Virus record (IMG/VR): IMGVR_UViG_3300046517_001147
Location: 1 to 64,000 of that record
Direction: 5' to 3' (one strand)
Origin: a virus
Length of the DNA: 64,000 bases
Shown: one piece after another, positions 1 through 64,000 of the stretch
How positions within the stretch are numbered: the stretch's first letter is position 1
Layout: each line of letters starts with the position of its first letter
Position numbers and translations under genes: made by a program
Notes under the pieces: generated by a model
The model's database searches: none
Told to the model about the DNA's origin: nothing
What the model saw: the letters and a program-made list of their open reading frames with translations, nothing else

Positions 1-1
1 C

Positions 2-3000
2 ACCTACGCGGAGCAGTTGACGATCGGCGCATCCGGAACCAGCGGAAGCCCTGTCACCATCACGGTAAATGGCGTCGGGACGGCCATTATAGACGGCGGC
101 AACGCTCGTACTGGATTTAGTTTCAACGGCCAATCCTTCGTAAACGTGGACGGTGTGACGGGCAACGCAGCGTTCGGCGGTTCTCAGACCTACGGAATCC
201 GTGTTATCAACATCGGCCTTCCAAACTACTGTGCCTACATAAACAACGGGGAGCAGCACGTAAAATTCCTTCACGTCGAGTGCTCCGGCAATGGGCAAAA
301 CACGGACAACGCGCATCTCAACGCTCCTCCAGTACCCGACGATAACCGTGGTGGAGTTTTCGGCGGCGGTGGCGCTCATTTCGTGGAGATTGCGTATGAC
401 TGGTTCCATACGCAGATGGCGCAATACAATCTTTCCACCTGCAGCATTTCAGGAACGACTTATACCTGCACGACGACGACGACGATCACAGACACCCATT
501 GGACTTCGCCTTCGGTGATTTTTGCCAGCATCGGTATTTACGGCAACACTGGAGTCAACGGTCACTGCGGCTTGATTAGCGCCAGTGGAACCACGTTTAC
601 CTGCGAAGGCGGCGGCTCCGGTACAGGTACGGGTGGCGTGGCGGTTATGGAATGGGCGGCCACGGCGGTCACTGGATTTTTCGCTACAGGAAGTACGAAT
701 TACAACGACAACACAACCCACGATAACTTTGCCTATGGCACGTTCAATGATGGCTTTCGCTCTAACGGAAATGGCCAGATTTATCACAACGAAGCACAAG
801 CCGGTATGGGCTCCGGCCATAGCGATGCGACCCTGGCTCAATCCGCTCTTTACGTAGAAATATCCAGCAATTATGTCCATGACTGGAACGACCAAAATTG
901 TTACCTGGACCAACTATCGGCAGCGTCCAGAGGGCACATTCGCATTTTCAACAATGTCTGGAACTCTCCTCACGGATTTGGCGGATGCAACGTAGACCCC
1001 GAAGGCGCTTCGGCCAACTGGGACGACATTGTGATGATTAACAACACGTCCTATTCGTCGAGAGATTATGTTGTTCGCTACGGCAACCAGGGCGGCACGG
1101 TAACCAACTTCGTATATATCAACAACATTTCCCGCGTCTCCGGTTCGGTTGGCGATCCGCCTTGGGCGGGTGGTGGCGGGATTGCTTTCGCTAGTTCCAC
1201 GGCCTACAACTACAACCTGTACTCCCCTACGCTTGGAGTGCAATTTCCAATCTTGGCAAATTTCAGCGGCGGGAATAAGACACTAGCGCAACTTCGGGCA
1301 CTCTCTCCACCCCGCGAACTGAATGGCAATACCTGCGACGTGACCTATGTTGGCGGAGCACTCCCGGCCGGCGCTCAACCTGCCTCTACCGACACTTGCT
1401 CTAAAAATGCCGGTCAGAATCTCACGGCTATCTATCCATTCGCCACTGTGGATTTTAATGGAGTCACCCGGCCTCCGACTGCTGCATGGGATTCAGGCGC
1501 AATGCAGGCTTCCGGCGGCGGTGGCGGAACGCCCGTTATCGGATTTTCTCCTAACCCGGCAGCTTTCGGAAACCAGATTCAGGGAACGACTAGCGCTCCT
1601 CTTACGATTACCGTTTCAAACAGCGGAACGGCCGCACAGGTTCTTTCTACGCCTTACTGGACAATCACCGGGACGAATGCCAGCAACTTTGCCAACGCGG
1701 GAACGGGAACCTGCGTCAACGGTGGGACTATCGCGATCAGCGGTTCTTGTACGGTGAACCTGACGTTCACTCCATCGGCTACCGGCGCGCGAACGGCTAC
1801 GTTCAACATTCAAGGCACGGTCAATGCTTCGGACAACCTAACGGGCACCGGCACCCTTCCGACTATCGGTCTTGCGCCAAGCCCTGCAGCTTTCGGCAAT
1901 CAGGTTGTCGGCACGCCAAGCTCGCCGTTGACGGTCACGGTTTCGAATACCGGCACGTCTACACAGACTTTAGCTAGTCCGTACTTCACGATTACCGGAA
2001 CAAATTCCGCGGACTTCTCAAATCTGGGAACTGGAACGTGCGTCAATGGCGGCTCTGTTCCGGCAAGCAGTTCTTGCACGATCAACCTGCGATTCACTCC
2101 AGCGGCGGCCGGAGCGCGCACAGCGACTCTAAATCTCCTAGGCACGGTCAATGCTTCTGACTCTCTGACCGGCACAGGCACGCAAGCGGCAATCAGCATC
2201 ACGCCAAGCCCCGGAGCCTTCGGAAACCAGAACGTCAACACAACCAGCGGACCACTGACGCTGACGGTTACCAATACCGGGACAGCCACGGAGACTCTAG
2301 CAACGCCTTACTTCACCCTGACCGGAACCAATTCGACCAACTTCGCCAATGCGGGTAGCGGGACGTGCGCCAACGGGGGAACGATCGCGGCTTCGGCTTC
2401 GTGTACGGTGAATTTGACGTTTACTCCGTCGGCGGCCGGTGCGCGCTCTGGAACCTTGAACATCCTGGGAACGGTGAATGGAACTGACGCACTGACCGGC
2501 ACAGGTGTTGCTCCCCTGGTCTCTTTAAGCCCGAATAGCATAGCCTTTGCGAACCAAACTACCAACACGTCCAGCGGAAACCAGGCCGTAACCCTAACCA
2601 ACACAGGGACGGCGACACTCAACATTTCCAGCATTACCTTGGTCGGAGCGAATGCCGCGGAGTTTTCTACCAATAGCAGCACATGCGGCGCGACTCTTAC
2701 CGCCGGCGCTTCCTGCTCCTTGAATGTGGTTTTTACGCCTACGACTGTGGGCAGCAAATCGGCCAATTTGACGTTCACTACTGACGCGGCAACAAGCCCG
2801 GATAGTGTGGCGCTCACTGGTACTGGAGTCGTTCCAGCGGTTCCAGTACTTAGTTTCTCTCCCAGTCCTGGCGCTTTTGGGAACCAACTGCAGAACACGA
2901 CCAGCGCGGGATTAACGATCACGGTCTCAAACATTGGGACTGGTCCCGAAGTTCTTTCAACTCCCTTCTTCACCATCACCGGAGCGAATGGCAGCGACTT

Positions 3001-5128
3001 CGCCAGGTCTGGAGGGACGTGCGTCAACGGCGGCGCGATTGTGGTTAGCGGCTCTTGTACGGTCATTTTGACTTTCACTCCGGCGGCGACGGGTAGCAGG
3101 ACCGGAACACTCAACATTTCAGGGACGGCTAACGGCTCAAACGTCCTGACCGGGACGGGGATTCAGCCGATTATCGGGTTGTCTCCTTCACCTGTAGCCT
3201 TTGGGAATCAACTGCAAGGCACCACAAGCGCTCCCTTGACCGTAACCGTGTCCAATAGCGGTACTGGGACTGAAACGCTGGCAACGCCCTTCTTTACGAT
3301 TACGGGAACCAACGCTTCAAACTTTGCGCGCAGCGGAGGAACCTGCGTCAATGCCGGCACCATCGCGCCAAGCGCTTCCTGCACCATCATCCTAACCTTT
3401 ACGCCTTCCGCTACAGGAGCCCGTAGCGCGACTTTAACGGTCCAGGGTACGGTAAACGCCACGGACTCCCTAACAGGCACCGGCACGCTCCCCGCTATTG
3501 CGCTGTCTCCTAGTCCTGTGGCCTTCAGTAATCAAAATCTGAACACTACCAGTTCACCGCTGACGGTGACCGTATCGAATACGGGTACAGCTTCCGAAGT
3601 CTTGGCCACTCCCTATTTCACGATCACCGGAACCAATTCCACAAACTTCGCGAATGCCGGGACAGGTTCATGCGCCAATGGCGGGACGGTTGCCGCAAGC
3701 GCGTCTTGCACAATCAATCTGACCTTTACCCCTTCGGCTACCGGGGCTCGTACTGGCGTCTTGAATGTTCTGGGCACCGTGAACGCCACGGCAAACATTA
3801 CCGGGACAGGGGTAGCCGCGGTCGTGTCGCTCAACCCGACTACGATCGCCTTTGGCAATCAGACGACTTCAACCTCTAGCGGGAACCATTTGGAGACTTT
3901 GACTAACACCGGCAACGGCACGCTAACCATTTCGAGTATCGCTCTGACCGGCGCGGATTCAGGACAATTCTCGACCAACGGAAGCACTTGCGGCGCGACA
4001 CTGGCGGCCGCTGCCTCTTGCTCGCTTAACGTGGTATTCAGCCCGACTACGATCGGAGCGAAAGCGGCAAGCCTGACATTCTCAACGAGCGCGGCCAGTA
4101 GTCCAGATAACGTAACTCTAAGCGGAACGGGTGTTTCCGCTGGCGTCCCTGTTCTAAGTTTTTCGCCTACTCCGGCTGACTTTGGGAGTCAAGCGGTAGC
4201 AACGACTGGTCCTCCGCTGACAATCACGGTAACCAACATCGGAACGGCTGCGGAAGTCTTGAGTACGCCTTACTTTACGATCGGTGGAGCGAACGGAACG
4301 AACTTCGCGAATACAGCGGGTGGAACTTGCGTCAACGGGGGCACCATCGCGGCCAACGGTGCTTCCTGCACGATTGTTCTGACGTTTACTCCGACCGCGC
4401 TCGGTACTAGATCGGGAAGTCTGACTATCGTCGGAACGGTAAATGGAACGAATCCTTTGACTGGGATTGGCACAGGCACAGGCACTCTTTCTCTCAATCC
4501 TACGAGCATCGCCTTTGGTAACCAGGACAGCGGAACGTCCAGCAATCCGCGCTCGGTCATCTTGACCAATACCGGAACCTTGACGCTGACAATTTCGAGC
4601 ATTGCCTTGACCGGAACGAACGCAAATCAGTTCTCGATCGATACCAATACCTGTGGCGCGACTTTGGCGGTTTCAGCTTCCTGCTCATGGAATGTGGTGT
4701 TCTCGCCTAACTTGGTGCAAAGCAATACGGCCAGCGTAACGATAACCAGCACCGCGACGAGCAGTCCAGACAATATCCCGCTGACTGGAACGGGCAGGAG
4801 TCCTACGCCTCCGTCTACTCCGGCGCCGGCTATTGTGATTGTGCGCGCCTTCCCGACCGGAAGCGTACTGGTGGCAGAGAATGTAGGAGTCACGCCAAAG
4901 AACTTTCAAGTGTCCTCAACTGGTTGCTCTCAGGATGGAGTCAATTTCCAGAATCCATGCCGGTTCGCGATTAGTTGCGGAAACTGCGGAAGACAAACCA
5001 CGGCCCGATTTAACGGAACGGCGGTAAGCCAGTCTTTTTCCAGGGGAACGGTTACAGTCAGTGTGCCGATCACTCTTTTCACCATGCCGGCACTGCCGAC
5101 TGAATATCAAATCTCGCTGCTGAATTGA
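2..5128 (+). CDS. Tail-spike-like protein: beta-helix followed by ten ASH-type repeats (5' truncated)
   Basis: The reading frame is open to the left edge, so the N terminus lies outside the window; the first possible internal start is a TTG at 17. From that start, residues 1-500 look like a right-handed parallel beta-helix, rich in Asn, Gly and Asp with many short beta-strand turns (INN, NNTSYSS, YINNIS). Residues about 505-1595 are ten tandem units of roughly 105-110 aa, each opening with a variant of LSPSPxAFGNQ and ending in LTGTG. This is the ASPM-SPD-2-Hydin / choice-of-anchor D type of Ig-like domain. The C-terminal 110 aa hold several Cys (CSQDG, CGNCG). A phage spike or depolymerase acting on the host surface is inferred from position at the end of the late strand. 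A cellular-type adhesin captured by the phage is the alternative. Confidence 0.85.
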   Translation, partial: TYAEQLTIGASGTSGSPVTITVNGVGTAIIDGGNARTGFSFNGQSFVNVDGVTGNAAFGGSQTYGIRVINIGLPNYCAYINNGEQHVKFLHVECSGNGQNTDNAHLNAPPVPDDNRGGVFGGGGAHFVEIAYDWFHTQMAQYNLSTCSISGTTYTCTTTTTITDTHWTSPSVIFASIGIYGNTGVNGHCGLISASGTTFTCEGGGSGTGTGGVAVMEWAATAVTGFFATGSTNYNDNTTHDNFAYGTFNDGFRSNGNGQIYHNEAQAGMGSGHSDATLAQSALYVEISSNYVHDWNDQNCYLDQLSAASRGHIRIFNNVWNSPHGFGGCNVDPEGASANWDDIVMINNTSYSSRDYVVRYGNQGGTVTNFVYINNISRVSGSVGDPPWAGGGGIAFASSTAYNYNLYSPTLGVQFPILANFSGGNKTLAQLRALSPPRELNGNTCDVTYVGGALPAGAQPASTDTCSKNAGQNLTAIYPFATVDFNGVTRPPTAAWDSGAMQASGGGGGTPVIGFSPNPAAFGNQIQGTTSAPLTITVSNSGTAAQVLSTPYWTITGTNASNFANAGTGTCVNGGTIAISGSCTVNLTFTPSATGARTATFNIQGTVNASDNLTGTGTLPTIGLAPSPAAFGNQVVGTPSSPLTVTVSNTGTSTQTLASPYFTITGTNSADFSNLGTGTCVNGGSVPASSSCTINLRFTPAAAGARTATLNLLGTVNASDSLTGTGTQAAISITPSPGAFGNQNVNTTSGPLTLTVTNTGTATETLATPYFTLTGTNSTNFANAGSGTCANGGTIAASASCTVNLTFTPSAAGARSGTLNILGTVNGTDALTGTGVAPLVSLSPNSIAFANQTTNTSSGNQAVTLTNTGTATLNISSITLVGANAAEFSTNSSTCGATLTAGASCSLNVVFTPTTVGSKSANLTFTTDAATSPDSVALTGTGVVPAVPVLSFSPSPGAFGNQLQNTTSAGLTITVSNIGTGPEVLSTPFFTITGANGSDFARSGGTCVNGGAIVVSGSCTVILTFTPAATGSRTGTLNISGTANGSNVLTGTGIQPIIGLSPSPVAFGNQLQGTTSAPLTVTVSNSGTGTETLATPFFTITGTNASNFARSGGTCVNAGTIAPSASCTIILTFTPSATGARSATLTVQGTVNATDSLTGTGTLPAIALSPSPVAFSNQNLNTTSSPLTVTVSNTGTASEVLATPYFTITGTNSTNFANAGTGSCANGGTVAASASCTINLTFTPSATGARTGVLNVLGTVNATANITGTGVAAVVSLNPTTIAFGNQTTSTSSGNHLETLTNTGNGTLTISSIALTGADSGQFSTNGSTCGATLAAAASCSLNVVFSPTTIGAKAASLTFSTSAASSPDNVTLSGTGVSAGVPVLSFSPTPADFGSQAVATTGPPLTITVTNIGTAAEVLSTPYFTIGGANGTNFANTAGGTCVNGGTIAANGASCTIVLTFTPTALGTRSGSLTIVGTVNGTNPLTGIGTGTGTLSLNPTSIAFGNQDSGTSSNPRSVILTNTGTLTLTISSIALTGTNANQFSIDTNTCGATLAVSASCSWNVVFSPNLVQSNTASVTITSTATSSPDNIPLTGTGRSPTPPSTPAPAIVIVRAFPTGSVLVAENVGVTPKNFQVSSTGCSQDGVNFQNPCRFAISCGNCGRQTTARFNGTAVSQSFSRGTVTVSVPITLFTMPALPTEYQISLLN

Positions 5129-5134
5129 GGATGA

Positions 5135-5503
5135 ATGGACGCCAACATTGTAATGACGCAAGTGACCATGAGTACTTTGTTTGCCGGTGCTCTAGCATTT
5201 GCAAAATCAAAAGCATGGGTTCCTTTCTTTAACAAACATTCAGCCACGATCAACCACGTATTTCTGGGAGTGACTTCTCTAGGCTCGGCTCTGGGTATTC
5301 ACGCGCTCTGGAATGGAACGGACCATTCTCTGCTCATTGTCGGATTGTCTCCGTTGACAATCGCGCACGGCATTTGGGAGTGGACAAAGCAGTGGTGTCT
5401 GCAATACTTGGTTCAACGCGGTGCGTTCGGTCCGGTTTCCATCCCTGGCGATGCTCCGGCCGTTCCTTCTACTCCGGTAAAGGCGGGAGAGACGAAGGAC
5501 TGA
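5135..5503 (+). CDS. Small multi-pass membrane protein, holin candidate
   Basis: 122 aa. The start at 5135 is preceded by GAGG at 5127-5130. Three hydrophobic stretches (about residues 8-22, 40-58 and 65-82) are followed by a polar Pro-rich tail (residues 98-122) ending GETKD. Size, several membrane segments and a charged cytoplasmic-type tail fit a phage holin, and the endolysin candidates lie close by but on the opposite strand. There is no recognisable family motif, so the lysis role is inferred. It is followed after 18 bases by another small gene. Confidence 0.6.
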   Translation: MDANIVMTQVTMSTLFAGALAFAKSKAWVPFFNKHSATINHVFLGVTSLGSALGIHALWNGTDHSLLIVGLSPLTIAHGIWEWTKQWCLQYLVQRGAFGPVSIPGDAPAVPSTPVKAGETKD

Positions 5504-5521
5504 GAACCTGGAGGCCCGGAC

Positions 5522-5809
5522 GTGAATGGAAAGCTGAACCATGAAGACACGCCCGAAGGCCAGCTAGCCGCGGTCGCGGTGCTACTAGCGACCAGAATGA
5601 AAGACAATCACATAAAAAATGGCAATGGACCTTCTGAACCGGATGTAGCCGACCTGAAAGAAGTGTTGCGGCCGTTTGTCCATCGGCTGCTTATCAAAGC
5701 GCGGCTGGATGAATCGGAAAGAATTGTGGACTTTAAGCTAGAGCGCAGAGCGGACCTGGTTCGCCAGTTGTATATCTTGGAAGCGCAAATCCCCAAGGAA
5801 CTACGTTGA
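5522..5809 (+). CDS. Hypothetical small charged protein
   Basis: 95 aa from a GTG start with GGAG upstream at 5511-5514. It is soluble, rich in Glu, Arg, Lys and Leu, and predicted mostly helical, with an amphipathic run from about residue 45 to the end (RPFVHRLLIKARLDESERIV). I do not recognise a family. Its stop overlaps the start of the next gene (TTGA), so the two are probably translated together as part of the tail/lysis end of the late operon. Confidence 0.6.
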   Translation: MNGKLNHEDTPEGQLAAVAVLLATRMKDNHIKNGNGPSEPDVADLKEVLRPFVHRLLIKARLDESERIVDFKLERRADLVRQLYILEAQIPKELR

Positions 5810-6030
5810 GCGAATGGAAAGTTACGGTAGTCATTTTTGCTTTGGGCATCGTTTTCGCGGGAATCAGGACTTATTTCCAAGTACGACAACTGCGAATGGA
5901 CTTGAACGGACTGGGCGGTAAGGTTCGCCGGCAACACTCTCACCAACAGACGATTGCTTTGCTGCTAATCGCTATGACCGATGATCGAGCGGAGCGGGTA
6001 AGACTGGTCGGACTACTGAAAGAAGACTAG
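5806..6030 (+). CDS. Small single-pass membrane protein, possible lysis accessory
   Basis: 74 aa from a TTG start that overlaps the preceding stop. One N-terminal hydrophobic helix (about residues 5-21, VTVVIFALGIVFAGI) is followed by a basic, helical cytosolic or periplasmic part. N-in/C-out topology and small size would suit an i-spanin or an antiholin, but there is no sequence proof. The stop codon overlaps the stop of the convergent HNH gene by four bases (CTAG), so no terminator separates the two transcription directions here. Confidence 0.55.
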   Translation: MSEWKVTVVIFALGIVFAGIRTYFQVRQLRMDLNGLGGKVRRQHSHQQTIALLLIAMTDDRAERVRLVGLLKED

Positions 6031-6473
6031 AGCTTAGCGTACCGTTCTCTATGACGTTGGGCGTCACATGCCCTACATCGGCGTATCCAGTACGTTAGCC
6101 CGTTCCGTACTACGCTGTATCTATGCGTATTCTCTGCCGTGAACTGATGCCCTCTTTTACACTGCGTTTGAGCTCTCTTGCGAAGAATGTCTTTTCTGTG
6201 ACCTTTACTGATCGCGTCTCGGTTGTTGTCCAACGCAGTTCCAAGAAATAAATGATCGGGATTGAAACAGCGCTTGTCGTCACAGGTATGGCAGACGTAC
6301 CGCTTGTCCCGCAGTTGCATGCCAAGGAAAAGATGTGCCGATAGCCTGGAAACAGTAACGTGTGTCCCATTGAATTTTGTTCTTGGTCTGTGGGAACCTG
6401 GTCGCAACCAAATCCAACATCCGTATTCGGATAAGACGGCTCTTTTTTTAAGAGTTTCCTGCGTGTGGCTCAT
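6027..6473 (-). CDS. HNH endonuclease (homing-type)
   Basis: 148 aa. The central His-Cys box is clear: YVCHTCDDKRCFNPDHLFLGT spans residues 59-79, with C61, H62, C64, C69, N71 and H74 as zinc and catalytic residues. A second Cys cluster near residues 107-136 (CKRGH, CRAC) resembles the C-terminal zinc knuckle of phage HNH homing enzymes. The start overlaps the end of the SleB gene by 26 bases. Free-standing HNH genes of this kind are mobile and often sit beside essential phage genes; here it lies between the lysis genes and the end of the late strand. The biological target is unknown. Confidence 0.88.
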   Translation of the reverse strand: MSHTQETLKKRAVLSEYGCWIWLRPGSHRPRTKFNGTHVTVSRLSAHLFLGMQLRDKRYVCHTCDDKRCFNPDHLFLGTALDNNRDAISKGHRKDILRKRAQTQCKRGHQFTAENTHRYSVVRNGLTYWIRRCRACDAQRHRERYAKL

Positions 6474-6891
6474 ATCTGTAGAACCTCAGTCTACCTACGT
6501 TCAATGTGTTTTGAAAGTCGGTTTCCTTTCCCCAAGCCTTCGGAAAAGACATACTAGTATCATGATAAAAATTGGCGCCGTCGGTGTTGTCCGGCTCATC
6601 TCCTACCAAGACAGCCGAAGCCGCTGACAAACAATCTATCCAAGCGGGAGTTGCTTCATCTTCCGGCCACACTGCGGAGTTAGGATCGTTAGGATTAAAA
6701 GAAGAAAACTGAAATGGCTTGAGGACAACGCTCGCAACGTCATGGCCCCACCAACCACCTTGTGTTGCTCGGTTCTTGATGACATGACACACAGCGCGTT
6801 TGCCGTAGAGCGTTTCTCCGCGTGCTTCGCGATAACAGCACAAGGCCATTAGAGCAACATCGGAAAGCTCTCCGTAGGGTTGGGATTCCAT
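6448..6891 (-). CDS. Cell-wall hydrolase, SleB family (endolysin candidate)
   Basis: 147 aa from the ATG at 6889-6891. I prefer this start to an upstream TTG because it has an excellent Shine-Dalgarno (GGAAGGAGGG, rev-comp of 6895-6904). The sequence CYREARGETLYGKRAVCHVIKNR at residues 19-41 is the hallmark of the SleB/CwlJ lytic transglycosylase fold, with Glu22 of the EARGE motif the likely catalytic acid. Trp- and Phe-rich middle and C-terminal segments complete the domain. There is no signal peptide, so export would need a holin. Its neighbours are the HNH gene and a papain-like peptidase. Confidence 0.85.
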   Translation of the reverse strand: MESQPYGELSDVALMALCCYREARGETLYGKRAVCHVIKNRATQGGWWGHDVASVVLKPFQFSSFNPNDPNSAVWPEDEATPAWIDCLSAASAVLVGDEPDNTDGANFYHDTSMSFPKAWGKETDFQNTLNVGRLRFYRYEPHAGNS

Positions 6892-6907
6892 ACACCCTCC
6901 TTCCAAT

Positions 6908-6947
6908 TAAAAAGGCAAGCGCCGGGGTTGGGTAAGCGCTTGCCTTT
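6908..6947 (-). terminator. Rho-independent terminator after the papain-like gene
   Basis: Perfect 12-bp stem (arms 6911-6922 and 6936-6947) with a 13-nt loop. Read on the minus strand it is followed by a short T run (CCTTTTTAATT). It sits 26 bases after the stop of the papain-like gene and overlaps the region just upstream of the SleB Shine-Dalgarno, so read-through or a separate promoter is needed for SleB expression. Confidence 0.75.
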
Positions 6948-6972
6948 GGCGGTGCGGCACTACTGGGGAAAC

Positions 6973-7773
6973 CTATTTCCAGAAACCTAAATGCTGGATC
7001 CAAGAATCCTGCACAATATCGGCGTTGGCTGCGTCGGAGTAGCGAAGCCAGAAATTTCCATAGTTTGCCCACTTGGAGCCCCACGAATTGCGGACCAGGA
7101 AACTACCTCCGTTTATGTTGTCGTCGTATCCGATTCCCAATACTTCGTGTCCACCCAAAACTTTCTCGCGGGTGTCGGGACTCCACACACCGTTTGCTGC
7201 AATGGCTTCGAAGGACTGATAGACAAGAAAGCCTATGCGGAAGTTGTAGCCGGATGCGATACACGACTTCATATCGTCAACGGTGGTTAGCCGGTGATAC
7301 TGGCCGGTCACATACTTCTTGGCGGAGTCTAATTGCTCTTGGGTCGGCGCCGTCGTGAAGTCTCCTGAAACGTAAGGCATCTCGGAGCGCAGCGCACAAC
7401 CGAATTTGTTGAGTGCCATGCAGGAAGTACGCCCGTAACTGCCGGCATCTCCTTCTGCAAGTGAGCCGTCAAGCAATCTCTCCACATAATAGATGAATGA
7501 CGGTGAATACATTCCTTCCGTGCCTGGGGATACGACTTGGCCGCGACGATCTATTTCCTTCCAATGCAAATACTCGCGGTCTGCGGCTGCAGCGTGCGCG
7601 GTGCAAGAGCCTTCGTTTCCCTGGTCCAGTACCGGCCCCATTAGGTCCAGGTTATCGGTGGCGGTAGCGGTAGCGGTCAAGAGCGGCGCGCGGCCTACGC
7701 CAAAGTCGCGGAAGTCTGGCAGATCACGGTGATACCCGTATCTACGTCCTGCCGGTGATAGTTCAAGTGGCAT
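6973..7773 (-). CDS. Papain-like (C1A) cysteine peptidase
   Basis: 266 aa with all papain landmarks in order: oxyanion Gln51 and nucleophile Cys57 in DQGNEGSCTAHA, catalytic His209 in GGHEVLGIGYDD, and Asn229 in VRNSWG. The spacing and the GWSPDTREKV-like loop fit C1A peptidases. No signal peptide and no long inhibitory propeptide are visible (about 45 residues precede the core), so it is likely made active in the cytosol or released at lysis. It lies between the SleB hydrolase and a lipoprotein, which suggests a role in lysis or in cutting cell-envelope or defence proteins. The start has GGGGATAACCG upstream. Confidence 0.9.
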   Translation of the reverse strand: MPLELSPAGRRYGYHRDLPDFRDFGVGRAPLLTATATATDNLDLMGPVLDQGNEGSCTAHAAAADREYLHWKEIDRRGQVVSPGTEGMYSPSFIYYVERLLDGSLAEGDAGSYGRTSCMALNKFGCALRSEMPYVSGDFTTAPTQEQLDSAKKYVTGQYHRLTTVDDMKSCIASGYNFRIGFLVYQSFEAIAANGVWSPDTREKVLGGHEVLGIGYDDNINGGSFLVRNSWGSKWANYGNFWLRYSDAANADIVQDSWIQHLGFWK

Positions 7774-7783
7774 CGGTTATCCC

Positions 7784-8398
7784 CTAGAGAATCGCCTTGG
7801 TTGGAACTTTCACATCTGCCGGTGCGGACTTGAGTACCGCGTCGAAGTCTTTCTTGAACGCTGCCGCATTGCGTTCTTTGGCGATGATCGTAACCGTAGT
7901 GCTGGAGACTTTTACCGGACCTGCGAGTTTATCCCGCGTAACTTTCATGGTCATGGACGGCGGCAAGCGATTCATAAAAGCCGCGATTGTTGACAGAACG
8001 ACTTGAGCAAGGCCGGTGATGATTGAGAGTAGGCCGCCGGAAACATTCAGCGCTTCTAGGAACGTGGTGAAGTTGTCCACGATAGCCTTGAACGCTTCTT
8101 CGACTTTGGCTAGAGCTCCGGCCGGCGGTGGCGTAGCAGACTGGTATTCCTTCACGGCCGCGGTGAGCGCAGCAAAGCCAGCTTCAATGAGAGAGATGAT
8201 CGCCTGGACTGCCGGCGAGATAACGACGCCATTGCCGGTAAGCACGGTCAGAATGGAATTGAGCGCCGCTTCACCTACGGGAACCCAAGAGAGAATATCG
8301 GAGAACACATTGCAACCGGAGATGAGCAACGAACTACCGCCAGCGGCAAGAAACAAAACAAGTGAGGATATACGTGCGGTGAAAGTGCGTCGATTCAT
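7784..8398 (-). CDS. Predicted lipoprotein of unknown function
   Basis: 204 aa. The N terminus is a lipoprotein signal: basic MNRR, a hydrophobic stretch, and a lipobox LISGC with Cys29 as the lipid-modified residue. The rest is Ala/Val/Leu-rich with several amphipathic helices (residues 60-75 and 120-145) and a basic C terminus. A strong Shine-Dalgarno (AAAAGGAGAATCA) precedes the start. Phage lipoproteins include outer-membrane spanins and superinfection-exclusion proteins; its place next to two wall or protein hydrolases fits either. No family motif is recognised. Confidence 0.7.
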   Translation of the reverse strand: MNRRTFTARISSLVLFLAAGGSSLLISGCNVFSDILSWVPVGEAALNSILTVLTGNGVVISPAVQAIISLIEAGFAALTAAVKEYQSATPPPAGALAKVEEAFKAIVDNFTTFLEALNVSGGLLSIITGLAQVVLSTIAAFMNRLPPSMTMKVTRDKLAGPVKVSSTTVTIIAKERNAAAFKKDFDAVLKSAPADVKVPTKAIL

Positions 8399-8428
8399 TG
8401 ATTCTCCTTTTGGGTCGCGGGAAGCGTA

Positions 8429-8842
8429 TCACAAATCCTTTGGAGCGGGTAACATCCGTTCGGGGTTTCCGTTAATAGCTGTGTCCAATTTAGGCAGGAT
8501 GTGTTGCGCGACGGTCTTTCCATCCTTGGTCACGATGTAGGGCAGGATTAGCTCGCGAAACTCCATAACGCCAGAGTTGGACGCTTCGAAAATATCTTTC
8601 ATGTGATGGAATAGCACGCGCCAAATGCGACGTGTTTCTGCTTCTGGGTCACGGCTCTTTTGCTTGATGAACGCAGAGATGCGAATGGTGTAGGTCTGGC
8701 CGTCTATCGGCATCATGGCCTGAAAACCTTCCATCGGTGGTTGGGAGATGAACGCAATCCCAGTGCCCTTGTTTTTCATAATCATCTGGCGAATCTTGTC
8801 CTGGGACTTAGGGACGGCTACAACTGTATTTTCATACGCCAT
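8429..8842 (-). CDS. Conserved phage-type hypothetical protein
   Basis: 137 aa, soluble. The N-terminal part (residues 8-55: SQDKIRQMIMKNKGTGIAFI, then QPPMEGFQAMMPIDGQTY) looks like a compact alpha/beta domain. I associate this style of sequence with small conserved phage early proteins but cannot name a function. The start is preceded by GGTAAGGG and overlaps the end of the upstream gene by 11 bases, so the pair is probably translationally coupled. Confidence 0.6.
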   Translation of the reverse strand: MAYENTVVAVPKSQDKIRQMIMKNKGTGIAFISQPPMEGFQAMMPIDGQTYTIRISAFIKQKSRDPEAETRRIWRVLFHHMKDIFEASNSGVMEFRELILPYIVTKDGKTVAQHILPKLDTAINGNPERMLPAPKDL

Positions 8843-9053
8843 CTTTTTCCCTTACCTCGATTCCTTTGGATTTCGGCGTAGCAATGATGAACACGCCAAT
8901 GTTCGGATGGTTGTCACGAACGTTCTTGAGTAGCGCGTTGGCCAATTCGTAACTAAATTTCTTCCCATCACAGACAAACAGATAGGAATGATCGGGCTTG
9001 AGTTCATAGCCTTTGACCAGGGCGGCGAGCGGTTTGTAGTCTTCTACTTTCAT
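8832..9053 (-). CDS. Small hypothetical protein
   Basis: 73 aa starting MKVEDYKPLA. A longer frame extends upstream, but that extension overlaps a better gene in another frame. The ATG at 9051-9053 overlaps the upstream stop as ATGA, which is the usual coupling in this module. Residues 20-60 (SYLFVCDGKKF, then NIGVFIIATP) suggest a small alpha/beta fold. No function is recognised. Confidence 0.55.
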   Translation of the reverse strand: MKVEDYKPLAALVKGYELKPDHSYLFVCDGKKFSYELANALLKNVRDNHPNIGVFIIATPKSKGIEVREKDGV

Positions 9054-9277
9054 TTTTTGTTGCTGCGAAACTCGTTGGCCTTCGGACAAACACTCCAATG
9101 CGCTTCTAGCTTCTGCGATTCGTCGTCTTCGGTTCCTGGGATAGCGGACATTGGCAGCTTCTTCCCGCGTGGTGTGGTGAACCATTGCATTTCGGCGCCG
9201 CATCCGCGACAAGCAGAGGAGCCAGTGTACTTGTAGCCTAGGCTCTCCAGGCCGTCGCGAGTGTCTGGAAAAGGCAT
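9050..9277 (-). CDS. Small zinc-finger-like protein
   Basis: 75 aa. A Cys pair, CRGC (residues 22-25), followed by a WFTTPRGKKLPM segment and a later HWSVCP, gives a C-x2-C / H-x3-C pattern that probably binds one zinc ion. Such mini zinc ribbons are frequent in phage early regions and may contact DNA or host polymerase; nothing more specific can be said. Start and stop overlap the neighbouring genes by 1-4 bases. Confidence 0.6.
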   Translation of the reverse strand: MPFPDTRDGLESLGYKYTGSSACRGCGAEMQWFTTPRGKKLPMSAIPGTEDDESQKLEAHWSVCPKANEFRSNKK

Positions 9278-9648
9278 TATTCTTTTTCTTTCTTGATGCG
9301 GACCTTCACAGTTTCTTTTTCGTGGACCATTTTTACTTCCACGCCATCGTGATTGTAGGATTCTTTTTTGTGTTTCTTCATTAGGGAGAGAAGTACATCT
9401 TTGGTTTCAACTTCTGAACTGGTCAGCTTCATCCGATCATCGCGGATGTTGGCATACTCTCTAGCCGCGTCCTCTAGCTCCTCGATCTCCGGGTCTTCCA
9501 TGCCGGGAAGTCTGCTGGTCTTGCCGCGCTTCTTGTTTGCTTCGGAGAGCAGTTCCGGCTTGTGATCGTCCTCTTTCGGTCCGATTCCTTTGCGTCCGGT
9601 TTGCTTTGGCTTGTGCTTCGGGAGATAGTCCTCTACTTTTTTTGCCAA
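9277..9648 (-). CDS. Charged coiled-coil-like hypothetical protein
   Basis: 123 aa from a TTG start, chosen because GGAGG lies 7 bases upstream while the longer upstream frame has no such site. Lys/Glu-rich throughout. Residues about 50-95 (DPEIEELEDAAREYANIRDD and following) form a heptad-like helix, and the end is a strand-rich, basic segment (VKMVHEKETVKVRIKKEKE). It resembles small conserved proteins found beside phage replication and recombination genes, but I cannot assign a reaction. Confidence 0.55.
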   Translation of the reverse strand: MAKKVEDYLPKHKPKQTGRKGIGPKEDDHKPELLSEANKKRGKTSRLPGMEDPEIEELEDAAREYANIRDDRMKLTSSEVETKDVLLSLMKKHKKESYNHDGVEVKMVHEKETVKVRIKKEKE

Positions 9649-9712
9649 TGAGATTCCTCCTAGGTGGAACGGGAGACCGCAAGTTAGCGTACTGAAGTGT
9701 CGGAGGTCAAGG

Positions 9713-9952
9713 CTATTCTGCCAATGCTCCTGCCCACGGTTCATCTTCCCATCTACGTTGTGCAAGAAAAGTGCTCGCGTACGGGATATATATACCACCG
9801 CTTATTTGCCACTGCAGAGTTTGTTTCCAAAGCCCTAAGCCATGAACGGCCGATATTTTTTCACTTGTGCTCATTTTGCGCCAAAGTTTCTCGGCCTTCA
9901 TTCTTCCGACCTTTCTGGGGTAAATTTTCCAGAAACTCTCAAAGTCACTCAT
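9713..9952 (-). CDS. Stand-alone DnaT/replisome-organizer C-terminal-type protein
   Basis: 79 aa with GAGAGGG upstream of the ATG. FWKIYPRKVGRMKAEKLW (residues 7-24) and QISGGIYIPYASTFLAQRRWEDEP (residues 49-72) match the C-terminal module of phage replisome organizers and DnaT-like primosomal proteins. In known phages this module usually follows a DNA-binding domain in one longer protein; here only the module is present. It may help load the host helicase. No helicase or polymerase gene is seen in this window. Confidence 0.7.
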   Translation of the reverse strand: MSDFESFWKIYPRKVGRMKAEKLWRKMSTSEKISAVHGLGLWKQTLQWQISGGIYIPYASTFLAQRRWEDEPWAGALAE

Positions 9953-10327
9953 AAGGTAAACCCTCTCCTTCCCGCATTCTCCATAGCGGGTGACTCAACT
10001 GCATGGGAATAGTTGGCCTACACTCGCTATCGGTTCCCGCTGTTGCCGAAAGGTTGTGTAACCTGACCAATGAGGCACAAATAAAAATTGCCCACTTGCG
10101 GTCGCCTGTTGACAGGGTGGATCAGAGCAGGACTTAGATAGTGAGCGGAAAAATAGCCCTTCATTTGCGCAAAAGCGCCAAGAGTGACGGCCCCAGACTT
10201 GGAAAGATGCGGGAAATGTTCGCCCATTTGCCGATGGTCTTTCTCGAATTTGAAGGGTGAGCTTACCGGCGACCATCGGCAGATAATCTTACCGATAGAG
10301 CCCACCCTACGAATCCGTGATTTATTT
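9953..10327. other. 375-bp gene-poor interval
   Basis: No convincing gene is visible. Open frames exist on both strands (for example 10027-10305 minus) but lack a Shine-Dalgarno and have low-complexity, Cys/Trp-skewed translations. It holds an 11-bp perfect inverted repeat (10229-10239 / 10271-10281). The block separates the primosomal-type gene from the rest of the early module, so an operator, leader or origin function is possible. Confidence 0.5.
10229..10281. repeat. 11-bp perfect inverted repeat, 31-bp spacer
   Basis: Left arm TGCCGATGGTC at 10229-10239, right arm GACCATCGGCA at 10271-10281. The arms are too far apart for an efficient terminator and no T run follows. It lies in the only gene-poor stretch of the early module. 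Confidence 0.65.
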
Positions 10328-10525
10328 CTACCTCATACTTCGGTTGCGTGCAAGAAATTCTTTTTCAGCCATTCGTACCGTCCGCCGGGAAACTTCCGGC
10401 TCGATCGCGCAGACTGGACACTTCTTGGTGTCGAAGAAGACTAGCCTAGGATGGCTCCTGCACATATTGGGCAGTTTGCGTTCGTGGATCATTTCGGCTA
10501 GGTCTGCGGAGCGCTTCTCGTTCAC
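10328..10525 (-). CDS. Small Cys-motif protein
   Basis: 65 aa from a GTG start with GAGGAAAAG just upstream; the start overlaps the preceding stop by four bases. Cys21 in NMCRSH and the CPVC pair (residues 36-39) could bind zinc. Basic C terminus (RRTVRMAEKEFLARNRS). Possibly a small DNA- or RNA-binding protein; function unknown. Confidence 0.55.
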   Translation of the reverse strand: MNEKRSADLAEMIHERKLPNMCRSHPRLVFFDTKKCPVCAIEPEVSRRTVRMAEKEFLARNRSMR

Positions 10526-10929
10526 TTCTTTTCCTCTGGTTGCGGTGGCGGTGGCTGGCGGTCGGCGTCGTGTTTAGCTTCCAGTCTGCCCATCTGCAAG
10601 CCGATGTCATGCGCTTCTTGGCAGCAAGGCGGCCATTCGTCGTCCGGCGTGCGCTCTGCGGTTTGGTGGGACTGGCTGCCCGCGTGACTGTCACCAGCCC
10701 CAATAGCAACGGTTTCAGCTACCGGGCTTTCCGTCGCTAAGGTCGTGCGTTCTGCGGTTGCTGCGGCCAGCGCGTCATAAACTCTTTTCCAAGCCTTTTG
10801 TAGCGTCAATCTGCCGTGATAGGGAGGAAATCCAGTTCCATCCTGTTTGTAGAGTTCTAAAACTTCTACAATAGACTCTCGCAGCGCCTCACTCCCACGC
10901 GGCTGCCCTTCCTTGCGCTCGTCAGTCAC
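10522..10929 (-). CDS. Hypothetical protein with Pro-rich tail
   Basis: 135 aa from a GTG start with AAAGGAG upstream; the start overlaps the stop of a 36-aa membrane gene. N-terminal helical part (residues 12-60), a Thr/Ala linker, then CCQEAHDIGLQMGRLEAKHD and a PPPPQPEEKK tail. No known domain. It is probably real because start, stop and coupling follow the same pattern as its neighbours. Confidence 0.5.
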   Translation of the reverse strand: MTDERKEGQPRGSEALRESIVEVLELYKQDGTGFPPYHGRLTLQKAWKRVYDALAAATAERTTLATESPVAETVAIGAGDSHAGSQSHQTAERTPDDEWPPCCQEAHDIGLQMGRLEAKHDADRQPPPPQPEEKK

Positions 10930-11036
10930 TTGGCACGCTCCTTTAGGGCTCTAGCAATAGCGAACAGCGCGGTTGCAATGATGAACCCGCATCCAAAAAT
11001 ACTCAGCGCAATTTCAAATGCTCCGTTTTCGTACAC
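10926..11036 (-). CDS. 36-aa single-pass membrane protein
   Basis: Short gene read directly from the sequence: GTG start at 11034-11036 with GGAGAGAG upstream, stop TGA at 10926-10928. The translation begins MYENGAFEIALSIFGCG, continues through a hydrophobic helix to about residue 27 and ends in a basic RALKERAK tail. Start and stop overlap both neighbours (TAGTG and GTGA), which supports translation. The role is unknown; small membrane peptides in phage early regions may disturb host envelope functions. Confidence 0.6.
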   Translation of the reverse strand: MYENGAFEIALSIFGCGFIIATALFAIARALKERAK

Positions 11037-11293
11037 TAGCTCTCTCCTTTGGCTGTGCGCTCTAGCGCGGCGATGCGCCTATCATGCTGGCATTCGTCAA
11101 GGGTATATACACATTCCCTCTGTCCTGACCACCACCGTGCCTCACTTAGCCGCTCGGACGCGGCGAAACGGGTCAGCAGGTCGGCCAGAGCTAGGCAGGT
11201 TTCGCAGAAATAAATCGTTCCATCTGGTCCAACTCCGTGCCAATCATGTCCTAGGTATTTTGCCGCTGTTTCTAGCGCTTGTTTGGTGCTCAT
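11036..11293 (-). CDS. Hypothetical small protein with Cys pair
   Basis: 85 aa. HDWHGVGPDGTIYFCETC (residues 16-33) gives a His/Cys cluster that could bind a metal; the rest is helical and basic. Its stop overlaps the start of the membrane peptide gene. No family recognised. Confidence 0.55.
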   Translation of the reverse strand: MSTKQALETAAKYLGHDWHGVGPDGTIYFCETCLALADLLTRFAASERLSEARWWSGQRECVYTLDECQHDRRIAALERTAKGES

Positions 11294-11314
11294 TCCTTCG
11301 CCTCCAGCGCTGCT

Positions 11315-11479
11315 CTAATCTTCTTCCTTTTGCATCGCGGTGCCTTCTTCAATCCAGTATTCATCGCAGTCAACGCACATCACTACGAGATAGTGAATTG
11401 TTGGTGGCCCAGGCATTGCGTTCGTCGTAAAATAGGCTTGAGGCACAATGTTTTCGTGCTCGCATTTCGTTTCCTTCAT
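11315..11479 (-). CDS. Small CxxC protein
   Basis: 54 aa starting MKETKCEHEN at 11479. I prefer this start because AAGGGGAAACC precedes it and the ATG overlaps the stop of the upstream gene (ATGA). Cys6/His8 and CVDC (residues 34-37) form a likely one-zinc finger, with an acidic tail. Function unknown. Confidence 0.55.
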   Translation of the reverse strand: MKETKCEHENIVPQAYFTTNAMPGPPTIHYLVVMCVDCDEYWIEEGTAMQKEED

Positions 11480-11649
11480 GGTTTCCCCTTGTCGTCCTTC
11501 AGCGCTGCCCGTATCCCCCTCAACCTGTCTATCCATGCCTGAACCATTTGGTGTGTCTGAAACGGTGGATTGTACATGGGCGCTCGCTCGTCTCCGGCCT
11601 CGGCTAGAATGGAGTCAATCACTGCGATTACGTCTGGATCGGCTTTCAC
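11476..11649 (-). CDS. 57-aa hypothetical protein
   Basis: Read directly: GTG start at 11647-11649 with AAGGAGAACCA upstream, stop at 11476-11478. The sequence begins MKADPDVIAVIDSILAEAG and ends RGIRAALKDDKGKP, with two amphipathic helices. It overlaps both neighbours by four bases. No function recognised. Confidence 0.6.
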   Translation of the reverse strand: MKADPDVIAVIDSILAEAGDERAPMYNPPFQTHQMVQAWIDRLRGIRAALKDDKGKP

Positions 11650-11867
11650 TGGTTCTCCTTTGCGGCTGCGTTTCTATCGAATCGCATAATGTCTTCAGCC
11701 AAAACATCCGTAAGCGGAACGAATTTATGAGTGTCGGCGTCGTGCCAGAACTTCGCTCGTAAGCAGAACCTTTCACCTTCTAAGCGAAAGCATGGCTGGC
11801 CGTCGCGCTGGCTCTCATTCCCCGCCATCAAGTTAAGTAAGACTTGCATCCAGTCAATTTCAATCAT
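11646..11867 (-). CDS. Hypothetical small protein
   Basis: 73 aa with AAAAGGAGCC upstream of the ATG. Mixed alpha/beta composition with CFRLEGERFCLRAKFWHDADTHKF in the middle, which suggests a small beta-sheet fold. It is coupled to the following GTG gene. Function unknown. Confidence 0.55.
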   Translation of the reverse strand: MIEIDWMQVLLNLMAGNESQRDGQPCFRLEGERFCLRAKFWHDADTHKFVPLTDVLAEDIMRFDRNAAAKENQ

Positions 11868-11907
11868 GGGCGACGGCTCCTTTTAGGCAGACACAGGGCA
11901 AAGATCA

Positions 11908-12252
11908 TCACGACACCCACCGATACTCGGAAACTTGCTTTTCAATCCGCCTACGCTCGATAATGTGCGCGCCGTTTTTCTTCTTTCGCAGATCGCGACA
12001 GGCCGAAGAGGTAGCGGTCTCGGTTCCGTGGACCACTGGCGCGAGCCTTTGTACGCTCCACCATCCTCCTTCGGTGGACAGAACGTGTTTTACTCTCCCC
12101 ATTAGGGTTTTGTTGTACTCTCCGGCAAAGTGCGGGTCGGTGCTAAGCGGTGTGGCGTCCCTGGTCGTTTCTTCCTCTGGCGGTTTACGGCGTCGGGGCT
12201 TCGCGGTCGGCCTAGGAAGCTCAAACAAATTCTTCTGTAGGGGTTTAGTCAT
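11908..12252 (-). CDS. Putative winged-helix-like small protein
   Basis: 114 aa starting MTKPLQKNLFELP. An upstream extension overlaps the neighbouring gene and was not used. The N terminus is basic and Pro-rich (KPRRRKPPEEE). Residues 53-100 (GRVKHVLSTEGGWWSVQRLA, then ATSSACRDLRKKK) have the helix-helix-strand pattern of a winged-helix domain. It may be a DNA-binding early regulator; low certainty. Confidence 0.5.
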   Translation of the reverse strand: MTKPLQKNLFELPRPTAKPRRRKPPEEETTRDATPLSTDPHFAGEYNKTLMGRVKHVLSTEGGWWSVQRLAPVVHGTETATSSACRDLRKKKNGAHIIERRRIEKQVSEYRWVS

Positions 12253-12259
12253 GGGTTCT

Positions 12260-12640
12260 TCAATTCCACCTAATCCGATCGTGGTGCAGCGCGGAATGTC
12301 CACTTTTGCAACCAAACGTCGTACAATCCAGGCAATCACAGTGTCTTTTGCCGTGAATCCAGTGGCCATCTTCCCAAGAAACCTGGTGGCCTTCTTCGCA
12401 CACTCCGCAAAGTGCTGGATGCTCGGTATATACCGCTTCGATCTTGCCTTCGCCGTCCCGTTCTACGTGGACCTTGCCGCCTTGCCGTTCGAATACCTGA
12501 ATGCGCCGTTCTGCGTGCGCTTGCACTCCGTACAGATATTCGTGCCCTTCTTTATTAAAATACGTGTCGGTATGCCGGCGGGAGCGCAAGGCTTTCCGCG
12601 GCTTCTTCACTCGGACAGGTTTTGGAAAGTACAGGTCCAT
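12260..12640 (-). CDS. Hypothetical Cys/His-rich protein
   Basis: 126 aa from the ATG at 12638-12640, preceded by GGGGGAG and overlapping the upstream stop as TAATG. Basic N-terminal half; the C-terminal part carries CGVC, HCDCLDCTTFGC and several His (residues 85-120), probably two zinc sites. It may bind nucleic acid. No family recognised. Confidence 0.55.
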   Translation of the reverse strand: MDLYFPKPVRVKKPRKALRSRRHTDTYFNKEGHEYLYGVQAHAERRIQVFERQGGKVHVERDGEGKIEAVYTEHPALCGVCEEGHQVSWEDGHWIHGKRHCDCLDCTTFGCKSGHSALHHDRIRWN

Positions 12641-13098
12641 TACTCCCCCTTCCCTGCCCAGTTTCGTATGGCCTCTTTGGGCAGGTCTGCGAAGCAACTA
12701 TTCAGAAACTCTATCAGGTCTTCGCTCGTTTTCAGTCCGGCAGCGCTCGCTATATGGCCTACTGTTCCGCACCATGAGTCGGCCAGTGAACGCGGAACGC
12801 GATACCGAAGGATTGTGTCGGGTTCCGTGTTTCGTGCCTTCCTAGAGGCTGCGTAGGCGGAAAGCGTTGGTCCCTGGCCCATCTTAATGATCGCTTCCTC
12901 TGTCCATCCTTGCTCGCGTTTGTGGTGAATTGCTTCTATCTTGCGCTTGAGTGCTGCTTTGGTGGCTGCCGTAGCCTTGGCCAGTATCTCCGCTTCGCGG
13001 TCTACGTGATCGGGCTTGCAGTTGTAGGCTACAGACACAATCGCGGACCAGGCGCTACCATGCGCCGCGATGTAGGCTTGCATGGAGTTGGGTGTCAT
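12640..13098 (-). CDS. Hypothetical early protein
   Basis: 152 aa starting MTPNSMQAYIAAHG; this start overlaps the previous stop (ATGA), while the longer upstream frame lies inside another gene. It is helical, with a basic middle (AALKRKIEAIHHKREQGWTEEAI) and a C-terminal segment LKTSEDLIEFLNSCFADLPKEAI. No motif known to me. Part of the tightly packed leftward operon. Confidence 0.5.
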   Translation of the reverse strand: MTPNSMQAYIAAHGSAWSAIVSVAYNCKPDHVDREAEILAKATAATKAALKRKIEAIHHKREQGWTEEAIIKMGQGPTLSAYAASRKARNTEPDTILRYRVPRSLADSWCGTVGHIASAAGLKTSEDLIEFLNSCFADLPKEAIRNWAGKGE

Positions 13099-13508
13099 TT
13101 GCTTTGCGTCTTTAGACGTTCCTGTTCTTCTCGCTGTTTTTCTTTTTTCCAATAGTCTGCCGGTACTTCTATTAAATTCACCTGGGTCTCAAAGGGAAGC
13201 GATCTGGAAATTGCTACGGCGTCTTCTATCGTGAATCGTTTGGCCATCGTGTAATCTTCGGTTAGCGTGAACCGATAACTGCTGTAGTACATCGAAGGAC
13301 TAAAATCCCACGTAAAAATGTAGTAGCAAGTCTTGTACTCCTGCATTTCTTTCGAGAATTCGCTCCACCGCATCCTAGTTCTGTGGCACAGCAGTCTCGC
13401 AGCATAGTGGCGCTTCGCCTTGGCTACGGCAACGCAGCGTTTATGGCTTTCCTTTGCTGCCTGTAACAGCGCTTCAATCTCCTGCGCGTATGGGTGTGGT
13501 TTCTTCAT
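13095..13508 (-). CDS. Hypothetical basic helical protein
   Basis: 137 aa. Lys/Arg/Gln-rich at both ends, with an aromatic segment near residues 58-75 (KTCYYIFTWDFSPSMYY) and a charged C-terminal helix (DYWKKEKQREEQERLK). Its start overlaps the stop of the 490-aa protein gene. It may bind nucleic acid; no family recognised. Confidence 0.5.
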   Translation of the reverse strand: MKKPHPYAQEIEALLQAAKESHKRCVAVAKAKRHYAARLLCHRTRMRWSEFSKEMQEYKTCYYIFTWDFSPSMYYSSYRFTLTEDYTMAKRFTIEDAVAISRSLPFETQVNLIEVPADYWKKEKQREEQERLKTQSK

Positions 13509-14977
13509 GGCTGGAATAGGTTCCCCGCTGCTCCTGGCTCGCGGTCCCGGTTGAGGATCGGCACTTTATTGTGCTCAAATTCGACGCGGCCGATGCGCTT
13601 TAGCCCGGTGATGTTGGTGTACTGGCCTTTGGTCTGAAAGAATACTTCGGCTTCTTTGCCTTTGCCTTTGTCGAGATAGCCGTATATATCCTTATCCCAA
13701 CATCCGGCTTCGCGTTTGGTACCTTCGGGCGTCTTGATGGTGACCATTGCAAAAGACTTCTCACCTTTGAGCGTAACGAATACGCGCTCAATGGTTCCTT
13801 TTACGATGAACGGCTCGGCGCCGGGGCTCTGTGATTTCCCGGCGCTGGCCGTTGTGGTTTTAGGGGTCTCCTTTCGTTCGGTCTTTCCCTTCGGGGGAAG
13901 GTCTTTAGGGAAAATCTCTACGACGCGATAGTTAAGTTGCTTGCCCATTGCGTGAATGGTCGGAACGTCGGTCGGCAGGATGTGCCACCAATCTTCGCGC
14001 CATGTAGCGGTGCAATGCTTCTGAATTAGTTCAACTAGGTCGCCAATGTCGCCGCGTATGATCGTGCCTTGATCGGCGCTGTGGACTAACTCTATGGTTC
14101 CGCGGGGTTTAGCTTCTTCATGCTTGCTGACGGCTTCCGCTTTTCCTTCTTCCACGCCGCGGGTGCGCCATTCCTCTACAGTTAGTGCCAGTGAGGGATC
14201 AGACTTCTTTTTCAGTTCTGCGTCGGCTGCTTCGACGCGCGCAAGCGCTGCCTCCGCCATCTTTGCTTTCTCGCTACCCGGCGTGTGGCCGTGGTCCACG
14301 TTTTCTACAAGCTGTGGCGGTTCGTCGTCCACGTCGGCGTTTGGATAGCGATAGATGCGGCCTTCTGGCGTTACTCCACCGACTACGCGCACGTTTTCGA
14401 GTTCGCTTTCGTCCAGAAAAGCCAATCCGCAAATAGATAGTGTGGCGCGGCGCTTGGCTTTGGTGCTGGCCTTCATAATCGCATTGCAGCGTTCCGTGCC
14501 GGATAAGTCCTGGCGCTGCTGGTTGTAATACTTGAATAGCGCGACGGAACCAACGCTAAAGTCTGTACGGCCGGTCCGATCTTGCACCTTTACCTGGACG
14601 TGGCAGTAGTCGCCTTCGATGGTTTGTTGGTGGTCAATCACAGACACGGCGTGAATCTTGCGAAGCTGCTCGGTGCAAGATTTGTTGGCGTACAACTGTA
14701 GTCTGCTCTGGCCCTGGCTGCCCGGCTCCTTGAATAGAATGTATTCGAACGGCCGGGTTAGGTGGTTCACGCCAACGGAGAGACACACTTTTTTTACGTA
14801 GTCCACCCGTTCCTCTGGCGTGAGTGCGGACAGGTCTCCACCAATCAAAACTCTTTCCACCTTCTCGCCAACGGAAAGCTGGTCCAGCGGGACGATAGCC
14901 CTAGAAGGGAATTTCTTCACCGTCCGCCTTGGTATTAAACGGTTTACGGGTTTCTTTGCTCTTTTCGTTTTCGGCAT
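13505..14977 (-). CDS. Putative recombination-associated protein with C-terminal OB-like region
   Basis: 490 aa from the ATG at 14975-14977, which has GAGGAGAGCC upstream. Residues about 30-200 (LTPEERVDYVKKVCLSVGVNHLTRPFEYI, then AIMKASTKAKRRATLSICGLAFLDE) resemble a phage family often found with single-strand annealing and exonuclease genes and distantly like RecT-type annealases. The middle is low-complexity (Ala/Glu/Lys). Residues about 400-470 are a beta-rich, OB-fold-like segment. A role in phage recombination or ssDNA handling is inferred from this and from the neighbours. The first 26 codons overlap the KTSC gene by 77 bases. Confidence 0.55.
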   Translation of the reverse strand: MPKTKRAKKPVNRLIPRRTVKKFPSRAIVPLDQLSVGEKVERVLIGGDLSALTPEERVDYVKKVCLSVGVNHLTRPFEYILFKEPGSQGQSRLQLYANKSCTEQLRKIHAVSVIDHQQTIEGDYCHVQVKVQDRTGRTDFSVGSVALFKYYNQQRQDLSGTERCNAIMKASTKAKRRATLSICGLAFLDESELENVRVVGGVTPEGRIYRYPNADVDDEPPQLVENVDHGHTPGSEKAKMAEAALARVEAADAELKKKSDPSLALTVEEWRTRGVEEGKAEAVSKHEEAKPRGTIELVHSADQGTIIRGDIGDLVELIQKHCTATWREDWWHILPTDVPTIHAMGKQLNYRVVEIFPKDLPPKGKTERKETPKTTTASAGKSQSPGAEPFIVKGTIERVFVTLKGEKSFAMVTIKTPEGTKREAGCWDKDIYGYLDKGKGKEAEVFFQTKGQYTNITGLKRIGRVEFEHNKVPILNRDREPGAAGNLFQP

Positions 14978-15215
14978 GGCTCTCCTCAATCTTGGTGCAT
15001 CTGAATGCGGGTTTGATCTGGCGTAGGAAGTGTGAACCCTTGGACTCGGCTGCTTGGAATGCTTCCCAGTCTGCGGCCGTAAACGGCGTGTAGTGGTACA
15101 CCTTGTCCGGTTCGCCGGCCTTGCGCGATACGAAAGACAGTTCCAGCGTTTCGCTTGTCTGGTCGTAGGCAATGCCGGTCATGCCGGTCTTACTGGTGAT
15201 CGGTGTTCTTTGCAT
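14901..15215 (-). CDS. KTSC domain protein
   Basis: 104 aa with GGAGAGGAGATGCC upstream. Residues 13-75 (GIAYDQTSETLELSF, VYHYTPFTAADWEAFQAAESKGSHFLRQIKPAF) match the KTSC domain: a short beta-hairpin with Y-x-Y and a helix leading to the S-x-G-x-(F/Y) motif. The family is common in phages and next to recombination or lysyl-tRNA-synthetase-like genes; its activity is not established. Its 3' end overlaps the next gene by 77 bases, long for this genome. Confidence 0.75.
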   Translation of the reverse strand: MQRTPITSKTGMTGIAYDQTSETLELSFVSRKAGEPDKVYHYTPFTAADWEAFQAAESKGSHFLRQIKPAFRCTKIEESHAENEKSKETRKPFNTKADGEEIPF

Positions 15216-15441
15216 GGCATCTCCTCTCCTTGTCTAATGCTGCGGTTGCTCCTGCGATAAACCAGAAACCAATTACATCCGTTGCGGCATCGGGTGTCAT
15301 GTGTCCCAGATGTTTGTGTGCTAGGTCAGTGAAGTCATCCGCTGTTAGGTCCACGTCGGTTAGTTCCTTGGCGTGGTCGGCCATTACGCCAAACACTTTC
15401 GAATCACACTTCATGATCTGTTCTAATTGGGCGCGGTCCAT
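15190..15441 (-). CDS. Small hypothetical protein
   Basis: 83 aa starting MDRAQLEQIM, preceded by AAAGGACTGACC. Helical and acidic in the middle (ELTDVDLTADDFTDLAHKHLGH), then an Ala/Gly/Phe-rich helix (GFWFIAGATAALDKE) that may be an amphipathic or weak membrane segment. It overlaps the KTSC gene by 26 bases. Function unknown. Confidence 0.5.
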   Translation of the reverse strand: MDRAQLEQIMKCDSKVFGVMADHAKELTDVDLTADDFTDLAHKHLGHMTPDAATDVIGFWFIAGATAALDKERRCHAKNTDHQ

Positions 15442-15443
15442 GG

Positions 15444-16091
15444 TCAGTCCTTTCTGCACTTCACGCCTGGGATTTGCTTCATAAAGGCGGCAGGGTCTTT
15501 CAGTTCGCGAGCGTATTCGCGGAGCGCTTGTTCGTCATGAGTAATGAATTGCTGTAAGAAGTCGGCGCGTTTCCTGTCGCGATCTTTCATTGCCTTGTAC
15601 CAGGCTTTCAAGATTGCGCGGCCGTCGGTAACTTCGACGGGGTACGTGGTGCTTCGCCGGTATCCTCCTACGCTTGGCAGGTTTGGTTGCACCTTCACTT
15701 CTTCGCCTAACTTCTTCTGCTCCTTCGCGGTGGCTTCTAGTTCCTGGCGTTCCCAGTCTTTCATTTTGGGCAAGGCTATCGCTTCGATTTCCTGACAAGT
15801 GTTCTCCGCTGCTTGCTGCTTCATTTTCAGGAAGTCTTTAACGCGGGTGATTATCCCGTTGAAAGGCGAGAATAGCGGGGCGATCTGTGTTTTCCGCATG
15901 TTGCGAGACTCGGACAGGATTGCACCCAATTCCTGATAACTGGCTGTGTCGGTAACTTTGAGCGTTTGCGCTTTCTCGCGCATGGGAATAAGCTGCGCGC
16001 TCAAGTCTGCGGCGGTCGCCAGTGCGGTTTCCAGGTTTGGCAATTCAAGTGAAGGCAATTCAGGCTTTACGATCTGCGTTTCGAGTTCCAT
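15444..16091 (-). CDS. Coiled-coil protein of the recombination cluster
   Basis: 215 aa with a strong GGGAGGAAGT ribosome site. Mostly helical; residues 20-130 have heptad-like repeats (LSAQLIPMREKAQTLKVTD, FLKMKQQAAENTCQEIEAI). A basic C-terminal segment, RDRKRADFLQQFITHDEQALREYARE, follows. Similar-looking proteins are encoded next to phage annealases and may be accessory factors. I do not recognise a defined family. Confidence 0.55.
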   Translation of the reverse strand: MELETQIVKPELPSLELPNLETALATAADLSAQLIPMREKAQTLKVTDTASYQELGAILSESRNMRKTQIAPLFSPFNGIITRVKDFLKMKQQAAENTCQEIEAIALPKMKDWERQELEATAKEQKKLGEEVKVQPNLPSVGGYRRSTTYPVEVTDGRAILKAWYKAMKDRDRKRADFLQQFITHDEQALREYARELKDPAAFMKQIPGVKCRKD

Positions 16092-16104
16092 ACTTCCTCC
16101 CGAT

Positions 16105-16461
16105 TTATAGAAATTCTTCGCGTAACTGGTACGTCTTGCGTTTCCCGCGTGGTCCGCGTTTCGCCCATCCGTGTAGGATTACTTCGCCTCCGGAGTCCTT
16201 CCACGTCTGCAACTCTGGAATGGCCAGCAATTTATCCTTGTGCTTCGCAAAGTCTGTACTGCAACACTGAACTAAAGCGATCTGTCCTGGCTGGTGGTCG
16301 CCGTCCAACGGTCTGCATGCCAGTAAATCCCCAATTCCAAAGGCATCGATGCGTTTCCCGAATGGCATGTTCGGATGCTTGATAAACTTCTCCACTATAC
16401 AAACGGTCCATCCGTTATCTCGCAAGTGTTTCAAGCTCCGTTGGACTGGCTTACTCGCCAT
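16105..16461 (-). CDS. Possible PD-(D/E)XK-type nuclease or resolvase-like protein
   Basis: 118 aa. The order of segments (RIDAFGIGDLLACRPL at 37-52, IALVQCCS at 61-68, KHKDKLLAIPELQTWKDSGGEVILHGWAKRG at 73-103) fits the Holliday-junction resolvase/VRR-NUC-type core: a D before a beta-strand, then a second strand, then a helix and a strand. However, the expected E/Q-x-K is LVQCC here, so the second active-site pair is uncertain. Position beside recombination genes supports a DNA role. Confidence 0.45.
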   Translation of the reverse strand: MASKPVQRSLKHLRDNGWTVCIVEKFIKHPNMPFGKRIDAFGIGDLLACRPLDGDHQPGQIALVQCCSTDFAKHKDKLLAIPELQTWKDSGGEVILHGWAKRGPRGKRKTYQLREEFL

Positions 16462-16462
16462 T

Positions 16463-16687
16463 TCAAGTCATCCAAAGAACTGCGGCAACTACGGCTAGGG
16501 TGATTACGACCTTCACGGCGAACCAGGCAAGCGCTTTAACAAGTTTCACGTTGGCGGCGCGGTCCTGCTTGCGTTCGCGAGCGTAGAATGCTCGCATGGC
16601 GTCTGCTTCGCGTTCGTCTTCAATGTCCAATGCCTTGATGCAGACTTCTACATCCTTACGGCTCGGTATGTTGAGACTGGGTTTCAC
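16463..16687 (-). CDS. Small tail-anchored membrane protein
   Basis: 74 aa from a GTG start with GGAGGAAAACAAC upstream; an upstream extension lies inside the PEP-CTERM gene and was rejected. Residues 1-48 are charged and helical. Residues 50-73 (ALAWFAVKVVITLAVVAAVLW) form one membrane helix at the C terminus, so the protein would face the cytosol. The start overlaps the stop of the PEP-CTERM gene, so the two membrane-related proteins are coupled. Function unknown. Confidence 0.6.
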   Translation of the reverse strand: MKPSLNIPSRKDVEVCIKALDIEDEREADAMRAFYARERKQDRAANVKLVKALAWFAVKVVITLAVVAAVLWMT

Positions 16688-17127
16688 GTTGTTTTCCTCC
16701 AAAGGATTGCGAACACTAAACCAGCAAACAGAAAAGCGATTGTGGAAGGTTCTGGGGTGGTAATTGGAACGTCGCCAAAGTCGATTGAGGTCGGGCTGAT
16801 CGAGACCGTCACATTGGGATTTATGGCTATGCGGGATTGCGTCCACACAACGGGCTCCGCTTTCTCGTCGGTTATTTCAGTTGGTCCACCTGGCCAAACG
16901 TAAAGCCCGATGGCTTTGAGTACTGCATTGATTGAAAGTTGTAGGGAGTCGGCGTTCGCGGCTATCTGCGCGTTTAGCAGGTTTCCCGCGAGGTCCAGGT
17001 CAACGCCTGGGGCGAGCGGTAACACGGTACTCGCGTCCAGTTCTGCGGCAACCTGCGTGATTGTGTCTGCGTGTGCTGTGGCCGCACAAAAGAAAGCTGC
17101 GGCGATTGCTAGGTTACGTAGTTGCAT
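16684..17127 (-). CDS. Exported protein with PEP-CTERM sorting signal
   Basis: 147 aa from the ATG at 17125-17127 (GAGGAGAAAAAC upstream). It starts with a clear signal peptide (MQLRNLAIAAAFFCAATAHA, cleavage after AHA). The C terminus has the three PEP-CTERM parts in order: TPEPST, a hydrophobic helix (about residues 127-141) and a basic WRK end. Between them is an Ala/Leu-rich helical part and a short segment ISPTSIDFGDVP like the first strand of the ASH repeats in the tail spike. In bacteria this signal is processed by exosortase. A phage copy suggests a host with that system, or a captured host gene. Confidence 0.8.
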   Translation of the reverse strand: MQLRNLAIAAAFFCAATAHADTITQVAAELDASTVLPLAPGVDLDLAGNLLNAQIAANADSLQLSINAVLKAIGLYVWPGGPTEITDEKAEPVVWTQSRIAINPNVTVSISPTSIDFGDVPITTPEPSTIAFLFAGLVFAILWRKTT

Positions 17128-17413
17128 TTTTGTTTTTCTCCTCATAGGCTCGGCGTAGTAAAAGCTGTAGCGGGTCGGTCTCCGCTGCGTGATCTCCGCA
17201 TCCGCATGGCAGCGCTACCAGGCCGTCGGCGTTGGTTCCCGAAACCCAAACGTCCTTCTCGTAGTCGCATCCGTATTTCGGGTCATGAAAGCTGATCGGG
17301 TGTCCGCATCCTTCGCAGTTGACCGGCTCCGGTGTACGGGTTTTCAAGTTTAGGTATTCGGTCGGGTCTTGCTTGCGTTCCAGTGCTAGTTCTACTGCTC
17401 GGTCGTAGCTCAT
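17114..17413 (-). CDS. Small zinc-ribbon-like protein, first gene of a leftward operon
   Basis: 99 aa with GAGGAGGAAAT upstream. CEGCGHPISFHDPKYGC (residues 33-49) plus a later LPCGCGDH supply enough Cys and His for one or two zinc sites. It is the first gene after the operator-bearing promoter at 17434-17461, so it is likely among the earliest leftward products. The 3' end overlaps the PEP-CTERM gene by 14 bases. Function unknown. Confidence 0.6.
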   Translation of the reverse strand: MSYDRAVELALERKQDPTEYLNLKTRTPEPVNCEGCGHPISFHDPKYGCDYEKDVWVSGTNADGLVALPCGCGDHAAETDPLQLLLRRAYEEKNKNATT

Positions 17414-17433
17414 ATTTCCTCCTCAATTCCTGC

Positions 17434-17461
17434 ATGGTACGCTGATTTGCGGACAAGTCAA
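17434..17461 (-). promoter_or_regulatory. Leftward early promoter (PL1)
   Basis: On the minus strand: -35 TTGACT (17456-17461), 16-bp spacer, -10 TACCAT (17434-17439). The spacer holds one copy of the dyad operator starting directly after the -35. It drives the operon from 17413 leftward. Confidence 0.6.
17436..17455. promoter_or_regulatory. Dyad operator copy 1
   Basis: Minus strand TGTCCGCAAATCAGCGTACC, an imperfect TGTCCGC-N6-GCGNACA dyad. It matches copies at 17479-17498 and 22361-22380 and lies inside the leftward promoter. Confidence 0.65.
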
Positions 17462-17473
17462 GTTAAATCTTGC

Positions 17474-17502
17474 TTGCGTGTCCGCTTATTTGCGTGTATA
17501 AA
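17474..17502 (+). promoter_or_regulatory. Rightward promoter of the HTH regulator gene
   Basis: -35 TTGCGT (17474-17479), exactly 17-bp spacer, -10 TATAAA (17497-17502). The predicted start of transcription falls at about 17509-17511, at the ATG, so the mRNA would be leaderless. Operator copy 2 covers the spacer. Confidence 0.65.
17479..17498. promoter_or_regulatory. Dyad operator copy 2
   Basis: Plus strand TGTCCGCTTATTTGCGTGTA. It shares TGTCCGC and GCGT at the same spacing with the other two copies and occupies the spacer of the regulator's own promoter, which suggests autoregulation. Confidence 0.6.
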
Positions 17503-17510
17503 AGTCTCCT

Positions 17511-17723
17511 ATGACTGATCTGCAAGTGCTGGCCCGACTAACTAAGTACTCTAAGCGCTACAAGAACATTCGCGAGGCTGCGGCATCTCTCAACATCTCT
17601 AAAACGTACATGGGTGATATTCTGCGCGGTCGTCGGCCGGTTCCGGATTCAGTCTTGGCCGCTATCGGTTTGGAGCGTGTTACCGGATACCGGCGCGTTG
17701 TCGCCTACAAGTCTGCGGATTGA
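17511..17723 (+). CDS. Small HTH regulator (repressor/Cro-like)
   Basis: 70 aa. Residues 18-45 (NIREAAASLNISKTYMGDILRGRRPVPD) form a lambda/XRE-type helix-turn-helix: helix 2 REAAASLN, turn, recognition helix KTYMGDILRG. No dimerisation or cleavage domain is visible, so it resembles Cro or a minimal repressor. It is transcribed divergently from the 17413 operon, and its last 75 bases overlap the end of a convergent gene. There is no Shine-Dalgarno; the promoter suggests a leaderless mRNA. Operators in both flanking promoters and at 22361 make it the likely master early regulator. Confidence 0.8.
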   Translation: MTDLQVLARLTKYSKRYKNIREAAASLNISKTYMGDILRGRRPVPDSVLAAIGLERVTGYRRVVAYKSAD

Positions 17724-18125
17724 ATTGTTTGATGAGTACGTGCGCGCTTCCAGCGTAGCAATGTGGAACACACGGCCGGGCTGCTCTCCCTGATCGGCGT
17801 ATGGCGCGGTCAATGATTCAATCTTCCAGTAGTTTTTAGTCCGGCCTAGAATGCGGCCGGTAAATTCATGCTGGCGGCCGGAGTTGGTGAACCTGGCAAT
17901 TACTAGGTCACCCGTTTGGTAGTGGTCCAAGGTCGGATGCATCTCTTTGCGTACTTCACCCGCGAGCGTTCCTCTGCTTATCATTGGCTTTTCCTCTCGT
18001 CTAAATTCTCCGAATAGTGTTTCCCCTAGGCGTTTCATTGCTGCTTGGCGTGCGCGTTTGGACATATGACCGGAGGGCGACGATAGAGCTATCGCGTCTC
18101 CGGTCGAGAATGGTTTGCGGGTCAT
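17649..18125 (-). CDS. Hypothetical basic protein, possible SH3-like domain
   Basis: 158 aa. Basic N terminus; residues 63-105 (LDHYQTGDLVIARFTNSGRQHEFTGRILGRTKNYWKI) look like a small beta-barrel of SH3 or KOW type. The final 25 codons run antisense to the 3' end of the HTH gene. The start overlaps the upstream stop. Possibly nucleic-acid binding; uncertain. Confidence 0.5.
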   Translation of the reverse strand: MTRKPFSTGDAIALSSPSGHMSKRARQAAMKRLGETLFGEFRREEKPMISRGTLAGEVRKEMHPTLDHYQTGDLVIARFTNSGRQHEFTGRILGRTKNYWKIESLTAPYADQGEQPGRVFHIATLEARTYSSNNSIRRLVGDNAPVSGNTLQTDSGQD

Positions 18126-18358
18126 GCGAGTGCTTTCTTGATGCGTTCTGGCGTGTCAATTGCGGTTCCCACGTGTCCCATGTTGTTAAAGTTTTGCGCC
18201 AGTTTTCTGGCAAATTCTTCACACATCGGGCCGTGATGCCGGATGATATTGCGATCCGTATCTACGTGAGAAACGTACCAGGTCGTACCAGTCTGCACAT
18301 CTCGCGCTACAAGTGCGCGCGAAGCTGAAGGCATAATGCTATTTTCAAAGTGTGACAT
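18122..18358 (-). CDS. Small hypothetical protein
   Basis: 78 aa starting MSHFENSIMPS at 18358, two bases after the upstream stop; longer frames overlap the neighbour. TTWYVSHVDTDRNIIRHHGPMCEEFARKLAQNFNN gives a beta-hairpin followed by a helix. No function recognised. Confidence 0.5.
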   Translation of the reverse strand: MSHFENSIMPSASRALVARDVQTGTTWYVSHVDTDRNIIRHHGPMCEEFARKLAQNFNNMGHVGTAIDTPERIKKALA

Positions 18359-18359
18359 T

Positions 18360-18644
18360 TTAGGCTCGCATCCGTTCTCTAATCTCTGGTTTGGCGTACC
18401 ATTCGCGGCATATCGCGGCATAGGTTTGGCAGCATACGCAGTACTGCTCCTCTGGCAATTTGAGTTCTACGCAGTCCGTGCCCACTTCGGCCGCGTCACA
18501 AGTGTCGGGTATATCGACCGGCCATCGCGTTTCGAAAAACTCCGCGAATATCTGGGTGCGGTGAGCGCGGAGTTGCGCGATCGTTTCCGCTGCGGTCAAG
18601 TTGTTGCTTGTGGTCACTTCTGGTTCTATGGGCTGGTGCGTCAT
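18360..18644 (-). CDS. Small hypothetical protein with Cys pair
   Basis: 94 aa, acidic and helical. A short CVCC element (residues 68-71) with C85 or nearby Cys could bind a metal. It is embedded in the leftward operon between two hypothetical genes. Function unknown. Confidence 0.45.
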   Translation of the reverse strand: MTHQPIEPEVTTSNNLTAAETIAQLRAHRTQIFAEFFETRWPVDIPDTCDAAEVGTDCVELKLPEEQYCVCCQTYAAICREWYAKPEIRERMRA

Positions 18645-18650
18645 TGGGCG

Positions 18651-18929
18651 TTAATCCTTCCTCCTGCAATCTTCGAGATATTGGGCGTGATTGTAGTCGA
18701 GTGCGCTTGACAAGTCTTCGGCTTCTGGGTCGTCGTGGTCGTCTAACCTGTGGCCGTGGTCCTGAATGTTGGTCAGTTCGGTCCATAGGTGCGTCTGTAC
18801 GTGGTTTGTAAACGCTTCGGCTATTTCGCTTGGGGTTGCGTCGGGTAACAGTTTGCGGAGCGCTGACTGTGCGAGTGTTAGCGCGTCGTCAAGTATTGCG
18901 AGCGTGCGGTCATCATCGCGGAGTGTCAT
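18651..18929 (-). CDS. Small acidic hypothetical protein
   Basis: 92 aa, strongly acidic with many His and Asp in the second half (HGHRLDDHDDPEAEDLSSALD). The N-terminal half is amphipathic helix. Acidic phage early proteins can mimic DNA (anti-restriction, anti-CRISPR), but nothing here proves that. No family recognised. Confidence 0.45.
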   Translation of the reverse strand: MTLRDDDRTLAILDDALTLAQSALRKLLPDATPSEIAEAFTNHVQTHLWTELTNIQDHGHRLDDHDDPEAEDLSSALDYNHAQYLEDCRRKD

Positions 18930-18930
18930 G

Positions 18931-19356
18931 TTATACCTTCCCTTCTGCGGCCGCGATTGCGGCGCGTGCCATCGCGTGTGCTTGACTGATTATGGCTTCT
19001 GAGTTTTCGGCGTGGCCAGTTACCAAACGGCGGCAAGCTGCTAGCAGGTCCGGCGCTGCGGCGATAAGGCGCGCGTTGGCTTCATAAAAACCGCATACTA
19101 GTGCTAGGTTTTTACCGTCTGCGTCTGCGTAAACTGCAAAGTCATGTTTACCTGCGAGTGCTTGATAATTCCACGGTCCTGGCGTGTGTTTCGGTTCTGT
19201 ATTTTGAATATGCAAGGCGTGTTCACTCTCTACGTGTTCGCGCCTGGCGCATCCGGTGTAACTCAAATTCCACCCGCCACAACTGCAAGTGGCATGCGCG
19301 TCTGATAGTGAATGAATCTTTAATTTGTGGGTTGCGTTGTTCATGGCGTTTTCCAT
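18931..19356 (-). CDS. Conserved phage hypothetical with NARLIAAAPDLLAA motif
   Basis: 141 aa (a second ATG four codons later may be the true start, as neither has a strong ribosome site). The N-terminal part has a Cys/His pattern, TCSCGGWNLSYTGCARREH, likely a zinc finger. The C-terminal part, HTPGPWNY and NARLIAAAPDLLAACRRLV, is a module seen in many phage early proteins of unknown role. The combination is a two-domain protein. Confidence 0.6.
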   Translation of the reverse strand: MENAMNNATHKLKIHSLSDAHATCSCGGWNLSYTGCARREHVESEHALHIQNTEPKHTPGPWNYQALAGKHDFAVYADADGKNLALVCGFYEANARLIAAAPDLLAACRRLVTGHAENSEAIISQAHAMARAAIAAAEGKV

Positions 19357-19392
19357 TTCGAAGGAAGGGGAGAGAAAAACTCTCCCCAGTCC

Positions 19393-20472
19393 TTAGAATG
19401 TGGCCTCCATTAACTTACCCGCTGCGCGGTCCAGTTCGGTGCGGCCGTCGGCGTACTTGATCGTCTGAGAAAAGCGCGTGAGCCCTTGAACCATTCCCCA
19501 AACGGTGTTGCGTGGTCCGTCCTGGGCAACGTTGACGGCATCATAACCCGCGTCTATGGCTTTGCGGGTCAGTCCTGGGATGCGCTTCCCAAAGAGTGCG
19601 TCAAGTACTTGCTCTTTGTTGGCGCCAATGATGCGCGTTTTGGAAGCTGCGATCTGTGCTTCCAGGTCGGAAGTGGATTCCTCAGCGTACCGGCGGACGG
19701 CCGCAAAGTAATGTGACCACTTGCTGCGAGCGTTTCCAACGTGGCGGACGGAAATTTCCACCACTTTAGAGGCTCCCCAAATGATGTGGTTCCCGCACAT
19801 TTCGCGGTACAGGAAGCGGGTTAACTTGAGTGCTGAGGCTCCAACTTCGGAGTTTTGCACGATGACACCCTTGTAAACGGCGCCATCTGATCCGCGTTCG
19901 GTAACGGTCAAGTCTGAATTGCGAAGGAAGGCGAACATATCATGGTCGCTGGCATACAGGGCGGGAAAGTCGTCCTCTTTGCAGCGAATATCAGGCATAG
20001 CCGGTGCCCATCCTTGCTGCTCCAATCCCAAGAGCCGTTCGGCTACCTCATAATTCCAGATGCGGGAATAGTCGTCGGTCACAATCGAGCGGAGCAGCAA
20101 TCCGCCGTTCTCGTGGAACATCAAATTGGCCACGGCGTTGGCGGCGCCATTCTGCAAGCGTGCGGCCAGTCCGTAGTTAAGGTTCTGGCAAGCGAGGGTA
20201 GCGGGGAGTTCGCGCAAGTAGGATGCCGGTGCTTCGAGTCGGGCGCAAAGCTGGCCAAACGCCCAATGCGTGAGCTTCGCGGGTACTCCGGCCTTGCCTA
20301 CCAGTTGCACATCACCGTCCACATTCTCAACGCGCAAGTCTGCGAAGGGCATACGCTTTTCTTTGGCAATGTCTGCGTAGTGCTTGGTTGCGTCGTACAG
20401 CGATTGCAGACTGGAAAACCGTTCGTCTGCTGGTCGTGTGCTCCATTGTTTATTTGCTGCAAAGAGTTCCAT
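19393..20472 (-). CDS. DUF932 / phage-plasmid-like protein
   Basis: 359 aa with AAAGGATAAAGCAA upstream. HWAFGQLCARLEAPASYLRELP (residues 69-90), ILLRSIVTDDYSRIWNYEVAERLL-like text (residues 128-150) and GNHIIWGASKVVEISVRHVG (residues 233-252) match the DUF932 family common in phages and plasmids. Its reaction is unknown; a link to recombination or replication has been suggested from context. It is one of the largest early genes here and has its own upstream intergenic space with two hairpins. Confidence 0.8.
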   Translation of the reverse strand: MELFAANKQWSTRPADERFSSLQSLYDATKHYADIAKEKRMPFADLRVENVDGDVQLVGKAGVPAKLTHWAFGQLCARLEAPASYLRELPATLACQNLNYGLAARLQNGAANAVANLMFHENGGLLLRSIVTDDYSRIWNYEVAERLLGLEQQGWAPAMPDIRCKEDDFPALYASDHDMFAFLRNSDLTVTERGSDGAVYKGVIVQNSEVGASALKLTRFLYREMCGNHIIWGASKVVEISVRHVGNARSKWSHYFAAVRRYAEESTSDLEAQIAASKTRIIGANKEQVLDALFGKRIPGLTRKAIDAGYDAVNVAQDGPRNTVWGMVQGLTRFSQTIKYADGRTELDRAAGKLMEATF

Positions 20473-20520
20473 TTGCTTTATCCTTTTGCCCTACCGTGCC
20501 TTGGCTGGCCACTGTGGGCG

Positions 20521-20561
20521 GACCGTGTTAGGCGGTCAGAGCGGGGCACGTTGCGGTGCCC
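20521..20561. repeat. Two short hairpins upstream of the DUF932 gene
   Basis: GACCG/CGGTC (20521-20525, 20533-20537) and GGGCAC/GTGCCC (20544-20549, 20556-20561) lie in the 101-bp gap 5' of the DUF932 gene (transcribed leftward). No T run follows. They may be part of its mRNA leader or a weak attenuator. Confidence 0.45.
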
Positions 20562-20573
20562 TACTCAAACGGT

Positions 20574-20894
20574 CTAACTCTTTTTCCCTTCCCAGTCCGC
20601 GAGTAACCTATAGTGTGCGGCAACTGTGCGAAGGTGGTTAGAGTCGGTGATGATTACTTCGGTGTATCCATTTCCGGCCGGTGAGTATGCTTCGATGATC
20701 TGCCCTGACTGAAAGTCTAGGCGTGACACTTTTCCTTCGGGGGTCTCCATATCGTAGCCGTAGGATCGGTGGGCTTTGACTGTACGGGGCTTTGGTGCGG
20801 TCATTGGAACATAGCAGCCGATTAGTTCCAATTTCCGCCCAACGTAGAAAAGCGTTTTCAGTTCCTTGCGTGAGATTACTTGCGTTGAGCCCAT
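20574..20894 (-). CDS. Hypothetical small protein
   Basis: 106 aa starting MGSTQVISRKELK with GGAAGGAGTTAACAAC upstream; a longer frame was not used. Beta-rich (ELIGCYVPMT, VSRLDFQSGQIIEAYS, YTEVIITD), with a C-terminal helix. Perhaps a small barrel. Function unknown. Confidence 0.55.
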   Translation of the reverse strand: MGSTQVISRKELKTLFYVGRKLELIGCYVPMTAPKPRTVKAHRSYGYDMETPEGKVSRLDFQSGQIIEAYSPAGNGYTEVIITDSNHLRTVAAHYRLLADWEGKKS

Positions 20895-20898
20895 GTTG

Positions 20899-21027
20899 TT
20901 AACTCCTTCCCAATCGCGAAGCGATAACGCGAACAAACGAAACAAAGATAACGAGTATCACCAATGCCGGAGCGTTGGCGTCTAGCATGCTGCTAATTGC
21001 TTGGGCGGCGGTCTGTAGGGTGTCCAT
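20899..21027 (-). CDS. 42-aa single-pass membrane protein
   Basis: Read directly: ATG at 21025-21027 with AAGGAAGG upstream; stop TAA at 20899-20901. The polar N-terminal half (MDTLQTAAQAISSMLDANAP) is followed by a hydrophobic helix (ALVILVIFVSFV) and a basic tail (RVIASRLGRS). Short membrane proteins recur in this early region; the role is unknown. Confidence 0.6.
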   Translation of the reverse strand: MDTLQTAAQAISSMLDANAPALVILVIFVSFVRVIASRLGRS

Positions 21028-21029
21028 GG

Positions 21030-21338
21030 TTATGCCTTCCTTTCCAGGTCAACGCGAGTAATGCCGGCGTCGAACGGTTCGGCGTTGGTGTATTGGCGGA
21101 TGTGCTCATTGCGGGGTTCTTCGCGCCAGGTTAGATACTCCTGATACTTGCGGAGTTCATAACCGTAAATGGCATGCAGGTCTAGCACGGTGGCGCTGCT
21201 GCTGATCTGTCCATCGTCTGATACGCTTACGCGCTTTCCGCCTACGCAATAATCGTTAGAGTTAAAAGCGCGCGAAATGAAGCGGACAACATTAGGACTA
21301 CAAACGTGTCCGTGATAACCACATTGTTGGCGGTCCAT
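21030..21338 (-). CDS. Hypothetical protein
   Basis: 102 aa starting MDRQQCGYHGHVCS at 21338, overlapping the previous stop (TAATG). An N-terminal CGYHGHVC could bind zinc. The middle is beta-rich with DYCVGGKRVSVSDDGQISS, then a helix, YGYELRKYQEYLTWREEP. No family recognised. Confidence 0.5.
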   Translation of the reverse strand: MDRQQCGYHGHVCSPNVVRFISRAFNSNDYCVGGKRVSVSDDGQISSSATVLDLHAIYGYELRKYQEYLTWREEPRNEHIRQYTNAEPFDAGITRVDLERKA

Positions 21339-21547
21339 TAGAGGGTCACCGTCACGGCATAGCCTTCGCGCTTCCAATACTCAAAAGCGTTTACGGTACG
21401 GTAGCAACGCGCTTTGTAAGTGGGATTAACACACAAGCCGTCAATCCAGTTGTACGCGCTCTGCTGGTCGGGGAAAGTTCCGCAAACAACTCCGGTCTCG
21501 GCGTGAATGACTAGGGTTTGGGTTGAGGGAATGGCGGTGGGCAGCAT
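21338..21547 (-). CDS. Small hypothetical protein
   Basis: 69 aa. TLVIHAETGVVCGTFPDQQSAYNWIDGL looks like an alpha/beta unit with a helix after a hairpin, and the end is KREGYAVTVTL. The start overlaps the stop of the ArdC-like gene. Function unknown. Confidence 0.5.
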   Translation of the reverse strand: MLPTAIPSTQTLVIHAETGVVCGTFPDQQSAYNWIDGLCVNPTYKARCYRTVNAFEYWKREGYAVTVTL

Positions 21548-22305
21548 TAGAACACCACGTCCTGCTTGGCAGTCTTCGGGAATCCAGGGCGGGAAAACGG
21601 CCGGTCAAATGACGGAACGTGGCGCGGTGTCTGCTGTAAGCGGCGGGGGAGTTTCTCCGGTTCGCGCTTAAACTCGTCAATCATGTCCATAATGTTGACG
21701 GTCTCTCCACGCATGGCGCGGTCGTAGGCGGAGTCTTTCGGCGGTTCGGGAGTCTCGCGTACCAGTTCGCAATTCTCGTCAAGCGTGAAAGTCTCAATCG
21801 TGGCTTCGGGGGAAAACTTCTCAATCTGCCGGTTAACATGCACGGCGGTTGAGTGGTCCAGCAATTCGGCTTCGTCGGTGTCTTCTTCACCGGCATACGG
21901 GATATTCTCCGGCGTGGCGTCGGGCTCATTGCCGTACAGAATGCCGTTGTAGCAGGGCATAGCAGGTTGAGCGGGAGTATAAGGTACGGTAACGCGGTCC
22001 GTGCCTACGAGCTCCGTCTGCGATACGTGGAATACCGTAACAGTCCATGGGCGGCGCTCTTCGCGGCCATTCTTGCCAGTCTTGGTGATAAAGGTGAGAC
22101 ACTTCACGCCATGTTCGCCCTTGCGGACCTGGCGGCCGTTCGCTTTCCATGCGTTGTACGAGAACACATTAACGCGGGGAATGATCTGATCTTCCGGGAT
22201 TCCCTTCGCCATAAAGCCCCGAATGATCGGCGCATAATTGCTAAAGGATTGACCGGAAACTGCGCGGGTAAGTGCTTCTTGCTGGATTGCTGCTGAAGTG
22301 GCCAT
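21547..22305 (-). CDS. ArdC-like antirestriction protein, N-terminal type
   Basis: 252 aa starting MATSAAIQQEALTR with AAGGAGCTTTACAG upstream. Residues 25-90 (SNYAPIIRGFMAKGI, VNVFSYNAWKANGRQVRKGEHGVKCLTFI) match the ssDNA-binding N-terminal domain of ArdC (DUF1738). The C-terminal metalloprotease part of full ArdC is absent; instead there is an acidic linker and a basic tail. First gene of the PL2 operon, where an antirestriction factor would be needed soon after entry. Loss of the protease half makes the activity uncertain. Confidence 0.7.
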   Translation of the reverse strand: MATSAAIQQEALTRAVSGQSFSNYAPIIRGFMAKGIPEDQIIPRVNVFSYNAWKANGRQVRKGEHGVKCLTFITKTGKNGREERRPWTVTVFHVSQTELVGTDRVTVPYTPAQPAMPCYNGILYGNEPDATPENIPYAGEEDTDEAELLDHSTAVHVNRQIEKFSPEATIETFTLDENCELVRETPEPPKDSAYDRAMRGETVNIMDMIDEFKREPEKLPRRLQQTPRHVPSFDRPFSRPGFPKTAKQDVVF

Positions 22306-22358
22306 CTGTAAAGCTCCTTGCCAACTGAGCCCTTTCGTCGGGCATCCGTGGCAAAACA

Positions 22359-22387
22359 AATGTACGCTAAACTGCGGACAACGTCAA
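22359..22387 (-). promoter_or_regulatory. Leftward early promoter (PL2)
   Basis: On the minus strand: -35 TTGACG (22382-22387), 17-bp spacer, -10 TACATT (22359-22364). It drives the ArdC-like gene and the following leftward genes. It carries operator copy 3 in the spacer. Confidence 0.65.
22361..22380. promoter_or_regulatory. Dyad operator copy 3 (most symmetrical)
   Basis: Minus strand TGTCCGCAGTTTAGCGTACA: six of seven positions in the arms TGTCCGC / GCGTACA are complementary. Same TGTCCGC directly after the -35 as at 17436 and 17479. Confidence 0.65.
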
Positions 22388-22435
22388 GCAAATTCGTATG
22401 AGTAAACGAAAATAATTTAAGTTTGTGAGTACTGG

Positions 22436-22444
22436 TGCTAAGCT
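22436..22444 (+). promoter_or_regulatory. Weak extended -10 candidate for the small-terminase gene
   Basis: TGcTAAGCT lies six bases before the ATG at 22451. No convincing -35 and no Shine-Dalgarno. If used, the mRNA would be leaderless. Low certainty. Confidence 0.35.
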
Positions 22445-22450
22445 CGCTGC

Positions 22451-23056
22451 ATGAAAGGTAGAAAGCAAACTAGATTCGATACTTCCAAGCGTCTTGAATC
22501 CTTTGCACGTCAATACGTTATCCTGGGTTTCAACGGTGAACGGGCTGCAATCGCTGCGGGTTATGCCAGAAAGAACGCAAAGGTAACTGCTTCTAGGCTG
22601 CTAACCAAAGCCAACGTAAAGGCTCTTGTCCAGCGGTTCGCGGCGCCGATTGAAAAAAAACTAGACTTTTCCGTGCATAGAACGTTGGAACAAATTGCGC
22701 GGCATGCGTTTGTAGACCCGCGCAGATTATTCAATGCAGACAATTCAATCAAGAGAATTGCGGACCTGGACGAAGATACGGCCGCTTGTGTGCATGCGAT
22801 TGAACACACTGGCAAGCGTACTGATAAGGTCCGGCTCACTAATCAACTGCATGCGCTTGAATTGTTGGCGAGGTATCACAAACTATTCGCTGATGACGTG
22901 GTCCAGCAAGATACCGGCATCCGCGTGATTGTTGTGGATGCTCCCAGGCCGCCACGTCTAGTGGGCTCCGGTCCTGCTACAACGTCGAACGGTAACGGAC
23001 ATAATGGGAATGGGAACGGCCATTCTAACGGCCATAAACCCGACCTGGACGATTAA
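22451..23056 (+). CDS. terS: Terminase small subunit
   Basis: 201 aa. Residues 15-55 (LESFARQYVILGFNGERAAIAAGYARKNAKVTASRLL) form the N-terminal HTH-like part of the Terminase_2 small-subunit family, and KALVQRFAAPIEKKLDFSVHRTLEQIARHAFVDPRRLF is the typical central helix pair. The C terminus is an Asn/Gly/His-rich tail (residues 178-196) that may be flexible or metal-binding. It recognises the packaging site for the large subunit encoded at 25201. First gene of the late rightward strand. Confidence 0.85.
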   Translation: MKGRKQTRFDTSKRLESFARQYVILGFNGERAAIAAGYARKNAKVTASRLLTKANVKALVQRFAAPIEKKLDFSVHRTLEQIARHAFVDPRRLFNADNSIKRIADLDEDTAACVHAIEHTGKRTDKVRLTNQLHALELLARYHKLFADDVVQQDTGIRVIVVDAPRPPRLVGSGPATTSNGNGHNGNGNGHSNGHKPDLDD

Positions 23057-23059
23057 AGC

Positions 23060-23143
23060 TGTACCCACAACTAGACGTTAGTACCCACAAATGTACCCAC
23101 GATTAGCTTGACCGATGTACCCACAATCCCGTATTGTACCCAC
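23060..23143 (+). repeat. Five direct repeats of GTACCCAC
   Basis: Copies start at 23061, 23081, 23093, 23117 and 23136, all preceded by T or A and most followed by AA. Spacings are 20, 12, 24 and 19 bp. The last copy ends directly at the ATG at 23144. The array covers the promoter of the ribbon-helix-helix gene, so it is a likely operator array for that protein. Confidence 0.75.
23108..23137 (+). promoter_or_regulatory. Promoter of the ribbon-helix-helix gene
   Basis: -35 TTGACC (23108-23113), 18-bp spacer, -10 TATTGT (23132-23137), six bases before the ATG. Two of the five GTACCCAC repeats fall in the spacer and over the -10. Confidence 0.5.
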
Positions 23144-23629
23144 ATGCCTAAGACCGAGACAATCAAGATACGGCTAAGCGATCGGGAGTTAAGCACCTGG
23201 ATACTGGCGGCTGAAAAAGAACGGGTGAGTTTATCGGAGTGGATAAGGTCGTGCTGCTCCAGGCCGGAAGGGAACGACAATGGAAACGAGACTAGTCAAA
23301 ACGTGTCACGGGCTCCGCGAGATTCGTCTACTAGACGGCGCGGTACTTCCGCCGGACGTGAGTCCAAGCGAACCGATCGAACATTCCGTGCGCCTCAAAA
23401 AAATAGTGAGTCTTGGGGAATTGATTCCAGTCCGGCGTCGAATGGGGATAGCGGAGCAGTTGAGACAACTAGTGCGGTCGGCATTCCTGAATCCGTTCCA
23501 GTCCAAAGAGTAATCCACACGGCCACATCTAACCGGCTAACCTGCCTCTGCAATACCTGTACGCTCTACCGCAAGAATAATTCCCTGCCTATCGGCGGGT
23601 TGCCTAAGAAAGAAAAGGTACAACGGTGA
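23144..23629 (+). CDS. Ribbon-helix-helix (CopG/MobC-like) DNA-binding protein
   Basis: 161 aa from the ATG at 23144. A TTG start 36 bases upstream is possible but would translate through the operator repeats. Residues 4-40 (TETIKIRLSDRELSTWILAAEKERVSLSEWIRSC) match the ribbon-helix-helix fold: a basic strand, then two helices. A long Ser/Arg/Asn-rich linker follows, then a C-terminal LTCLCNTCTLYRKN that may bind zinc. Autoregulation through the repeat array is inferred. The linker and Cys tail are unusual for simple CopG repressors. Confidence 0.7.
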   Translation: MPKTETIKIRLSDRELSTWILAAEKERVSLSEWIRSCCSRPEGNDNGNETSQNVSRAPRDSSTRRRGTSAGRESKRTDRTFRAPQKNSESWGIDSSPASNGDSGAVETTSAVGIPESVPVQRVIHTATSNRLTCLCNTCTLYRKNNSLPIGGLPKKEKVQR

Positions 23630-23865
23630 GCGACCTGGACCTGGATCAGCTTGTCCATACTCCCGAAGGCCGGTTAATGCTGGAAGTCTTGCAAGGTCGT
23701 CGGCTGCCGCTGATGGTGTGCATACAGGACAAGGGCGAAGTCGTGTTCTGGTATCCTCCGAAAATCCTCAATAACCTAATGACCGATGGCGAGCGTTTGA
23801 TTGAGTGGACTAGGTTGCTTGAGGAGCATGCGGCGCGGATGCTGGATCAGGTTCCCAAACAATGA
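23626..23865 (+). CDS. Small hypothetical protein
   Basis: 79 aa from a GTG start overlapping the previous stop. Acidic N terminus and a beta-hairpin (LPLMVCIQDKGEVVFWYPP), then two helices (LNNLMTDGERLIEWTRLLEEHAARML). No family recognised. Part of a coupled run of four small genes ahead of the large terminase gene. Confidence 0.55.
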   Translation: MSDLDLDQLVHTPEGRLMLEVLQGRRLPLMVCIQDKGEVVFWYPPKILNNLMTDGERLIEWTRLLEEHAARMLDQVPKQ

Positions 23866-24017
23866 AGTGGAAGCATTGTTCTCGCTGTGACGCGGTGCGC
23901 GGTCCGTGTAATCCTGTTAAAACTGGGTGGCGTCGTGGTCCTATTGGCGGGAAAGTGTATACGTTATGTCCTGAGTGCACGGCGGCGCTGCTCAAGCTGT
24001 TTAGGCTCCAGCGATGA
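23862..24017 (+). CDS. 51-aa four-Cys zinc-ribbon protein
   Basis: Read directly: ATG 23862-23864, stop TGA 24015-24017. MKWKHCSRCD, then VRGPC, then YTLCPECTAALLKLF: C6, C9, C16, C36 and C39 give a CxxC...CxxC zinc ribbon. Overlaps both neighbours by four bases. It may act with the adjacent regulator; function unknown. Confidence 0.65.
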   Translation: MKWKHCSRCDAVRGPCNPVKTGWRRGPIGGKVYTLCPECTAALLKLFRLQR

Positions 24018-24112
24018 AACGTGTGGCGGTATGGCTTGCCTACTCTTTAGGCGTGGTAACTGGTTTCGGTGCTGGCGTATGCTTCGCGTCTTGGATGCTG
24101 AATCAATGGTGA
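24014..24112 (+). CDS. 32-aa membrane peptide
   Basis: Read directly: ATG 24014-24016 overlapping the previous stop, TGA at 24110-24112. MKRVAVWLAYSLGVVTGFGAG and CFASWMLNQW: one hydrophobic helix with GxxxG-type packing (GVVTGFGAG). Basic start, so the N terminus is probably cytosolic. Confidence 0.5.
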   Translation: MKRVAVWLAYSLGVVTGFGAGVCFASWMLNQW

Positions 24113-24116
24113 GAGT

Positions 24117-24479
24117 ATGAGAAACGAAGATTTGATACGGGCCATAGCGCACGATAGGGAAGGGCGAGTATTCACCGACGAAGTGTTGGCGCCATTCCTA
24201 GAATTGGCAGCGCGGTCTATTCCCTATATAGCGGCCGGGCTTGCGGCGGAGTCTCGCGGGTTGAGTGAGCACGCAAGGTTCTGGTTGTCTTGCGTTCCGC
24301 ATGCTGTAGCGAATAGCGAGCCGGATGAGCAGGACGAAAGTGCGGAGCGCGCGCGGCGGGTGGTTCAAGCTGCTATCCGTTTGGCGAAGGCGGGAACATC
24401 GTGCGGTGCGGGAGAACTGCCTTACGAATCTCTGCATGCTCTGTATGATGCGGTACGGGAGTATGAGCGTGAGGGTTAA
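24117..24479 (+). CDS. Hypothetical early/late-boundary protein
   Basis: 120 aa. Helical, acidic; residues 20-50 (DEVLAPFLELAARSIPYIAAGLAAES) and 80-100 (ARRVVQAAIRLAKAG) are amphipathic helices. GGTGAGAGT precedes the ATG. No family recognised. The 3' end overlaps the start of the next gene by 17 bases. Confidence 0.5.
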   Translation: MRNEDLIRAIAHDREGRVFTDEVLAPFLELAARSIPYIAAGLAAESRGLSEHARFWLSCVPHAVANSEPDEQDESAERARRVVQAAIRLAKAGTSCGAGELPYESLHALYDAVREYEREG

Positions 24480-25032
24480 GCGGAGCGCAACTGGCGAGCG
24501 GTTATGGCGTGAGTTTCGGGTGCGGGTAGTTATCCCTGGAACGAAGGATATAGTCTGGCGGTCACATCCGCCGGCGAAGCGGGGATACTCTGCGGCCGAT
24601 CTCGATAAGATGCTCGACCAGGTTGCGGAGCATTTAGAGAAGCGGTTTCCGTCGATAGAGTTTCGTATGGTGGAACTAGGTCCAAACGTTTTTAACTTCA
24701 TCTATGAGGGGAGAAAAGAATTGTCAGAACCAGTCAAGAATCCTTGTCCGAGTAATGCGGTGGCTTCGGAGATTGCGCGGGGAGTGTGTGCAGTGTCCGG
24801 CCATTCGATAGCGTCACTTTCGAACGGTCATCAAGTCGGGCCGCAAGGCATAGTTCCGATGGCCATAACCGTCTGCACCAAGTGCGGTATTGGGTTGAAT
24901 GAGATACGCGAGGGAACTGATCGGGCGTTTAATATGGCGGTCGCTGAGGGCGTCAAGCAAGCGGTGGCTGCGTTGCATCCTCCGCCGATGCCGGTGCCCG
25001 ATGCTAAAGTACCAGTTACGGAACCGGCTTAA
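24463..25032 (+). CDS. Hypothetical protein with C-terminal Cys motif
   Basis: 189 aa starting MSVRVKRSATGERLW at 24463, with CGGGAG before it; a longer frame inside the previous gene was rejected. N-terminal half beta-rich (EFRVRVVIPGTKDIVW) plus a helix (SAADLDKMLDQVAEHLEKRF). The second half has CAVSGH and ITVCTKCGIGLNEI, a possible zinc site, and a Pro/Ala tail. Possibly two domains. Function unknown. Confidence 0.5.
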   Translation: MSVRVKRSATGERLWREFRVRVVIPGTKDIVWRSHPPAKRGYSAADLDKMLDQVAEHLEKRFPSIEFRMVELGPNVFNFIYEGRKELSEPVKNPCPSNAVASEIARGVCAVSGHSIASLSNGHQVGPQGIVPMAITVCTKCGIGLNEIREGTDRAFNMAVAEGVKQAVAALHPPPMPVPDAKVPVTEPA

Positions 25033-25185
25033 TCTGATATTCTCCCGTTGTTTGCTGAAGTTCAACGGGGATAGACAATCGTTCGGGGGGTTAGTTTGGG
25101 ACGTTGCAGACTGCATGCCCTAGGTGGTTTGACCATCGCGTGCTTTCCATGTTCCTCTGAGGGCTAATCTCCTGAACGGTTTTTC

Positions 25186-25194
25186 TGGTAGTAT
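25186..25194 (+). promoter_or_regulatory. Extended -10 promoter before the large-terminase gene
   Basis: TGgTAGTAT ends six bases before the GTG at 25201, with no Shine-Dalgarno between. The 168-bp gap upstream also holds a CCCGTTG/CAACGGG hairpin (25044-25050/25063-25069). A leaderless or very short leader is implied. Confidence 0.45.
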
Positions 25195-25200
25195 CCTGCC

Positions 25201-26892
25201 GTGAGTCCTGCCGCAATCTCTGAACCTGTAGACGACGGTCAACGTAGTACTTCTTCGTTCTATCAGCCATGGCCACATCAAATTGCTTTTCACTGTTCTC
25301 CTGCGAAGTATCGTTTACAGGTCGGCGGGTTTGGTTCTGGCAAGTCGCGGCCGCTGCTGATGGAAGCAATCTTTCACTGCTTAGAGTATCCGGGCTCGAA
25401 TAGCATCATCCTGCGTAAGACAATTCCTGATCTAAAACGGACGGTGATCGACAAGTTTCTGGCGGATGTGCCGCGCTGGATGTACCAGTTCTACCACCAA
25501 GGCGACCACATTGTTTATTTCCATCCGCAACCCGAAGTGGACGCGAAAGGTAAGCCAACGGGTAAGATGCTGCAAAGCAAGTTGTTCTTTGGAGCGTGCG
25601 AACGCGAAGCGGATGTAGGCAAGTATCTTTCTACGGAGTACGTCTTTATCGGGTTTGAGGAGTTGGGAGAGTTTTCGTTTGCCATTTGGGATGCGCTGGC
25701 TGGCCGCAATCGCTGCCCGATCCCTGGAACACGTCCAACGATGGGTGGCGCCACTAACCCGATGGGTGTCGGCTGGTCATGGATTAAGAAGCTGTGGAAG
25801 GATAAAAAACCGTTTCAAGGAATGGATGCGGAGAAATACGACGCTGCCGATTATGAGTACTTCCATTCGACGGTGGACAATAACCCGCTGTACGCGAACA
25901 ACAAAGAATATATAGCGCAACTGGAACGGTCACCACTGCGAGATAAAATCCGGTGGGGCAAAATGGATTCGGTTTCCGGTCAGTTCTTCGAGAACTGGGA
26001 GCCGGTCAGACATTGTAGAGCAGCGAGCGATTTCACTTTTGAGGACTGGCAACCAGTATGGGTGGGATGGGACTACGGTTTTGGTCACTATGCCGGTATT
26101 GTTTTTTTCACTAAAGCGATTCTAAAACCTAATCTCAAGTTTGGATGGGACAAGCCGCGGCGGGTCAATGTGGCCATTAAAGAGTTGGTTATGTCCGGTG
26201 CTGCCGATGGCCAATCGCAAGGCGCTACTCCGGAGGAGCAAGCTAAAGCGCTGATTGCGTGCATCCCGCGAGTACAGATGCGGTCGCATAAAACCGGAGA
26301 AGATTTTGAGATGGAAGATACCTTCTCGTATGAGGAGCAAGAACGGGACAACGAGTACGGGTATAAGTGGAATGTGGACTCGATCCACTTTTCCTGGGAG
26401 CGGTTTAACCGCACGGTGAGTAATCGCACGGTAGCCGATGAAGTGGGAGAATTGTTGCAGCGTGCGGGTTTGCCTTTGCCTACACGGTCAAACACGGATC
26501 GGGTGGCCGGATGGCAAAAGATTTATGATTTGCTGGACACCGATGAGTTCTTTGTATTACAAAACGAGTGCCCGACATTGGCCGAAGCGATACCGTTGCT
26601 GGTAAGAGGCGATGGGATAACCTGTTCGGCTGAGGATGTGGTCAAGCCAAAAGGACTAAGTTTGAATGACGATATTGCCGAAGCATGCCGGTACGGGATT
26701 GCGGGAACGTTGTTAGATGCTTCCGATGTTCCGGAGTCGGTCAAGTTGCGCGAAAGATTACAGGCAATTAAAGACCCCATGGCCAGAGCAGCAGCAGCGT
26801 ATAGGGATTACAACTTGAAACAAGCAGCGCTGAAAAGACCGCCAAAGCCTATATCGGTTCCAAGCTGGTACAACAAATTGAGGCCGCAATGA
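25201..26892 (+). CDS. terL: Terminase large subunit
   Basis: 563 aa. The N-terminal ATPase has Walker A GGFGSGKS (residues 42-49), an LRKTIPDLKRTV adenine-side segment and a probable Walker B at YVFIGFEE (residues 147-154). The C-terminal nuclease half begins near VWVGWDYGFGHYAGIVFF (about residue 280; the Asp fits the first metal ligand of an RNase-H-type nuclease). It packages DNA with the small subunit and the portal. GTG start; no Shine-Dalgarno. The length is normal for the family. Confidence 0.93.
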   Translation: MSPAAISEPVDDGQRSTSSFYQPWPHQIAFHCSPAKYRLQVGGFGSGKSRPLLMEAIFHCLEYPGSNSIILRKTIPDLKRTVIDKFLADVPRWMYQFYHQGDHIVYFHPQPEVDAKGKPTGKMLQSKLFFGACEREADVGKYLSTEYVFIGFEELGEFSFAIWDALAGRNRCPIPGTRPTMGGATNPMGVGWSWIKKLWKDKKPFQGMDAEKYDAADYEYFHSTVDNNPLYANNKEYIAQLERSPLRDKIRWGKMDSVSGQFFENWEPVRHCRAASDFTFEDWQPVWVGWDYGFGHYAGIVFFTKAILKPNLKFGWDKPRRVNVAIKELVMSGAADGQSQGATPEEQAKALIACIPRVQMRSHKTGEDFEMEDTFSYEEQERDNEYGYKWNVDSIHFSWERFNRTVSNRTVADEVGELLQRAGLPLPTRSNTDRVAGWQKIYDLLDTDEFFVLQNECPTLAEAIPLLVRGDGITCSAEDVVKPKGLSLNDDIAEACRYGIAGTLLDASDVPESVKLRERLQAIKDPMARAAAAYRDYNLKQAALKRPPKPISVPSWYNKLRPQ

Positions 26893-27104
26893 AGAACATC
26901 AGGCAAGAGGTAACGTTTGATTGCGGCTGCCGTTTTGTGAATGGCGGTGCCGTTGCACTCTGCGAGCGTGGGCGGGTTGAAGGTGGGTGCCTAGTCCATT
27001 TGGATGACTTGGACCTAGCACGCGAACGTGCGCGCATGTCCGTGCTGGAGCTAACCGAAAAAGATGTGAGACTTCTGCGAGCTATGAAGATTGAGGCGCC
27101 CTAG
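26889..27104 (+). CDS. Small Cys-containing hypothetical protein
   Basis: 71 aa. Starts inside the terminase stop (ATGA) with GAGG upstream. FDCGCRFVNGGAVALCERGRVEGGCLVH gives four Cys that probably bind one zinc. Helical C terminus. Function unknown. Confidence 0.6.
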   Translation: MKNIRQEVTFDCGCRFVNGGAVALCERGRVEGGCLVHLDDLDLARERARMSVLELTEKDVRLLRAMKIEAP

Positions 27105-27494
27105 ATGACCTGGTATCGTTCAAAATATGTCCAGTTTCTTGAATCGGAATTGGACGCTATGCGTAAACGTCATGCCGAGGACGTAGCAACCTTAAAAAAT
27201 CTTCACGCCGAAGAAATGAATCGGTGTATTGTAGAGGCCAATCGGGGATGGGCGGAAGCGGATCGCTTGCGGCAATTCCTGATTCCAGGTATTCCTCAAA
27301 CTGTCCGCACGGCTCCTGAACCAACAGATAATTCTCCCGTCGAAGAAAAGGAACTGGAGCACGGCACTCCGTACCAACGGCTGCTCGCAAAACGGCAGAA
27401 AGAAATTCAAGCGGCCTACGAGCAAGCGGAAGCAAAAGAAAAGATCAGGTTCGAAGCAGCAAAAGCAGCAGAGGCGGCTACAGCGCCGTCCTAG
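27105..27494 (+). CDS. Coiled-coil hypothetical protein
   Basis: 129 aa. Residues 8-45 (KYVQFLESELDAMRKRHAEDVATLKNLHAEEMNR) and 85-125 (Ala/Glu/Lys-rich) form long helices with a Pro-rich gap between. Possibly a structural or scaffold helper before the portal gene. GAGG precedes the start. Confidence 0.5.
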   Translation: MTWYRSKYVQFLESELDAMRKRHAEDVATLKNLHAEEMNRCIVEANRGWAEADRLRQFLIPGIPQTVRTAPEPTDNSPVEEKELEHGTPYQRLLAKRQKEIQAAYEQAEAKEKIRFEAAKAAEAATAPS

Positions 27495-27505
27495 GAGAAA
27501 ACGAA

Positions 27506-27934
27506 ATGGGAGTTTACGCAAACGACGGAACGCCTCACCACTCAATGAGCCGGGCACGGATGCACGAAGAGACACAGGCCAGTAAGCCTAAAGCAATGCC
27601 CGACAAGAAACCGACGGACGGAGTGCAAAAAGAATCTTCCTCCGAATCGATTGAGGATGTGGTAGGCAAACACGGTCCAGCGCACGAAATGCACTACACT
27701 CACGACAAAGCCAGCAATAAGCATAAAGTCAATTCCAAGCACGGCGAAGAAGGCCACGAACACAATTCGGAACATGACACGCCAGAGGATGCCATGGACC
27801 ACATGCACAAGGCCGCCGGCGCGCAGGATGACGAAGAGAATGAGGACGAAGAGTTTGGCGAGGAAGCCGGCGAAGAAATGCCGGAAATGCAGCAAGCCTC
27901 CTCCGGTCGTCACGGCCACATCCCAGGACTCTAA
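27506..27934 (+). CDS. His/Glu-rich acidic protein
   Basis: 142 aa with TAGGAGAAAACGAA upstream. Extremely rich in His, Glu, Asp and Lys: MHEETQ, HGPAHEMHYTHDKASNKHK, HGEEGHEHNSEHDTP, then an acidic EENEDEEFGEEAGEEM stretch. Likely disordered and possibly metal-binding. Between the terminase and portal genes, but no family recognised. Confidence 0.55.
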   Translation: MGVYANDGTPHHSMSRARMHEETQASKPKAMPDKKPTDGVQKESSSESIEDVVGKHGPAHEMHYTHDKASNKHKVNSKHGEEGHEHNSEHDTPEDAMDHMHKAAGAQDDEENEDEEFGEEAGEEMPEMQQASSGRHGHIPGL

Positions 27935-28116
27935 TGCCGTCAAGCGAGATCATGCCGAAATTCAGGGCGGGGGAACTGCATTCCGGTTCCTCTGGCGGTC
28001 CTGTCGTCAAAAAGAAAAAACAAGCCAAAGCTATTCTCCTCTCTTATCTCCGCAAGGAAGGCCACGACATTCCTGAAAAGAAAGCGACCGGATTCCATAG
28101 CAAGAAGGCGAGGTAG
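27934..28116 (+). CDS. Small basic protein, DUF6496-like
   Basis: 60 aa. MPKFRAGELHSGSSGGPVVKKKKQAKAILLSYLRKEGHD (from residue 7, perhaps the true start) matches the small basic DUF6496-type proteins found in many phage and bacterial genomes (the K-x-GxLHSGS..GPVVK..KQA pattern). The role is unknown. TAATG overlap with the acidic His-rich gene. Confidence 0.6.
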   Translation: MPSSEIMPKFRAGELHSGSSGGPVVKKKKQAKAILLSYLRKEGHDIPEKKATGFHSKKAR

Positions 28117-28118
28117 GA

Positions 28119-28448
28119 ATGATTCGAATTGATGCTGGCGGTAGCATGCTGACGGAAGGAATCTCCGAACTTGCCTTGAACGAACTGAAAGCGGTCAACG
28201 AGGAAAACTATCCTAAGCCCTGGGAAGTGATTCTATATCCGGAGCACATGCAACTCATGGCCAGATTGAAACAACTTGTTTTCCTTCCCACTGATTCTCA
28301 AGTGAAACATAACTACCCGCGTGTCCAGTTTCACGGAATGACCGTCATACAAGACCTGAATTTTTCCAAAGATATGATCGAGATGCGCGATGCCAGGGGA
28401 AAATCTCTCGCGGTGATCGTGAATCTTTCTTTGCCGTCTTATGGATAA
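28119..28448 (+). CDS. Hypothetical structural-region protein
   Basis: 109 aa. PKPWEVILYPEHMQLMARLKQLVFLP (residues 32-57) and FHGMTVIQDLNFSKDMIEMRDARGKSLAVIV resemble the P-domain-like segments of phage capsid proteins, but the full capsid gene lies at 33508, so this may be an accessory. Low certainty. AGGTAGGA precedes the start. Confidence 0.45.
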   Translation: MIRIDAGGSMLTEGISELALNELKAVNEENYPKPWEVILYPEHMQLMARLKQLVFLPTDSQVKHNYPRVQFHGMTVIQDLNFSKDMIEMRDARGKSLAVIVNLSLPSYG

Positions 28449-28632
28449 AATATCGAAAGAGGCGGCAAAGTATACGGCGGTGGCCAAGATGAACCAGCAC
28501 TGCCGGGATTGCCGACACTTCATCGTGCCGCATTCCTGTGAACGGGTGATCGGAGCTATCGCGGTAGGCGGATGGTGTAAACTCTGGGCCGAGAAACATT
28601 CTTTGGCAAGGAAACGCAGCACAATCGGGTGA
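28441..28632 (+). CDS. Small four-Cys HiPIP-like protein
   Basis: 63 aa. CRDCRHF, then C30 (SCERV) and GWCKLW give C-x2-C-x8-C-x12-C. This pattern (CxxCxHF ... C..V.G.I...GWC) is shared by small phage-coded proteins related to high-potential iron-sulfur folds. Whether it binds Fe-S or zinc is open. Start overlaps the previous stop; no Shine-Dalgarno. Confidence 0.55.
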   Translation: MDKISKEAAKYTAVAKMNQHCRDCRHFIVPHSCERVIGAIAVGGWCKLWAEKHSLARKRSTIG

Positions 28633-31110
28633 TTGCGGGGAGTATTGGCAACTGACGTTTTAGAGAAAACAGATGCAACCGACCAGTCTGCCGACCAGTA
28701 CAAAGCTGGCGTGCTGGCCGGCATTGAATTTGCCGCGGTCGGTGACTTTACCAAAGTCGATTTAACTGCCTCTGAAAAGAATGCTTTCAAGGAACTGGTC
28801 ACTAAAGCCAGCAAGAGAGACTATCCGGCGCGTCTGATCGAAGTCATCCAAGCCTGGGAAGCGGCACTCTTCTATCGTGGGTTTCAGTTTCTTCTGCCGC
28901 GTGTTGGTGGCGGATGGGAAATTCCAGGGGAATCAACCGGCTATGGTCCGTCCATGCAGATGGACTTGTCACTGCTCCCGACCAACATCTATTCCAGTTA
29001 CGCGCAAATTATTATTTCCTCACTGACCCGCGCCGTGCCCAATGTTCGGTTCGAACCGCAGGACGCCGACAACGATGCACAGATTACCGCGACGGAAGCG
29101 GCCGACAAGTTTGTAAAAGTGGTGGCGCGCAATAATGACCTGACGATGGTCCAGACCGATGCTTGCCGGTATTTCTGGACCGATGGCCGCGCGCTCTACT
29201 ACACCCGATTCATTAAAGATGGCCAAAGGTTTGGTTGGGAAGAAGACGACGAAAACGATTCGATCGTTCCGGAAGATGAACCACCGACCGATGTTGTGGA
29301 TCAGATGGTAGCCGAAGAAGAGCAAACGGAAGTTGGCGGAGAGGGAGAAGCCAAACAAGAAGTCAAGCAGCGCACTCCGCGAGGCCAGGAAGTCAGAACG
29401 GCGCACGGCAAGCTGGAAGTCAAACTTACGCCGATGATGGCCAACTGCCTGGAGGAAGTGGACGTATTGCAGTATGAAACCGAAGTCAGTATGTCCCGCG
29501 CCAAAGGCACTTTCCCCTGGTGCTCTGACGAAATCAAAAGCGGAGCGAATGGAATTACCGAAGGCGAAATCGCCAAGCTCGCTCGCCAGAACGTCAAGCT
29601 GGGCATGCAGTCCACTTACATCACTTCGGATTCGATAGCCGACGATTGCACCATTCAACGCAACTGGTTCCGTCCGAATGTGTTGATGGACGTAAAAGAT
29701 AGGGATGTGCGCGATAGTTTGCTCGGCAAGTTTCCCGATGGCGCTCTGGTAGTGTATGCCGGCGAGACGTTGTGCTTTGCGCGCAATGAGTCTATGGATG
29801 ATTCCTGGGCTTTGGGGCAAGCCTATTCCGGCGACGGCCAGAATAGAAATGCCATGGGCACTTCGCTCATGCCGCTACAAAAAAGGCTAAATAACTGGTT
29901 GGATTTGATGAATGACTCGTTTGTTAGAGCCATTCCTAAGAAGTGGTTCCACAACAAAGCATTCAGCGCAGAAGCGCTCCGCCAGCAAACTAACGTTCCA
30001 GGTGACTCTGGAACCTACAAGCCGATACCGGGTTTGACCGCGGACCAACTGGTATTCGTCGAACCGGCCGTGCAAATGTCTCCCGCATTGCCGGAGTTTA
30101 TTAATTCCTACAAGGGCGAATTTGCGGAACTGGTGACTGGCGGGTATCCCGCTCTAGCCGGCGGTGATACCGGAGCGAATGATACCAAAGGCGGAATCGC
30201 CATTCAGCGCGATCAAGCCCTAGGGAGAATCGGTCCTACTTGGCACGTCATTCAGAACATGGAAGCGACCGCTTCACGCCAAGCGGTACGGTGGGGAGCG
30301 CGGTGCCGCGATAAAAGTATCAATGAACGTATACCCGGCGGCGATGCCATACGCCTAGAAATCAACGACCTGAAAGCGAATATCCTGTGTTTCCCAGAAG
30401 CCAACGAAAGTTTTCCGGAAACGTATGTGCAAAAACAGAATCGGTTGATGGGGCTCTTGGATGGCTCGGCCAAGAATCCTGCTCTGCAGGAAGTGTTCTT
30501 TAATGCCGCCAACTTGGTTTTCCTCAAACGTATGGTGGCGCTTGACGAACTCTACATTCCGCAAGTGGCTTCCTTTGAGAAACAGGAAGGCGAAATCGAA
30601 CTGCTGCTCAAGACTACGCCCGTTCCCAATCCGCAACTGGTTGAGGCCGAACAAAAGATCAATACGCTAAAATCAGATCCGCGCATTGATCCGGCACAGT
30701 TACAGCAAGCCGAAGCGCAACTAGCCGCCGCTCCTCAGCAAATGCTTACTTCCATGCCCGTAGCGGATTATGAGGATCACGACACGGAAGCAATGGCTTG
30801 CTGGAAATATATGAACTCTCCAGAAGGCCGCAAAGCGAAACAAGCCAATCGCAAAGGATTTGAGAACGTGGAATTGCATTGGCAAGCGCACGTAGCCGCC
30901 GCTCAAGCAAAGGCTGCTGCTAATGCTCCGCCGCCGCCGATGAAGCCTGTAAGCAAGAGTGTGAACTACAAGGATATTCCCGACCCGGCCGAAGCCGATC
31001 AGTTGTTGGTCGAAGCGGGTATTAAACCAACGCCCAAACCTCCAGGCGCATTGACCCCCGCGGCGCATGCCATGTTGCCTGAACCACAACCGCCTGTACC
31101 CGTTCAATGA
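28633..31110 (+). CDS. Portal protein
   Basis: 825 aa from a TTG start. A second TTG at 28645 with GGGGAG four bases upstream is an alternative. Residues 60-170 and 290-620 carry portal-type helices and segments (WEIPGESTGYGPSMQMDLSLLP, NMEATASRQAVRWGARCRDKSI). An acidic insert lies at about 200-245 (EEDDENDSIVPEDE, then EGEAKQE). The length and order (large terminase, portal, scaffold, capsid) suit a podovirus-like portal. It forms the dodecameric DNA channel; no protease fusion is visible. The C-terminal 200 aa are Ala/Gln/Pro-rich. Confidence 0.8.
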   Translation: MRGVLATDVLEKTDATDQSADQYKAGVLAGIEFAAVGDFTKVDLTASEKNAFKELVTKASKRDYPARLIEVIQAWEAALFYRGFQFLLPRVGGGWEIPGESTGYGPSMQMDLSLLPTNIYSSYAQIIISSLTRAVPNVRFEPQDADNDAQITATEAADKFVKVVARNNDLTMVQTDACRYFWTDGRALYYTRFIKDGQRFGWEEDDENDSIVPEDEPPTDVVDQMVAEEEQTEVGGEGEAKQEVKQRTPRGQEVRTAHGKLEVKLTPMMANCLEEVDVLQYETEVSMSRAKGTFPWCSDEIKSGANGITEGEIAKLARQNVKLGMQSTYITSDSIADDCTIQRNWFRPNVLMDVKDRDVRDSLLGKFPDGALVVYAGETLCFARNESMDDSWALGQAYSGDGQNRNAMGTSLMPLQKRLNNWLDLMNDSFVRAIPKKWFHNKAFSAEALRQQTNVPGDSGTYKPIPGLTADQLVFVEPAVQMSPALPEFINSYKGEFAELVTGGYPALAGGDTGANDTKGGIAIQRDQALGRIGPTWHVIQNMEATASRQAVRWGARCRDKSINERIPGGDAIRLEINDLKANILCFPEANESFPETYVQKQNRLMGLLDGSAKNPALQEVFFNAANLVFLKRMVALDELYIPQVASFEKQEGEIELLLKTTPVPNPQLVEAEQKINTLKSDPRIDPAQLQQAEAQLAAAPQQMLTSMPVADYEDHDTEAMACWKYMNSPEGRKAKQANRKGFENVELHWQAHVAAAQAKAAANAPPPPMKPVSKSVNYKDIPDPAEADQLLVEAGIKPTPKPPGALTPAAHAMLPEPQPPVPVQ

Positions 31111-31116
31111 GTTTTG

Positions 31117-31125
31117 TTGTATAGT
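31117..31125 (+). promoter_or_regulatory. Promoter-like -10 before the scaffold gene
   Basis: TATAGT at 31120-31125, preceded by a TTG. No good -35. Two other late genes have closely related TG-n-TATAGT/TAGAGT elements before them. Confidence 0.35.
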
Positions 31126-31157
31126 CTGCCAATCGGTAAATCGGGAGGAAACTTGAA

Positions 31158-32507
31158 ATGGAAGAAATCGGAACGCTTACAGCCCCTTCGACTGAAATTG
31201 CTCCAGTAGAAACGACTCCGGAAGTTGCAACCCCAGAAATTCAAACGGATGAAGGAACTCCGGAAACCGCTACTCCGGAAACTGAAGTCGGAGAGGCTAC
31301 GGAGGAAGCGTTACCGGGAGACCCCGGCGAAGGCGACGGAATCGAAACCGATGCGCGCCGGTTCGATCAGCAAACTAAAGACACTATTTCCTCTCTAAAG
31401 AATCTTGCCAAGCAGTCCACTGACCCGAAACAAGCCGCTTCGCTCAATGCTGCCGCTAAAGCTCTGGCTCGGTCATTCTTCGGGCGCCAAGCGTATGAAA
31501 AAGAATTTCCGACCGTGCAAGCTGCGCGGCAAGCCAAAGCCACGATCGACGCTCTCGGCGGACAAGAAGGTATTACCGACCTGCAAAACAAGGTCAGCGA
31601 CTATGACGCGGAAAGCGAACAATTTGCCAATGGCGACCGCGAACTGATTGAGAAGTTGAATAGAAGCAACCCGGAAAGCGTAGTCAAAGCTGGCGAAAAC
31701 ATTATCGATATTCTGACCGAAACACGGAATGCCGCTGCGCTTGACCGTTTGCTGATGAAACCGATGGTCGATCGGATGGATAGCGTAGGATTCGGCAATG
31801 CCCTGGTCGGAATTGCCAAGTTGCTTGAAACCGGCAAAGGCCAGGAAGCCTACGACAAGCTGAATGAGTTGGGAGACTGGTACACCAAGCTCAAAGGCGA
31901 ATCGGCAAAATTGGCCAGTACCCGCGTCACCAAAGACCCGCGAGAACAAGAATTTGCCCAACGCGAACAAAAACTGGCGGAACGGGAAAAAGAGACGGAA
32001 ACGCGGCTCCTGAGCAATGAAGTTACCAGAATCAATAACGGAGCCTTAAGCCGAACACTCGATCCCTTCTTCAAAGAACTGCGAATGGAGACTGAAGGGC
32101 GCAAGGAATTTACCCAACAGGTGATGAACAAAGTTTGGGACAAGATGCGCGAAGACAAAGTGTATATGCGCGATGCCGCCAACATTCGCCGTAAAGGGAA
32201 TGCGGATGAGACTGCCCGGTTTATCAGCGCCAAGTTTGCCGAATTTCTTCCGGAAGTTTTTAAGAATCACCGCAACCGGCTCTATCCCAATCTCTCGCGG
32301 ACTGCTCCTCCCGCGGCAAAGACTAATGGTCAACCGTCAACCAACGGCAAGCCGGTAGTAAAGGCTGTGACCGCTTTTCCCGGTCAACCGACTAAGGTTG
32401 CGGAAGCTCCGGCATTTGAGGATGTGGACTGGACCAAAACTCCCGATAGCCTCTGGTTCACCGGCAAGGCGTATCTCAAGAACGGTAAGTACGTTAGCTA
32501 CCACTGA
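31158..32507 (+). CDS. Putative scaffolding protein
   Basis: 449 aa with GGGAGGAAAC upstream. The first 65 residues are Thr/Pro/Glu-rich and disordered. Residues 75-350 are charged helix with long coiled-coil segments (QEFAQREQKLAEREKETETRLL). The C terminus is basic. Position between portal and capsid genes, acidity and helicity fit a phage scaffold. There is no active-site evidence for a protease. Confidence 0.6.
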   Translation: MEEIGTLTAPSTEIAPVETTPEVATPEIQTDEGTPETATPETEVGEATEEALPGDPGEGDGIETDARRFDQQTKDTISSLKNLAKQSTDPKQAASLNAAAKALARSFFGRQAYEKEFPTVQAARQAKATIDALGGQEGITDLQNKVSDYDAESEQFANGDRELIEKLNRSNPESVVKAGENIIDILTETRNAAALDRLLMKPMVDRMDSVGFGNALVGIAKLLETGKGQEAYDKLNELGDWYTKLKGESAKLASTRVTKDPREQEFAQREQKLAEREKETETRLLSNEVTRINNGALSRTLDPFFKELRMETEGRKEFTQQVMNKVWDKMREDKVYMRDAANIRRKGNADETARFISAKFAEFLPEVFKNHRNRLYPNLSRTAPPAAKTNGQPSTNGKPVVKAVTAFPGQPTKVAEAPAFEDVDWTKTPDSLWFTGKAYLKNGKYVSYH

Positions 32508-32570
32508 GTATAAAAGGGTACAGACATTCTACCTGGGCCATCCATAGACTGATCGGTTAGGAGGAACGAA

Positions 32571-32735
32571 ATGACTGAGAGAAACAATGCTCCACTAAGG
32601 ATAATCTTTGTCGTGCTGGCGCTTGTGATGTTCGCTATCGCAGGATTCGGATGGCCGGCGCCGGTTGAACCGTACCGCGTCAAATTCATTGGTATCGGTT
32701 TGTTTTTTTGGGTATTGTCCACATTCTTCGGATAG
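32571..32735 (+). CDS. 54-aa two-helix membrane protein
   Basis: Read directly: ATG 32571 with GGAGGAACGAA upstream, stop TAG 32733-32735. MTERNNAPLRIIFVVLALVM and KFIGIGLFFWVLSTFFG: two hydrophobic helices around a WPAPVEP turn. Could be a holin-type or virion membrane peptide; no family recognised. Located between scaffold and decoration-like genes. Confidence 0.65.
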   Translation: MTERNNAPLRIIFVVLALVMFAIAGFGWPAPVEPYRVKFIGIGLFFWVLSTFFG

Positions 32736-32746
32736 AATGAGCGACC

Positions 32747-33241
32747 GTGAATAAAAAGAAACCACACAACGGCAAAAAGCAACTTGACCGAATCGAGAAA
32801 AAAGAAGATAAAGAACTGAAGAAAATCGGGAAGCTGGAGCATGAAGTAGAAGAAATTGAACAGGCTCTCAAAAAGCCTAAGAAGAAAGCCCTTCGGAAAA
32901 TCAATTATAAACAAGTAGGAGAAAAGCAAATGCCAACCGATTTCTCGATTGTTGCAGGAACTAGCGGAGTCTTTAGCGCTGTATTGACTCCTCCAGGTGG
33001 CGCGCAAGCGCCTGGTACGGTGCCGCAATGGGTGGCCAGCGATTCATCCGTTGTGCTCACACCGACTTCTGACGGAATCAAAGTCGAAGCTGCCGTTCCC
33101 GCTGGATTTAGCGGAACCACTTTCGACTTGAGCCTTTCCGCCGTGTCGTCCGATTCCGGAGTGGGTACAGTCTCTAAGACCCATACCATTACCGTGAGCG
33201 CGGCGCCGCTCACCGCGATTGACTTCGGCCAGGATAGCTAG
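32747..33241 (+). CDS. Lys-rich coil joined to an Ig-like decoration domain
   Basis: 164 aa from a GTG start. Residues 1-55 are Lys/Glu-rich coiled coil. The rest (MPTDFSIVAGTSGVFSAVLTPP to the end) is Ig-like with a BIG2-type strand pattern. An internal ATG at 32930, eight bases after AGGAG, could start a 103-aa product holding only the Ig domain. A head-decoration or capsid-surface protein is plausible from its place just before the capsid gene. Confidence 0.6.
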   Translation: MNKKKPHNGKKQLDRIEKKEDKELKKIGKLEHEVEEIEQALKKPKKKALRKINYKQVGEKQMPTDFSIVAGTSGVFSAVLTPPGGAQAPGTVPQWVASDSSVVLTPTSDGIKVEAAVPAGFSGTTFDLSLSAVSSDSGVGTVSKTHTITVSAAPLTAIDFGQDS

Positions 33242-33261
33242 ACTGTCCCGCGCCTACGAAT

Positions 33262-33310
33262 CGGAACCTGCTTCGGACGTTATGACTCCGATGTGGGTTC
33301 CGGTTTTTTT
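33262..33310 (+). terminator. Rho-independent terminator before the capsid leader
   Basis: Stem CGGAACC (33262-33268) / GGTTCCG (33296-33302) with an inner TCGGA/TCCGA pairing, followed by seven T (33304-33310). It separates the upstream packaging operon from the capsid operon. Confidence 0.75.
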
Positions 33311-33311
33311 A

Positions 33312-33507
33312 TTGACATTCGAATCACATCCCTAGTAGCCTCACAAGCGTTGAGCGATGTACTGGGCGCAAGTCCCAGAAAAAAATAGATACCTTCGCAA
33401 AACAATCCAAACGTATATCGGGACGCTGTAATTCTCTGCGATTGACTTCGTTTGAGAATCGCTGACGCTGCGTACTTCGCGTCAAGCTGAAACTGAGGTA
33501 TACGTGT
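33312..33507 (+). promoter_or_regulatory. Capsid promoter and structured leader
   Basis: Consensus -35 TTGACA at 33312-33317; the -10 is weak (TAGCCT or similar near 33336). The following ~170-nt leader has three hairpins: CTGGG/CCCAG (33362-33366/33374-33378), ATTCTC/GAGAAT (33431-33436/33454-33459) and TGACGC/GCGTCA (33463-33468/33479-33484). A GAGG site precedes the ATG. The interval has no gene. Confidence 0.45.
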
Positions 33508-34848
33508 ATGCCAACTTCTCCTCTACAAGAGGCAGCGGTACAAGGCGTCGAAATCGAAGCCTTTGCCAAAGGTATTCCGAATTACGTTTTCAAGGGCCGG
33601 ACTCTTTACAACTTCATTAAGAAAGGTGCAAAGACTTATCCGACTGCAGTCACTACGGCCGCCGGCGGTACTTCCCGTCCAGCATTCCGTATTCCGATCA
33701 GGGTTCAATCCGGCGCCGCAATCTTCCAGGCAACCGGAGACGGTGACGCTCTCAACCGCGGCACTGGTTCACTGTGGGTTTCTGGCGACATAACGGTTGT
33801 CGGAACATTCGCAGGGAACGAAATTACGTACCTTGCCCGGATCGCCACGCAGGGGCCAAAGCGCGGTCTCATCTCCCTCAAAGCGGAAGAGTTGAAAAAC
33901 TCCTTCGACTCCTACATGCAGGGGCTTGATTCCCAGTTCCTTTCCGACGGTAGCGGCGCAATCGTCCAGATTCCCGCAACCGCAACGGTCAACAACAACA
34001 CCGGCACAGGCAATTCCACTTCGTCCATCATCGGACTGGGCGGACAAGCAAACCAGTTCCAAGAGCAGCAAGTTGTCCAGTTCTTCGCTGCCGAAGGCGG
34101 TTCGCCACGCTCCGGAACTGCAATCGTGTCCTACGTCGATGGCGCGGCCGATACTGTGTATTTTTCGACCACACTGCCGTCTGGAACCGCTGCTGGCGAC
34201 TTCGTGATGATTCAGGGCTCGTCCGGAGCGCTCAACTCCGGAATCGCGGGTATCTACACTTATCAGGTGGCCGCAACCACCGGAACGGTGCTGAACCTTT
34301 CCCGCGCAACCTATCCAGGGCAACTCTCCACTCCGACAATCAACAAGGGCGGTCAGCCGGTCAATACGACTGATCCCTACAAGGTCCAGATTCTCATTCG
34401 CCGCGGCTTGGGCGATGACAATGAACATGCCAAGGACTTCGAATGGGTGATGGGAGCCGATCAGGAATTGGCTATCAGCCAACTCTATACCGGCGTCCTG
34501 CAACAGAACTACGTTCCACCGGGCGATAAGGCTTTGGATATGACCAAGCCTTTTATGACCGATCACTGGAACGGCCGGCCAATGCACGTTTCCTACAAGG
34601 CCAAACAGGGCAGAATTGACGCGATTTGCCCTGAGACTTGGGGGATTTGCGAAACGGTCGAGCCTTCGCTGTACGACTTCGGAGACGGCGTAACCACCAT
34701 GCCGGTTCCGGCGAACGACGGTAGTCAAACCACAACGTACCGTACCAGTTCGATCTTTTACTACCACTCGTTCCTGAACGTGTTCAATTCGAACATGAAG
34801 GCTGCGTGCGTTCTTACGAACTGCTCGGTGCCTTCGGTCACATCTTAA
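33508..34848 (+). CDS. Major capsid protein
   Basis: 446 aa. An N-arm (MPTSPLQEAAVQGVEIEAFAKGIPNYVF) is followed by an A/P-domain-like beta-rich body. VQILIRRGLGDDNEHAKDFEWVMGADQELAISQLY, NGRPMHVSYKAKQGRIDAICPETWGIC and SSIFYYHSFLNVFNSNMKAACVL near the end fit HK97-fold capsids of the podovirus type. A strong internal position, its own leader and an adjacent scaffold-like gene support it. It forms the head shell. No obvious prohead-protease cleavage site is visible. Confidence 0.75.
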   Translation: MPTSPLQEAAVQGVEIEAFAKGIPNYVFKGRTLYNFIKKGAKTYPTAVTTAAGGTSRPAFRIPIRVQSGAAIFQATGDGDALNRGTGSLWVSGDITVVGTFAGNEITYLARIATQGPKRGLISLKAEELKNSFDSYMQGLDSQFLSDGSGAIVQIPATATVNNNTGTGNSTSSIIGLGGQANQFQEQQVVQFFAAEGGSPRSGTAIVSYVDGAADTVYFSTTLPSGTAAGDFVMIQGSSGALNSGIAGIYTYQVAATTGTVLNLSRATYPGQLSTPTINKGGQPVNTTDPYKVQILIRRGLGDDNEHAKDFEWVMGADQELAISQLYTGVLQQNYVPPGDKALDMTKPFMTDHWNGRPMHVSYKAKQGRIDAICPETWGICETVEPSLYDFGDGVTTMPVPANDGSQTTTYRTSSIFYYHSFLNVFNSNMKAACVLTNCSVPSVTS

Positions 34849-34868
34849 TCGAGCAAGGCAGGATGGGT

Positions 34869-34904
34869 AGGGTAACAATAATTGCTTCGATTTATTGTTA
34901 CCCT
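34869..34904 (+). repeat. 13-bp perfect stem between capsid and chaperonin genes
   Basis: Arms AGGGTAACAATAA (34869-34881) and TTATTGTTACCCT (34892-34904) with a 10-nt loop. No T run follows on either strand, so it is not a canonical terminator; it may protect or process the capsid mRNA or reduce expression of the next gene. Confidence 0.6.
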
Positions 34905-34922
34905 CCCTAAATCGGGGGAAAC

Positions 34923-35261
34923 ATGCAAGCTCAAGTAGCTGAAAAGAAATACGTTATTGTTCCGCGCGATAAATGGGTAGTTATCAAGAAGTTCCTTCGC
35001 GGGGAGCAAGTTACCGATGAAGGCGTCATCATTCCGGAAACAAAGGATGACCGCTCGCAAAGAGGAGTCGTTTTTGCACTATCCAACTGCGCGGGACGCG
35101 ACCGGGAAGGGAATCCGATTCCTTGGGATATTGAGGTAGGCGATGTGGTGATCTTCACCAACTACCCGATGGACATTCCGGCGGTAGAAGAGTTGACCGG
35201 CGAAAAGGATTTGGTTCTGGTACAGGCAGATGAAGTGTTTGGCAAGGCCGTAGAAGCATGA
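34923..35261 (+). CDS. GroES-like co-chaperonin
   Basis: 112 aa with GGGGGAAAC upstream. KYVIVPRDKWVVIKKF, then EGVIIPETKDDRSQRGVVFALS (a GroES-type mobile loop and strand), then WDIEVGDVVIFTNYP and KDLVLVQADEVFGKA follow the GroES order: D-K-V-V-V, G-I-x-I-P, Q-R-G-x-V, VGDxVxF and the final L-V-x-x-D-x-(I/V). A chaperone role for the capsid is inferred from the position directly after its gene. There is no GroEL gene in the window, so it would work with the host GroEL. Confidence 0.8.
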   Translation: MQAQVAEKKYVIVPRDKWVVIKKFLRGEQVTDEGVIIPETKDDRSQRGVVFALSNCAGRDREGNPIPWDIEVGDVVIFTNYPMDIPAVEELTGEKDLVLVQADEVFGKAVEA

Positions 35262-36043
35262 AGGCGGAAGGCCACGAAAGGCGTCAATGTCCGGCAGAGT
35301 TTCAAGACAGATTGACTCGCATGTTTGGCCGGAACCAGTTTGGCGACCCTCATTTCAAAATCGTTTGGGGCCAATCGGAATTTATCCGCATGGGCAACTT
35401 GTGGCGCGACCGCTTTGGAAACGAGCATCGGGCTTATCGCGACGTGTATCAGTGTCACGGAACTCCTTGTTGGGTAATCATGCGCTGGAAACAGCCGATG
35501 CACTATGGAGACCCGGAAACGTACTACCAGACGACTTGGGACACTTTCAGCGGCATGTATATCCTTGGCGAGTACCCTTGGCGCGGCCGCTACGAAATTG
35601 TGCAACCGCTGATGCACCGCGAACTATCCGCAGGACGTTTGGTAACCGAATGGATTCCTTCGCTCAATCCGCATACCGGAATCATGGAAACCGTGCCAGT
35701 CAGAAAACGTGTGGACCAGAAACTAGTCATCCACCACATGCCGCTTTCGCACATCCTGATCGATTCGCTGATCCCGCTATTTGTGAAGTTGCAAGCGCTC
35801 TCCCGCGACGAATTAAAAGCCATGCACCAAGCGAATCGCAAAGCGCAACAGCGCAAGGAAGTAGAGGAAATGGCCGACGCGATGGAAGCGAATATGCCAG
35901 CTTATTTCGGTCCGGTCTCGTATTCGCGGCAAGGATGCCGCACGTCATTGCTCGATCGCAAGATGGAACAAATCGAAAAAGTTTGGAAACGGGAATTAAA
36001 AGCAGGGAAGAGATTCACTAAAGGGTTTCAGGTAGCACACTGA
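35258..36043 (+). CDS. Hypothetical head/connector-region protein
   Basis: 261 aa, overlapping the chaperonin stop (ATGA). Rich in aromatic residues and Arg; helical C-terminal third (ALSRDELKAMHQANRKAQQRKEVEEMADAM). No catalytic motif is visible. Perhaps a connector or a minor capsid component. Confidence 0.5.
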   Translation: MKAEGHERRQCPAEFQDRLTRMFGRNQFGDPHFKIVWGQSEFIRMGNLWRDRFGNEHRAYRDVYQCHGTPCWVIMRWKQPMHYGDPETYYQTTWDTFSGMYILGEYPWRGRYEIVQPLMHRELSAGRLVTEWIPSLNPHTGIMETVPVRKRVDQKLVIHHMPLSHILIDSLIPLFVKLQALSRDELKAMHQANRKAQQRKEVEEMADAMEANMPAYFGPVSYSRQGCRTSLLDRKMEQIEKVWKRELKAGKRFTKGFQVAH

Positions 36044-36072
36044 AAAATTCGAATATCGGGAGGAAGTGAAAC

Positions 36073-36900
36073 ATGGCTAGTGGATTCGTAACAACAGGAT
36101 TGCCGCCGAACGCCAGCATTAAAAGAAGCATGAAAATGCAGGTTGGGAGCCTGGACAACGATCTGGAAGCAACCAGTCTGCAGACGCAAGATAACCTGCA
36201 AACCAAGCCCCCGCTCTACATTTACAACATCTGCGAACTGTCGCACGTCCGCAATCAACCGCCGGAATTTCCAGGGTTCACCGTCGAACCTTGCCCCAAG
36301 GGAGAGAAATTTTCGGTCAAGGTTTTTCAAGGCATTGTCAACGAACGCTACATGAAACCCGGAACATCGGAGTTTTATTACAAGCAGGTGGACGGCCGGA
36401 AGTATGCGACCAGTCTGCTCAATCCAGACTGCTTTCCAGGGACAGACTTCGAAGCACAGTTGATCGAAGGACAGACCGGAAACAACGATATGACCGGAAT
36501 GAACATGAACGCTCTGGGCGTGTTCTGGTCTCCACTCGCTCCAGACGACCCGAAACTGGAAGCACAGATAAAGAAATTCCGCGCCAGAGTCGATCGCACC
36601 ATGGATGCCCTGGTCAAAGAAGGCAATCGTTTGAATGCTTCCGGAAAGCTCGGAGATATTTCAGCGATGATGCACTTCGCAATGGATTACTTCGGCCTAC
36701 AGGCAACTTGGCACATGAGCCACCGTCATAAGACGGAATGCCCGAATTGCGGTGAACTGGTTTTGGAAGGCGTGGCATACCACAAGAACGGCAGCGGCGA
36801 TGATTGCATTATCGATTACGACCGCTACGCGCAAGTGGTTATGCGGAAGTCGGCTACCGTACAGGAAACGAAACCTGCGCGTACCCGCTCGACACGCTAA
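36073..36900 (+). CDS. Hypothetical structural protein with C-terminal CPNC
   Basis: 275 aa with GGGAGGAAGTGAAAC upstream. Beta-rich N-terminal domain, a helical middle (DPKLEAQIKKFRARVDRTMDALVKEGN), then HRHKTECPNCGELVLEGVAYHKNGSGDDC, a possible zinc site. Basic tail. No family recognised; the position suggests a head completion or connector role. Confidence 0.5.
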   Translation: MASGFVTTGLPPNASIKRSMKMQVGSLDNDLEATSLQTQDNLQTKPPLYIYNICELSHVRNQPPEFPGFTVEPCPKGEKFSVKVFQGIVNERYMKPGTSEFYYKQVDGRKYATSLLNPDCFPGTDFEAQLIEGQTGNNDMTGMNMNALGVFWSPLAPDDPKLEAQIKKFRARVDRTMDALVKEGNRLNASGKLGDISAMMHFAMDYFGLQATWHMSHRHKTECPNCGELVLEGVAYHKNGSGDDCIIDYDRYAQVVMRKSATVQETKPARTRSTR

Positions 36901-36905
36901 ACGAT

Positions 36906-36980
36906 CTTTCTAGGGGGGTGCTTGCTTTCCTTGCGGTTACCCGATTCCGCGAGCGCCCGGTACGCGCTCCCCTAAGAAAG
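36906..36980 (+). repeat. Long imperfect stem-loop in the connector intergenic gap
   Basis: CTTTCTAGGGG (36906-36916) pairs with CCCCTAAGAAAG (36969-36980) with one bulged base. Lies between the 275-aa and 273-aa genes; no T tail. Likely an mRNA element. Confidence 0.45.
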
Positions 36981-37001
36981 TTTGGAAAGAGAAAGGCATG
37001 A

Positions 37002-37823
37002 ATGCCAAGCATCCCGCAACTCGGTTTTCCGGTCATGGACGAAGTGATGCAACTGGTCCGTTCGCTGGTCAACGATACTTTTCCTGGGATTTTGGGAGCG
37101 CAAGGCAGAATCTTCACCAATAACGCGCAATTCACTATTCCGCTGTTTAATTCGGCTTACCGCAAACTGCAACGCAAGCTGCGAACCGAAGGCGCAACAT
37201 TCCCAATCAAGGATAACGTCCAACTGCTGAATCTGACTCCGGTCATCGCGCAAAATACCAACGTACAGACCTACGTCGATTTTAACGGCTACTTCGACGG
37301 TACGACCATGCACGACACTCCGAAGCTGCCTAGTGATCTTCTGCAGCCGTATGTCGTCGAGGAGCAAACGGTAGGCACTGGATTCCCGTTTGTTCCGATG
37401 GCTCAACCGGCCGAAGGGCTCCCGTCGGTGCTACAAGGCTCCATGCTAGAAATGTGGGAATGGCGGAACTACAAGATTTACATGGTCGGCTCGATCGTTA
37501 CCAAGAATCTTCGTATCCGCTATCAGTATTCGAATGTGCCGCTCAACGTTCCTGCAGCCGATTTTGACGTGACTTCGGTTCCGATAATCGATTGTCAGGA
37601 CGCTCTGGCGAACTACATTGCCGCGATGTTTGGAAGGGCGCGCGGAGCCAATCCTCAAGCGGTCGCGGCGCTCGAAGCTGCCGGCGATGACGCTATGAAC
37701 GATATGGCTTTTGAGTATGTTCGCCGCGCTCAAACGGTCACTTACCGTCGTCCGGCTTACGGTAGCGGCGGCTCAAACGATGGCGGCAATGGAACGCTTG
37801 GCCAGACCGGATGGGGCGCTTAA
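37002..37823 (+). CDS. Putative head-tail connector/adaptor protein
   Basis: 273 aa. Residues 10-70 (VMDEVMQLVRSLVNDTFPG, FTIPLFNSAYRKLQRKLRTEG) resemble the helical adaptor proteins that bind the portal. A beta-rich middle (WEWRNYKIYMVG, IVTKNLRIRYQYS) and a Gly/Asn-rich tail follow. AAAGG precedes the start. The exact family is unclear. Confidence 0.5.
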   Translation: MPSIPQLGFPVMDEVMQLVRSLVNDTFPGILGAQGRIFTNNAQFTIPLFNSAYRKLQRKLRTEGATFPIKDNVQLLNLTPVIAQNTNVQTYVDFNGYFDGTTMHDTPKLPSDLLQPYVVEEQTVGTGFPFVPMAQPAEGLPSVLQGSMLEMWEWRNYKIYMVGSIVTKNLRIRYQYSNVPLNVPAADFDVTSVPIIDCQDALANYIAAMFGRARGANPQAVAALEAAGDDAMNDMAFEYVRRAQTVTYRRPAYGSGGSNDGGNGTLGQTGWGA

Positions 37824-38827
37824 TGCCGACTTACTACAGATTCGATGGCGTGGTGCGTAGTCCGCAAGGCGAAGCGGTTCCCGGCGTCCTGGTCTATGTG
37901 TGCACGCAGCCGGCGACTACGAGTACTATTCCGCCTTCGCCGCTGGCAACGATCTATGCCGATTCAGTTGGAACGGCGCTTGCCAATCCGGTTGTCGTCG
38001 ATGGCAATGGAAACTTCTTTTTCTATGCGGCGACCGGAACGTACACGATCCTTTATTTCGATCCGAACGGCCGGGTGCAAACTACCGTCTTTCCCGATCA
38101 GCTTATAGTCACTCCCGGCGCGGGAACGGTTACCAGTATCGCTCTGACCATGCCGGCGGAGTTTAGCGTTGCTGGCTCTCCGGTTGCTACCAATGGCGTT
38201 TTCGCAGTTAGCAAAAACAATCAGAATGCTGGCACAGTTTATGCCGGTCCTGCTTCCGGTCCTGCCGCGGCGCCAACGTTTCAATCTCTGGCCACGCTTG
38301 CGGCCGCTCTTGGACTTGGTACGGGCACGGTAACCAGCGTTAATGCTTCGATTACCGGAAGCACTTTATTGTCTCTATCGGTAAGCGGAAATCCGATCGT
38401 CACTAGCGGGACGCTCGTTTTTACGGTCAACTTCGCGAATCAAGCGGCTAACACTTTCTTGCGTGGACCATCATCAGGAGGAACTGGTCCGATTGTAGCC
38501 GGTCCAATCGTTCCAAAAGATTTACCGGGACTGGTTTCTGTAGCTTTTTCAGCGACTCCGACTTTTGATGCCAGCGCGGGAAACAGCTTTGCAATGACGC
38601 TTACCGGGAACGTGACCTCCGGCACGATTACCAACGCTACGGCGGGACAAACAATTACTTTCATCATTACGCAGGATGGGACAGGCGGATGGACGTTTGC
38701 ATTCCCCTCCAATGTTAAAGGTGAATCGAATATCGGCGCTGACGCTGCTTCGGTCAGTGTCCAGAGTTTCATCTATACCGGAAGTCTGTGGCGTGCCACT
38801 GGCCCCGGCTCGGTGAATGCTACGTAG
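37823..38827 (+). CDS. Tail-fibre-like protein
   Basis: 334 aa starting MPTYYRFDGVVRS at 37823; an in-frame ATG 12 bases upstream lies inside the previous gene. Residues 8-60 (VVRSPQGEAVPGVLVYVCT) look like a small prealbumin-like beta domain. The rest is repetitive, Gly/Thr/Ser/Ala-rich beta structure with many TGT, TVTS and GPASGP stretches, typical of phage fibres. The end ATGPGSVNAT has no obvious chaperone domain. Confidence 0.6.
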   Translation: MPTYYRFDGVVRSPQGEAVPGVLVYVCTQPATTSTIPPSPLATIYADSVGTALANPVVVDGNGNFFFYAATGTYTILYFDPNGRVQTTVFPDQLIVTPGAGTVTSIALTMPAEFSVAGSPVATNGVFAVSKNNQNAGTVYAGPASGPAAAPTFQSLATLAAALGLGTGTVTSVNASITGSTLLSLSVSGNPIVTSGTLVFTVNFANQAANTFLRGPSSGGTGPIVAGPIVPKDLPGLVSVAFSATPTFDASAGNSFAMTLTGNVTSGTITNATAGQTITFIITQDGTGGWTFAFPSNVKGESNIGADAASVSVQSFIYTGSLWRATGPGSVNAT

Positions 38828-38910
38828 AACGCCATCTGCCCATGCAGAGTTGCATACAACACTTTGGGGCGACGGTCTAAGGGCTGTCGGCTAATTCGGA
38901 GGAAACAAGA

Positions 38911-39288
38911 ATGTCTCTAGCGATTACAGTTCAAGCCGGCTATGTGGTGGACAACACCCAGAAGAAAGTCATTATCAGCGGCCGTTTGCTGATTACCGGA
39001 ACGGGAAACTATCCTGTCGGCGGCTTGCCGCTAGACTCCGTTCTGCTGGCACTTCCGGAATCGACCACCAACTCTGGCGTCCGTCGTTGCATTCTGACTT
39101 CGGATGTTGGGAGTGGATATATCTGGCAGCGTATTCCCGCTACCGGAAAGATGATGGGTTTGCAGGTTCCGCCTACCGGATCGCTGACAACTGCCGCTCC
39201 GTTGCAACAGTTGCCAAGCACGGTGAGCGACCTCACTTTGCAAAACGAAGCTATCAATTTCCAGGTGGAGATGTTGCGGAACGCTTAA
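38911..39288 (+). CDS. Hypothetical structural protein
   Basis: 125 aa, strong GGAGGAAACAAG site. Beta-rich with VVDNTQKKVIISGRLLITGTGNYPVGG and ILTSDVGSGYIWQRIPATGK; likely a decoration or tail component. A terminator-like hairpin follows 22 bases after the stop. Confidence 0.5.
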   Translation: MSLAITVQAGYVVDNTQKKVIISGRLLITGTGNYPVGGLPLDSVLLALPESTTNSGVRRCILTSDVGSGYIWQRIPATGKMMGLQVPPTGSLTTAAPLQQLPSTVSDLTLQNEAINFQVEMLRNA

Positions 39289-39310
39289 TCTAGGGAATCC
39301 AAAAAGGAGG

Positions 39311-39346
39311 ACGGGACTGCGGTAATGCCCGTAGTCCCGTTTTTTC
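39311..39346 (+). terminator. Hairpin with U-run that also overlaps the next gene's start region
   Basis: 12-bp stem (one wobble pair) at 39311-39322/39329-39340 with a six-base loop, followed by six T (39340-39345). It is a canonical-looking terminator. The loop contains an ATG (39325) and AGGAGG lies upstream, so it may also control translation of the large tail gene. Confidence 0.6.
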
Positions 39347-39430
39347 TATATCTTTAACGCGCTCGATCCAAACGTTCAAGTTCCGCTAAATCTTTTTGGC
39401 GGTCTCTACACGGAGGCAGACCCGACCTCT

Positions 39431-42400
39431 TTGCCCGAAGGCGCCAGTCCGCGTGTGATTAACTGCGATTTTGACTTGGGTTCGGTATTCCAGCGGCCGG
39501 GAAAAGAAAGCGCGTTCACATATGATAATTTTTTCGATTTGACTCCCAATGCGGTTGAATCGGTTGGAACCGGGGCGCCGTGGAGCGCTGGCAGCGTCAC
39601 GCTAAATGCCCCTACTCCTGGCACTTGTCCGCTGATTGCTTATTTTCCAAACGGTCCAGCCACGCCAAGTTTTCTGGGAAATGTCACTACCGACGTTATC
39701 GGACCAAACACAAACGAGATGAAGGTAAATGACGTTATATTTTTTCTCGTTCAGACGGGGCAACTTTTTCATCCGGACACCGCTTGCATTGGAATCACGG
39801 ACAGTTTGGGAACTCTTTTTACCGAACTCGGCTCAAGGTTAGTTGCTTTCGGAGGAGAAAATCTTCAGGTATTTTACGGACCATTGACAGCCGGGCTCGC
39901 CATTGGCGGAACGTATACCTTCCACGTCACCTACAACCACCAGGTTATCGAAGTAGAGCAAGTTGTGCTTGGAAAAGTAATCCGTGGAATCCTTCCTACT
40001 ATTTCTCAAATAAACGAAGGTGTGTTTACTGAGCCTGGTCCTCCACCAACTCCCTATGGTGGACCTCCAATCACTACTACGGACACTGAATTTGTGATGA
40101 GTTTCTTGTTGAGCCCACGCAATGCCCAAGTTGACCCTGATTACACCAATATCAACACAACCCCAGGAATCACCGGAACCTATATCGCCGCCCATTATGT
40201 AAGTCCGGACATTTCGGATTTTCACAGTCCTGCCGGAACTTACACTGGGAATTTTCACGGAGTCGCTGGCGGCGGAACAACCCAGGTGGCGGTGAAGAAC
40301 GTTTCTTTCCCGCTTCGTCCATGCTGCGGACCTGTTCAAGTTTTGAATCCCGTTATTTCAGTGTCCGGTGATATAAGTGGAACTAATCTAATCACCTTAC
40401 ACTGCCAGAATTTCCCTACCGACGGTCCTGGCGTGATGCTGCTTCCTTCGGTGATCGGAGTTTTGTTTAACGTCTATTCCCCAGTAACCAGTGTTACCGA
40501 TTCTCTTGGAAATACGTGGACAGCGGTCCAGCCACCGACTTCATATCAATTTTCCACCAACAGCCCCGGTGATTTTACTAGCTATTCTGTCTATGGCGTG
40601 GCTTTGCCTGACGGCATTCCGGCCGGCTATCAGATTTTCATGCACTTCGACGATGTTGGTTACACTGCTGGATTTCAACCGAATCAAATAATGTATTTGA
40701 AACATGGCGTGTCGATTGACCAAGCGGCTTTTGCGTTGCCGGTTGGACCTGGCCTTGGAGGAGGATTTGTTTCCGGAGCTTCGATCACCACTAGTCAGCC
40801 GGAAGTTATCGTTTCCATCGCTGGCGTAATTGACCAATTTGGAGGGCACTATTCTGTTCCTGCTGGTAGTTCTCAATATCACAATGATGGCGGCTTTCCA
40901 GGGTTAGGCAGCGCGATCTATGGCGGATTACCATTTCCAACTTCTCAGCCAGCGGGAACCTATAACCCTTCATGGGGAACTGCCGAAGAATCTCTTACAC
41001 AGATTCCCATGAGCACGATTTCCATTGTTCCCTGTAGTAGCGGTGGAAGTCCTGGGCTCCCGACTTCGCAGATTCTTGAAAACTTAAATTTTGGTCCGCC
41101 CATCCCGCCGAATGAGGGACACACAACAAATTGCGGTTGCGGGTGCTTGGCTGACGGAGACCTTCCACTGTTCGGCTTGGAAGTCCTAATCACTGGAAGT
41201 CAGACCGATCTTTCGCCGGATGCCGTTCTTACCGTGCAACTGCAACTCCCGGATGGAACTCTTTCACCTACCATATTCACAATTCAACTTCCGTCGAGCC
41301 CTGGAACGGTTGTCGTGGGAAGTCCGACGGAACTATGGGGATTGCCGCTCACTGTAGCTCTTATCAATGACCCGAATTTCCAGGTGAATATCGTCGCGTC
41401 TACGACCGGCGGCGAACTGGTTACCTTCACTGCTACGGTTGTTTTGCGTGCATTCACTCCTCCGAATCCGCCTCCGGATATTAATTATCTGAAAACTTTC
41501 GCGCAGATTGACGGAGACCTGTACTCGCTGATGCTTGGCAGCAATGGCGTCATGTACCAAGAGGACGTAAACAACAATCCCAATGTGCTGACCCCGGTCT
41601 ATACGGCAATCGAGCCAAACACGTTCGCTGAATCGGCTACGATCGACGATCGCGAATTTATTGCCTTGTCCAATCTCTTGAACGGTACGGACATTCCCTA
41701 CACCTACGATGGGCAGAATTTCGACCGGCTATCGCAAGTCGGTCCTGGCGCTCCGCCAACGGCTTCTACTTCTACGGCCACGATCGATATTGTGAGCATC
41801 ACGCAGCCAACGGCTAAAAGCGACCCTGAACAACCTGGCCAGCTTTCGGGAATCCTTTGGTCGAACGGTCCTGGCTCAACGGCTCCCGGCAACGTCCTGA
41901 CGGTCTATTACGCTAGGGTGAGCGCGCAGCCCCTAGCCGATCCTGACCTGCAACCTGGCGTGGGTGTAGAACTAGCGGGAATCGACGTTCCCGGTCCAAA
42001 CAACAATTTCAACGGCCAATCGGTAGACGGCGATTATCTCGTGGTGAGTATCGGGCAAGGCGTTCCACCGGGCGCGCAGTTTGAGCGCTGGTACTTCACG
42101 GTCACCATGCCGTCAACGCAAAGCGTCAATCAAGCCGACCATGAGGAAGGCCACGGACCTTTTGGAACCTATCAGGTCACTACGGCTACGCTCACCACTT
42201 CGGCGCAAGTGCCTAATCTCGAAGTGGGCAACTCTATCGGCATCTCTGGAACGGGCGGGGCTCCTCCGGCCGGCTACGACGGTACGTGGCCAATCCAGAA
42301 AACTCCCAATGCGGCGCAACTGCAGATTACTTCCACGTCGCTTACCGGGAATATCGCGACATTTGGCTTTAACGTGATTACCGGAACAACTCCGGCCGTC

Positions 42401-44719
42401 GGCCAAACGGTTACCGTCTCCGGCACTCTCAACGGCAACGGCATTTTCAATATCGTGAACCTGCCGATTACTTCCACTTCGCCTGGGGTGTTTTCGGTCA
42501 ATCTCACTAATCCCGACATTCCATCTTCATCTGAAAATGGCGCGGGAGTGATTTTCGGAACGATCTTTGTATTCGACCCGCTGAAAGTGGTTGGCAATAG
42601 AACTGGTGGATCGCTCGTAACCATCGGCATCATTTCCGCCGGCATCCGCAAGGTTTGCTATTCGTTCCTAACCCGCAACGGATATATGACGGCGCCAAGC
42701 CCGATTCTGACTTTTGACGTGCCTTCGGGAGCTTCGACACTCACGATCGGTAACCTGGCTTCTGGTCCGGATGACGTGGTAGCGAGAGTGGTGCATCTCA
42801 CCGCGGCCAACGGCGGCAATTTCTACAACATTCCAATCGATGTGATTGTGATAAGCAACGGTCTGCCGGTCACCAATACTTCGACGTACCTCAAAGACAA
42901 CACTTCGCGCAGTATCAATTTGAGTTTTTCTGATGGCGTGCTGCTGGCGGCAACTTCGATCGATACGCAAGGCAACAACCTTTTTGCCACTCTGGAACTG
43001 GGAAGCAGTCTGGGCATTATCGAATACGCTTCACGCGCTTTCGCCATTGGCGAGCAAAACAAGGTTCCTAATTTCTTGAACTGGTCTTTCGATGGCGGGT
43101 ATCTGGAAGTGCCTCCCGCGGCTCCGGGCATTCCGCTTGGATGGACTCCGACCGCCGGTGGCACTCTGGTCAATTCTCCACTCTTCGGATTCGCTTACCA
43201 GATTGCGAATGCTACCGGGAGCACGCAAGCCACGTATGGAATGATTACGCAGCCGGCATTTGTGGATGAATTTCTGGTGCCGATTATCAATGCTTCGACA
43301 AAATATAGCGTCCGCATCACTGCTGCGGTTGCGGCGGCAACAACCGGCAATCTGGTCGTAGACCTTTACAGTCCCAGTTCCGGATTGGCGCTTGGAACGT
43401 TCTCCGTGCCTCTGGCTTCGCTCGGAACCACGATGGACATATTTACCGGGACGCTGCTGACTACGGTTTTGAAGCCCGTTCCAAAGGACTTGATCCTGCG
43501 AGCCTACGCTGCGACGATTCTGAACGGCGCCGCGGTCACAATCGATCGCGTGGAAGTGTTTCCGACGGAGCAACCCGTACTTTCAACGCAGATTACCGGA
43601 AGCTATGTCAACAACTTCGAAGCGTTTGACGAAAGTGGCGAAGGCGGGATTGTAGACACTGCCGGAGAGAACCAACAGCCCGTTCGAAGCGCTTTTGTGA
43701 TGTTTGACACGCTGTATATCGTCAAAAGCGGTTCGCTGCTTTCAACGCAGGACAATTCGCTTACTGAACCTTCCGGATGGAGCATTCGCAATGTCTCCGC
43801 TTCGGTAGGAACTCCCTCTCTTTATGGCGTGACAACAGGAATCGATGAGCCAAACACCGGAGAGGCTTGGGCCATCATTGCCGGACAGGGCGGCGGCTAC
43901 ATTTTCAACGGTGGACAGCCGGTAAAGATCACCGAAGAGATTCAACTGCTCTGGAATCTCATTAACTGGCGCTACGGGCATACGCTTTGGGTGAAAAACG
44001 ACGTTAAGAATCGCCGGATTCTCTTTGGCGTGCCTCTGAAAACTCCTAATCAGTGGTTGCCGACCGGAATTATTCCCGATGACCAGAATCCGACCACTCC
44101 CAACGTGATTCTGATGTGCAATTACCGCCAGTTGAATACCGGGGAGCAACTGGAAAGCAAAGTTGGCGTGCATGTGTCCTATGCCGGCCGGTTGATCGCT
44201 TCGGAACAAACCCGCAAATGGTCTATCTGGACAATCAAGGCTCCGGCTGCGGCTTTCTTGCGTAGGCCAGACAATACCGATGAACTTTTCCTTGGAAATT
44301 CGGATGAAAACGGGAAAGTGTTCGAATTGGTGGACGGTCTAGCTCAAGACGATTGCTCGGCCATGACCCAGATTTACATTACCTATGGATTTGTGACCGA
44401 TGATGGAGGGCAAGCCCTGAAAATCGGTTCCATGCGGAATGTCTACACTTATGCGGTGACCCGCGTGGACGGCGCTGGCAATTTGAATCTGCGGACATAT
44501 CCAAACGACCTGCTTTCGCCATTTGCTCAAGATTTACTGCCGCGGCTGACTCTGCCGATGATGGCCGCCGGAGATATTGAGGTTCCGCTGAACGAAACGG
44601 CAAATCGCTTGTTTTTTGAGTACAAAACGGATGAAATTGGAGCCAATTTCGACTTGAGCCGGTTGTTGGTGATAACGCAAGAAGACCCTTGGAGTCCGGT
44701 GCGCGGAGTGAATTACTAA
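39431..44719 (+). CDS. Giant tail protein (1,762 codons; true start probably upstream)
   Basis: Counted from a TTG at 39431. The frame is open from 39335, and the upstream in-frame codons read like protein: IFNALDPNVQVP, NLFGGLYTEADPTSLPEG. Mostly beta-rich, Gly/Pro/Thr/Asn-rich repeated segments (for example VTSVTDSLGNTW), a Cys cluster near residue 565 (TNCGCGC) and FN3-like parts near residues 900-1000. The C-terminal 200 aa are more globular and aromatic. It is too large for a simple fibre; a tail-hub or host-contact protein is inferred. GGAGG lies 14 bases before the TTG, too far for a good start. Confidence 0.8.
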   Translation: MPEGASPRVINCDFDLGSVFQRPGKESAFTYDNFFDLTPNAVESVGTGAPWSAGSVTLNAPTPGTCPLIAYFPNGPATPSFLGNVTTDVIGPNTNEMKVNDVIFFLVQTGQLFHPDTACIGITDSLGTLFTELGSRLVAFGGENLQVFYGPLTAGLAIGGTYTFHVTYNHQVIEVEQVVLGKVIRGILPTISQINEGVFTEPGPPPTPYGGPPITTTDTEFVMSFLLSPRNAQVDPDYTNINTTPGITGTYIAAHYVSPDISDFHSPAGTYTGNFHGVAGGGTTQVAVKNVSFPLRPCCGPVQVLNPVISVSGDISGTNLITLHCQNFPTDGPGVMLLPSVIGVLFNVYSPVTSVTDSLGNTWTAVQPPTSYQFSTNSPGDFTSYSVYGVALPDGIPAGYQIFMHFDDVGYTAGFQPNQIMYLKHGVSIDQAAFALPVGPGLGGGFVSGASITTSQPEVIVSIAGVIDQFGGHYSVPAGSSQYHNDGGFPGLGSAIYGGLPFPTSQPAGTYNPSWGTAEESLTQIPMSTISIVPCSSGGSPGLPTSQILENLNFGPPIPPNEGHTTNCGCGCLADGDLPLFGLEVLITGSQTDLSPDAVLTVQLQLPDGTLSPTIFTIQLPSSPGTVVVGSPTELWGLPLTVALINDPNFQVNIVASTTGGELVTFTATVVLRAFTPPNPPPDINYLKTFAQIDGDLYSLMLGSNGVMYQEDVNNNPNVLTPVYTAIEPNTFAESATIDDREFIALSNLLNGTDIPYTYDGQNFDRLSQVGPGAPPTASTSTATIDIVSITQPTAKSDPEQPGQLSGILWSNGPGSTAPGNVLTVYYARVSAQPLADPDLQPGVGVELAGIDVPGPNNNFNGQSVDGDYLVVSIGQGVPPGAQFERWYFTVTMPSTQSVNQADHEEGHGPFGTYQVTTATLTTSAQVPNLEVGNSIGISGTGGAPPAGYDGTWPIQKTPNAAQLQITSTSLTGNIATFGFNVITGTTPAVGQTVTVSGTLNGNGIFNIVNLPITSTSPGVFSVNLTNPDIPSSSENGAGVIFGTIFVFDPLKVVGNRTGGSLVTIGIISAGIRKVCYSFLTRNGYMTAPSPILTFDVPSGASTLTIGNLASGPDDVVARVVHLTAANGGNFYNIPIDVIVISNGLPVTNTSTYLKDNTSRSINLSFSDGVLLAATSIDTQGNNLFATLELGSSLGIIEYASRAFAIGEQNKVPNFLNWSFDGGYLEVPPAAPGIPLGWTPTAGGTLVNSPLFGFAYQIANATGSTQATYGMITQPAFVDEFLVPIINASTKYSVRITAAVAAATTGNLVVDLYSPSSGLALGTFSVPLASLGTTMDIFTGTLLTTVLKPVPKDLILRAYAATILNGAAVTIDRVEVFPTEQPVLSTQITGSYVNNFEAFDESGEGGIVDTAGENQQPVRSAFVMFDTLYIVKSGSLLSTQDNSLTEPSGWSIRNVSASVGTPSLYGVTTGIDEPNTGEAWAIIAGQGGGYIFNGGQPVKITEEIQLLWNLINWRYGHTLWVKNDVKNRRILFGVPLKTPNQWLPTGIIPDDQNPTTPNVILMCNYRQLNTGEQLESKVGVHVSYAGRLIASEQTRKWSIWTIKAPAAAFLRRPDNTDELFLGNSDENGKVFELVDGLAQDDCSAMTQIYITYGFVTDDGGQALKIGSMRNVYTYAVTRVDGAGNLNLRTYPNDLLSPFAQDLLPRLTLPMMAAGDIEVPLNETANRLFFEYKTDEIGANFDLSRLLVITQEDPWSPVRGVNY

Positions 44720-44720
44720 A

Positions 44721-45332
44721 GTGGCCAAAACGAATCCTTCCGCTTTGGACATACAGAAAGAGATTGCTTTCTTGCGTAAACAGGATGGCGGCCAGTGGAT
44801 TGAGTCCGCTTTGCAGCGAATCGAGGACGCGGTAAACAATATCGGCAAGAATGGAGCGATTCCCCCGAAAGGGCTTTTGCCTCCGCCTCCTACGGTGCAA
44901 GCAGTCACCGTAAAAACGAATGGAAACGGTTTGGTGCATGCCGTCATTAACGATTCAAACCCGATCGACAAGAATCTGCACTATTTCGTGGAATACGATA
45001 CTGACCCGGCCTTTCCGCAACCGCACGTCGCTCACCTTGGCGCTTCGCGGCAGATGGCTCCGGTTACACTCCCCGCAACCGACGATGACGGCAATCCACA
45101 AAACTTCTATTTTCGGGCATACTCGCAATACCCTGGTGGAGCGCCGGGACAAGTCGTACACTTTGGCGGGGAAACTCCGACTCCCGTAGCACCTGGCGGA
45201 ACACAACAAATGACTTTGCTTCCCAGTACCGGAAGCGGTACAGCGCAAAATTCAGGACAGCAAGGCGGTTCTGGATTCGGAAAGATTATCAATCGTCCGT
45301 CTGCCGGACCAAAGAGGGCAATCAGCGCGTGA
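44721..45332 (+). CDS. Structural protein, FN3-like
   Basis: 203 aa from a GTG start two bases after the previous stop. Residues 1-50 form a helix (LDIQKEIAFLRKQDGGQWIESALQRIEDAV). Residues 60-155 have an FN3/Ig-like strand pattern (VQAVTVKTNGNGLVHAVI, YFRAYSQYPGGAPGQVV). Gly/Ser-rich tail. Probably a small virion component. Confidence 0.55.
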   Translation: MAKTNPSALDIQKEIAFLRKQDGGQWIESALQRIEDAVNNIGKNGAIPPKGLLPPPPTVQAVTVKTNGNGLVHAVINDSNPIDKNLHYFVEYDTDPAFPQPHVAHLGASRQMAPVTLPATDDDGNPQNFYFRAYSQYPGGAPGQVVHFGGETPTPVAPGGTQQMTLLPSTGSGTAQNSGQQGGSGFGKIINRPSAGPKRAISA

Positions 45333-45721
45333 TTCGTACTTTCGAAGAAAGAGACCTTACCGCACTCGCGGAGATTCACGCCGAAAATGGTCTGCCGCCA
45401 AACTGCATGCCTGACCCTGCCGATCCGCTCATGCTCATCAAAGCGGTTGTCGAGCAACACGGCAAGCCGGTTATGGCCACGTTCCTGAAAGGCACGTCGG
45501 AGATTTATCTACTGGTGGACCACAACTACAGCACTCCGGAAGATCGTTGGCAGATGATGCAAGAGCTAAGGGACTATCTTTGCCGTGAAGCCTGGAGGCT
45601 TGGGCTAGATCAAATGACCTGTTGGGTGCCGCCGGAGATTGACAAGAGTTTCAGCAAGCGTTTGGAAGAGTTAGGCTTTCAGCGCTCTACTTGGGCTTCG
45701 TATACCCTAAACATTGAATAG
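45329..45721 (+). CDS. GNAT-like acetyltransferase fold protein
   Basis: 130 aa from a GTG start overlapping the previous stop. MIRTFEERDLTALAEIH at the start, a central MATFLKGTSEIYLLVDHNYS strand, WQMMQELRDYLCREAWRLGL helix and LEELGFQRSTWASYTL end follow the GNAT strand/helix order (GF near the end as in many N-acetyltransferases). The Q/R-x-x-G-x-G/A acetyl-CoA loop is not clear, so catalytic activity is doubtful. Such proteins occur in other phage tail regions. Confidence 0.5.
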   Translation: MIRTFEERDLTALAEIHAENGLPPNCMPDPADPLMLIKAVVEQHGKPVMATFLKGTSEIYLLVDHNYSTPEDRWQMMQELRDYLCREAWRLGLDQMTCWVPPEIDKSFSKRLEELGFQRSTWASYTLNIE

Positions 45722-45724
45722 TTG

Positions 45725-45733
45725 TGCTACTAT
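45725..45733 (+). promoter_or_regulatory. Extended -10 promoter candidate
   Basis: TGcTACTAT about 27 bases before the start of the ejection-type gene. Similar to elements at 59868 and 63214. No clear -35. Confidence 0.4.
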
Positions 45734-45759
45734 TTCGCCCATCGGGTTGAATCGCGAGG

Positions 45760-46428
45760 ATGCAGATGTTCCGAGTGCTTGAAAACCCGACATTTGATTT
45801 TGCTACCGGAGAACTCCTCTCCCATGATGGCGAATCGTTTGTTGAATCCTTCCCTGTAAAATTCGATCGCGACATTCAAGGCAAAGCCAAGAAAAACGCT
45901 GGCACGGCTGGCGATGTGGCAACCGGCTACGGTTCAACCGCGGCACAGATCGGCTCAAGCGTTATTCCCGGCCTGGAGCAACAAGCGCAGCATCCTACCG
46001 GCTACGATCCCGTAACGAAAAACAATATGCTGGTCGCCAGTCAACAGGGAGTCGGCGGTGCAAGTTCTGGGGTTACTGGGGAAGCGAATCTAGCTGCTGC
46101 GCGCACTCGCAATGCCGGAGGATTTGGCCGGGTGCTGGATGAAGCGGCAAGAATTAAGGGCCGTCAACTTTCGCAGAACGCTCTGGGCGTCGAGAATCAG
46201 TCCGCGCAACTCGCTCAACAGAAACAGATGGACGCACAGAAATTGCTTGCCGGTCTCTACGGTACTGACACGTCAAACCAGTTGCACGCAATGGGGGTTC
46301 AGAATCAGGATTTGAATACGGCACTGGAAGCCGGTAAGAGTGGCTGGCAACAAAACGCGATGAACTGGATTAAGACTTTGACGCCGAAACCACCAGGCGG
46401 CGGCGGCGACCAGGGCGACCAGGGTTAA
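45760..46428 (+). CDS. Putative ejection/internal virion protein 1
   Basis: 222 aa; the ATG at 45766 has better spacing from GAGG and may be the true start. Ala/Gly/Gln/Asn-rich, helical (LLAGLYGTDTSNQLHAMGVQNQDLNTALEAG), with a Pro/Gly tail. Its small size and low-complexity, helix-prone composition fit the first of three podovirus-type ejection proteins. Confidence 0.55.
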   Translation: MQMFRVLENPTFDFATGELLSHDGESFVESFPVKFDRDIQGKAKKNAGTAGDVATGYGSTAAQIGSSVIPGLEQQAQHPTGYDPVTKNNMLVASQQGVGGASSGVTGEANLAAARTRNAGGFGRVLDEAARIKGRQLSQNALGVENQSAQLAQQKQMDAQKLLAGLYGTDTSNQLHAMGVQNQDLNTALEAGKSGWQQNAMNWIKTLTPKPPGGGGDQGDQG

Positions 46429-48165
46429 ATGTTCACACTAGAAGACCTCTACAATCTGCCGAACAATCCTACCGATGACCACAAGGTAGCGGCTGGATTG
46501 TTGCCCAAGCCCCAACCTCCTCCGGCTGCTCCTCCACTGACAAACGTTCCTCCGGTCTCTCCGGTCACTCCCCGACCGGCTGTTGACTGGAAAGCGAAGA
46601 TTGCTGCTACTGCTCCGACTCCTGGGAAAACAATTCCGGAAATGGCTCCGGTTAATCCTAGCGCACCTGGAACTCCGAATTTGGGAACTGGGATTCCGGA
46701 AGATACTTCGGGTGTGCAAGCGGCTGCAACTGGAAAGATTCCTGAACTGCCGAAACTTGGTTTCAAGGAACGTCAAGCGTTGCCGCTGACTTCTGAGGGC
46801 GTGGCTCCTAATAGTCAAGGTTACTGGCAAGCGGAACAACAAAGACTGATCGATCAAAAACAGAATCCTTGGGGTAGCGAGGAAAACCATCCTGGCTTGC
46901 TAGGAAAGATTGGTCACGTAGCGGCGAAGATCGGAAACATCGCTGGCGACATTGTTGCTCCCGGCATAATGGCCAACATTCCCGGTACGGAGATGAACAA
47001 AGATATTCAACTTGGCCGGGCGGAAGGCAAGGAAGCGAAAGTTAAGGAAGCGGAATCACAACAGAAATTGCGCTCCGCTGAAACAGACGAGGCCGAAGCT
47101 CGCGCCAGGAAACTGGCCGCGGAAGGCCATGCCGATATTGTGGAAGATGCTGCCGGAAATGCCGTTGCGTGGCGTGACAAGGATGGCAATATACATTCTC
47201 CGGATGAGGAAGGAACGCCCCCGGCAATTAAGAGCACCATTGAGAACTGGCAAGGAAAAGCTGGAGCCAAGCCACAAAAAGAAAATCTGCAGCAAGGTCT
47301 TGCAGGAGCGGTGCAAGATTATCTCGATAAGGGCGGAGACCCTAAAGGCATCCAAAGCGACCCGACAATTCAGGGATGGGGTGACCTGATAAAGAATTTC
47401 ACTCCGGCTAAAGAAAAAGATGTAAACACAGCCGAGGATTTGAAACATCAAATCGTCGTCGCGACAGACAAAGGCGATGGAAAAGAAGTTGCCAGACTCA
47501 CAAAAGAACTGATGGCGCTCAATCCAGAGGCTCAAGCGCGGTTGGCTGAATCTTATGCGGTACTATCGGCCACGAATGCGAATCGCGAAACCACGCGGCA
47601 AGACAAGAGTTACAAGGAAAACTCTGGAATCTTGGATAAGGTAGGACAGCCGATCGAAGCGCTGAATGCACGCATGAGCCGCATGAAAGAAGGTTTGGCG
47701 CAAGGGACTCCGGCTGCGGATGCTCTTATCGGTCCAGAGTTGCTTTCCATTATGGCTGGTGGACAAGGAACGGGCCTACGCATGACCGACACGGAAATTA
47801 ATCGCGTCGTTCACGGCAAAGGACATTGGGAAAATTTGCAGCAAGCTATCAATCAATGGTCCTTAGACCCGTCGAAGGCCAATACCATCACTACTGAACA
47901 ACGAAAAGAAATTCGCGCTCTAGTGCTCGCGGTAGACAAGAAGCTGCAGCAAAAGTCTGCGACTCTTAACCAGGCGCACCAAGATTTGTTAGGAACCGAT
48001 GAACCGGACAAGCACCGCAAGATCGTTACGGATGCTAGAGCAAAACTGAGCGCTATCGATACCGGCGCCGAGGGTGGCGGCAGTGGAGTCCAGGTTCACA
48101 ACGGCTTTGAATACACGAAAGGGGCAGACGGCCAATGGCACAAGGGCAAAGCGGTAGCGCCGTAG
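46429..48165 (+). CDS. Putative ejection/internal virion protein 2
   Basis: 578 aa. The first 120 residues are Pro-rich and disordered. Residues 190-240 are charged coiled coil (KEAKVKEAESQQKLRSAETDEAEARARKLAAEG) and 320-420 are helical. No signal peptide or enzymatic motif. Position and composition suggest a virion protein released with the DNA. Confidence 0.55.
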   Translation: MFTLEDLYNLPNNPTDDHKVAAGLLPKPQPPPAAPPLTNVPPVSPVTPRPAVDWKAKIAATAPTPGKTIPEMAPVNPSAPGTPNLGTGIPEDTSGVQAAATGKIPELPKLGFKERQALPLTSEGVAPNSQGYWQAEQQRLIDQKQNPWGSEENHPGLLGKIGHVAAKIGNIAGDIVAPGIMANIPGTEMNKDIQLGRAEGKEAKVKEAESQQKLRSAETDEAEARARKLAAEGHADIVEDAAGNAVAWRDKDGNIHSPDEEGTPPAIKSTIENWQGKAGAKPQKENLQQGLAGAVQDYLDKGGDPKGIQSDPTIQGWGDLIKNFTPAKEKDVNTAEDLKHQIVVATDKGDGKEVARLTKELMALNPEAQARLAESYAVLSATNANRETTRQDKSYKENSGILDKVGQPIEALNARMSRMKEGLAQGTPAADALIGPELLSIMAGGQGTGLRMTDTEINRVVHGKGHWENLQQAINQWSLDPSKANTITTEQRKEIRALVLAVDKKLQQKSATLNQAHQDLLGTDEPDKHRKIVTDARAKLSAIDTGAEGGGSGVQVHNGFEYTKGADGQWHKGKAVAP

Positions 48166-51100
48166 CCGACGCTCCTGACACTCTTCCATCTGACTTTTTC
48201 GATAAGAAGAAACCGGCTGCTGGCGAAGCTCCGGACACTTTGCCCGGTAACTTTTTCGATGAAGCGCAAGAAGAGCCATCGGAAAAAGAATTACCCAGTT
48301 CGACTCCGCGCTTGCGTAAAGCGGTAGCGGCTGGCAAAGCTCCCGCGTCCACGCCAACTGAATTTGAAAAAGGACATACGCCTTCTCCAGACGATACTGG
48401 GCTGTGGAATCGCGTCACGCAGGGCGCAAAAGATGTTGGTAAATTGTTGTATGGAATGGGTGCCGGCGCTCTTGAGCCTACCCTTGGGCCGGTAGGTGGA
48501 ACACCTGGAAAGATTGCGGACCTTGCGACCTCCTATGCTTCGCGGCGCATACCGAATATCGGACAAGAGGGTAACGCTGGCGGCCGGTCTCCGGCCTACA
48601 GCGCTCTCGCGACTGGCGCGCAAGCTGCCGGTATCGACCCAACTGGAATGGAAGCATCTGCGGAGCATGGCGACCCGATGGGCGTTGCTACTCATGCTGC
48701 CGCTCAAGCTACTCCTGTAGGAGTAGCTGAACTGGCGCGGCACGTCAAGATTCCTGACATTGGCGTGAAGAGTGGCTTGGCTGACCGATTCGCTACTCCT
48801 GCGATTGCTCCCGGCCTTAGCGAGCCGGCAACTGCAAATCTTGGCGAACCGATTGCCCGTCGTGGCGTGGAGAAAACTCTGCGCGCTACCGGGATGCCGT
48901 CTGGGAATGTTGGATTGCGTGAATCGTTTTCGATCGCGGCGCCAGACCTGGCAGAAATTGAGCGCAAGCAGCCTCTAGGAGAATCTGGAACAAAAGGCGG
49001 CGTCATCCGTCCGGATATGAGACTTCGGCAGACGGTTGAGAATATCGATAACCGCCTGGATGACATTTGGAAGAAAGAACGGCAACCGCAAATCGATCGT
49101 AACGCTGAATTGCCGGCAATCTCCCGCGAGCAGTTGCTTGGAGATGCCACAATCGATCAACTAAAGAGAATTGAAAAGACGTTCAAGATGGATATTCCCG
49201 ATCAGATCAATCTTGGCGAAGCGGACAAGATGCTGGTCAAAGTGAATGCCCGTCTGCGGCGTGCCGAAGGCATGACCCCGGAAGCAAGAGCGCTCGCCCT
49301 GGAACTAAGTCCAGACCTGCAGAAATTTAACGAGATGAAGGGCGAACTTCACAAGAGTATCGGTGACTTGCTTGAACGTGTGAATGAACCAGGTATTAAA
49401 GAGTTTAACCGTCGGTATGGCGCTCTATCCGAAGTGCGGGACGCCCTACGTACCAGGATGAATCCGGTAGAAGCAGAAAGAGTACTGGACGCGGTGCGCG
49501 CTACTGGCGGATTGGGGCGCAACGTCAACCTATTCGAACGCTTGCACCTAAAAGCATCTCCTGGCCGTTTGGCTCAAAAAGGGTTGGAAGACTTGGCGCA
49601 ATCGAATCTGCGGATTAATCCTCCTGCACAGCGGCCGCCGGTTGCTGGATTGCTTCCACCGATTCCTGAACCTTTGCCCGGTCCTGTGCCTGAAAGTGGT
49701 TCGGTTCGCGGTGGACGGTGGACAACTCCGGCCGGATTGATTCCGCCGATAGCTCCGATTGAGGGTGAGTACATTCCTCCTCCGGAGACTACGGGCGCTG
49801 ATATTCCCTACGCGCACCAACCGACTCCGCCGACGGTTCCTCCAGAGTTTCGCGTACAAGCTCCGCGCATGCGTTCTGGAACGATTCCGCCGATCGAGCC
49901 GGTTACTAGTACCACGAACCTTCCCGGCGGTGGTGTCCGCAACGCTCCATTGCTGCCTGGTCCTGCGTCGATCGCTGCGACTGCTCCTCCTCCGGTTGCT
50001 AGTAAATTCCGAATTGAGCCGATCGTGCCAGCAACTCCGCCGGTCACTCGCGGAGAAATTGTCGGACGTGGCCAGCTATTCAAAGGGCCGGCACAGATTC
50101 CCCAGATTCCGCCTCTCATGCTGCCGGAAAAGGCAACTGGATTTGCGGCGAACAAGTTGCCGTTCAAGGCGCCTCTTGAGCCTACTGCACCGACAAAGCC
50201 GATCATGGAAGGCGCTCCACCGATCGAGAGACCGACTGGCCAGCTACCTCTAAAGCCCGAAGCTGAACGTGCGGCTGCCATGAAGGAAATTAAACCGCCT
50301 TCGGCTAAAGGAAAAATCAAGCCGGTAGCGGAGCGCTTGAGCACCGAAGAGATTGCCGAAGCGGAAGGACTGCTGGCTTCCGAAGCCGGCGCAATGGCTA
50401 CTGGAGACCGTCCAGGGGCTTACTTCGATGAGTCTGAACAAGGCGATGTGCGTCTAGGCTCTCGCGGCGCGCAGACTAGGGGCGGAGATTGGCGCGGGGT
50501 AAAGAGTGGCCGAAGAATGTATCCGTTCATGCGGGAGAATCCCGACGTTAACCCGCAAGCGGTCCTGAAAGCCCTGCGGAATAAGGACTCTGCTGCTTAC
50601 AACAAGCTAATCACTCGCGCCGATAACTTCATCAAAGGAAACTACGAAAAACCTCCAGGGATGGGCGCTATGGACTTCCTGAAAGCGCTTGAGAATCCAG
50701 ACGCGGAGCCGGAGACGATCGAACCTGGCGCGGATGTATTCGCTCCGCCAGAACAAGAAGCTGCTCCGGAGCCGACTCCTGGTAGGATTCCTCAAATCGG
50801 CAAAGGACAGACGGGCGTCATTCCCGGCATGGAAGAGGACGTAGCAAGGCAGAACGAAGGTGCTGCTAAGGTTGCCGGCGAGAAACTGACTGCCGAAGCT
50901 AACCGGCCAAAGGATATTTCCGCGGCCGCTGGCGAGATGGAAACCAAGTCTCCGCTATTCCGCGGGACGGAAGCTAGTCCGCAACGGGAGATATTCGGCA
51001 ATGCTCCGCCGGCCGCCAATGAGCCTCCAGCGACGATCGCGCCAGTCCTGAAAGAAACCGGATGGGGCTATGAAGGCAAGAACAACCTAGGCCAGTACAC

Positions 51101-51455
51101 TATCCGCATGCCGGGTACGGAAGTGCGGATACATCTATTCGAACGGGAACTGAATCCGGACTTCATTAAGCGGCAAATTCTCGCGAAGGAAAAACAATTC
51201 GGCACGCCACAAGAGAAGGCTGGCGGTGGCAACCTGGATGATTCTCTAAAAAAGGCAGGGAACGACCTGTTAGAAGCCTCAAAGCAACACAAAGCCGGAA
51301 CTATGAGCGATGAAGATTACATGAAGGCTCGCAGGGCGCACGATGAGTTGCTTGCAAAATGGGAAGCTGCTCGCGGCGAGGCTCCTCCGACGGGTAAGAA
51401 ATTAGAGAAGTTTCTTGCGCCTACTAATCCCAAAAAAGGCGCTGTAAACTTCTAA
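48135..51455 (+). CDS. Putative ejection/internal virion protein 3
   Basis: 1,106 aa, starting 31 bases before the end of the previous gene. N-terminal tandem motif: DAPDTLPSDFFD (12-23) and EAPDTLPGNFFD (31-42). Residues 60-490 are mixed helix. Residues about 500-690 are extremely Pro/Ile/Gly-rich (many PPIxP). The last 300 aa are charged helix (LDDSLKKAGNDLLEASKQHK). No lytic transglycosylase Glu motif seen. Likely a large internal or injected virion protein; function inferred only from size, order and composition. Confidence 0.6.
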   Translation: MAQGQSGSAVADAPDTLPSDFFDKKKPAAGEAPDTLPGNFFDEAQEEPSEKELPSSTPRLRKAVAAGKAPASTPTEFEKGHTPSPDDTGLWNRVTQGAKDVGKLLYGMGAGALEPTLGPVGGTPGKIADLATSYASRRIPNIGQEGNAGGRSPAYSALATGAQAAGIDPTGMEASAEHGDPMGVATHAAAQATPVGVAELARHVKIPDIGVKSGLADRFATPAIAPGLSEPATANLGEPIARRGVEKTLRATGMPSGNVGLRESFSIAAPDLAEIERKQPLGESGTKGGVIRPDMRLRQTVENIDNRLDDIWKKERQPQIDRNAELPAISREQLLGDATIDQLKRIEKTFKMDIPDQINLGEADKMLVKVNARLRRAEGMTPEARALALELSPDLQKFNEMKGELHKSIGDLLERVNEPGIKEFNRRYGALSEVRDALRTRMNPVEAERVLDAVRATGGLGRNVNLFERLHLKASPGRLAQKGLEDLAQSNLRINPPAQRPPVAGLLPPIPEPLPGPVPESGSVRGGRWTTPAGLIPPIAPIEGEYIPPPETTGADIPYAHQPTPPTVPPEFRVQAPRMRSGTIPPIEPVTSTTNLPGGGVRNAPLLPGPASIAATAPPPVASKFRIEPIVPATPPVTRGEIVGRGQLFKGPAQIPQIPPLMLPEKATGFAANKLPFKAPLEPTAPTKPIMEGAPPIERPTGQLPLKPEAERAAAMKEIKPPSAKGKIKPVAERLSTEEIAEAEGLLASEAGAMATGDRPGAYFDESEQGDVRLGSRGAQTRGGDWRGVKSGRRMYPFMRENPDVNPQAVLKALRNKDSAAYNKLITRADNFIKGNYEKPPGMGAMDFLKALENPDAEPETIEPGADVFAPPEQEAAPEPTPGRIPQIGKGQTGVIPGMEEDVARQNEGAAKVAGEKLTAEANRPKDISAAAGEMETKSPLFRGTEASPQREIFGNAPPAANEPPATIAPVLKETGWGYEGKNNLGQYTIRMPGTEVRIHLFERELNPDFIKRQILAKEKQFGTPQEKAGGGNLDDSLKKAGNDLLEASKQHKAGTMSDEDYMKARRAHDELLAKWEAARGEAPPTGKKLEKFLAPTNPKKGAVNF

Positions 51456-51456
51456 G

Positions 51457-51485
51457 TTGCAATAGAACGCAGATTTGCGTATAAC
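51457..51485 (+). promoter_or_regulatory. Promoter of the glycan cluster
   Basis: -35 TTGCAA (51457-51462), 17-bp spacer, -10 TATAAC (51480-51485). The ATG at 51493 lies seven bases after the -10, so the mRNA is probably leaderless. Confidence 0.6.
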
Positions 51486-51492
51486 TTCCTGA

Positions 51493-53337
51493 ATGCGAAT
51501 CGGGTTAGTTACCAACTTCAAAGGGCGAGGACTGGAATGCGATGCTCGCCTAATCACTCCGCTGATTGAATCTGCAGGGCATACCGTTGAACGGCTGCAG
51601 TACGACGAAAAGCACCACGGCAATTTTGACCTGCTCATATTCCTAGAAGTGGTTCCGCGGCATCTGGTACGTCTTTCCGACACTCCACCGTGGGTTATCG
51701 TCAATCCTGAATTTCTGGTTCCGGAATACATTTCCACCATTCGCCGGTCATTTGGACGGGTGTTCTCTAAAACTCACGAAGCGCAACGCATCTCGAAAGG
51801 ACTGTTTGGAGATAAGGCGGAATATATCGGATTCCTCTCCGAAGACCGCTTCGATGAATCGATTGAAAGGCAAATGACGTTCCTGCACGTCGCGGGACAT
51901 AGCAAAGCCAAAGGAACGGACGCGATTATTGATGCTTGGCGCTGGACGCGGAACGGTGAACGGCTAAAAGCCAAGTTGACGGTGATAACCGATTTCCCGC
52001 CAGAGGATGTTCCCGAAGGCGTCACGATCTTGGAGAATGTGACCGATGCGGAACTGAAACGGCTGCAGAACGAGTGTCAGTTCCATTTGCAGCCTTCGCA
52101 GACCGAAGGATGGTCGCACGTCATTCACGAAGCAATGTCGGTGAACGCGACGATCTTGACCGTGGACGCTCCGCCGATGAATGAGATTAAATCGGCTTAC
52201 CGGATTCCTTCCTGTGGTTCAACGCTATTCAATCTGGTGCGGATGTACGAAGTTTCGGCGCTGGATATATACACCGCGGTATCGACTATGGCGAAATTTA
52301 AGCGCCAAGGATATTCGCAAGCCGGGGCTCCGCGCAGTGAATTTCTGGATGCCGTGAACGCATTCAAGGAAGCATTCACAGCGCAGTTGGCGACAGCCGG
52401 CCAAAGCGCGGCGGTTAGGAACGAGAAAGCAAGCCGGACGATCGCCTTTATTGGCAACTTCGAAGCGGAACACTCGACAGAAAATCAAATCCTGTGGGCT
52501 TTGGAGCAAAGGCTAGGCTATGAAGTCGATAAGCTGCAGGAAAACCGTATCAGCGCAGAGGACATAGAGGATGCTGCTTTAGGAGCGCGCGCACTTCTTT
52601 GGGTTCGCACTCCCGGCTGGCTGCAGATAACCAACGAACGAATGTTCGAAGTTCTGGAATACCTGAAACGGCGCAAGGTGGTGACCGCTTCGATTCACCT
52701 GGACAAGTTCTGGGACATACCGGAGCGGGAAGCGCTGATCGGTAAAATTCCCTTCTGGAAGACAGATTACGTATTCACGGCGGATGGATCGCGGCAAGAC
52801 GATTTCAAAGCGCGGGGAGTGAACCACATCTGGATGCGGCCAGCGGTTTCCGAAGTCTATTGCCATCCTGGGACGCCAAGAGAGGAGTACCGCTGCGATG
52901 TTGGATTTGTCGGAGCCAAAGGCGGCTATCACTCTGAATATCCTTTCCGGCAAAAGATGGTTGAGTTCCTAGAAGAGACTTATGGAAGCAGGTTCAAGCA
53001 TATTCAAGGCGTTCGCGGCCACTTACTCAACGACGTTTACGCTTCGATGAAAGTGGTGGTCGGAGATTGCTTCGGCGCGGGGATTCCGTACTACTGGAGC
53101 GATCGGTTGCCGGAAACTTGCGGTCGTCATGGTTTCCTGTTGCATCCAGAGGTCGAGGGGCTGGATATTCCTACAGCAGAGTATAGGTCTCAAGATATTT
53201 CACATTTGCAAATCATGGTTGATTACTGGCTGCGCGAAGATTCTGGTCGCTTGGATGTTCTGGTTGATTGCGCTGAACGGGTGAAGCTATCGCATACCTG
53301 GACAATCCGCATGGCAGAGATTATGGAGCAACTGTGA
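51493..53337 (+). CDS. Two-domain glycosyltransferase
   Basis: 614 aa. Residues 1-290 are a GT-B/GT4-type domain: MRIGLVTNFKGRG at the N terminus and ECQFHLQPSQTEGWSHVIHEAMSVNATILTVDAPPMNE with the E-x7-E-like donor site. Residues 315-614 are a second GT-B-type domain (AFIGNFEAEH, then DVGFVGAKGGYHSEYPFRQKMVEFL and GIPYYWSDRLPETCGRHGFLLHPEVEG, resembling CgeB/Glyco_trans_1_2 proteins). Two transferases fused in one chain suggest sequential sugar additions. It opens the glycan cluster behind its own promoter. Confidence 0.8.
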   Translation: MRIGLVTNFKGRGLECDARLITPLIESAGHTVERLQYDEKHHGNFDLLIFLEVVPRHLVRLSDTPPWVIVNPEFLVPEYISTIRRSFGRVFSKTHEAQRISKGLFGDKAEYIGFLSEDRFDESIERQMTFLHVAGHSKAKGTDAIIDAWRWTRNGERLKAKLTVITDFPPEDVPEGVTILENVTDAELKRLQNECQFHLQPSQTEGWSHVIHEAMSVNATILTVDAPPMNEIKSAYRIPSCGSTLFNLVRMYEVSALDIYTAVSTMAKFKRQGYSQAGAPRSEFLDAVNAFKEAFTAQLATAGQSAAVRNEKASRTIAFIGNFEAEHSTENQILWALEQRLGYEVDKLQENRISAEDIEDAALGARALLWVRTPGWLQITNERMFEVLEYLKRRKVVTASIHLDKFWDIPEREALIGKIPFWKTDYVFTADGSRQDDFKARGVNHIWMRPAVSEVYCHPGTPREEYRCDVGFVGAKGGYHSEYPFRQKMVEFLEETYGSRFKHIQGVRGHLLNDVYASMKVVVGDCFGAGIPYYWSDRLPETCGRHGFLLHPEVEGLDIPTAEYRSQDISHLQIMVDYWLREDSGRLDVLVDCAERVKLSHTWTIRMAEIMEQL

Positions 53338-54200
53338 CCCGCGTCTATATTGCCGGCTATCGCGGATTCATCGGTGGTCACCTGATCGACTATGTGAAGA
53401 AAAACACAGATTGGGAGATTACCAATGTCTCCGGCATTCAGCCTAACCGTGTAAACTACGTCGTTCATCTTGCCGGTCACTCGGAAATGGATAGATCGAT
53501 CGAAGACTCTTCTTTGATTCAAAGGGATATTTCTACGACGCTAAGTCTTTTAGATTGGGCGAAAACGCAAACGCAACTAGAAAAGTTCCTGTATTTTTCT
53601 AGCGATGAAGTCTTCGGGCCTAGAGGCGGACACCTGCATTTTGAACCGTGGGCCAGATACAACTCGCACAGCCCCTATGCTGCCGGGAAAGCTGCTTGTG
53701 AAGAAATGTGCCTAGCGTGGGCCAGCACTTATGACGTGCCGACGGTCGTTACTCACTGCCAGAATCTAATCGGAGAGAGGCAATCGCCAAAAAAGTTTCT
53801 TCCGACAGTTCTGCGGTGTGCTCTTACTGGTAAGCCGGTCCCTCTCTATGCTGATGGAGATACGGTAGCACAAAGGAATTTTCTACACGTGCAAGATGCG
53901 TGCGCTGCGATTGTGCTGCTGCTCCAAAAAGGGAAAGTACGAGAAAAATACAACATTGCTTCTAGGTTTTCTGTTTCCAGTAGAGACCTGGTTGAGATTG
54001 TTTCTAAAATCTTGCACATGAAGATAAAAATTGAGATGAGGCCAATTTGGGAAGTTCGGAAAGGCTTCTTTGTAGATCACGGAATAAATGGAGACGAACT
54101 AAGCTATTTGGGGTGGAAAAGGATGCCGCCGATGAGAACGCTCAAAAAGACAATCAGGTGGATGATTCGACCGGAGAATAGACATTGGCTCGGCCTATAA
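53334..54200 (+). CDS. NAD-dependent sugar epimerase/4,6-dehydratase
   Basis: 288 aa, short for the family. Rossmann GYRGFIG (residues 8-14), SSDEVFG (89-95) with Asp91-Glu92 like the acid pair of RmlB-type dehydratases, and catalytic Tyr115/Lys119 in SPYAAGKAA. QNLIGERQSPKKFLP and YADGDTVAQRNFLHVQDACAA complete the extended SDR pattern. Likely makes a deoxy- or modified nucleotide sugar for the neighbouring transferases. GTGA overlap with the preceding gene. Confidence 0.85.
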   Translation: MTRVYIAGYRGFIGGHLIDYVKKNTDWEITNVSGIQPNRVNYVVHLAGHSEMDRSIEDSSLIQRDISTTLSLLDWAKTQTQLEKFLYFSSDEVFGPRGGHLHFEPWARYNSHSPYAAGKAACEEMCLAWASTYDVPTVVTHCQNLIGERQSPKKFLPTVLRCALTGKPVPLYADGDTVAQRNFLHVQDACAAIVLLLQKGKVREKYNIASRFSVSSRDLVEIVSKILHMKIKIEMRPIWEVRKGFFVDHGINGDELSYLGWKRMPPMRTLKKTIRWMIRPENRHWLGL

Positions 54201-55093
54201 ACGTCGTGTGGCATGCAATGTCAAACGGGCGCGGCCTGTTTAACTGTACGGCCATGCTCAACGATATGCTGGACCTATACGACTGCCAGCACTACGGCGG
54301 CGCGAACGGGATGCCGCATTTCTTTTCATCCGGTGACGAAGGGGCAATCGTCGTTGTCCACGGCGGACGGGAGATAGGCGGACTCGAAAAACTGCAAAGG
54401 GACATTGACCAGCTAAATTGGTGCTTGCTCATTTTCCTGGGAGATGAAGAGGCGAGTTTTCCCGCGGAACTGGTGCAACACGAAAACATGATCGTTTGGG
54501 TGCAAGAGCCGCTTCCTGGGAAACACGACTTCGCGAAACGTTACATGGTCAACGGCTACGGCCACGAACACAACCGCTATCTCGTCAAGTGCGAGAAGGA
54601 TTTGGACTGGTTTTACGGAGGACAAGTCACGCATGAACGGCGCCGTGCGGTGGTAGATGCGTTGCGGAATGTGGATTGGGGAGGCTTCATAATCGAAACG
54701 CGGGGCTATCACCAAGGAATTTCCCTGCAGGAATACTACCGCTGCTTATGCCGCGCAAAGGTCGTTCCATGCCCTTCCGGGCCTTTCTCTCCAGATGCCG
54801 CTAGAATTTGGGACACGCTAGAATGCGGGGGGATTCCTATTCTGGACGATGTAAGCCCTGCCAGAACGGAACCTGGATTCTGGGCGTACACTCTTGGCGA
54901 GCATCCTATGCCCGTCGTTACAGACTGGAGCAAACTTCCAGAATTGATCGCAAAAGTGAAAGACGACTGGGTTGCACTTAGTTCAAACTGCCAATGGTGG
55001 TGGCATGCTTATCTAATGAAATTTAGAAGTTGGCTTTCGGAAGACATTGAGCAACTGACAGGAGCGCCGTGTACCAAAATCTCATCACGGTAA
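54185..55093 (+). CDS. Glycosyltransferase (exostosin-like C-terminal part)
   Basis: 302 aa from a TTG start overlapping the epimerase gene by 16 bases. The C-terminal half (RCLCRAKVVPCPSGPFSPDAARIWDTLECGGIPILDD at residues 186-222) has the exostosin/GT47-like nucleotide-sugar binding layout: C-P-x-G, S-x-R-x-W-D-x-L-x-x-G-x-x-P. The N-terminal half may bind the acceptor. Coupled to the following gene. Confidence 0.65.
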   Translation: MARPINVVWHAMSNGRGLFNCTAMLNDMLDLYDCQHYGGANGMPHFFSSGDEGAIVVVHGGREIGGLEKLQRDIDQLNWCLLIFLGDEEASFPAELVQHENMIVWVQEPLPGKHDFAKRYMVNGYGHEHNRYLVKCEKDLDWFYGGQVTHERRRAVVDALRNVDWGGFIIETRGYHQGISLQEYYRCLCRAKVVPCPSGPFSPDAARIWDTLECGGIPILDDVSPARTEPGFWAYTLGEHPMPVVTDWSKLPELIAKVKDDWVALSSNCQWWWHAYLMKFRSWLSEDIEQLTGAPCTKISSR

Positions 55094-55848
55094 TTACCAG
55101 CACTTCGCCGCTTGCTTCACACCCTTCATCGGAGATATTCGACAAGGTTTATGAAAGCACGCAATTCCATCTGCCGGGAGTCATCACGCATTTGTGTTGC
55201 GACGGCGTTCGCGAACCGGAGCACGAAAATAGACGCGCCGGGTACGAAGGCTACAAAGAAAAACTCCGCAACCGTCCATTCATTCAAATGCGGGAATGGC
55301 CTAAATCGGTCCAGCAAGGGTTCATGGTGCGCTCGGCATTGCGGCACGTCACGACTCCTTTGGTGCTCTGGCAGGAGCATGACTACGCTCTTACTCTTGA
55401 CCCGATCGACTGGGAAGGGATTATCAATGCCATTCAACAGGACCGGGCTCGCGTCGTTCGTTTCCATAACACTCCGGAGATTCACCCGCTTCACCAACAC
55501 TTAATGCTTGATTGCTACGAAGGCGCCGACGGCGAGCATGGCGGAGTAAAAGTGTCCGACCCGCCACTGGTTTGTGGCGTGCCGATGATTCGCACCATAC
55601 AGTTCTGGTGCTGCCCGTTCCTGACTACGACTGAATGGCTTTCTGGGATGATGGAAGACCCGACCCTGTTTACTCCAAACACTTATTGCGAGATTGAGCC
55701 GGTGATTTACGGACCAATTTCCTATAGACCCTGGCAAGACTACAAGGTGATGGTCTACGCGCCGTCTGAACCTTCCATTCAGCGCAGTCAACATCTTGGC
55801 GGTCGCGGACACGACAATGCCGATCCAAAGAGGCCAATGACATGGTGA
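55069..55848 (+). CDS. GT-A-fold transferase-like protein
   Basis: 259 aa from a GTG start overlapping the previous gene by 25 bases. MYQNLITVITSTSPLASHPS at the start, then VRSALRHVTTPLVLWQEHDYAL (residues 85-106), where EHD takes the place of the DxD metal site of GT-A enzymes. Aromatic, beta-rich C terminus with CEIEPVIYGPISYRPW. Probably a family-2-like glycosyltransferase; divergent. Confidence 0.6.
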   Translation: MYQNLITVITSTSPLASHPSSEIFDKVYESTQFHLPGVITHLCCDGVREPEHENRRAGYEGYKEKLRNRPFIQMREWPKSVQQGFMVRSALRHVTTPLVLWQEHDYALTLDPIDWEGIINAIQQDRARVVRFHNTPEIHPLHQHLMLDCYEGADGEHGGVKVSDPPLVCGVPMIRTIQFWCCPFLTTTEWLSGMMEDPTLFTPNTYCEIEPVIYGPISYRPWQDYKVMVYAPSEPSIQRSQHLGGRGHDNADPKRPMTW

Positions 55849-56399
55849 ACCTTGAACGCGCAGAGCAGGTAACCGGATGGATGAGCCGCCCCGAAATGGA
55901 ATGGCTGGCAGAGCAAGCCAAGAATGGCCTGGTCGTCGAGATTGGCTCTTGGATGGGCCGCACGACGCGCGCCATGGCCGACAACAAGCGGAGCGGGAAT
56001 ATCTTTGCCGTGGATACCTGGAAGGGCAGTGAAGAGAACCAGGACTTTCTAAAGGACAAGCCGGAAGATTACCTCTTCCAAGAGTTCTGCAAGAACCTGG
56101 CGGACCACATAGCAAGCGATGTAGTGACTCCCTTGCGGATGGATTCGATCGGTGCGGCTTACCACTTTGCGCGCCTTGGAACACAGTTCCAGTTTGTCTT
56201 TATCGACGCGGCGCATGACTACGATTCGGTGAAGGCCGATATTCTGGCTTGGCGGCCGCTGGTGGCGCGGGGCGGGACTCTCGCCGGTCACGATTACGAT
56301 TGGGGCTATCCTGGCGTGGTGCATGCCGTCCGCGAGCTAATTTCAGAAACACCTAATCAAGCTGCCGGCGGTTCTTCCATCTGGTACACGCAAATATGA
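55842..56399 (+). CDS. Class I SAM-dependent methyltransferase
   Basis: 185 aa. VVEIGSWMGRTTRAMAD (residues 31-47; motif I E-x-G-x-x-x-G), IFAVDTWKGSEEN (motif II, Asp ending beta-2), and FVFIDAAHDYDSVKADILAWRPLVARGGTLAGHDY (post-motif metal-type pattern as in Methyltransf_24). It likely methylates a sugar or glycolipid in this cluster. Short overlap with both neighbours. Confidence 0.8.
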   Translation: MVNLERAEQVTGWMSRPEMEWLAEQAKNGLVVEIGSWMGRTTRAMADNKRSGNIFAVDTWKGSEENQDFLKDKPEDYLFQEFCKNLADHIASDVVTPLRMDSIGAAYHFARLGTQFQFVFIDAAHDYDSVKADILAWRPLVARGGTLAGHDYDWGYPGVVHAVRELISETPNQAAGGSSIWYTQI

Positions 56400-57202
56400 C
56401 CAGGATAAATCGCATGGTTGACGGAGTGATTGTCGGGGATGAGATTGGAAGGTACGAAGCCGGAAACAAGTTTCGGCCGGTCGAAACGATCGATTTCGTA
56501 GAACAAGCCATTAACGACCGCTGGAACATCCGCATTCCCAGATGTATTGCCGAATATCACGGCTGGTGGGATACCTGGGAAAAAGAACGGCATCTTTCTA
56601 TGGCCAAGCATCTCAAGCCGGGAATGTCGTTTTTCGATGTGGGAACGTGCGACGGTTGGGAAGCTGTAGTGTATTCCCAGATGATTGGTGGCGCCAAGAA
56701 AATGATGTTGATCGAACCTTCGGTAGTGATGTGGCCGAATATAAAACTCATGTGGGAGAAAAACAGGCTGGCCAAGCCACTAGCTACTTATTGCGGTTTC
56801 GCGTCGGATGTGGACAGTTCCGATAGAAGCTCAGTGAACCATAGCCGCTGGCCAAGAGAAGCGCGTGGAGATTTTATGAAGGGCAACGCTTTCATGCTCA
56901 TGGAACGGAATGAGCATGCCGCGATACCGCGCAGGAAACTAGACACATTGGCTTCGCAGACTTTTGTTCCCGACGCGATAAGCATTGATGTGGAGGGAGC
57001 GGAATTGCTGGTATTGCGGGGAGCGCGGAAAATTCTGGAGAAAAAACATCCTTTGGTCTGGGCGTCGATTCATCCTGAGTTTATCAAGAGGTTTGGACAC
57101 ACTCCGGATATGCTGCATGAGTTTATGACTGACTGTGGATACTCAGGCGAATATCTTGGGAACGATCACGAAGATCACTATTTCTTTAAGGCAAAAAGAT
57201 GA
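56396..57202 (+). CDS. FkbM-family methyltransferase
   Basis: 268 aa. GMSFFDVGTCDGWEAVVYSQM (residues 75-95) is the SAM-binding motif, MMLIEPSVVMWPNI follows as the second strand, and PDAISIDVEGAELLVLRGARKILEKKHPLVWASIHPEF (residues 197-234) carries the D-V-E-G-A-E signature of FkbM enzymes, which O-methylate sugars. It overlaps the next gene by four bases. Confidence 0.85.
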   Translation: MTRINRMVDGVIVGDEIGRYEAGNKFRPVETIDFVEQAINDRWNIRIPRCIAEYHGWWDTWEKERHLSMAKHLKPGMSFFDVGTCDGWEAVVYSQMIGGAKKMMLIEPSVVMWPNIKLMWEKNRLAKPLATYCGFASDVDSSDRSSVNHSRWPREARGDFMKGNAFMLMERNEHAAIPRRKLDTLASQTFVPDAISIDVEGAELLVLRGARKILEKKHPLVWASIHPEFIKRFGHTPDMLHEFMTDCGYSGEYLGNDHEDHYFFKAKR

Positions 57203-58290
57203 ACTGGCCTAGCGTCTCGATTGCTTTCCCTTGCTGGCACCGCGGAGCGCTGCTTCGGAACACTCTTGAAAGCATCCGCAAGCAGAACTATCCCGGTGAA
57301 TTGGAATTGATCGTAGTGGAAGAGGACGACGACGGTCTGACAGAAAACTTGGCAACGGAGTTCGGAGCGCGGTATATACGCAATCCGCGGCTAGAGGCTT
57401 TCCCGGTTTTTCAGTCCATTACAAAGCTCTGGAACATGTGTTTGCACGCGACCACCAATGAGATTGTGATTCTGCAGTGTGCCGAAGTGCTGCACAAGAA
57501 CGACGCGATAATCCCGCTGGTCGTTCGCGTTCTGGGTAACCGCAAAGTTTTGGCAACTCCACTGATCGAAGACTTGAACCAGGATGGAACGTTCGCCGGC
57601 TGGTACAACCACCCGACCGAAGGCTCACGGCCGGGATGGGTTTCTGGCGCTGGACCACACTGCTTCCGCCGTGAGGAGATGCTAGAAGTCGGCGGCTATG
57701 AGGAGTTGTTCTACGGCTACGGTGGAGAGGACAACTATCTTTTCTTCTTACTCAAGAAAAATGGATGGAGCGTTGAATACGTGGAATCTGCTATTTGCGC
57801 CCACCAATGGCATGAACGGACCAAGTACGAGCCAACGACCGGCTACGCTAACCGTTCGCTAATCAACATTCTGACTATGGAAGTGGACAGAGGGACGCGC
57901 GCGCCGGTTGCCAACAAAGAACCTCTCGATTTGCGCGAGAGTCCCAATGTTTCGGAACTTAACAATGTTCTGCTACGCACCAACTATTTTCCGATGAGCG
58001 ACACTTTTTCAAACTGGCGTGCGGAGTGGTTGCAGATTGGCACGGAGACTCATCCCGACAACCTGTTTGTGGTGCAACGGATTGTGGCCAATGAAGGATT
58101 GGGGAAGGTCTCGGAGATTGGGGAAGCGCTTACCGAATGCGCTTGGGCCATTCTGCGGGAGACAGAGGCTAGGTTTGTGGCTGCCCTGGCTTACGGGAAC
58201 TGGAAAACCAGAGCGTCTTTCTGCGCTGACATTCACGCAACTTGGGCTGCGCTTTCTCTCGACAAAGCCAAACAGCTAATGGAGAAATGA
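57199..58290 (+). CDS. Family-2 glycosyltransferase
   Basis: 363 aa. SIAFPCWHRGALLRNTLESIRKQNYPGELELIVVEEDDDG (residues 7-46) is the GT2 donor domain, with EDDD as the metal-binding acidic cluster. VSGAGPHCFRREEMLEVGGYEELFYGYGGEDNYLFF (residues 149-184) holds the acceptor/catalytic ED. A C-terminal 120-aa helical part has no known role. Coupled to an FkbM gene by ATGATG. Confidence 0.85.
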   Translation: MNWPSVSIAFPCWHRGALLRNTLESIRKQNYPGELELIVVEEDDDGLTENLATEFGARYIRNPRLEAFPVFQSITKLWNMCLHATTNEIVILQCAEVLHKNDAIIPLVVRVLGNRKVLATPLIEDLNQDGTFAGWYNHPTEGSRPGWVSGAGPHCFRREEMLEVGGYEELFYGYGGEDNYLFFLLKKNGWSVEYVESAICAHQWHERTKYEPTTGYANRSLINILTMEVDRGTRAPVANKEPLDLRESPNVSELNNVLLRTNYFPMSDTFSNWRAEWLQIGTETHPDNLFVVQRIVANEGLGKVSEIGEALTECAWAILRETEARFVAALAYGNWKTRASFCADIHATWAALSLDKAKQLMEK

Positions 58291-58925
58291 TGAGGGCCGA
58301 TTCTCCGGATGTGTCGATGTGGAAAGTGATAATCAATGAGCAAAACTACACTCCGAAGTCTGGTGATAGAGTCTTAGACCTGGGCGCGCACCACGGATTC
58401 TTTTCCATGTATTGCTCGGCGCGCGGAGCGCTGGTACGAGCCTTCGAGCCCGACCCGGACAACTTCATTCAACTGGAACAAAAGATTGCCATTGCCAAGA
58501 ATATGGACGCTCCTCCGTTTACCGCAATCCAGGCGGCGGTATGGAGCGAATCGGGGGAAAAACTGTTGTGGCGAGACCCGGCCGACTCCGGCGCCAATTC
58601 CATGCTTCGGGCTATGTCCGATTTTTCGATCATGGTAAAGACGGTCAGTTTGTCGGAAGCCTTGTGCGGCAACCGATGGGACTGCGTAAAGGTGGACGTA
58701 GAGGGCGCGGAAGCGCAAATCTTCCTGACCGCAAAAGCAGAGAGTTACCGGCAGATCGCCTACCTGACAATGGAGTTGCACAACGACGTGTTGACCCAAG
58801 AGCAAAACCGGGCGCTGGTGATGAGAATGCGAAAAGAGTTTCCGCGGGTAGTCGAAACGAAACAATACTTCGAAGGGCTGCCAACGGAGTTTGCTTGCAA
58901 AGTGTTTTGTTGGGGGAGCGTATGA
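58287..58925 (+). CDS. Second FkbM-family methyltransferase
   Basis: 212 aa starting MMRADSPDVSMWK at 58287, overlapping the upstream stop. GDRVLDLGAHHGFFSMYCSARGALVRAFEPDPDNF (SAM motifs I and II) and WDCVKVDVEGAEAQIFL (FkbM signature) are clear. Only weakly like the 56396 protein, so it is probably not a recent duplication; a second O-methylation site is implied. Confidence 0.85.
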   Translation: MMRADSPDVSMWKVIINEQNYTPKSGDRVLDLGAHHGFFSMYCSARGALVRAFEPDPDNFIQLEQKIAIAKNMDAPPFTAIQAAVWSESGEKLLWRDPADSGANSMLRAMSDFSIMVKTVSLSEALCGNRWDCVKVDVEGAEAQIFLTAKAESYRQIAYLTMELHNDVLTQEQNRALVMRMRKEFPRVVETKQYFEGLPTEFACKVFCWGSV

Positions 58926-59878
58926 AAGAAGTGGTGATTGTGCCGACGTTCCGTCGCGAAGAGTTGCTTCATTGCTGTTTGAGGCGGATTCGTTCTTTCG
59001 AAGGCGATATTCCCATTCGCGTTTTTCCGGATCGCGGCACTTCCTACGGTCACTTGGTTACCACGATTTGCGATGAATTTGAGGCGGAGCAGCACATAGT
59101 TCCTATACATGATTCCTATGGAAACACGGCCAATGTGATGGATGCCTACTTCTGGGCCTACAATAATGGCTACGATCGCGTCTTTTTTGTCGAGTCTGAC
59201 GTGATGGTGCATTCTGACTTTTTCTCCTGGCATCGCGAGATGCAGGAAGAGTTTCCAGACATTTTCTGTTCGATGGGCTGGATATTCAACCGCGAAGCAC
59301 CGATCACCGATGACCTTCTTTTTCAACCCTGGTACTACAGTATCGGGACGTGCTTTTCGCGGGAGAAACTGAAACTGATCGCCAAGCATGCGACTGAACG
59401 GTATTACTCGGATATGGTTGGATACCTGGAACGGAATTTCGAGATGCCACGCAACTTCTCTGGCGTTCACTGGGAACAAGACGGGCTGATTCAACGAGTG
59501 CTCAATCAAGACAAGAGCCAGACGGTAGCGCCGGGAATTGCCAAGTGCTCGCACGTTGGAGCGGTCAGAAGTTATGGCGACGGCACGCAGCGGAGCTACG
59601 AAGAGTTTTTCGGCCTTAAAGATGTTCCATTTCTCGACCGGGTAAAGAAAGTTGAGGAGTTCATTGCCGACCCCTACGCTCGGATGGCTGTATTCGGACG
59701 GGCTCTGGTCGAGCGGGAAGTGGGCAGAGTGCTCCCGAAACAGGAATTTAGCTATAGGCTTATTTTTCCCGGCGGTTGGGAAAGCACCTTCAAATCTGAA
59801 CTGAAACTGGCGGCTTTACCAAAGCGAAGGATTAATTCAGTCCCTATGACGGATGAAGCTAAAATCGTGCTAGAGTAG
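58922..59878 (+). CDS. Glycosyltransferase, GT-A-like, last of the cluster
   Basis: 318 aa starting MKEVVIVPTFRREELLHCCLRRI at 58922; a longer upstream frame is only the shadow of the FkbM gene. YDRVFFVESDVMVHSDF (residues 83-99) gives the E-S-D (DxD-like) metal site, and GVHWEQDGLIQ (residues 177-187) an acceptor-side element. Ends 49 bases before the next tail gene, which has its own promoter candidate. Confidence 0.75.
   Translation: MKEVVIVPTFRREELLHCCLRRIRSFEGDIPIRVFPDRGTSYGHLVTTICDEFEAEQHIVPIHDSYGNTANVMDAYFWAYNNGYDRVFFVESDVMVHSDFFSWHREMQEEFPDIFCSMGWIFNREAPITDDLLFQPWYYSIGTCFSREKLKLIAKHATERYYSDMVGYLERNFEMPRNFSGVHWEQDGLIQRVLNQDKSQTVAPGIAKCSHVGAVRSYGDGTQRSYEEFFGLKDVPFLDRVKKVEEFIADPYARMAVFGRALVEREVGRVLPKQEFSYRLIFPGGWESTFKSELKLAALPKRRINSVPMTDEAKIVLE
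59868..59876 (+). promoter_or_regulatory. Extended -10 promoter candidate before tail paralogue 1
   Basis: TGcTAGAGT, at the end of the glycan cluster. A 6-bp hairpin, CGGGCT/AGCCCG (59895-59900/59922-59927), encloses the GAGAGG ribosome site of the next gene in its loop. Confidence 0.4.
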
Positions 59879-59927
59879 CGAGCAATCGCAGTATCGGGCT
59901 GCGGCAAATCATTGAGAGGCAAGCCCG

Positions 59928-60614
59928 ATGCCGACGTACCCCACAGGAAGCGGCGGAAACACTCCCGTAGCACTCCTTCAACCTGGAGTCCCAGGTTACG
60001 CTTTCGGTTCGCTGAACAAACGTTTTCCGACTACCCTCCTGCAGATCACCAACGTCGCGCTTACCAGCAACGTCGCCACGGTCACTGTGACCATACGCAG
60101 AGGCGCCGTTCCTATCGCTGGCAATCTGATTTCAATTACTGGGACAGCCGGAGCGAGCGGCGCATTCAACGTTTCAAACATTGCAATTTCAACAGTCTCG
60201 ATCGATTCCGTAACTGGAATAGGAACGATCACTTTCCCGCTTACCCATGCGGATGTGGTGAGCGCTGCGGATGCTGGACAGGGCTACGTACCGCCGGCCG
60301 AAGTCGCGGAAACCCTGGCAGTCCAGAAAAGCCAAGCCTTTGCAATTCAGGATTCGATCGGGAGAGGTTACGGAATCACTTGGGCGTATACCTTGCCTTC
60401 GGCTCCGTCAACAATTTCGATTCAGCTTGAGGGCGCGGTAAACAACAACGACGCTGAATACACGGCTATCGGTTCTGCGGTCACCACGACGACCGGCTAC
60501 AACGAGCAAATTGCCCAACTTCCTAACCTGGTGAATTTCGTTCGCCTGAGAGTTACCGCGACGACCGGCGGAAGCGCTCCCACGATTATTGGGAAACTCA
60601 CTCTGGGGAGCTAA
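59928..60614 (+). CDS. Tail structural protein, paralogue 1
   Basis: 228 aa, GAGAGGCAAGCCCG upstream. LLQPGVPGYAFGSLNKRFPTTLL (residues 16-38), IAGNLISITGTAGASGAFNVSNIAISTV, SVTGIGTITFPL and YVPPAEVAE are shared almost segment by segment with the protein at 63258. A beta-sandwich followed by a second beta domain (AVNNNDAEYTAIGS, then FVRLRVTATTGG) suggests a baseplate-, fibre- or decoration-type virion protein. It is separated from its paralogue only by a large spike gene. Confidence 0.65.
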   Translation: MPTYPTGSGGNTPVALLQPGVPGYAFGSLNKRFPTTLLQITNVALTSNVATVTVTIRRGAVPIAGNLISITGTAGASGAFNVSNIAISTVSIDSVTGIGTITFPLTHADVVSAADAGQGYVPPAEVAETLAVQKSQAFAIQDSIGRGYGITWAYTLPSAPSTISIQLEGAVNNNDAEYTAIGSAVTTTTGYNEQIAQLPNLVNFVRLRVTATTGGSAPTIIGKLTLGS

Positions 60615-63209
60615 ATGCCTCCAGTCATTACATCCGGTCCTACATACACAGTAACGGACACAACCATAGTCGCTGTTTGGACTACGGACATTCCTGCAGA
60701 TTCCAATATGACCGTTACCGGCGGGAGTTTTCCTAGCGGCAAGAATGCTGTCGATAACGGACTCGCGGCAAACTCCACTTCGCACCAAGCTGTAGCGGCC
60801 GGCTTGGACGTTAACACGGTTTTTTCATGCGTCGTAACTTCTGGCGGTACTAGTTCATCTCCACAGAATCAAACCACAGCCGTAGCGCATTCGACGACTC
60901 CCATAACGATTGCATTTTTCGGTGCCGCTACAGCCACTTCGCCTGACGGCGATATTCTCTACAATTTTCTGTCCAACGATAATCTCACCTACATGACGCG
61001 GGATGACGCGAACACTCCCGGCACGAACGCCAATCAACAGATCGACAAAATTACCAACGAATCGACTCTGGCTATCAGCCAAGTAAACGCGCTCACCGCC
61101 TACGGCGCCTTTAATACAACCAACGGAACGGATGGACCTGGCGGCATTGCGCTATCCAACAAATTCAACGGTCTTTTCGGCATGGCCGGTTCGCTTTTTG
61201 GATTTACCGGGCGGCATCAAATCACTAGTGGGCCGGTTGTTCGCAAACAGTACTACGGCAACGTGATCCGCTCCGATAACCACGGCGCTTCATGGAGCAA
61301 CTTCAACAATCCTACGACGTTTAACGCTAATGGGATTCCCGCTTTTCCCAACAGCGGCGGCAATTCAGTTGCTCCTTTTTTCTTTGGAGCCAATAGTAAT
61401 TTTGGATGGGTTACTCCGGTTAGGTATGCCGCCGATGACGGGACTCTAGGCTACAACACACCCGGCAACGGCTTTGACGGAGGGAACGCTTATTGCTATT
61501 TCGCGATACTCGACGGAAACAACGACTCTGCCGACTACGCATACTTGGGGCGCATTCCGCGCATTAGTCTGTTCGCGCTTGACTACACGGCGGAGCAGTT
61601 TTGGATTGGCCCTACTTCTCCAACCGCGGCCGATTTTGTCAATGATGCTAACTGGCAATCGGCTTCCACTGGGCTAACACAGATTTATGCGGCTGCTGGT
61701 AAAGTCGGATGGCCGGACATTTGTTTCATTCCGACGATCAATCGCTATTTGTTGTTCACTTCTTACCGTCCGGATACATCGGTTACTGGGAATACTGTCT
61801 GGCAAGTATTAGAAGGTCCGACACCTGCAGGTCCATGGACACTGATAGGACTAAAGACGAATACCACTACTGGTTATTATGCCCAGACCATCCTGCATCG
61901 CACGGCTTGCACCAACGTTTTGACCGACGGCATTGCGCTCACTGTGATTTATTCCGGCGACTTCCAAAACGCCTCTATGTACCATCCGACCTACAGCACG
62001 CTGACCTTGTCCACGCAGCCGCAAAATCCAGTAACTAATTTATTTGTCCAGGCAAAAGGCAGCACCACCGCGCTGACAGGTACTAATCCTACTTTTGCTT
62101 ACAATTCTAATGTGACCAGCGGCGATCTTTTGGTTGCTGTCCTGCGCTATAACAGTTCTGGCGTCCCACGCCTAAGCTCAGTTACCAGCAACCGCACCAC
62201 TGGAAACTGGACGGTCGTATACGATCAAAATGACGGCGGCGGAACACCTATTCAGGAAGCCTGGGCTTATGCCTGGGCTACTTCAACTGGCGCTTGCACC
62301 GTAACGTTTAACTTCGGCGCCTCAATCATTGGATTTGATGTATGCCTTTGTGAGTGGTCTGGCCCGACTGCGTTCCGTGTCAATGCTGGACTTAAGAATA
62401 CGACTCAATCGACCAACATTGTCGGCAACACGCTTTCCTGTTATGCCGGAGATTTATTGATTGGCGTAATCGGACTGGGAAGCGCTGCCAACAATACTTT
62501 TACCGCAGCGAGCGGTTATGTGCTTCGGGCGCAAGGCAAGAACGGCGCTGTGAATTTTTGTGCGGTGCAGGATAAACTTACCGCAGCCTTGCAATTTGCT
62601 ACCGCACAATTTGTAAGCAATTTTACTGACGGCTCAGTAAGAGCGATCCTAGACTTAGCTGCGTTCTATTCCCAAGGAATCATTTCAGGCAATGTCGGTG
62701 TGGCCGGTGCGACCGTGGCCTGGACTTCGGTAAGCTCCGGTTCCGGTTCAACCACTTCGGACGGCTCCGGCAACTATTCCACGTCAAGTTTAGCTTCCGA
62801 CGTTTACACGCTCACTCCTACAAAAACAGGCTATAGCTTCTCTCCGACCAGCGTCCAGCAAGTAATGGTTAGCGCCAACTTAACGGGCGTGAATTTCACG
62901 GCGACACACTTGCCTGTGTCCACCCCTTCGATTTCACCCAATGGAGGGAATTTTGATTCTCCTCAAACGGTAACCGTGAGCGATACGGATTCCGGGCTCG
63001 CTGGTTTTGCGATGTACTACACGACGGATGGGACTACGCCTACCACTGGTTCCACGCTTTACACTGCACCGATCGCGGTAAGTACTTCCTTGACTTTAAA
63101 AGTCTTGGCCGTCGCTACGGGCTTTCTCAATAGTGCGGTTGCTTCGGCTACTTTCAACGTTGTTCGTGGTGGCGGCGGTCTAGGATACAGATTTACTTAT
63201 GGCTTTTGA
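60615..63209 (+). CDS. Mosaic tail spike: FN3, sialidase-like propeller, CarboxypepD-like, chitobiase-like C terminus
   Basis: 864 aa. Residues 1-95 are an FN3-type domain (PVITSGPTYTVTDTTIVAVWTTDIP). Residues 105-460 read like a secreted glycosidase/propeller-type domain (RSDNHGASWSNFNN, WPDICFIPTINRYLLFTS). Residues 475-685 form a beta-sandwich. At 690-755 is a CarboxypepD_reg-like unit (ISGNVGVAGATVAW to SPTSVQQVMVSA). At 770-855 is a CHB_HEX_C-like domain (FAMYYTTDGTTPTTGSTLYTAPI). It ends GGGLGYRFTYGF. A receptor-binding or depolymerising spike is inferred. Confidence 0.65.
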   Translation: MPPVITSGPTYTVTDTTIVAVWTTDIPADSNMTVTGGSFPSGKNAVDNGLAANSTSHQAVAAGLDVNTVFSCVVTSGGTSSSPQNQTTAVAHSTTPITIAFFGAATATSPDGDILYNFLSNDNLTYMTRDDANTPGTNANQQIDKITNESTLAISQVNALTAYGAFNTTNGTDGPGGIALSNKFNGLFGMAGSLFGFTGRHQITSGPVVRKQYYGNVIRSDNHGASWSNFNNPTTFNANGIPAFPNSGGNSVAPFFFGANSNFGWVTPVRYAADDGTLGYNTPGNGFDGGNAYCYFAILDGNNDSADYAYLGRIPRISLFALDYTAEQFWIGPTSPTAADFVNDANWQSASTGLTQIYAAAGKVGWPDICFIPTINRYLLFTSYRPDTSVTGNTVWQVLEGPTPAGPWTLIGLKTNTTTGYYAQTILHRTACTNVLTDGIALTVIYSGDFQNASMYHPTYSTLTLSTQPQNPVTNLFVQAKGSTTALTGTNPTFAYNSNVTSGDLLVAVLRYNSSGVPRLSSVTSNRTTGNWTVVYDQNDGGGTPIQEAWAYAWATSTGACTVTFNFGASIIGFDVCLCEWSGPTAFRVNAGLKNTTQSTNIVGNTLSCYAGDLLIGVIGLGSAANNTFTAASGYVLRAQGKNGAVNFCAVQDKLTAALQFATAQFVSNFTDGSVRAILDLAAFYSQGIISGNVGVAGATVAWTSVSSGSGSTTSDGSGNYSTSSLASDVYTLTPTKTGYSFSPTSVQQVMVSANLTGVNFTATHLPVSTPSISPNGGNFDSPQTVTVSDTDSGLAGFAMYYTTDGTTPTTGSTLYTAPIAVSTSLTLKVLAVATGFLNSAVASATFNVVRGGGGLGYRFTYGF

Positions 63210-63213
63210 ACCG

Positions 63214-63222
63214 TGATATAGT
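63214..63222 (+). promoter_or_regulatory. Extended -10 promoter candidate before tail paralogue 2
   Basis: TGaTATAGT, 36 bases before the ATG at 63258. It matches the TG-n-TAnAGT elements at 45725 and 59868. Confidence 0.45.
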
Positions 63223-63257
63223 GCCCCACAAGCGGAATCGGGCCGCACCGAATTGTC

Positions 63258-63953
63258 TTGGAGCCTGATTCTATGCCGCCATACGAATTTTCGCCCGGTG
63301 TGAATGAACAACCGAAACTGCTGCAGCCTGGAGTTACCGGCTACGCTTTCGGCTCTTTCGATTCGAAGTTTCCCACCACACTTCTAAAGATTCTTACCGT
63401 CGCCATTTCCAGCAACGTCGCGACGATCACGGCAACCATCCGTGAAGGCAAAGTTCCGACGGTTGGAAGTCTGATTACCATTCGGGGAACGACAACTGCC
63501 GGCGGCTCTTTCAACGTCCTCAATGTCGCGATTGCCACGGTTCTCTTTGACTCCGTGACCGGAATCGGTGTGATTACTTTTTCTCTTGTCGATGCCGATG
63601 TGGGAGCGGTAGCCGATACGGGAATGGGCTATGTGCCCATGCCTGAAATTGGAGAGGCTTGCGCTAACGGCGCGAGCGTAGCCTTTGCTATTCAGGACAT
63701 TGCCGGCCATAACGATAACGGTCTCACCGTCCAGTGGAGTACTTCCTACCCGTCTTCTCCGGCAATTATGACTGCCATCCTGCAAGGCGCTGACTTCGAC
63801 GCGGACGATCAGTACATAGAAATCGATCGAAGCACTAGCCTACCGTCGGATAGCCGTTCCAGCACGCAGACCCGATTCCGGTTTCTTCGCGTGTTGTGGC
63901 AAGACTTGGCGGGTGGAACGAATCCTACAGGTATTGTGCGAATCAACATTTGA
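63258..63953 (+). CDS. Tail structural protein, paralogue 2
   Basis: 231 aa, TTGGAG site upstream. LLQPGVTGYAFGSFDSKFPTTLL, VGSLITIRGTTTAGGSFNVLNVAIATV and SVTGIGVITFSL align with the protein at 59928; the C-terminal 80 aa diverge. Duplication followed by change of the distal domain would let the phage display two related tip proteins. Confidence 0.65.
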   Translation: MEPDSMPPYEFSPGVNEQPKLLQPGVTGYAFGSFDSKFPTTLLKILTVAISSNVATITATIREGKVPTVGSLITIRGTTTAGGSFNVLNVAIATVLFDSVTGIGVITFSLVDADVGAVADTGMGYVPMPEIGEACANGASVAFAIQDIAGHNDNGLTVQWSTSYPSSPAIMTAILQGADFDADDQYIEIDRSTSLPSDSRSSTQTRFRFLRVLWQDLAGGTNPTGIVRINI

Positions 63954-63961
63954 GGCTGACG

Positions 63962-64000
63962 ATGAAAAAGACTTTTCTCATATTGTTGTTCTTGCTTGGT
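63962..64000 (+). CDS. Start of a signal-peptide protein (cut by the window end)
   Basis: Thirteen codons, MKKTFLILLFLLG: a basic start and hydrophobic core of an export signal. It starts eight bases after the previous stop. The rest is outside the window. The spike at the left edge lacks its N terminus, so the two could be one gene if the contig is circular. Confidence 0.6.
   Translation, partial: MKKTFLILLFLLG

Follow-up and report, generated by a model that had tools for sequence, protein, structure and literature searches.

The lysis modules known from phages employ holins, peptidoglycan hydrolases and membrane-fusing spanins or, in mycobacteriophages, lipases. Here we describe a papain-type peptidase gene, and the lipoprotein gene that accompanies it, in a stretch of 64,000 nucleotides of DNA from a soil-type phage (positions 1 to 64,000 of the IMG/VR record IMGVR_UViG_3300046517_001147, which has 68,462 bases), referred to as the window. 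The closest described enzyme is xylellain of Xylella fastidiosa (3OIS), a short bacterial C1A peptidase that shares with the phage product both the catalytic residues and an N-terminal segment of the form YGY..D..D.RD. Unlike xylellain, the enzyme of the window is phage-encoded, lies in a lysis module, has a lipoprotein partner and belongs to an all-viral clade marked by the motif GRRYG.

Xylellain-type C1A genes have been described in Myoviridae and Siphoviridae and ascribed to horizontal transfer from bacteria (PMC10380794); the peptidase of these tailed phages is of the same kind, and neither a lysis context nor a lipoprotein pair appears to be mentioned there. Two cultured phages of Gram-positive hosts likewise have a C1A peptidase beside or fused to a cell-wall hydrolase: in THSA-485A it directly follows a GH25 lysozyme, and in the Alicyclobacillus phage MMB025 a single fusion protein combines it with a glycoside-hydrolase-like domain and a peptidoglycan-binding one. 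They differ from the window in their hosts and in sequence (24-32% identity), and no lipoprotein of the window's family was found in them.

The locus also recalls the spanins (Rz/Rz1), in that the gene of a small lipoprotein occupies the corresponding genomic slot, next to endolysin genes. Unlike in spanins, the partner is a soluble peptidase and not an inner-membrane coiled coil, and the lipoprotein is a predicted helical bundle of about 175 residues. A spanin inner-membrane partner was not found, the adjacent genes encoding the soluble peptidase and a soluble-looking protein of 137 aa, and no spanin family match was obtained in the window with Pfam or PHROG. The recurring lysis-module context of the peptidase appears to be new. 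To our knowledge, and within the literature searched, the pairing of such a peptidase with a lipoprotein in lysis modules is undescribed; in open-access papers nothing specific was found on phage C1A peptidases in lysis.

The Peptidase, Its Family and Its Predicted Fold

Judged by its residues and family matches, the product of the peptidase gene is a member of the papain family C1A, of xylellain type. It matches Pfam Peptidase_C1 (PF00112) at 3e-11, with 44.2 bits against a curated cut-off of 20.7, as well as PHROG 16701 "peptidase" (9.8e-14), and its top solved-structure match by sequence is xylellain 3OIS (1.3e-28); with these matches, the assignment is not a matter of chance. A previous reading of the window, made from the sequence only, had proposed a complete C1A peptidase with Gln51, Cys57, His209 and Asn229 in normal order, and indeed the family and structure matches bear this out, the catalytic set (Q51, C57, H209, N229) being found in papain order at exactly those positions. 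The catalytic H and N are retained in 122 of 123 viral copies; these two residues are the ones counted, the conservation of Q and C among viral relatives being partly selected by the search pattern. No signal peptide was recognised in the peptidase. Likewise, no peptidoglycan-hydrolase or wall-binding domain was found in it: Peptidase_C1 is the sole match above cut-off, the PHROG label is "peptidase" and not a lysis one, CHAP, NlpC/P60 and amidase families gave no match at the thresholds used (Pfam, PHROG), and NCBIfam holds no matching model.

An AlphaFold model, built with 46 relatives as input (mean pLDDT 91.5), is matched by papain, cathepsins and xylellain, which points to a papain fold. 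The best match by fold is again 3OIS (Z 32.1, rmsd 2.2, 245 residues aligned at 32% identity, covering model residues 1-264), with a TM of 0.80 for the full-length predicted structure, and xylellain is the closest among solved structures over the full length of the peptidase, N-terminal segment included.

This segment deserves attention. In the structural alignments, the mature chains of papain, ficin and cathepsins mostly start at model residue 32-36, whereas zymogens (procathepsins B, K and H, pro-papain and pro-Der p 1), together with xylellain, align from residue 1-13 on, the propeptide residues of the zymogens underlying the first part of the model. According to the model, then, residues 1 to about 33, with the motif YGY..D..D.RD, are a short propeptide-like N-terminal segment, so that the earlier statement that the enzyme has no propeptide is doubtful. 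Of the 65 bacterial relatives, nearly all retain the motif positions that were checked, as do about three quarters of the 123 viral ones. Leite et al., in 2013, are said to have found that the N-terminal segment of xylellain blocks the active site, and a ribonucleotide was reportedly bound as a regulator. Given the propeptide-like segment and the reported block in xylellain, it is a reasonable inference that the segment may inhibit the phage peptidase itself.

Organization of the Locus

Table 1. Features around the peptidase gene in the window
Feature	Position	Strand	Evidence or remark
Large fibre/adhesin-like protein, about ten choice-of-anchor D (ASH/Ig-like) domains	17..5128	+	NF012200 7.8e-169
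Small hydrophobic protein, candidate holin	5135..5503	+	Sequence only
HNH endonuclease, likely intruder at module end	6027..6473	-	Family matches
Endolysin, Hydrolase_2 (SleB-like cell-wall hydrolase) type	6448..6891	-	PHROG 938 endolysin 2.3e-16, Pfam
Terminator-like hairpin, 13 pairs, then U run	6911..6947	-	Between peptidase and endolysin
C1A xylellain-type cysteine peptidase, 266 aa (ORF)	6973..7773	-	Family, PHROG, structure matches
Lipoprotein, 204 aa, conserved peptidase partner	7784..8398	-	Signal, lipobox, profile searches, model

The proposal that the peptidase stands beside the endolysin, in a lysis region, holds: the gap between its gene and the Hydrolase_2/SleB-type endolysin ORF, which extends to 6906 and has its likely start at the ATG at 6891, after a GGAGG motif, is 67 bp. 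It had also been proposed that a terminator follows the peptidase gene, and this is plausible in view of the hairpin (Table 1), which a simple terminator scan left unlisted because its loop is longer than the scan allows. In the related locus L003, an HNH-like ORF sits between peptidase and endolysin instead of at the module end. No family match was found for the candidate holin. The fibre/adhesin-like gene is convergent with the lysis module; its choice-of-anchor D repeats are commoner in bacterial surface proteins.

The module lies at the 3' end of a run of minus-strand genes, the few recognised ones of which have an early appearance (anti-restriction-like), and the structural genes, with the terminase at 22451-26892, lie on the opposite, plus strand; late timing therefore cannot be assumed. 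A sigma-70 promoter scan returned nothing useful. Elsewhere, a cluster at 51493-59878, within the structural region, looks by eye as if it encoded glycosyltransferases, FkbM-type methyltransferases and an NAD-dependent epimerase, and may serve virion glycosylation.

The Lipoprotein Partner

The gene directly upstream of the peptidase encodes a lipoprotein with a twin-arginine-like signal (MNRRTF) and the lipobox ISG-C at Cys29, whose cysteine is invariant in 8 aligned relatives. By profile search, homologues were recovered in 25 viral loci. In all 22 loci holding both genes, duplicates removed, the lipoprotein is encoded within five genes of the peptidase and on the same strand, a count conditional on the presence of the peptidase, through which the loci were fetched; the same-strand share among neighbours at comparable distance is 70%. 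Mostly it is the next gene upstream, at times overlapping the peptidase gene. The paired loci lie within and around the window's all-viral peptidase clade, and the lipoprotein was found in none of 80 bacterial peptidase loci. In the clade members L014, L017 and L036, no lipoprotein was recognised.

Some variants were also observed. A 55-kb contig carries a twin-arginine-type member of the family (L171:1684-2337) and no detected C1A peptidase. On another contig, an ORF next to the peptidase (L027:10861-11394) resembles the lipoprotein family in its core, under the profile threshold, and has no evident signal or lipobox. The RRxF twin-arginine-like motif occurs in about half of the family, the others looking Sec-type; on this ground, the idea that the pair is always exported by the twin-arginine route was rejected.

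The lipoprotein model (pLDDT 86, 8 sequences) predicts that the helical bundle is followed by a short C-terminal beta hairpin, and neither a solved structure nor a viral model matched it with E <0.4. Neither a tblastn search of 50,697 phage records with the lipoprotein nor a blastn search with the 3.3-kb module returned a match, so that, among cultured phages, none is known here to have a related pair. A reciprocal scan, with the lipoprotein as query, arrived at five contigs only, being limited by the poor conservation of the family.

Distribution, Clade and Selection

Profile-based scans found relatives of the peptidase encoded on at least 448 IMG/VR contig stretches and, in bacteria and archaea, at 429 genomic places. 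Papain-type peptidases had been presumed rare in phage lysis regions; with these contigs and the tailed-phage cases already published (PMC10380794), the C1A enzyme as such is no rarity. A tree was built from 138 peptidases, and in it the window's copy falls in the supported all-viral group (19 rows, 96%) that the GRRYG motif marks, a group with weak inner nodes and with some long branches that come together. Viral and bacterial peptidases are strongly separated, with 8 label changes (bacterial group) against about 46 when labels are shuffled.

Two near relatives of the peptidase, at 98% and 85% identity, are encoded on 68-kb contigs. When the window is compared with L003, the peptidase has a dN/dS of 0.084 and the lipoprotein one of 0.11, which indicates that both are maintained by selection. 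The possibility that the gene was a chance acquisition, absent from close relatives, is thus rejected by its conservation in them.

Nearness to Cell-Wall Hydrolases

Fifty viral records with the peptidase, many of them fragments and with locus genes called by a simple longest-ORF script, were searched for five hydrolase families (M15, GH24, Amidase_2, Hydrolase_2 and SLT). At least one hydrolase was detected in 25 records, the window's own included, and in 13 of these its distance from the peptidase is at most 2 kb, where a null of random placement, not of other cargo genes, predicts 1.7; none of 20,000 random trials was as high. Without the window and its 98% relative, the count is 11 of 23. 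Among records below 90 kb, a hydrolase is found within 2 kb in 12 of 15, whereas in genomes above 90 kb the peptidase is mostly away from detected hydrolases and its location varies.

The hydrolases, Amidase_2 ones among them, belong to unrelated families; the neighbours are Hydrolase_2 in the window, L002, L003, L027, L040, L177 and L212 (below cut-off in L189), M15 in L013, L014, L015 and L030, SLT in L011 and L186, GH24 in L017 and, in neighbour scans, PG_binding_3/GH108-like products below curated cut-offs in L075 and L209. This suggests that the peptidase remains with the lysis module while the type of endolysin is swapped. Several modules also encode small hydrophobic proteins, possible holins.

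Two modules contain further enzymes. In L016, the lipoprotein and C1A peptidase genes are preceded, at a distance of a few genes, by one for a trypsin-like serine peptidase with a hydrophobic N-terminus (777-1562; Trypsin_2, 2e-15), so that this module holds a second protease. In L040, a DNA/RNA non-specific endonuclease of secreted or lipoprotein type (9169-9942; Endonuclease_NS, 1.4e-35) lies between lipoprotein and peptidase, with the Hydrolase_2 endolysin upstream of this stretch.

Possible Functions

The absence of a recognised signal peptide, the candidate holins and the envelope-directed enzymes of sister modules (the nuclease of L040 and the protease of L016) lead us to favour, tentatively but as a serious possibility, an active xylellain-type C1A endopeptidase that would serve as a holin-released lysis protease, cutting envelope proteins, with the lipoprotein either aiding it or holding it back. 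Within the lysis module, its action would come at the end of infection. Having no export signal, it would remain in the cytoplasm, as a classical endolysin does, possibly kept in check by the N-terminal segment, and would be let out once the holin has opened the inner membrane. Its targets in the periplasm would be proteins on which the cohesion of the envelope depends, such as outer-membrane anchors and proteins of the periplasm or the surface layer; peptidoglycan would be cut by the endolysin, and the lipoprotein, on a membrane facing the periplasm, would position, assist or restrain the peptidase. Timing, release, substrate and the role of the lipoprotein are what we infer in this scheme. 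The Gram-positive cases argue against a role at the outer membrane only, and protein surface layers could be a common type of target.

Phage cargo genes often adjoin lysis genes, and proximity is therefore no proof of a lysis function. Also against a role in lysis stand the early-looking minus-strand block, the hairpin that separates peptidase from endolysin, the distance from detected hydrolases in most large genomes, the contig on which the lipoprotein but no peptidase was detected and the clade members in which no lipoprotein was recognised. A more far-reaching proposal, rather unlikely in our judgement, is that a dedicated lipoprotein and the signal-less peptidase would form a proteolytic envelope-disruption unit with which certain uncultivated phages lyse cells, in addition to spanins or in their place, and that a twin-arginine lipoprotein might take the peptidase, already folded, through the inner membrane.

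It is improbable that the peptidase belongs to the virion, either maturing a tail fibre or structural protein or riding in the particle and digesting surface proteins at entry. Large fibre/adhesin-like genes do adjoin the module in the window, L013, L014, L186, L209 and L225, and the fused peptidase of MMB025 lies in a tail-gene region; nevertheless, lysis cassettes commonly follow fibre genes, which makes this context unspecific, and a virion role leaves unexplained the association with unrelated hydrolase families and with the lipoprotein. Just as improbable is an early exclusion or counter-defence unit, in which the lipoprotein would block superinfection or the peptidase destroy host defence or receptor proteins. 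Among the exclusion factors of phages, small lipoproteins are a classic type, and the pair of the window ends a minus-strand block with an anti-restriction-like gene, but the repeated closeness to endolysins across genomes of differing gene order speaks against this idea, and no recurring defence-related neighbours were seen in the loci.

Less probable again is a passenger, i.e., a mobile bacterial protease with a general role in scavenging or turnover, placed near lysis genes as a usual site of cargo insertion. The widespread bacterial relatives, the published transfers to phages (PMC10380794) and the variable location in large genomes agree with it, whereas the all-viral clade, strong purifying selection and conserved lipoprotein partner point to a fixed phage function. 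We give the lowest probability to a second endolysin, cutting stem peptides or protein-peptidoglycan links. The enzyme is fused or adjacent to cell-wall hydrolases in phages of Gram-positive hosts, and other papain-fold families, namely NlpC/P60, CHAP and the phage enzymes PeiW/PeiP, cleave wall peptides (PMC10318531). However, it is a C1A member with a protease-type active site and, as said, has no match to wall-peptide-cutting families at the thresholds used; among the named C1A structures matched, none is a peptidoglycan hydrolase.

Concluding Remarks

Judging from the genomic context, a protease may be a further means by which some phages break the outer layers of their hosts. If a protease were a standard part of lysis, a further enzymatic step would be added, which could explain how lysis is completed in hosts with protein-rich envelopes. 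The conserved lipoprotein-peptidase pair offers a defined unit for expression and testing and, if active, papain-type phage proteases could also serve as tools.

Follow-up and report, generated by a model that had tools for sequence, protein, structure and literature searches.

The c repressor of phage phiC31 has conserved inverted repeats at early promoters as its operators, and dimers of the 434 type recognize half-sites with the geometry of CGC-N6-GCG; our literature search on phiC31-type operators returned no relevant paper. In Cluster A mycobacteriophages (L5, Bxb1), one repressor serves conserved sites that are spread over the genome and kept among relatives; these stoperators are asymmetric and numerous, many lie within transcribed regions, and the phages carry an integrase or parABS (PMC6550527, PMC9283540). 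Here, we report the analysis of 64,000 nucleotides of DNA from an uncultured bacterial virus (the window; positions 1–64,000 of IMG/VR virus record IMGVR_UViG_3300046517_001147, 68,462 bases in full), in which a dyad of the form TGTnCGC-N6-GCGnACA lies over five promoters. The reading we lean towards is that a 70-amino-acid (aa) helix-turn-helix (HTH) protein of the phage is an autoregulated repressor of all five, most likely forming a Cro-like early-gene brake in a non-integrating phage.

For comparison, we collected relatives by means of the terminase large subunit (66–99% identity to the window phage), giving five full-length genomes, namely the window phage (G000) and G001 to G004, to which the partial record G005 was added. 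The relatives are largely collinear with the window phage in gene order. The window record and G002 carry a 127-base terminal repeat at their ends, compatible with complete circular maps, and the length of this repeat is probably that of a common assembler word size. The closest terminase from a cultured phage is only about 25% identical and, judged by sequence, the lineage is without close cultured relatives.

Exactly three matches to TGTNCGCN6GCGT occur in the entire 68,462-base record, and a sequence-only reading of the window had located all three correctly by coordinate and strand. Operator A (17436–17455, minus strand; TGTCCGCAAATCAGCGTACC), kept in G001 and G002, fills the spacer of a leftward promoter, TTGACT (17461–17456)-16-TACCAT (17439–17434), which precedes the gene at 17114–17413. 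Operator B (17479–17498, plus strand; TGTCCGCTTATTTGCGTGTA) fills the spacer of the HTH gene promoter, TTGCGT (17474–17479)-17-TATAAA (17497–17502). Operator C (22361–22380, minus strand; TGTCCGCAGTTTAGCGTACA), described in that reading as nearly palindromic, is a perfect TGTnCGC-N6-GCGnACA dyad over the promoter of the ArdC-like operon, TTGACG (22387–22382)-17-TACATT (22364–22359). A and C mark the sole TTGAC promoters with a good −10 box in the non-coding DNA of the genome. Each element had been said to begin right after a −35 box and to fill the spacer; the first part holds for A, whereas B overlaps the final −35 base and C starts one base later, and all three reach into the −10 box, hence covering its first bases as well as the spacer. 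Two further shared bases had been claimed for the N6 and the flank; inside the N6 we find one, an invariant T at the fourth position.

In the window, the pattern of the sequence-only reading is matched perfectly at three sites and with one mismatch at none. At up to three mismatches, it occurs 79 times against 68 ± 8 in shuffled sequences, which is chance level, and we gave these loose counts no weight. Since the loose pattern is no commoner than in shuffles, only exact, promoter-linked sites count here. The refuting outcome named for the earlier proposal, a motif as frequent at random sites as at promoters, is not what the exact sites or those scoring 18 bits or higher show.

The operator list was also incomplete, as two further sites belong to the same set. 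A scan for CGC-N6-GCG inside promoter-like hexamer pairs found operator D (51464–51483, plus strand; AGAACGCAGATTTGCGTATA), which fills the spacer of TTGCAA (51457–51462)-17-TATAAC (51480–51485), the promoter of a glycosyltransferase cassette. Operator F (9674–9693, minus strand; AGTACGCTAACTTGCGGTCT) covers the −10 box of TTGACC (9710–9705)-18-TAACTT (9686–9681), the promoter of a third leftward operon. Both sites are kept in all four full-length relatives. With a wider, symmetric matrix built from 13 sites (the training set contained F of G003 but not F of the window), a genome-wide scan of the kind the sequence-only reading had proposed gives exactly five places of at least 18 bits in the window phage: A, B and C, to which it adds D (23.7 bits) and F (18.1 bits), all of them promoter-linked. 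The next score is 15.5 bits and all others are below 11; in random 68-kb sequences of the same composition the best score averages 13.7, and 18 is reached once in 3% of cases. We rejected the 15.5-bit site, at 8668, as an operator: it lies within coding sequence and is missing from the close relative G001.

A second matrix was built from A, B and C alone to test D and F independently, and 150 random genomes, with a highest score of 17.3, served as its comparison. It scores D at 17.6 in the window, at 17.6–18.2 in four of the five full-length genomes and at 15.7 in G002, and F at 19.8 in G002, above the random maximum, and at 12.7 in the window, within the chance range. For the window copy of D and the G002 copy of F, support is thus independent of the wider matrix, while the window copy of F, a putative operator, depends on that matrix together with promoter position and orthology. 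All five sites lie wholly in non-coding DNA, which makes up 5.5% of the genome under the gene set that we chose. Over A, B, C and D, the hexamer pairs of the TTGnnn/TAnnn promoters score 8–9 of 12, as do 2% of the other non-coding positions. Outside the lineage, 828 kb of fetched phage loci contain one site of at least 18 bits, in L042, and other phages that share the DUF932 gene are without an HTH protein of the 70-aa type and, apart from one match, without the operator. A scan of viral contigs for TTGAC-N1-2-TGTNCGCW-N4-WGCGTA returned the known lineage and five more contigs, in apparently unrelated contexts.

Judging from position and content, the genes behind A, C and F are probably early genes. 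The leftward operon behind A begins with a gene for a 99-aa protein (17114–17413, minus strand), an open reading frame kept in G002 and G003, followed by one for a PEP-CTERM-motif protein (16684–17145, minus strand; TIGR02595 above cut-off), the G002 counterpart of which also terminates in PEPSTLAFLFVGLLAILRRR. Such a sorting motif is unusual in a phage and hints at an exosortase in the host; the window holds no tRNA as a host clue. First behind C is a gene for an ArdC-N-domain-like, anti-restriction-like protein (21547–22305, minus strand; PF08401, 9e-5, barely above cut-off). Nearby, at about 22415–22440 and upstream of the small terminase gene, stands a conserved element, TTGTGAGTACTGGTGCTA, which also occurs in G002 and in similar form in L016, and which may be a late promoter of the extended −10 type. 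Behind F, the third leftward operon opens with a gene at 9277–9648 (minus strand; TTG start after AGGAGGAA) that has an orthologue in G002 and G003. In G003, the gene at 65546–65908 (minus strand; in L085) adjoins F and encodes a DnaA domain IV-like HTH protein (PF08299, 3e-7, barely under cut-off), of which we saw no equivalent in the window. Rightward from D runs a sugar-modification cassette that starts with a glycosyltransferase (51493–53337, plus strand; PF13692; PHROG 28745, 6e-39) and extends to about 58290 with an epimerase, a methyltransferase and a further glycosyltransferase.

The promoters also differ in what follows them. A Shine–Dalgarno-like sequence precedes the start codon behind A, C and F. 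The ATG of the HTH gene lies 8 nt past the −10 of promoter B, and that of the glycosyltransferase gene 7 nt past the −10 of promoter D. G003 has a further site, E, before a helicase-methyltransferase gene, and there too the start codon comes 7–8 nt after the −10; because of this short distance, the mRNAs from B, from D and from E of G003 are predicted to be leaderless. The gene behind E (48416–50656, plus strand) joins SNF2/helicase domains to an N6/N4 DNA methyltransferase domain.

Alignments of orthologous promoters show the dyads at A/B, D and F as conserved islands inside diverged flanks. In G000, G001, G002 and one partial record, A and B are both kept alongside the HTH gene; they flank the gene wherever it is present, and both are missing where it is missing. 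In each of the three full-length genomes, site B lies between the two hexamers of the HTH gene promoter. At the C position, the site is kept in G001, L016 has two dyads and L014 has one, which sits in TTGACA-17-TATTCT. G002 has an HNH gene in this region, and its ArdC-like promoter is without an operator. G003 and G004 are without A, B and C and retain D and F. The search of relatives that the sequence-only reading had called for therefore finds copies at orthologous promoters in collinear genomes, with C replaced in G002. The related contig L014 has another dyad, of 19.1 bits, at 9265–9284, between a portal-like gene and the next gene.

The candidate repressor (17511–17723, plus strand) has weak profile matches. 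It matches Pfam HTH_31 at 1e-4 and 23 bits, under the curated cut-off of 27, and the transcriptional repressor family PHROG 1468 at 3e-4; its 12.1-bit match to HTH_3 is weak and is the only match of that type in the window phage genome. The G002 homologue reaches 23 bits against HTH_3, at the cut-off, and the fused relatives described below exceed it. Helices are predicted at residues 3–13, 20–26, 31–38 and 46–51 with low confidence (pLDDT 63), and a fold search with this model gave nothing significant; searches of solved structures, by sequence and by fold, yielded nothing of use. Relative to the window protein, identity is 94% in G001 and 64–68% in G002. Close relatives are absent from the phage collection (best E value 0.01), and a pattern search of bacterial genomes found none. 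There is one clear lambda-type HTH protein per full-length genome: the 70-aa form in three of the five and, in G003 and G004, a fusion of HNH and HTH domains that adjoins the small terminase gene. As a distant relative, the HTH part of the fusion is matched by the 70-aa family profile at about 1e-10. A profile search of the five genomes gave one weak additional HTH_3 match, in G002. Given how this family is distributed over the five genomes, and that A and B sit at the HTH gene, we regard the 70-aa protein as the prime candidate binder of the dyads.

These data are consistent with the following mechanism. The dyad would serve as operator for the lambda-type HTH protein that the phage itself encodes. 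Early in infection, host polymerase would read the leftward operons behind C, A and F, as well as the glycosyltransferase cassette behind D, and the leaderless mRNA predicted for B would yield the HTH protein. A dimer on A, B, C or D would cover the −35/−10 spacer and run into the −10, and one on F would cover the −10 itself; bound in this way, it would sterically keep RNA polymerase off the promoter, which is the simplest mechanism to suppose for a dyad over the spacer or the −10. As the protein accumulates, it would close all these promoters, its own included. We infer binding, dimer formation, repression and timing alike. Since B is in the operator set, the protein should limit its own synthesis, and because a single regulator under negative feedback meets no opposing repressor, we expect a brake or timer and no two-state switch. 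At its 3′ end, the HTH gene overlaps, tail to tail, the final gene of the leftward operon from C (17649–17723), as it does in G002, and no terminator-like site was seen in this overlap; transcription from C may therefore oppose HTH expression, and of all features, this convergent arrangement alone could add bistability.

The sequence-only reading had assigned to the HTH protein both leftward operons and its own gene. The dyads do lie on these promoters and are conserved with the HTH gene, which favours such control, with binding as its conjectural part; the set is larger, however, with five promoters that include that of the glycosyltransferase cassette, which runs rightward, and that of a third leftward operon. 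Its compact switch is not supported, since the sole regulator seen is predicted to act against its own promoter and we saw no repressor to oppose it.

Another factor, such as a host regulator or the HNH-HTH fusion of G003 and G004, might instead read the operators, with the 70-aa HTH gene as a co-regulated neighbour. D and F in G003 and G004, and E in G003, persist without the 70-aa protein, and the motif stands at the C position in L014 and L016, contigs that end before the HTH position. We nevertheless think this unlikely, given that A and B stand together at the HTH gene promoter region wherever the gene occurs and nowhere else, that each full-length genome has one clear family member, and that, in the fetched loci, motif copies of at least 18 bits occur only in the lineage, bar the single match. 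It is quite doubtful that this is a strictly lytic lineage with one 70-aa global early brake, in which the sister branch exchanged the regulator for the HNH-nuclease-HTH fusion and kept operators D, E and F; if true, a homing-type nuclease would have been recruited as a transcription regulator in that branch.

The same protein and operators could also serve immunity in an extrachromosomal temperate phage, silencing all the early promoters in the lysogen, in the manner of temperate systems with several operators. Such a phage would require an operator on every leftward early promoter found, together with self-regulation, as seen here, and the leaderless HTH mRNA recalls the cI mRNA of lambda PRM, which is leaderless. 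Set against this, a profile search of the five full-length genomes, in which positive controls matched, found no tyrosine integrase (PF00589), resolvase-type or serine recombinase (PF00239), ParB (PF02195) or ParA (PF13614), extending the earlier remark that no integrase was visible. No prophage-borne terminase relative was confirmed among 85,000 bacterial and archaeal genomes scanned with two short peptide patterns, which can miss relatives, and 70 aa leave no space for a separate oligomerization or cleavage domain. We hold immunity to be rather improbable. Activation of the MerR type, in which a dyad within the −35/−10 spacer remodels a poor promoter, would suit the position of the dyads and the weak −35 boxes at B and D. 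We reject it on spacer length, 16–18 bp here against the long spacers of 19–20 bp at MerR promoters; the −35 boxes at A and C are good, the F dyad lies on the −10, and the protein matches HTH_31/HTH_3 and not MerR, which together make activation highly improbable. That the promoters are merely copies by descent, a duplicated cassette with no dedicated binder, is scarcely credible: CTTGACGTTGTCCGC is common to A in G002 and C in the window, but likeness between sites is largely restricted to the symmetric positions and the register of F relative to its promoter differs.

A Cro-like brake would give a regulatory map to a phage lineage without a close cultured relative and a named, testable unit of one small protein and five DNA sites, small enough for the protein and promoters to be tested in Escherichia coli without the natural host. 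It also points to multi-operator repressor circuits as possible in phages without recognizable lysogeny genes. With Cro of lambda and 434, the system shares a small lambda-type HTH protein, an operator over early promoters and its own, and, as in 434, an N6 between half-sites; in contrast to their clustered triple operators, the sites here are mostly single copies at scattered promoters, five in number and including that of a sugar-modification cassette, and we found no gene for an opposing CI. Like the stoperator systems of Cluster A phages, it combines dispersed conserved sites with one repressor, here a candidate, but its sites are symmetric dyads, five in all and each within a promoter, in genomes where we found neither integrase nor parABS. 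With phiC31, it has in common inverted-repeat operators at several early promoters, although phiC31 has another repressor and is an integrating temperate phage. The system is a regulon of a known kind, resembling Cro and multi-operator repressors, in a lineage that lacks close cultured relatives.

Follow-up and report, generated by a model that had tools for sequence, protein, structure and literature searches.

A probable autoregulatory repeat operator at a ribbon-helix-helix gene with a nested reading frame in an uncultured phage

We analysed a window of 64,000 nucleotides taken from the 68,462-base record of an uncultured virus, in which five copies of the 8-mer GTACCCAC cover the predicted promoter of a gene for a ribbon-helix-helix (RHH) protein. 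These five repeats are very probably the sites at which the RHH protein shuts off its own promoter. The full explanation, to which we attach high confidence on the strength of sequence comparisons among contigs of uncultured viruses, is that the array is an autoregulatory operator of the RHH protein, that the DNA-binding domain and the operator form a swappable module, and that a second gene is nested in the +1 frame of the RHH gene.

The repeat array and the ribbon-helix-helix gene

Table 1. Features of the locus, with coordinates as positions in the window
Feature	Position	Strand	Basis or remark
Small terminase subunit TerS (Terminase_2)	22451..23056	+	Pfam/PHROGs; ends 4 bp 5' of the array
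Candidate operator array	23061-23068, 23081-23088, 23093-23100, 23117-23124, 23136-23143	+	GTACCCAC copies, extended consensus TGTACCCACA
Predicted -35, TTGACC	23108..23113	+	promoter scan; same position relative to the repeat in relatives
Predicted -10, TATTGT	23132..23137	+	promoter scan and relatives; 6 nt 5' of ATG
Putative RHH autorepressor gene, 161 aa	23144..23629	+	RHH domain about aa 1-40, disordered linker, Cys tail
DNA-contact beta-strand TIKIRL, aa 6-11	23159..23176	+	alignment with relatives; role from RHH family knowledge
Overprinted +1-frame ORF, 77 aa, inside the RHH gene	23280..23513	+	conserved core codons 1-27 = 23280-23360
Conserved RHH-frame tail, H125 + CLCNTC (C134, C136, C139)	23516..23560	+	alignment
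Small ORF 3' of the RHH gene, kept in the group	23626..23865	+	
Large terminase subunit TerL	25201..26892	+	Pfam/PHROGs

A search for exact copies of GTACCCAC recovered the five members of the array (23061-23143) at the starts and with the start-to-start spacings of 20, 12, 24 and 19 bp that an earlier note on this DNA had given, and a sixth, stray copy on the minus strand at 33161. The expected number of exact copies per window was 0.98, and none of 100 shuffles reached six. No other 8-mer of the window is clustered as densely as this one (5 copies per 83 bp); in Markov-1 simulations (n=60) the maximum for any 8-mer was 2 (54 times) or 3 (6 times) copies per 90 bp.

The predicted promoter, TTGACC-18-TATTGT, extends over 23108-23137 with a spacer of 18 bp. 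Two copies lie over it, as had been claimed: the fourth, at 23117, is inside the spacer and the fifth, at 23136, runs over the last bases of the -10 hexamer, stops at 23143 and abuts the ATG at 23144, in agreement with the earlier observation that the last copy ends at the start codon. The sites thus overlap predicted promoter elements of the gene's own promoter, as is expected of an autoregulated operator. The extended consensus TGTACCCACA is an imperfect TGT-N4-ACA dyad.

The product of the gene starts with a real beta-alpha-alpha RHH domain (MetJ/Arc/CopG), as the earlier note had proposed, judging from weak profile matches, predicted helices and best PDB matches to RHH proteins. The Pfam NikA-like match was weak (E 0.0016), its 19 bits falling short of the MobC/NikA family cut-off of 27 bits, and the PHROG match was to 'Arc-like repressor' (E 0.023). 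The predicted model contained confident helices at residues 13-25 and 30-39 and a low-confidence linker. Fold matches in the PDB included AtaR, NikA, Arc and CopG with probabilities of 0.93-0.99, and also AmrZ; the E-values of these matches are weak because the domain covers only about 38 residues. Residues T6, K8 and R10 of the TIKIRL strand are presumably those that read the DNA. At the other end of the protein, H125, C134, C136 and C139 were invariant across seven relatives, and this Cys tail may be a metal site.

In the mechanism that we propose, RHH dimers would bind each TGTACCCACA site via the T6/K8/R10 beta-strand, and the bound dimers would lie over the whole promoter, from the -35 through the spacer to the -10, and over the beginning of a leaderless transcript. 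In this way the RHH protein would repress its own promoter and the small operon begun there.

Several other regions of the window were noted. TerS ends in a Gly/Asn/His-rich low-complexity tail (GNGHNGNGNGHSNGHKPD, 22930-23056), and similar tails are found in related TerS proteins. Divergent from TerS is an ORF at 21547-22359 on the minus strand that by eye resembles ArdC-like antirestriction proteins. A 1703-aa ORF at 17-5128 on the plus strand contains many repeats like choice-of-anchor or HYDIN-type domains (by eye) and is likely to encode a virion or surface protein, and a run of ORFs at 51493-59878 resembles, again by eye, glycosyltransferases, a sugar-nucleotide epimerase and methyltransferases.

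Repeats and DNA-contact strands in other phages

A scan for three copies of GTACCCAC with spacing between them, run over 2.9 million viral contigs, returned 53 loci. Many of these proved to be tandem repeats within coding sequence that kept the reading frame, and they were excluded. In nine contigs (L007, L010, L032, L034, L040, L041, L043, L050 and L052, of which L032 and L034 are near-identical) the array was located before or within a small RHH gene with a strand of the form x-K-[IFL]-R, mostly T-x-K-x-R. A second scan that required two copies and an ATG yielded L090, with the strand TLKIRF in the RHH gene and the repeats upstream on the opposite strand. Since all of these loci were collected by searching for the exact repeat, the association of K-strand RHH proteins with the repeat was tested one way only. 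The flanks of the searched 8-mer were also conserved, with a T before it in 29/34 copies and an A after it in 27/34, giving TGTACCCACA; neither flanking base was selected for in the first scan. Nearly all exact copies per genome sit at this single locus.

Promoter geometry recurs in this set. The repeat lies within the -35/-10 region in 9/10 promoters of the GTACCCAC class, window included. In L050 the repeats are mostly within the gene and not in the promoter spacer. In L052 (TTGACA-16-TATAAT) and L090 (TTGACA-17-TATAAT) the hexamers match the consensus perfectly and have the repeat between them, and one repeat copy is often found at the start codon in the unrelated phage contigs of this class. 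The -10 ends as little as 6-7 nt 5' of the start codon in the window, L007, L040, L041, L052 and L077, from which we infer that the mRNA is probably leaderless.

Copies of GTACCCAC also occur inside RHH coding sequence (L050:1039-1260, L052 on the reverse strand at about 727-770, and L018:3156-3283), where they encode Val-Pro-Thr repeats with identical codons each time; in L018, nine copies lie 5' of an RHH-like segment with the strand VKLRL. An actinobacterial set (L001, L020, L022 and L045), with palindromic sites and a different small protein, was kept apart from the RHH set. Its sites of the GTGGGTACCCAC type, two or three of them with a spacing of 20-24 bp, lie just 5' of a small protein (about 90 aa) that is unrelated, and may be a convergent operator.

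Neither the promoter/operator pattern nor the nested ORF had a match in 84,980 bacterial and archaeal genomes, and the RHH protein had none among the annotated phages searched. A plasmid search with the RHH protein gave only chance-level MobC matches (E 0.4-5), narrower RHH scans gave no loci beyond those already found, and the top matches of a literature search on the motif GTACCCAC/GTGGGTAC were unrelated.

Closer relatives were retrieved via TerL and via the nested ORF. Among relatives with 73-99% identical TerL the RHH domain has been swapped, and the repeat differs alongside. The window and L054 share 99% identity in TerL and 94% in the RHH tail, as compared with 40% in the RHH domain, and the repeat has changed: L054 has the strand VTIRV and TGTCTTAC repeats. 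The same strand is found in L061, with TGTAAGACA and TGTCTTACA in mixed orientation and the latter abutting its ATG, and in L070, with TGTCTTAC directly 3' of TerS and then TTGACA. In L068 and L077 the strand is LLLKL, and ATATCCC is present just 5' of the -35 and again in the spacer. The TGTCTTAC class thus consists of three independent genomes (L054, L061, L070) and the ATATCCC class of two (L068, L077). L065 (strand KIAVTF) had no clear array, only the palindrome GTACGTAC.

Pairwise comparisons over the three classes gave RHH domain identities of 58-66% for the same repeat class and 31-49% for different classes. TerS is 72% identical between the window and L061, which have different repeats, and just 34% identical between L068 and L077, which have the same repeat. 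By these identities, the repeat tracks the RHH domain and not TerS or TerL. The earlier note had counted a failure of the repeats to be kept in close relatives as evidence against an operator. Taken literally this is what we observed, since the closest relative carries a different repeat; yet the repeat and the DNA-reading strand were switched jointly. The RHH-operator reading that the note had put forward is strongly supported on three counts: the arrangement is conserved across phages, the repeats fit the promoter, and repeat and contact strand covary.

The covariation of strand class with repeat class points indirectly to recognition of the DNA by the N-terminal strand. The residue that changed between classes is the middle DNA-facing position of the strand (K8 in the window). 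AmrZ contacts two adjacent guanines with a lysine and another guanine with an arginine, both in its strand (PMC3325190). By analogy, such contacts would fit the pairing of K with GTGGGTAC and of T with GTAAGAC.

The DNA identity between the window and L054 drops between about 22,400 and 23,280. In this segment TerS, the operator and the RHH domain are jointly divergent, with about 51-82% DNA identity as compared with mostly 90-100% in the flanks, and judging from this profile 22400-23280 is an exchange hotspot. In L070, a GIY-YIG-like ORF (L070:2689-2955, plus strand; Pfam GIY_YIG_2, E 2e-4, just under the cut-off) separates the operator/promoter from the RHH gene, which looks like the insertion of a homing-type gene into the cassette.

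We propose a swappable specificity module made up of the DNA-binding domain and the operator, such that related phages would have the terminases in common, along with the RHH tail and the nested gene, and differ in the RHH domain with its matching repeat. If this is true, natural operator switching would create repressor types comparable to immunity groups. Across these relatives, which form a natural series, the DNA-reading strand and the operator co-change with the neighbouring genes nearly identical, so that a code of specificity that pairs Lys with GGG and Thr with AAG is directly testable.

A reading frame nested in the +1 frame

All seven members of the group (7/7) contain the +1-frame ORF, in the same frame, fully nested and with the same ATG. 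Openness of the frame was discarded as evidence for a gene: it was not significant under synonymous shuffling (p mostly 0.1-0.7), and the frame is open by composition alone. The distribution of substitutions is more informative. Over the first 27 codons, the numbers of variable columns at +1-frame positions 1, 2 and 3 were 15, 8 and 21. The fewest are at position 2, which is the wobble position of the RHH frame, so that the RHH wobble is the most conserved position in the overlap; it was variable in 8/27 codons there versus 28/28 in the RHH tail (Fisher p 8e-9). The mean amino-acid identity over the 27 codons was 71% in the +1 frame versus 45% in the RHH frame. When the substitutions were randomly re-placed 2000 times, the largest identity difference was 0.115 versus the observed 0.267, which was reached in 0/2000 cases. 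This pattern of conservation indicates a real nested gene under purifying selection in the second frame. The RHH frame itself runs on to the invariant Cys tail, and therefore both frames appear to be used.

Alternatively, the conserved +1 frame might not be a separate gene, and instead reflect a signal in the DNA or RNA, or else the terminal part of a frameshift product of the RHH gene. The compositional openness of the frame and Shine-Dalgarno sequences that by eye are weak before the conserved ATG would be compatible with this. We consider it unlikely, since the variation has the codon rhythm of the +1 frame, which is not expected of a DNA or RNA signal, and since the nested ATG is conserved throughout the group.

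With a profile of the conserved core, the best matches outside the group in all fetched sequence were to L007 and L032/L034 (E 0.15 and 0.16), followed by L041 (E 4.4); these E-values are weak, and each match lies in precisely the +1 frame relative to the RHH gene of the distant contig. Similarities in the +1 versus the RHH frame of the distant sets were 49% versus 36% and 48% versus 26%, with a codon-position pattern that is not clear-cut.

The nested protein had no Pfam or PHROGs family match. Its AlphaFold model had a mean pLDDT of 62.6, with an N-terminal beta-meander over the first 20 or so residues at a pLDDT of about 85 and uncertain helices. Its translation would start internally, at 23280, on the autoregulated mRNA that also encodes the RHH protein. 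As to its function, our guess, made with low confidence, is a small regulatory or packaging-associated partner that is co-produced with the repressor. Such a conserved protein is likely to be missed by ordinary gene finding because it is nested inside another gene. A linker of low complexity that looks odd can reflect a second gene overlapping it: the Ser/Arg linker that the earlier note had called odd is present, and its oddness is explained by the overlapping gene, which the note had missed.

Alternative roles and comparison with known systems

It had been suggested that the array might mark a packaging site, recognised as a pac site by the small terminase or assisted by the RHH protein, with the array placed exactly between the two terminase genes. 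The gene order is as described, but with TerS ending at 23056 and TerL starting at 25201 about 1.6 kb of small ORFs intervene. The position directly 3' of TerS and 5' of TerL would suit such a site, and in L077 TerS is also directly upstream. The repeat adjoins both terminase genes in the close group only; in distant members TerL is several to 17 kb off, as judged from locus ranges. The packaging reading is disfavoured, and in our view very unlikely, because the repeat class does not follow TerS in the pairs window/L061 and L068/L077, as a pac site would, and because TerL is distant in the distant members. A secondary role of the RHH-bound array near the packaging genes is possible.

A segregation site, also raised in the note, would be a parS-like centromere for a ParB-type protein of the RHH class, of the kind known from plasmid pSM19035, with autoregulation as a by-product. 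An RHH protein with an array over its own promoter at a single locus per genome resembles this arrangement, and RHH ParB proteins also regulate promoters overlapped by their sites (PMC9499535). The pSM19035 sites consist of 7-10 contiguous heptads, of which four contiguous ones are required for full function (PMC9499535). The copies analysed here are not contiguous but start 12-24 bp apart, no ParA-type ATPase (PF13614) was matched in the 68-kb record, and no integrase (PF00589) in its 68,462 bases; the packaging and structural gene set of the window is typical of an ordinary phage. We regard a partition site as highly improbable. A relaxosome role of the MobC/NikA kind is not supported, with no match in the record to a relaxase of the family searched (PF03432) and a family score below the cut-off.

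Replication iterons, another suggestion of the note, or DnaA-type boxes for a host or phage replication protein are scarcely credible: the repeats are direct and similarly spaced and GTACCCACA is by eye alike to the DnaA box at 7/9 positions, but this reading is contradicted by near-identical phages that differ in both the repeat and the RHH domain, and the repeats fit promoter elements across unrelated genomes.

We return to the array as an RHH operator. The locus has the defining features of neither RA3 MobC nor pSM19035 omega. MobC of plasmid RA3, likewise of the RHH type, has its site between the -35 and the -10 of its own promoter, which it represses from there (PMC4175270). The position of the repeat between the hexamers and the broad MobC/NikA-like RHH type are shared; however, the RA3 site is a single imperfect palindrome and the operon under MobC control is that of a relaxase, whereas the phage locus combines a direct-repeat array in the context of packaging genes with a Cys tail and a nested gene, and no PF03432 relaxase was found. 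Omega (ParB) of pSM19035 binds as RHH dimers to arrays of short non-palindromic repeats overlapping promoters, its own included (PMC9499535). Here too an RHH protein is combined with an array of short direct repeats over its own promoter. The omega repeats are contiguous 7-bp WATCACW units at six loci with a ParA partner, in contrast to the 8-10-bp repeats spaced 12-24 bp apart at one locus without a PF13614 match. Arc, Mnt and AmrZ have the same DNA-binding fold, with strand residues that read the major groove, and AmrZ represses its own promoter, as is proposed here; their operators consist of two or a few sites, and they lack a series of exchangeable domains and operators as well as the Cys tail and the nested gene.

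Overprinted virus genes encode a second protein in an alternative frame of an older gene (review PMC8227390). The nested gene resembles these, with the second frame located within a disordered linker, and differs from others in being nested in the repressor gene of a tailed DNA phage, for which a limited literature search found no precedent.

A broader reading, for and against which we see about equal weight, is that several unrelated lineages of uncultured phages carry a dual-coded control cassette close to where the packaging and morphogenesis genes begin, in which an RHH autorepressor with an exchangeable domain/operator module and a conserved small +1-frame protein are expressed from a leaderless, self-limited transcript. 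The RHH autorepressor switch is known from other systems; within the RHH superfamily, the array operator, the exchangeable domain/operator module, the Cys tail and the nested gene set this locus apart as a new form of it.

Follow-up and report, generated by a model that had tools for sequence, protein, structure and literature searches.

Organization of the gene island

The window, i.e. the whole stretch of 64,000 nucleotides analysed here, corresponds to bases 1–64000 of a virus record of 68,462 bp. Positions 51493–59878 of the window are occupied by an island of nine plus-strand genes (g1–g9, listed in Table 1 together with their neighbours) which overlap end to end, the junction offsets from g1 to g9 being −4, −16, −25, −7, −4, −4, −4 and −4 nt. 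The starts used for g8 (58287) and g9 (58922) are corrected internal starts. Five of the island genes code for glycosyltransferases and one for a short SDR enzyme that is RmlB-like; the other three encode methyltransferases, two of the FkbM and one of the Methyltransf_24 type. These overlapping genes and enzyme kinds were already named in a preliminary description of this DNA, and the assignments are borne out by Pfam and NCBIfam matches as well as by the AlphaFold folds of g4 and g9. The same strand carries the genes of the small and large terminase subunits. The single promoter assumed in that description for the whole run is not supported: a sigma-70 scan gave 4 promoter-like sites where 7.1 would be expected by chance, and the 37-nt gap upstream of g1 contains none of them.

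Table 1. Genes of the island and its flanks (window coordinates); counts in brackets give the number of islands carrying the gene.
Feature	Position	Strand	Assignment
Upstream gene	48135..51455	+	Large protein of 1106 aa, left border of the island; presumed virion or internal protein by position only
g1	51493..53337	+	Two fused GT-B domains (Pfam Glyco_trans_1_4 and Glyco_trans_1_2); constant first gene (13/13)
g2	53334..54200	+	Short SDR/RmlB-like enzyme of nucleotide-sugar 4,6-dehydratase type (Pfam Epimerase, E 4e-39); variable
g3	54185..55093	+	Glycosyltransferase; weak Pfam RXYLT1_C match below the curated cut-off; constant (13/13)
g4	55069..55848	+	GT-A glycosyltransferase by AlphaFold; constant, sometimes duplicated (13/13)
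g5	55842..56399	+	SAM-dependent methyltransferase (Pfam Methyltransf_24, E 7e-20); variable
g6	56396..57202	+	FkbM methyltransferase (Pfam Methyltransf_21, E 1e-10), DVEGAE intact; variable
g7	57199..58290	+	GT2-family glycosyltransferase (Pfam Glyco_tranf_2_3, E 1e-11); variable
g8	58287..58925	+	FkbM methyltransferase (Pfam Methyltransf_21, E 6e-9); variable, sometimes two copies
g9	58922..59878	+	GT-A glycosyltransferase related to GT13 (GnT-I/POMGnT1); constant, at or near the island end (13/13)
t1	59928..60614	+	Conserved protein of 228 aa just downstream of g9; candidate virion protein
t2	60615..63209	+	Ser/Thr-rich (23%); CHB_HEX_C and CarboxypepD_reg-like domains

The flanking proteins have no matches among PHROG and Pfam structural families, save the CHB_HEX_C and carboxypeptidase-regulatory-like domains of t2, and the labels "ejection" and "tail-spike" given to these neighbours earlier are positional only. 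Part of t1 recurs in the giant protein encoded at 39431–44719. We consider t1 a candidate glycan acceptor and t2 a candidate tail protein and possible acceptor.

Individual enzymes

The N-terminal domain of g1 retains the E-x7-E motif of GT4 enzymes (E205...E213), invariant across 4 aligned homologues. The g2 protein keeps the GxxGFI, D91-E92 and Y115xxxK119 motifs and scores below the equivalog cut-off of TIGR01181 (RmlB; 164.7 vs 365 bits); it is predicted to be RmlB-like by family and by its DE and YxxxK motifs only. In comparison with longer homologues, ~40 residues after beta-2 are missing from g2 of the window and of the related contigs L003 and L009, and for this reason cofactor binding and activity of the enzyme are uncertain, even though purifying selection acts on this short form. 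A conserved CPSGPxxPDxxR...LExGxxPIxDD motif is found in g3. In g7 the DXD position is occupied by x-A-E with an invariant E96, and the ED motif is present. Both g7 and g9 give weak NCBIfam matches to EPS enzymes.

Neither g4 nor g9 has a Pfam match. Structure comparison of the enzymes, which the preliminary description had proposed for each of them, was performed by AlphaFold and Foldseek for these two proteins, and both models have GT-A folds. The model of g4 (pLDDT 89.6) is matched best by B4GALNT1, GnT-I, TarP and RmlT, and its E103-x-D105 is invariant among homologues. The model of g9 (pLDDT 88.8) is matched best by GnT-I and POMGnT1; here the similarity to GnT-I is seen both in a profile match to 1fo9 (E 2e-5) and in the Foldseek match to 1fo8 (E 2e-12, TM 0.44), and the motifs E91-x-D93 and E185-x-D187 are invariant. 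What these predictions suggest for g9 is relatedness to GT13 rather than membership in this family. For both models, TM-scores of 0.44–0.57 support the GT-A fold class but not a particular specificity. In the lineage described below, g9 has a C-terminal extension which is mostly missing in its relatives from other phages; it is possible that this extension serves acceptor recognition.

Among the methyltransferases, g6 and g8 score above the curated cut-off of TIGR01444/PF05050 and carry the SAM and DVEGAE motifs, which places them in the FkbM family; the DLGAHHG and DVEGAE motifs of g8 are intact. The g5 protein shows a weak Pfam match to RMNT_CmcI (CmcI/rhamnosyl O-methyltransferase-like) and also matches a PHROG labelled DNA methyltransferase. 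Altogether, the catalytic motifs of g1, g2, g4, g6, g8 and g9 are conserved across homologues.

A fixed site in a lineage of phages

An earlier scan of viral sequences with g1 had found a group of similar contigs. The lineage itself was defined by a scan of viral contigs with the large terminase in order to avoid selection on the island, and this gave 47 contigs at 48–99% best-segment identity plus one remote match. Its terminase is at best about 25% identical to those of named phages; among the latter we found neither close DNA relatives of the window nor relatives of g3 and g4, and one-per-species bacterial genomes contain no relatives of g1 or of the terminase. The lineage consists of uncultivated IMG/VR phages of about 68 kb, probably from soil.

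The search for the same gene order in other phages, suggested in the preliminary description, had a clear outcome within this lineage. All 12 contigs of the lineage that reach 50 kb or more carry both g1 and g9, which makes 13 of 13 together with the window, and in all 13 an island with g1, g3, g4, g9 and at least one methyltransferase gene occupies the same site. Gene g1 is always the first one. At the other end, t1 follows g9 directly in 9 of the 13 islands and is separated from it by one or two ORFs in the remaining 4. These counts cover contigs of at least 50 kb. Shorter contigs of the lineage that lack g1 are not included; judging by the positions of the terminase or of the homologue of the 39431–44719 protein, they seem to end before the g1 site, which suggests that they are not counter-examples.

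Constant core and exchanged interior

Labelling of the genes of the 13 islands by HMM and tblastn shows a core of g1, g3, g4 and g9, with g4 sometimes present twice. The interior is variable: g2 is found in 6 islands, g5 in 5 and g7 in 6, and g6 and g8 differ both in presence and in number. The methyltransferase of L019 is a Methyltransf_11 enzyme, additional methyltransferases are carried by L005 and L009, and in L014 g6 is displaced to a position between g9 and t1. A DNA methylase/helicase gene is inserted in L010 and is absent from its near-twin L015.

Comparison of the window with its close relative L003 shows a g2 cassette swapped as a whole: nucleotide identity is 51–67% at ~53,000–54,200 (g2 together with the end of g1) and mostly 92–99% in the flanks. 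Single genes were exchanged as well, since the g6 identities are out of step with those of the terminase: L009 has a terminase 89% identical to that of the window and yet a g6 of only 36% identity, whereas g6 of the more distant L014 is 57% identical. In pairs with usable dS the island genes are under purifying selection, with dN/dS of at most 0.27 in every gene against L003 and at most 0.19 against L009 where dS was measurable, several of the L009 values being saturated.

Probable function of the island

The most probable function of the island, in our view, is virion glycosylation by a cytoplasmic pathway whose core is constant and whose methylated extensions vary. The acceptor would be a virion protein, as the gene content and the position of the island suggest, although cytoplasmic enzymes could act on a different acceptor as well. 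According to this scheme, the island would be expressed late and its enzymes would use host nucleotide sugars, perhaps along with a 4-keto-6-deoxy sugar that g2 would supply. The transferases g1, g3, g4 and g9 (in some phages g7 too) would assemble an oligosaccharide on a structural protein of the phage, to be O-methylated by the FkbM and Methyltransf_24 enzymes. The four constant transferases would build a conserved glycan core, with g9, encoded beside t1, as a candidate for the acceptor-proximal step. Exchange of the interior between phages would then change the methylated periphery of the glycan and leave its core as it is, and the altered outer glycan would probably change the encounter of the particle with host surfaces or soil enzymes. 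A stronger version, slightly less likely than not, is that of an O-antigen-like, horizontally reshuffled locus: the core would stay at a fixed site, cassettes for extension and methylation would be swapped, and the coat sugar would in this way diversify between phages, much like bacterial O-antigens.

Remodelling of LPS, capsule or EPS on the host surface during infection, which would block superinfection or re-adsorption of progeny, has to be weighed against virion glycosylation. Host polysaccharide loci commonly contain members of the GT2, GT4, RmlB-like and FkbM families, g7 and g9 have the EPS matches mentioned above, and the mosaic interior resembles O-antigen loci. However, Pfam revealed neither a flippase or polymerase nor a polyprenyl-phosphate transferase or gtr-type membrane protein in the nine genes of the window, and their products contain no transmembrane segments (the maximal 19-residue Kyte-Doolittle value is 1.41), so all nine enzymes appear, from their sequences, to be soluble. 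The site beside t1 in the virion strand, fixed throughout the lineage, likewise speaks against a host-surface role, which we regard as unlikely. The virion is favoured over the host surface because the enzymes appear soluble, a flippase or polyprenol step is missing and the site by t1 is fixed. It is very improbable that the island serves to produce or modify a small molecule, signal or free oligosaccharide within the host. FkbM and Methyltransf_24 enzymes do act also in secondary metabolism, with which the RMNT_CmcI similarity of g5 would agree, but four to five transferases are encoded here with no enzyme synthesising an aglycone, and the constant closeness to t1 and to the virion strand speaks against such a role.

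Glycosylation and methylation of phage DNA as a protection against restriction is the least probable of the readings considered and can hardly be expected. It has a precedent in the multi-sugar DNA glycosylation by viral transferases reported by Pyle et al. 2024, as cited in PMC12619734, and could be connected with the PHROG match of g5; the Pfam family of g5, however, is Methyltransf_24 and not a DNA methylase. Pfam scans of the island show no known DNA-glucosyltransferase family, and the folds of g9 and g4 match enzymes with protein, glycan or lipid acceptors. A glycan is favoured over DNA modification because a thymidylate-synthase-like hydroxymethylase (PF00303) is absent from 9 lineage genomes, with the control matched; the scan for Tet_JBP (PF12851) gave zero matches, the control likewise being without a match. 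The preference of the preliminary description for a glycan over DNA modification is thus favoured by the lack of a PF00303 match; its undecided choice between virion and host surface now leans toward the virion as the putative acceptor.

Comparison with known systems

Seroconversion by gtr genes requires a membrane flippase (GtrA) and a polytopic transferase. The island resembles the gtr clusters of temperate phages in that sugar transfer is phage-encoded, but it lacks such membrane components, none of its nine proteins having a transmembrane segment.

Closer parallels are offered by mycobacteriophages. Few phages are documented to glycosylate their virions, and those in the literature found are mycobacteriophages: Che8, Corndog (cluster O) and Myrna (Freeman et al. 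2023, via PMC12363180, PMC11600133 and PMC11256854). Cluster O phages are reported to carry an O-methyltransferase gene followed by three transferase genes in tandem (PMC11600133); the reported targets of modification are capsid and tail tube proteins (PMC11600133; PMC12363180). The island shares with these systems phage-encoded glycosyltransferases in tandem (g1, g3, g4, g7, g9) and, as in cluster O, the accompanying methyltransferases (g5, g6, g8). The acceptors reported in mycobacteriophages are virion proteins, as is the candidate acceptor proposed here. The island differs in having nine enzymes, among them three methyltransferases and an SDR sugar enzyme, where the mycobacteriophages have three or four, and in its lineage-wide constant core with a swapped interior. 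Furthermore, it lies between late genes, whereas the glycosylation genes of Che8 are found at the right genome end. Membership in the Che8 transferase family was rejected: hhalign of A6 and A7 against Che8 gp110 and of A1 against gp108 gave probabilities of 0.1–0.3%, i.e. no detectable homology. The island would thus work like Che8-type systems without being a member of their gene family. Phage virion glycosylation with a methyltransferase is already known as a kind from mycobacteriophages; new are the size of the island, its lineage-wide constant core and its mosaic interior. If the proposed function is true, retention of the four-transferase core and at least one methyltransferase in each sufficiently complete genome, along with swappable extensions, would indicate that the virion glycan is of importance in the environment and is being diversified by exchange. 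The island provides a defined gene set with named candidate acceptors, i.e. t1, t2 and the giant 39431–44719 protein.

In organization the island is also similar to the capsid N-glycan machinery of chlorovirus PBCV-1 (A064R and others). Chloroviruses are reported to form a methyl-capped capsid glycan with a conserved core and virus-specific variable extensions by their own cytoplasmic enzymes, which combine transferase and methyltransferase activities and act outside the host ER pathway (PMC7019647). PBCV-1 is, however, a eukaryotic virus with a proven acceptor, in contrast to the acceptor suggested here, and the likeness is one of organization.

Relatives of single island genes are found outside the lineage. 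Homologues of the N-terminal domain of g1 and of g9 lie near each other in at least 10 other viral contigs, and in Streptomyces phage Satis they are adjacent (gp53–54) and precede, by a few genes, those of the tail assembly chaperone and the tape measure. The C-terminal domain of g1 has a homologue in gp32 of Streptomyces phage Wentworth, where a methyltransferase is encoded two genes further on (gp34). Both sets differ from the island in comprising two or three genes with no annotated dehydratase, in belonging to unrelated phages and in showing 28–36% identity.

Short SDR enzyme and genes inserted into related islands

The SDR enzyme encoded by the second gene of the glycosyltransferase/methyltransferase island lacks ~40 residues after β-2 in the window phage as well as in the related contigs L003 and L009, and this stretch is kept in the homologues from L011, L012 and L014. 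Purifying selection still acts on the short form. The protein is possibly an unusual short dehydratase.

Interspersed among the island genes of the related contig L005 are small genes that, by eye, look like HNH/homing-type endonuclease genes; these perhaps aid cassette exchange. The island of L010 holds a helicase fused to an N6/N4 DNA methylase, which is absent from its near-twin L015.

Coordinates of the features discussed
Feature	Location	Remarks
Short SDR enzyme gene	window 53334-54200; L003 8262-9125; L009 11863-12711	
HNH/homing-type endonuclease-like small genes	L005 11847-12407, 14353-14877, 16324-16680	by eye
Helicase-N6/N4 DNA methylase fusion	L010 16915-19155	
1703-aa protein	window 17-5128	repeated ASH/HYDIN/Cep192-type Ig domains
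HNH gene	window 6027-6473	near C1 cysteine protease gene
Cell-wall hydrolase	window 6448-6906	near C1 cysteine protease gene
Papain-family (C1) cysteine protease, phage-encoded	window 6973-7773 (-)	
1762-aa protein	window 39431-44719	t1-like domain
Region with t1 and t3	window 59928-63953	t1-like domain also in t3

Other proteins and genome form

A domain like that of t1, a candidate virion protein encoded downstream of the island, is found again both in t3 and within the giant protein of 1762 aa; this recurrence suggests a repeated building block of the virion. Ser and Thr make up 27% of the 1703-aa protein, part of which is similar to hydrolases from Erwinia and Pseudomonas phages. A scan of the larger ORFs at 5.6-22.4 kb of the window detected no family of DNA polymerases, primases or helicases. 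The 68.5-kb contigs of two close relatives, G000 and G001 (the L003 contig), share one gene order and differ in their start points, as expected for circular or circularly permuted complete genomes.
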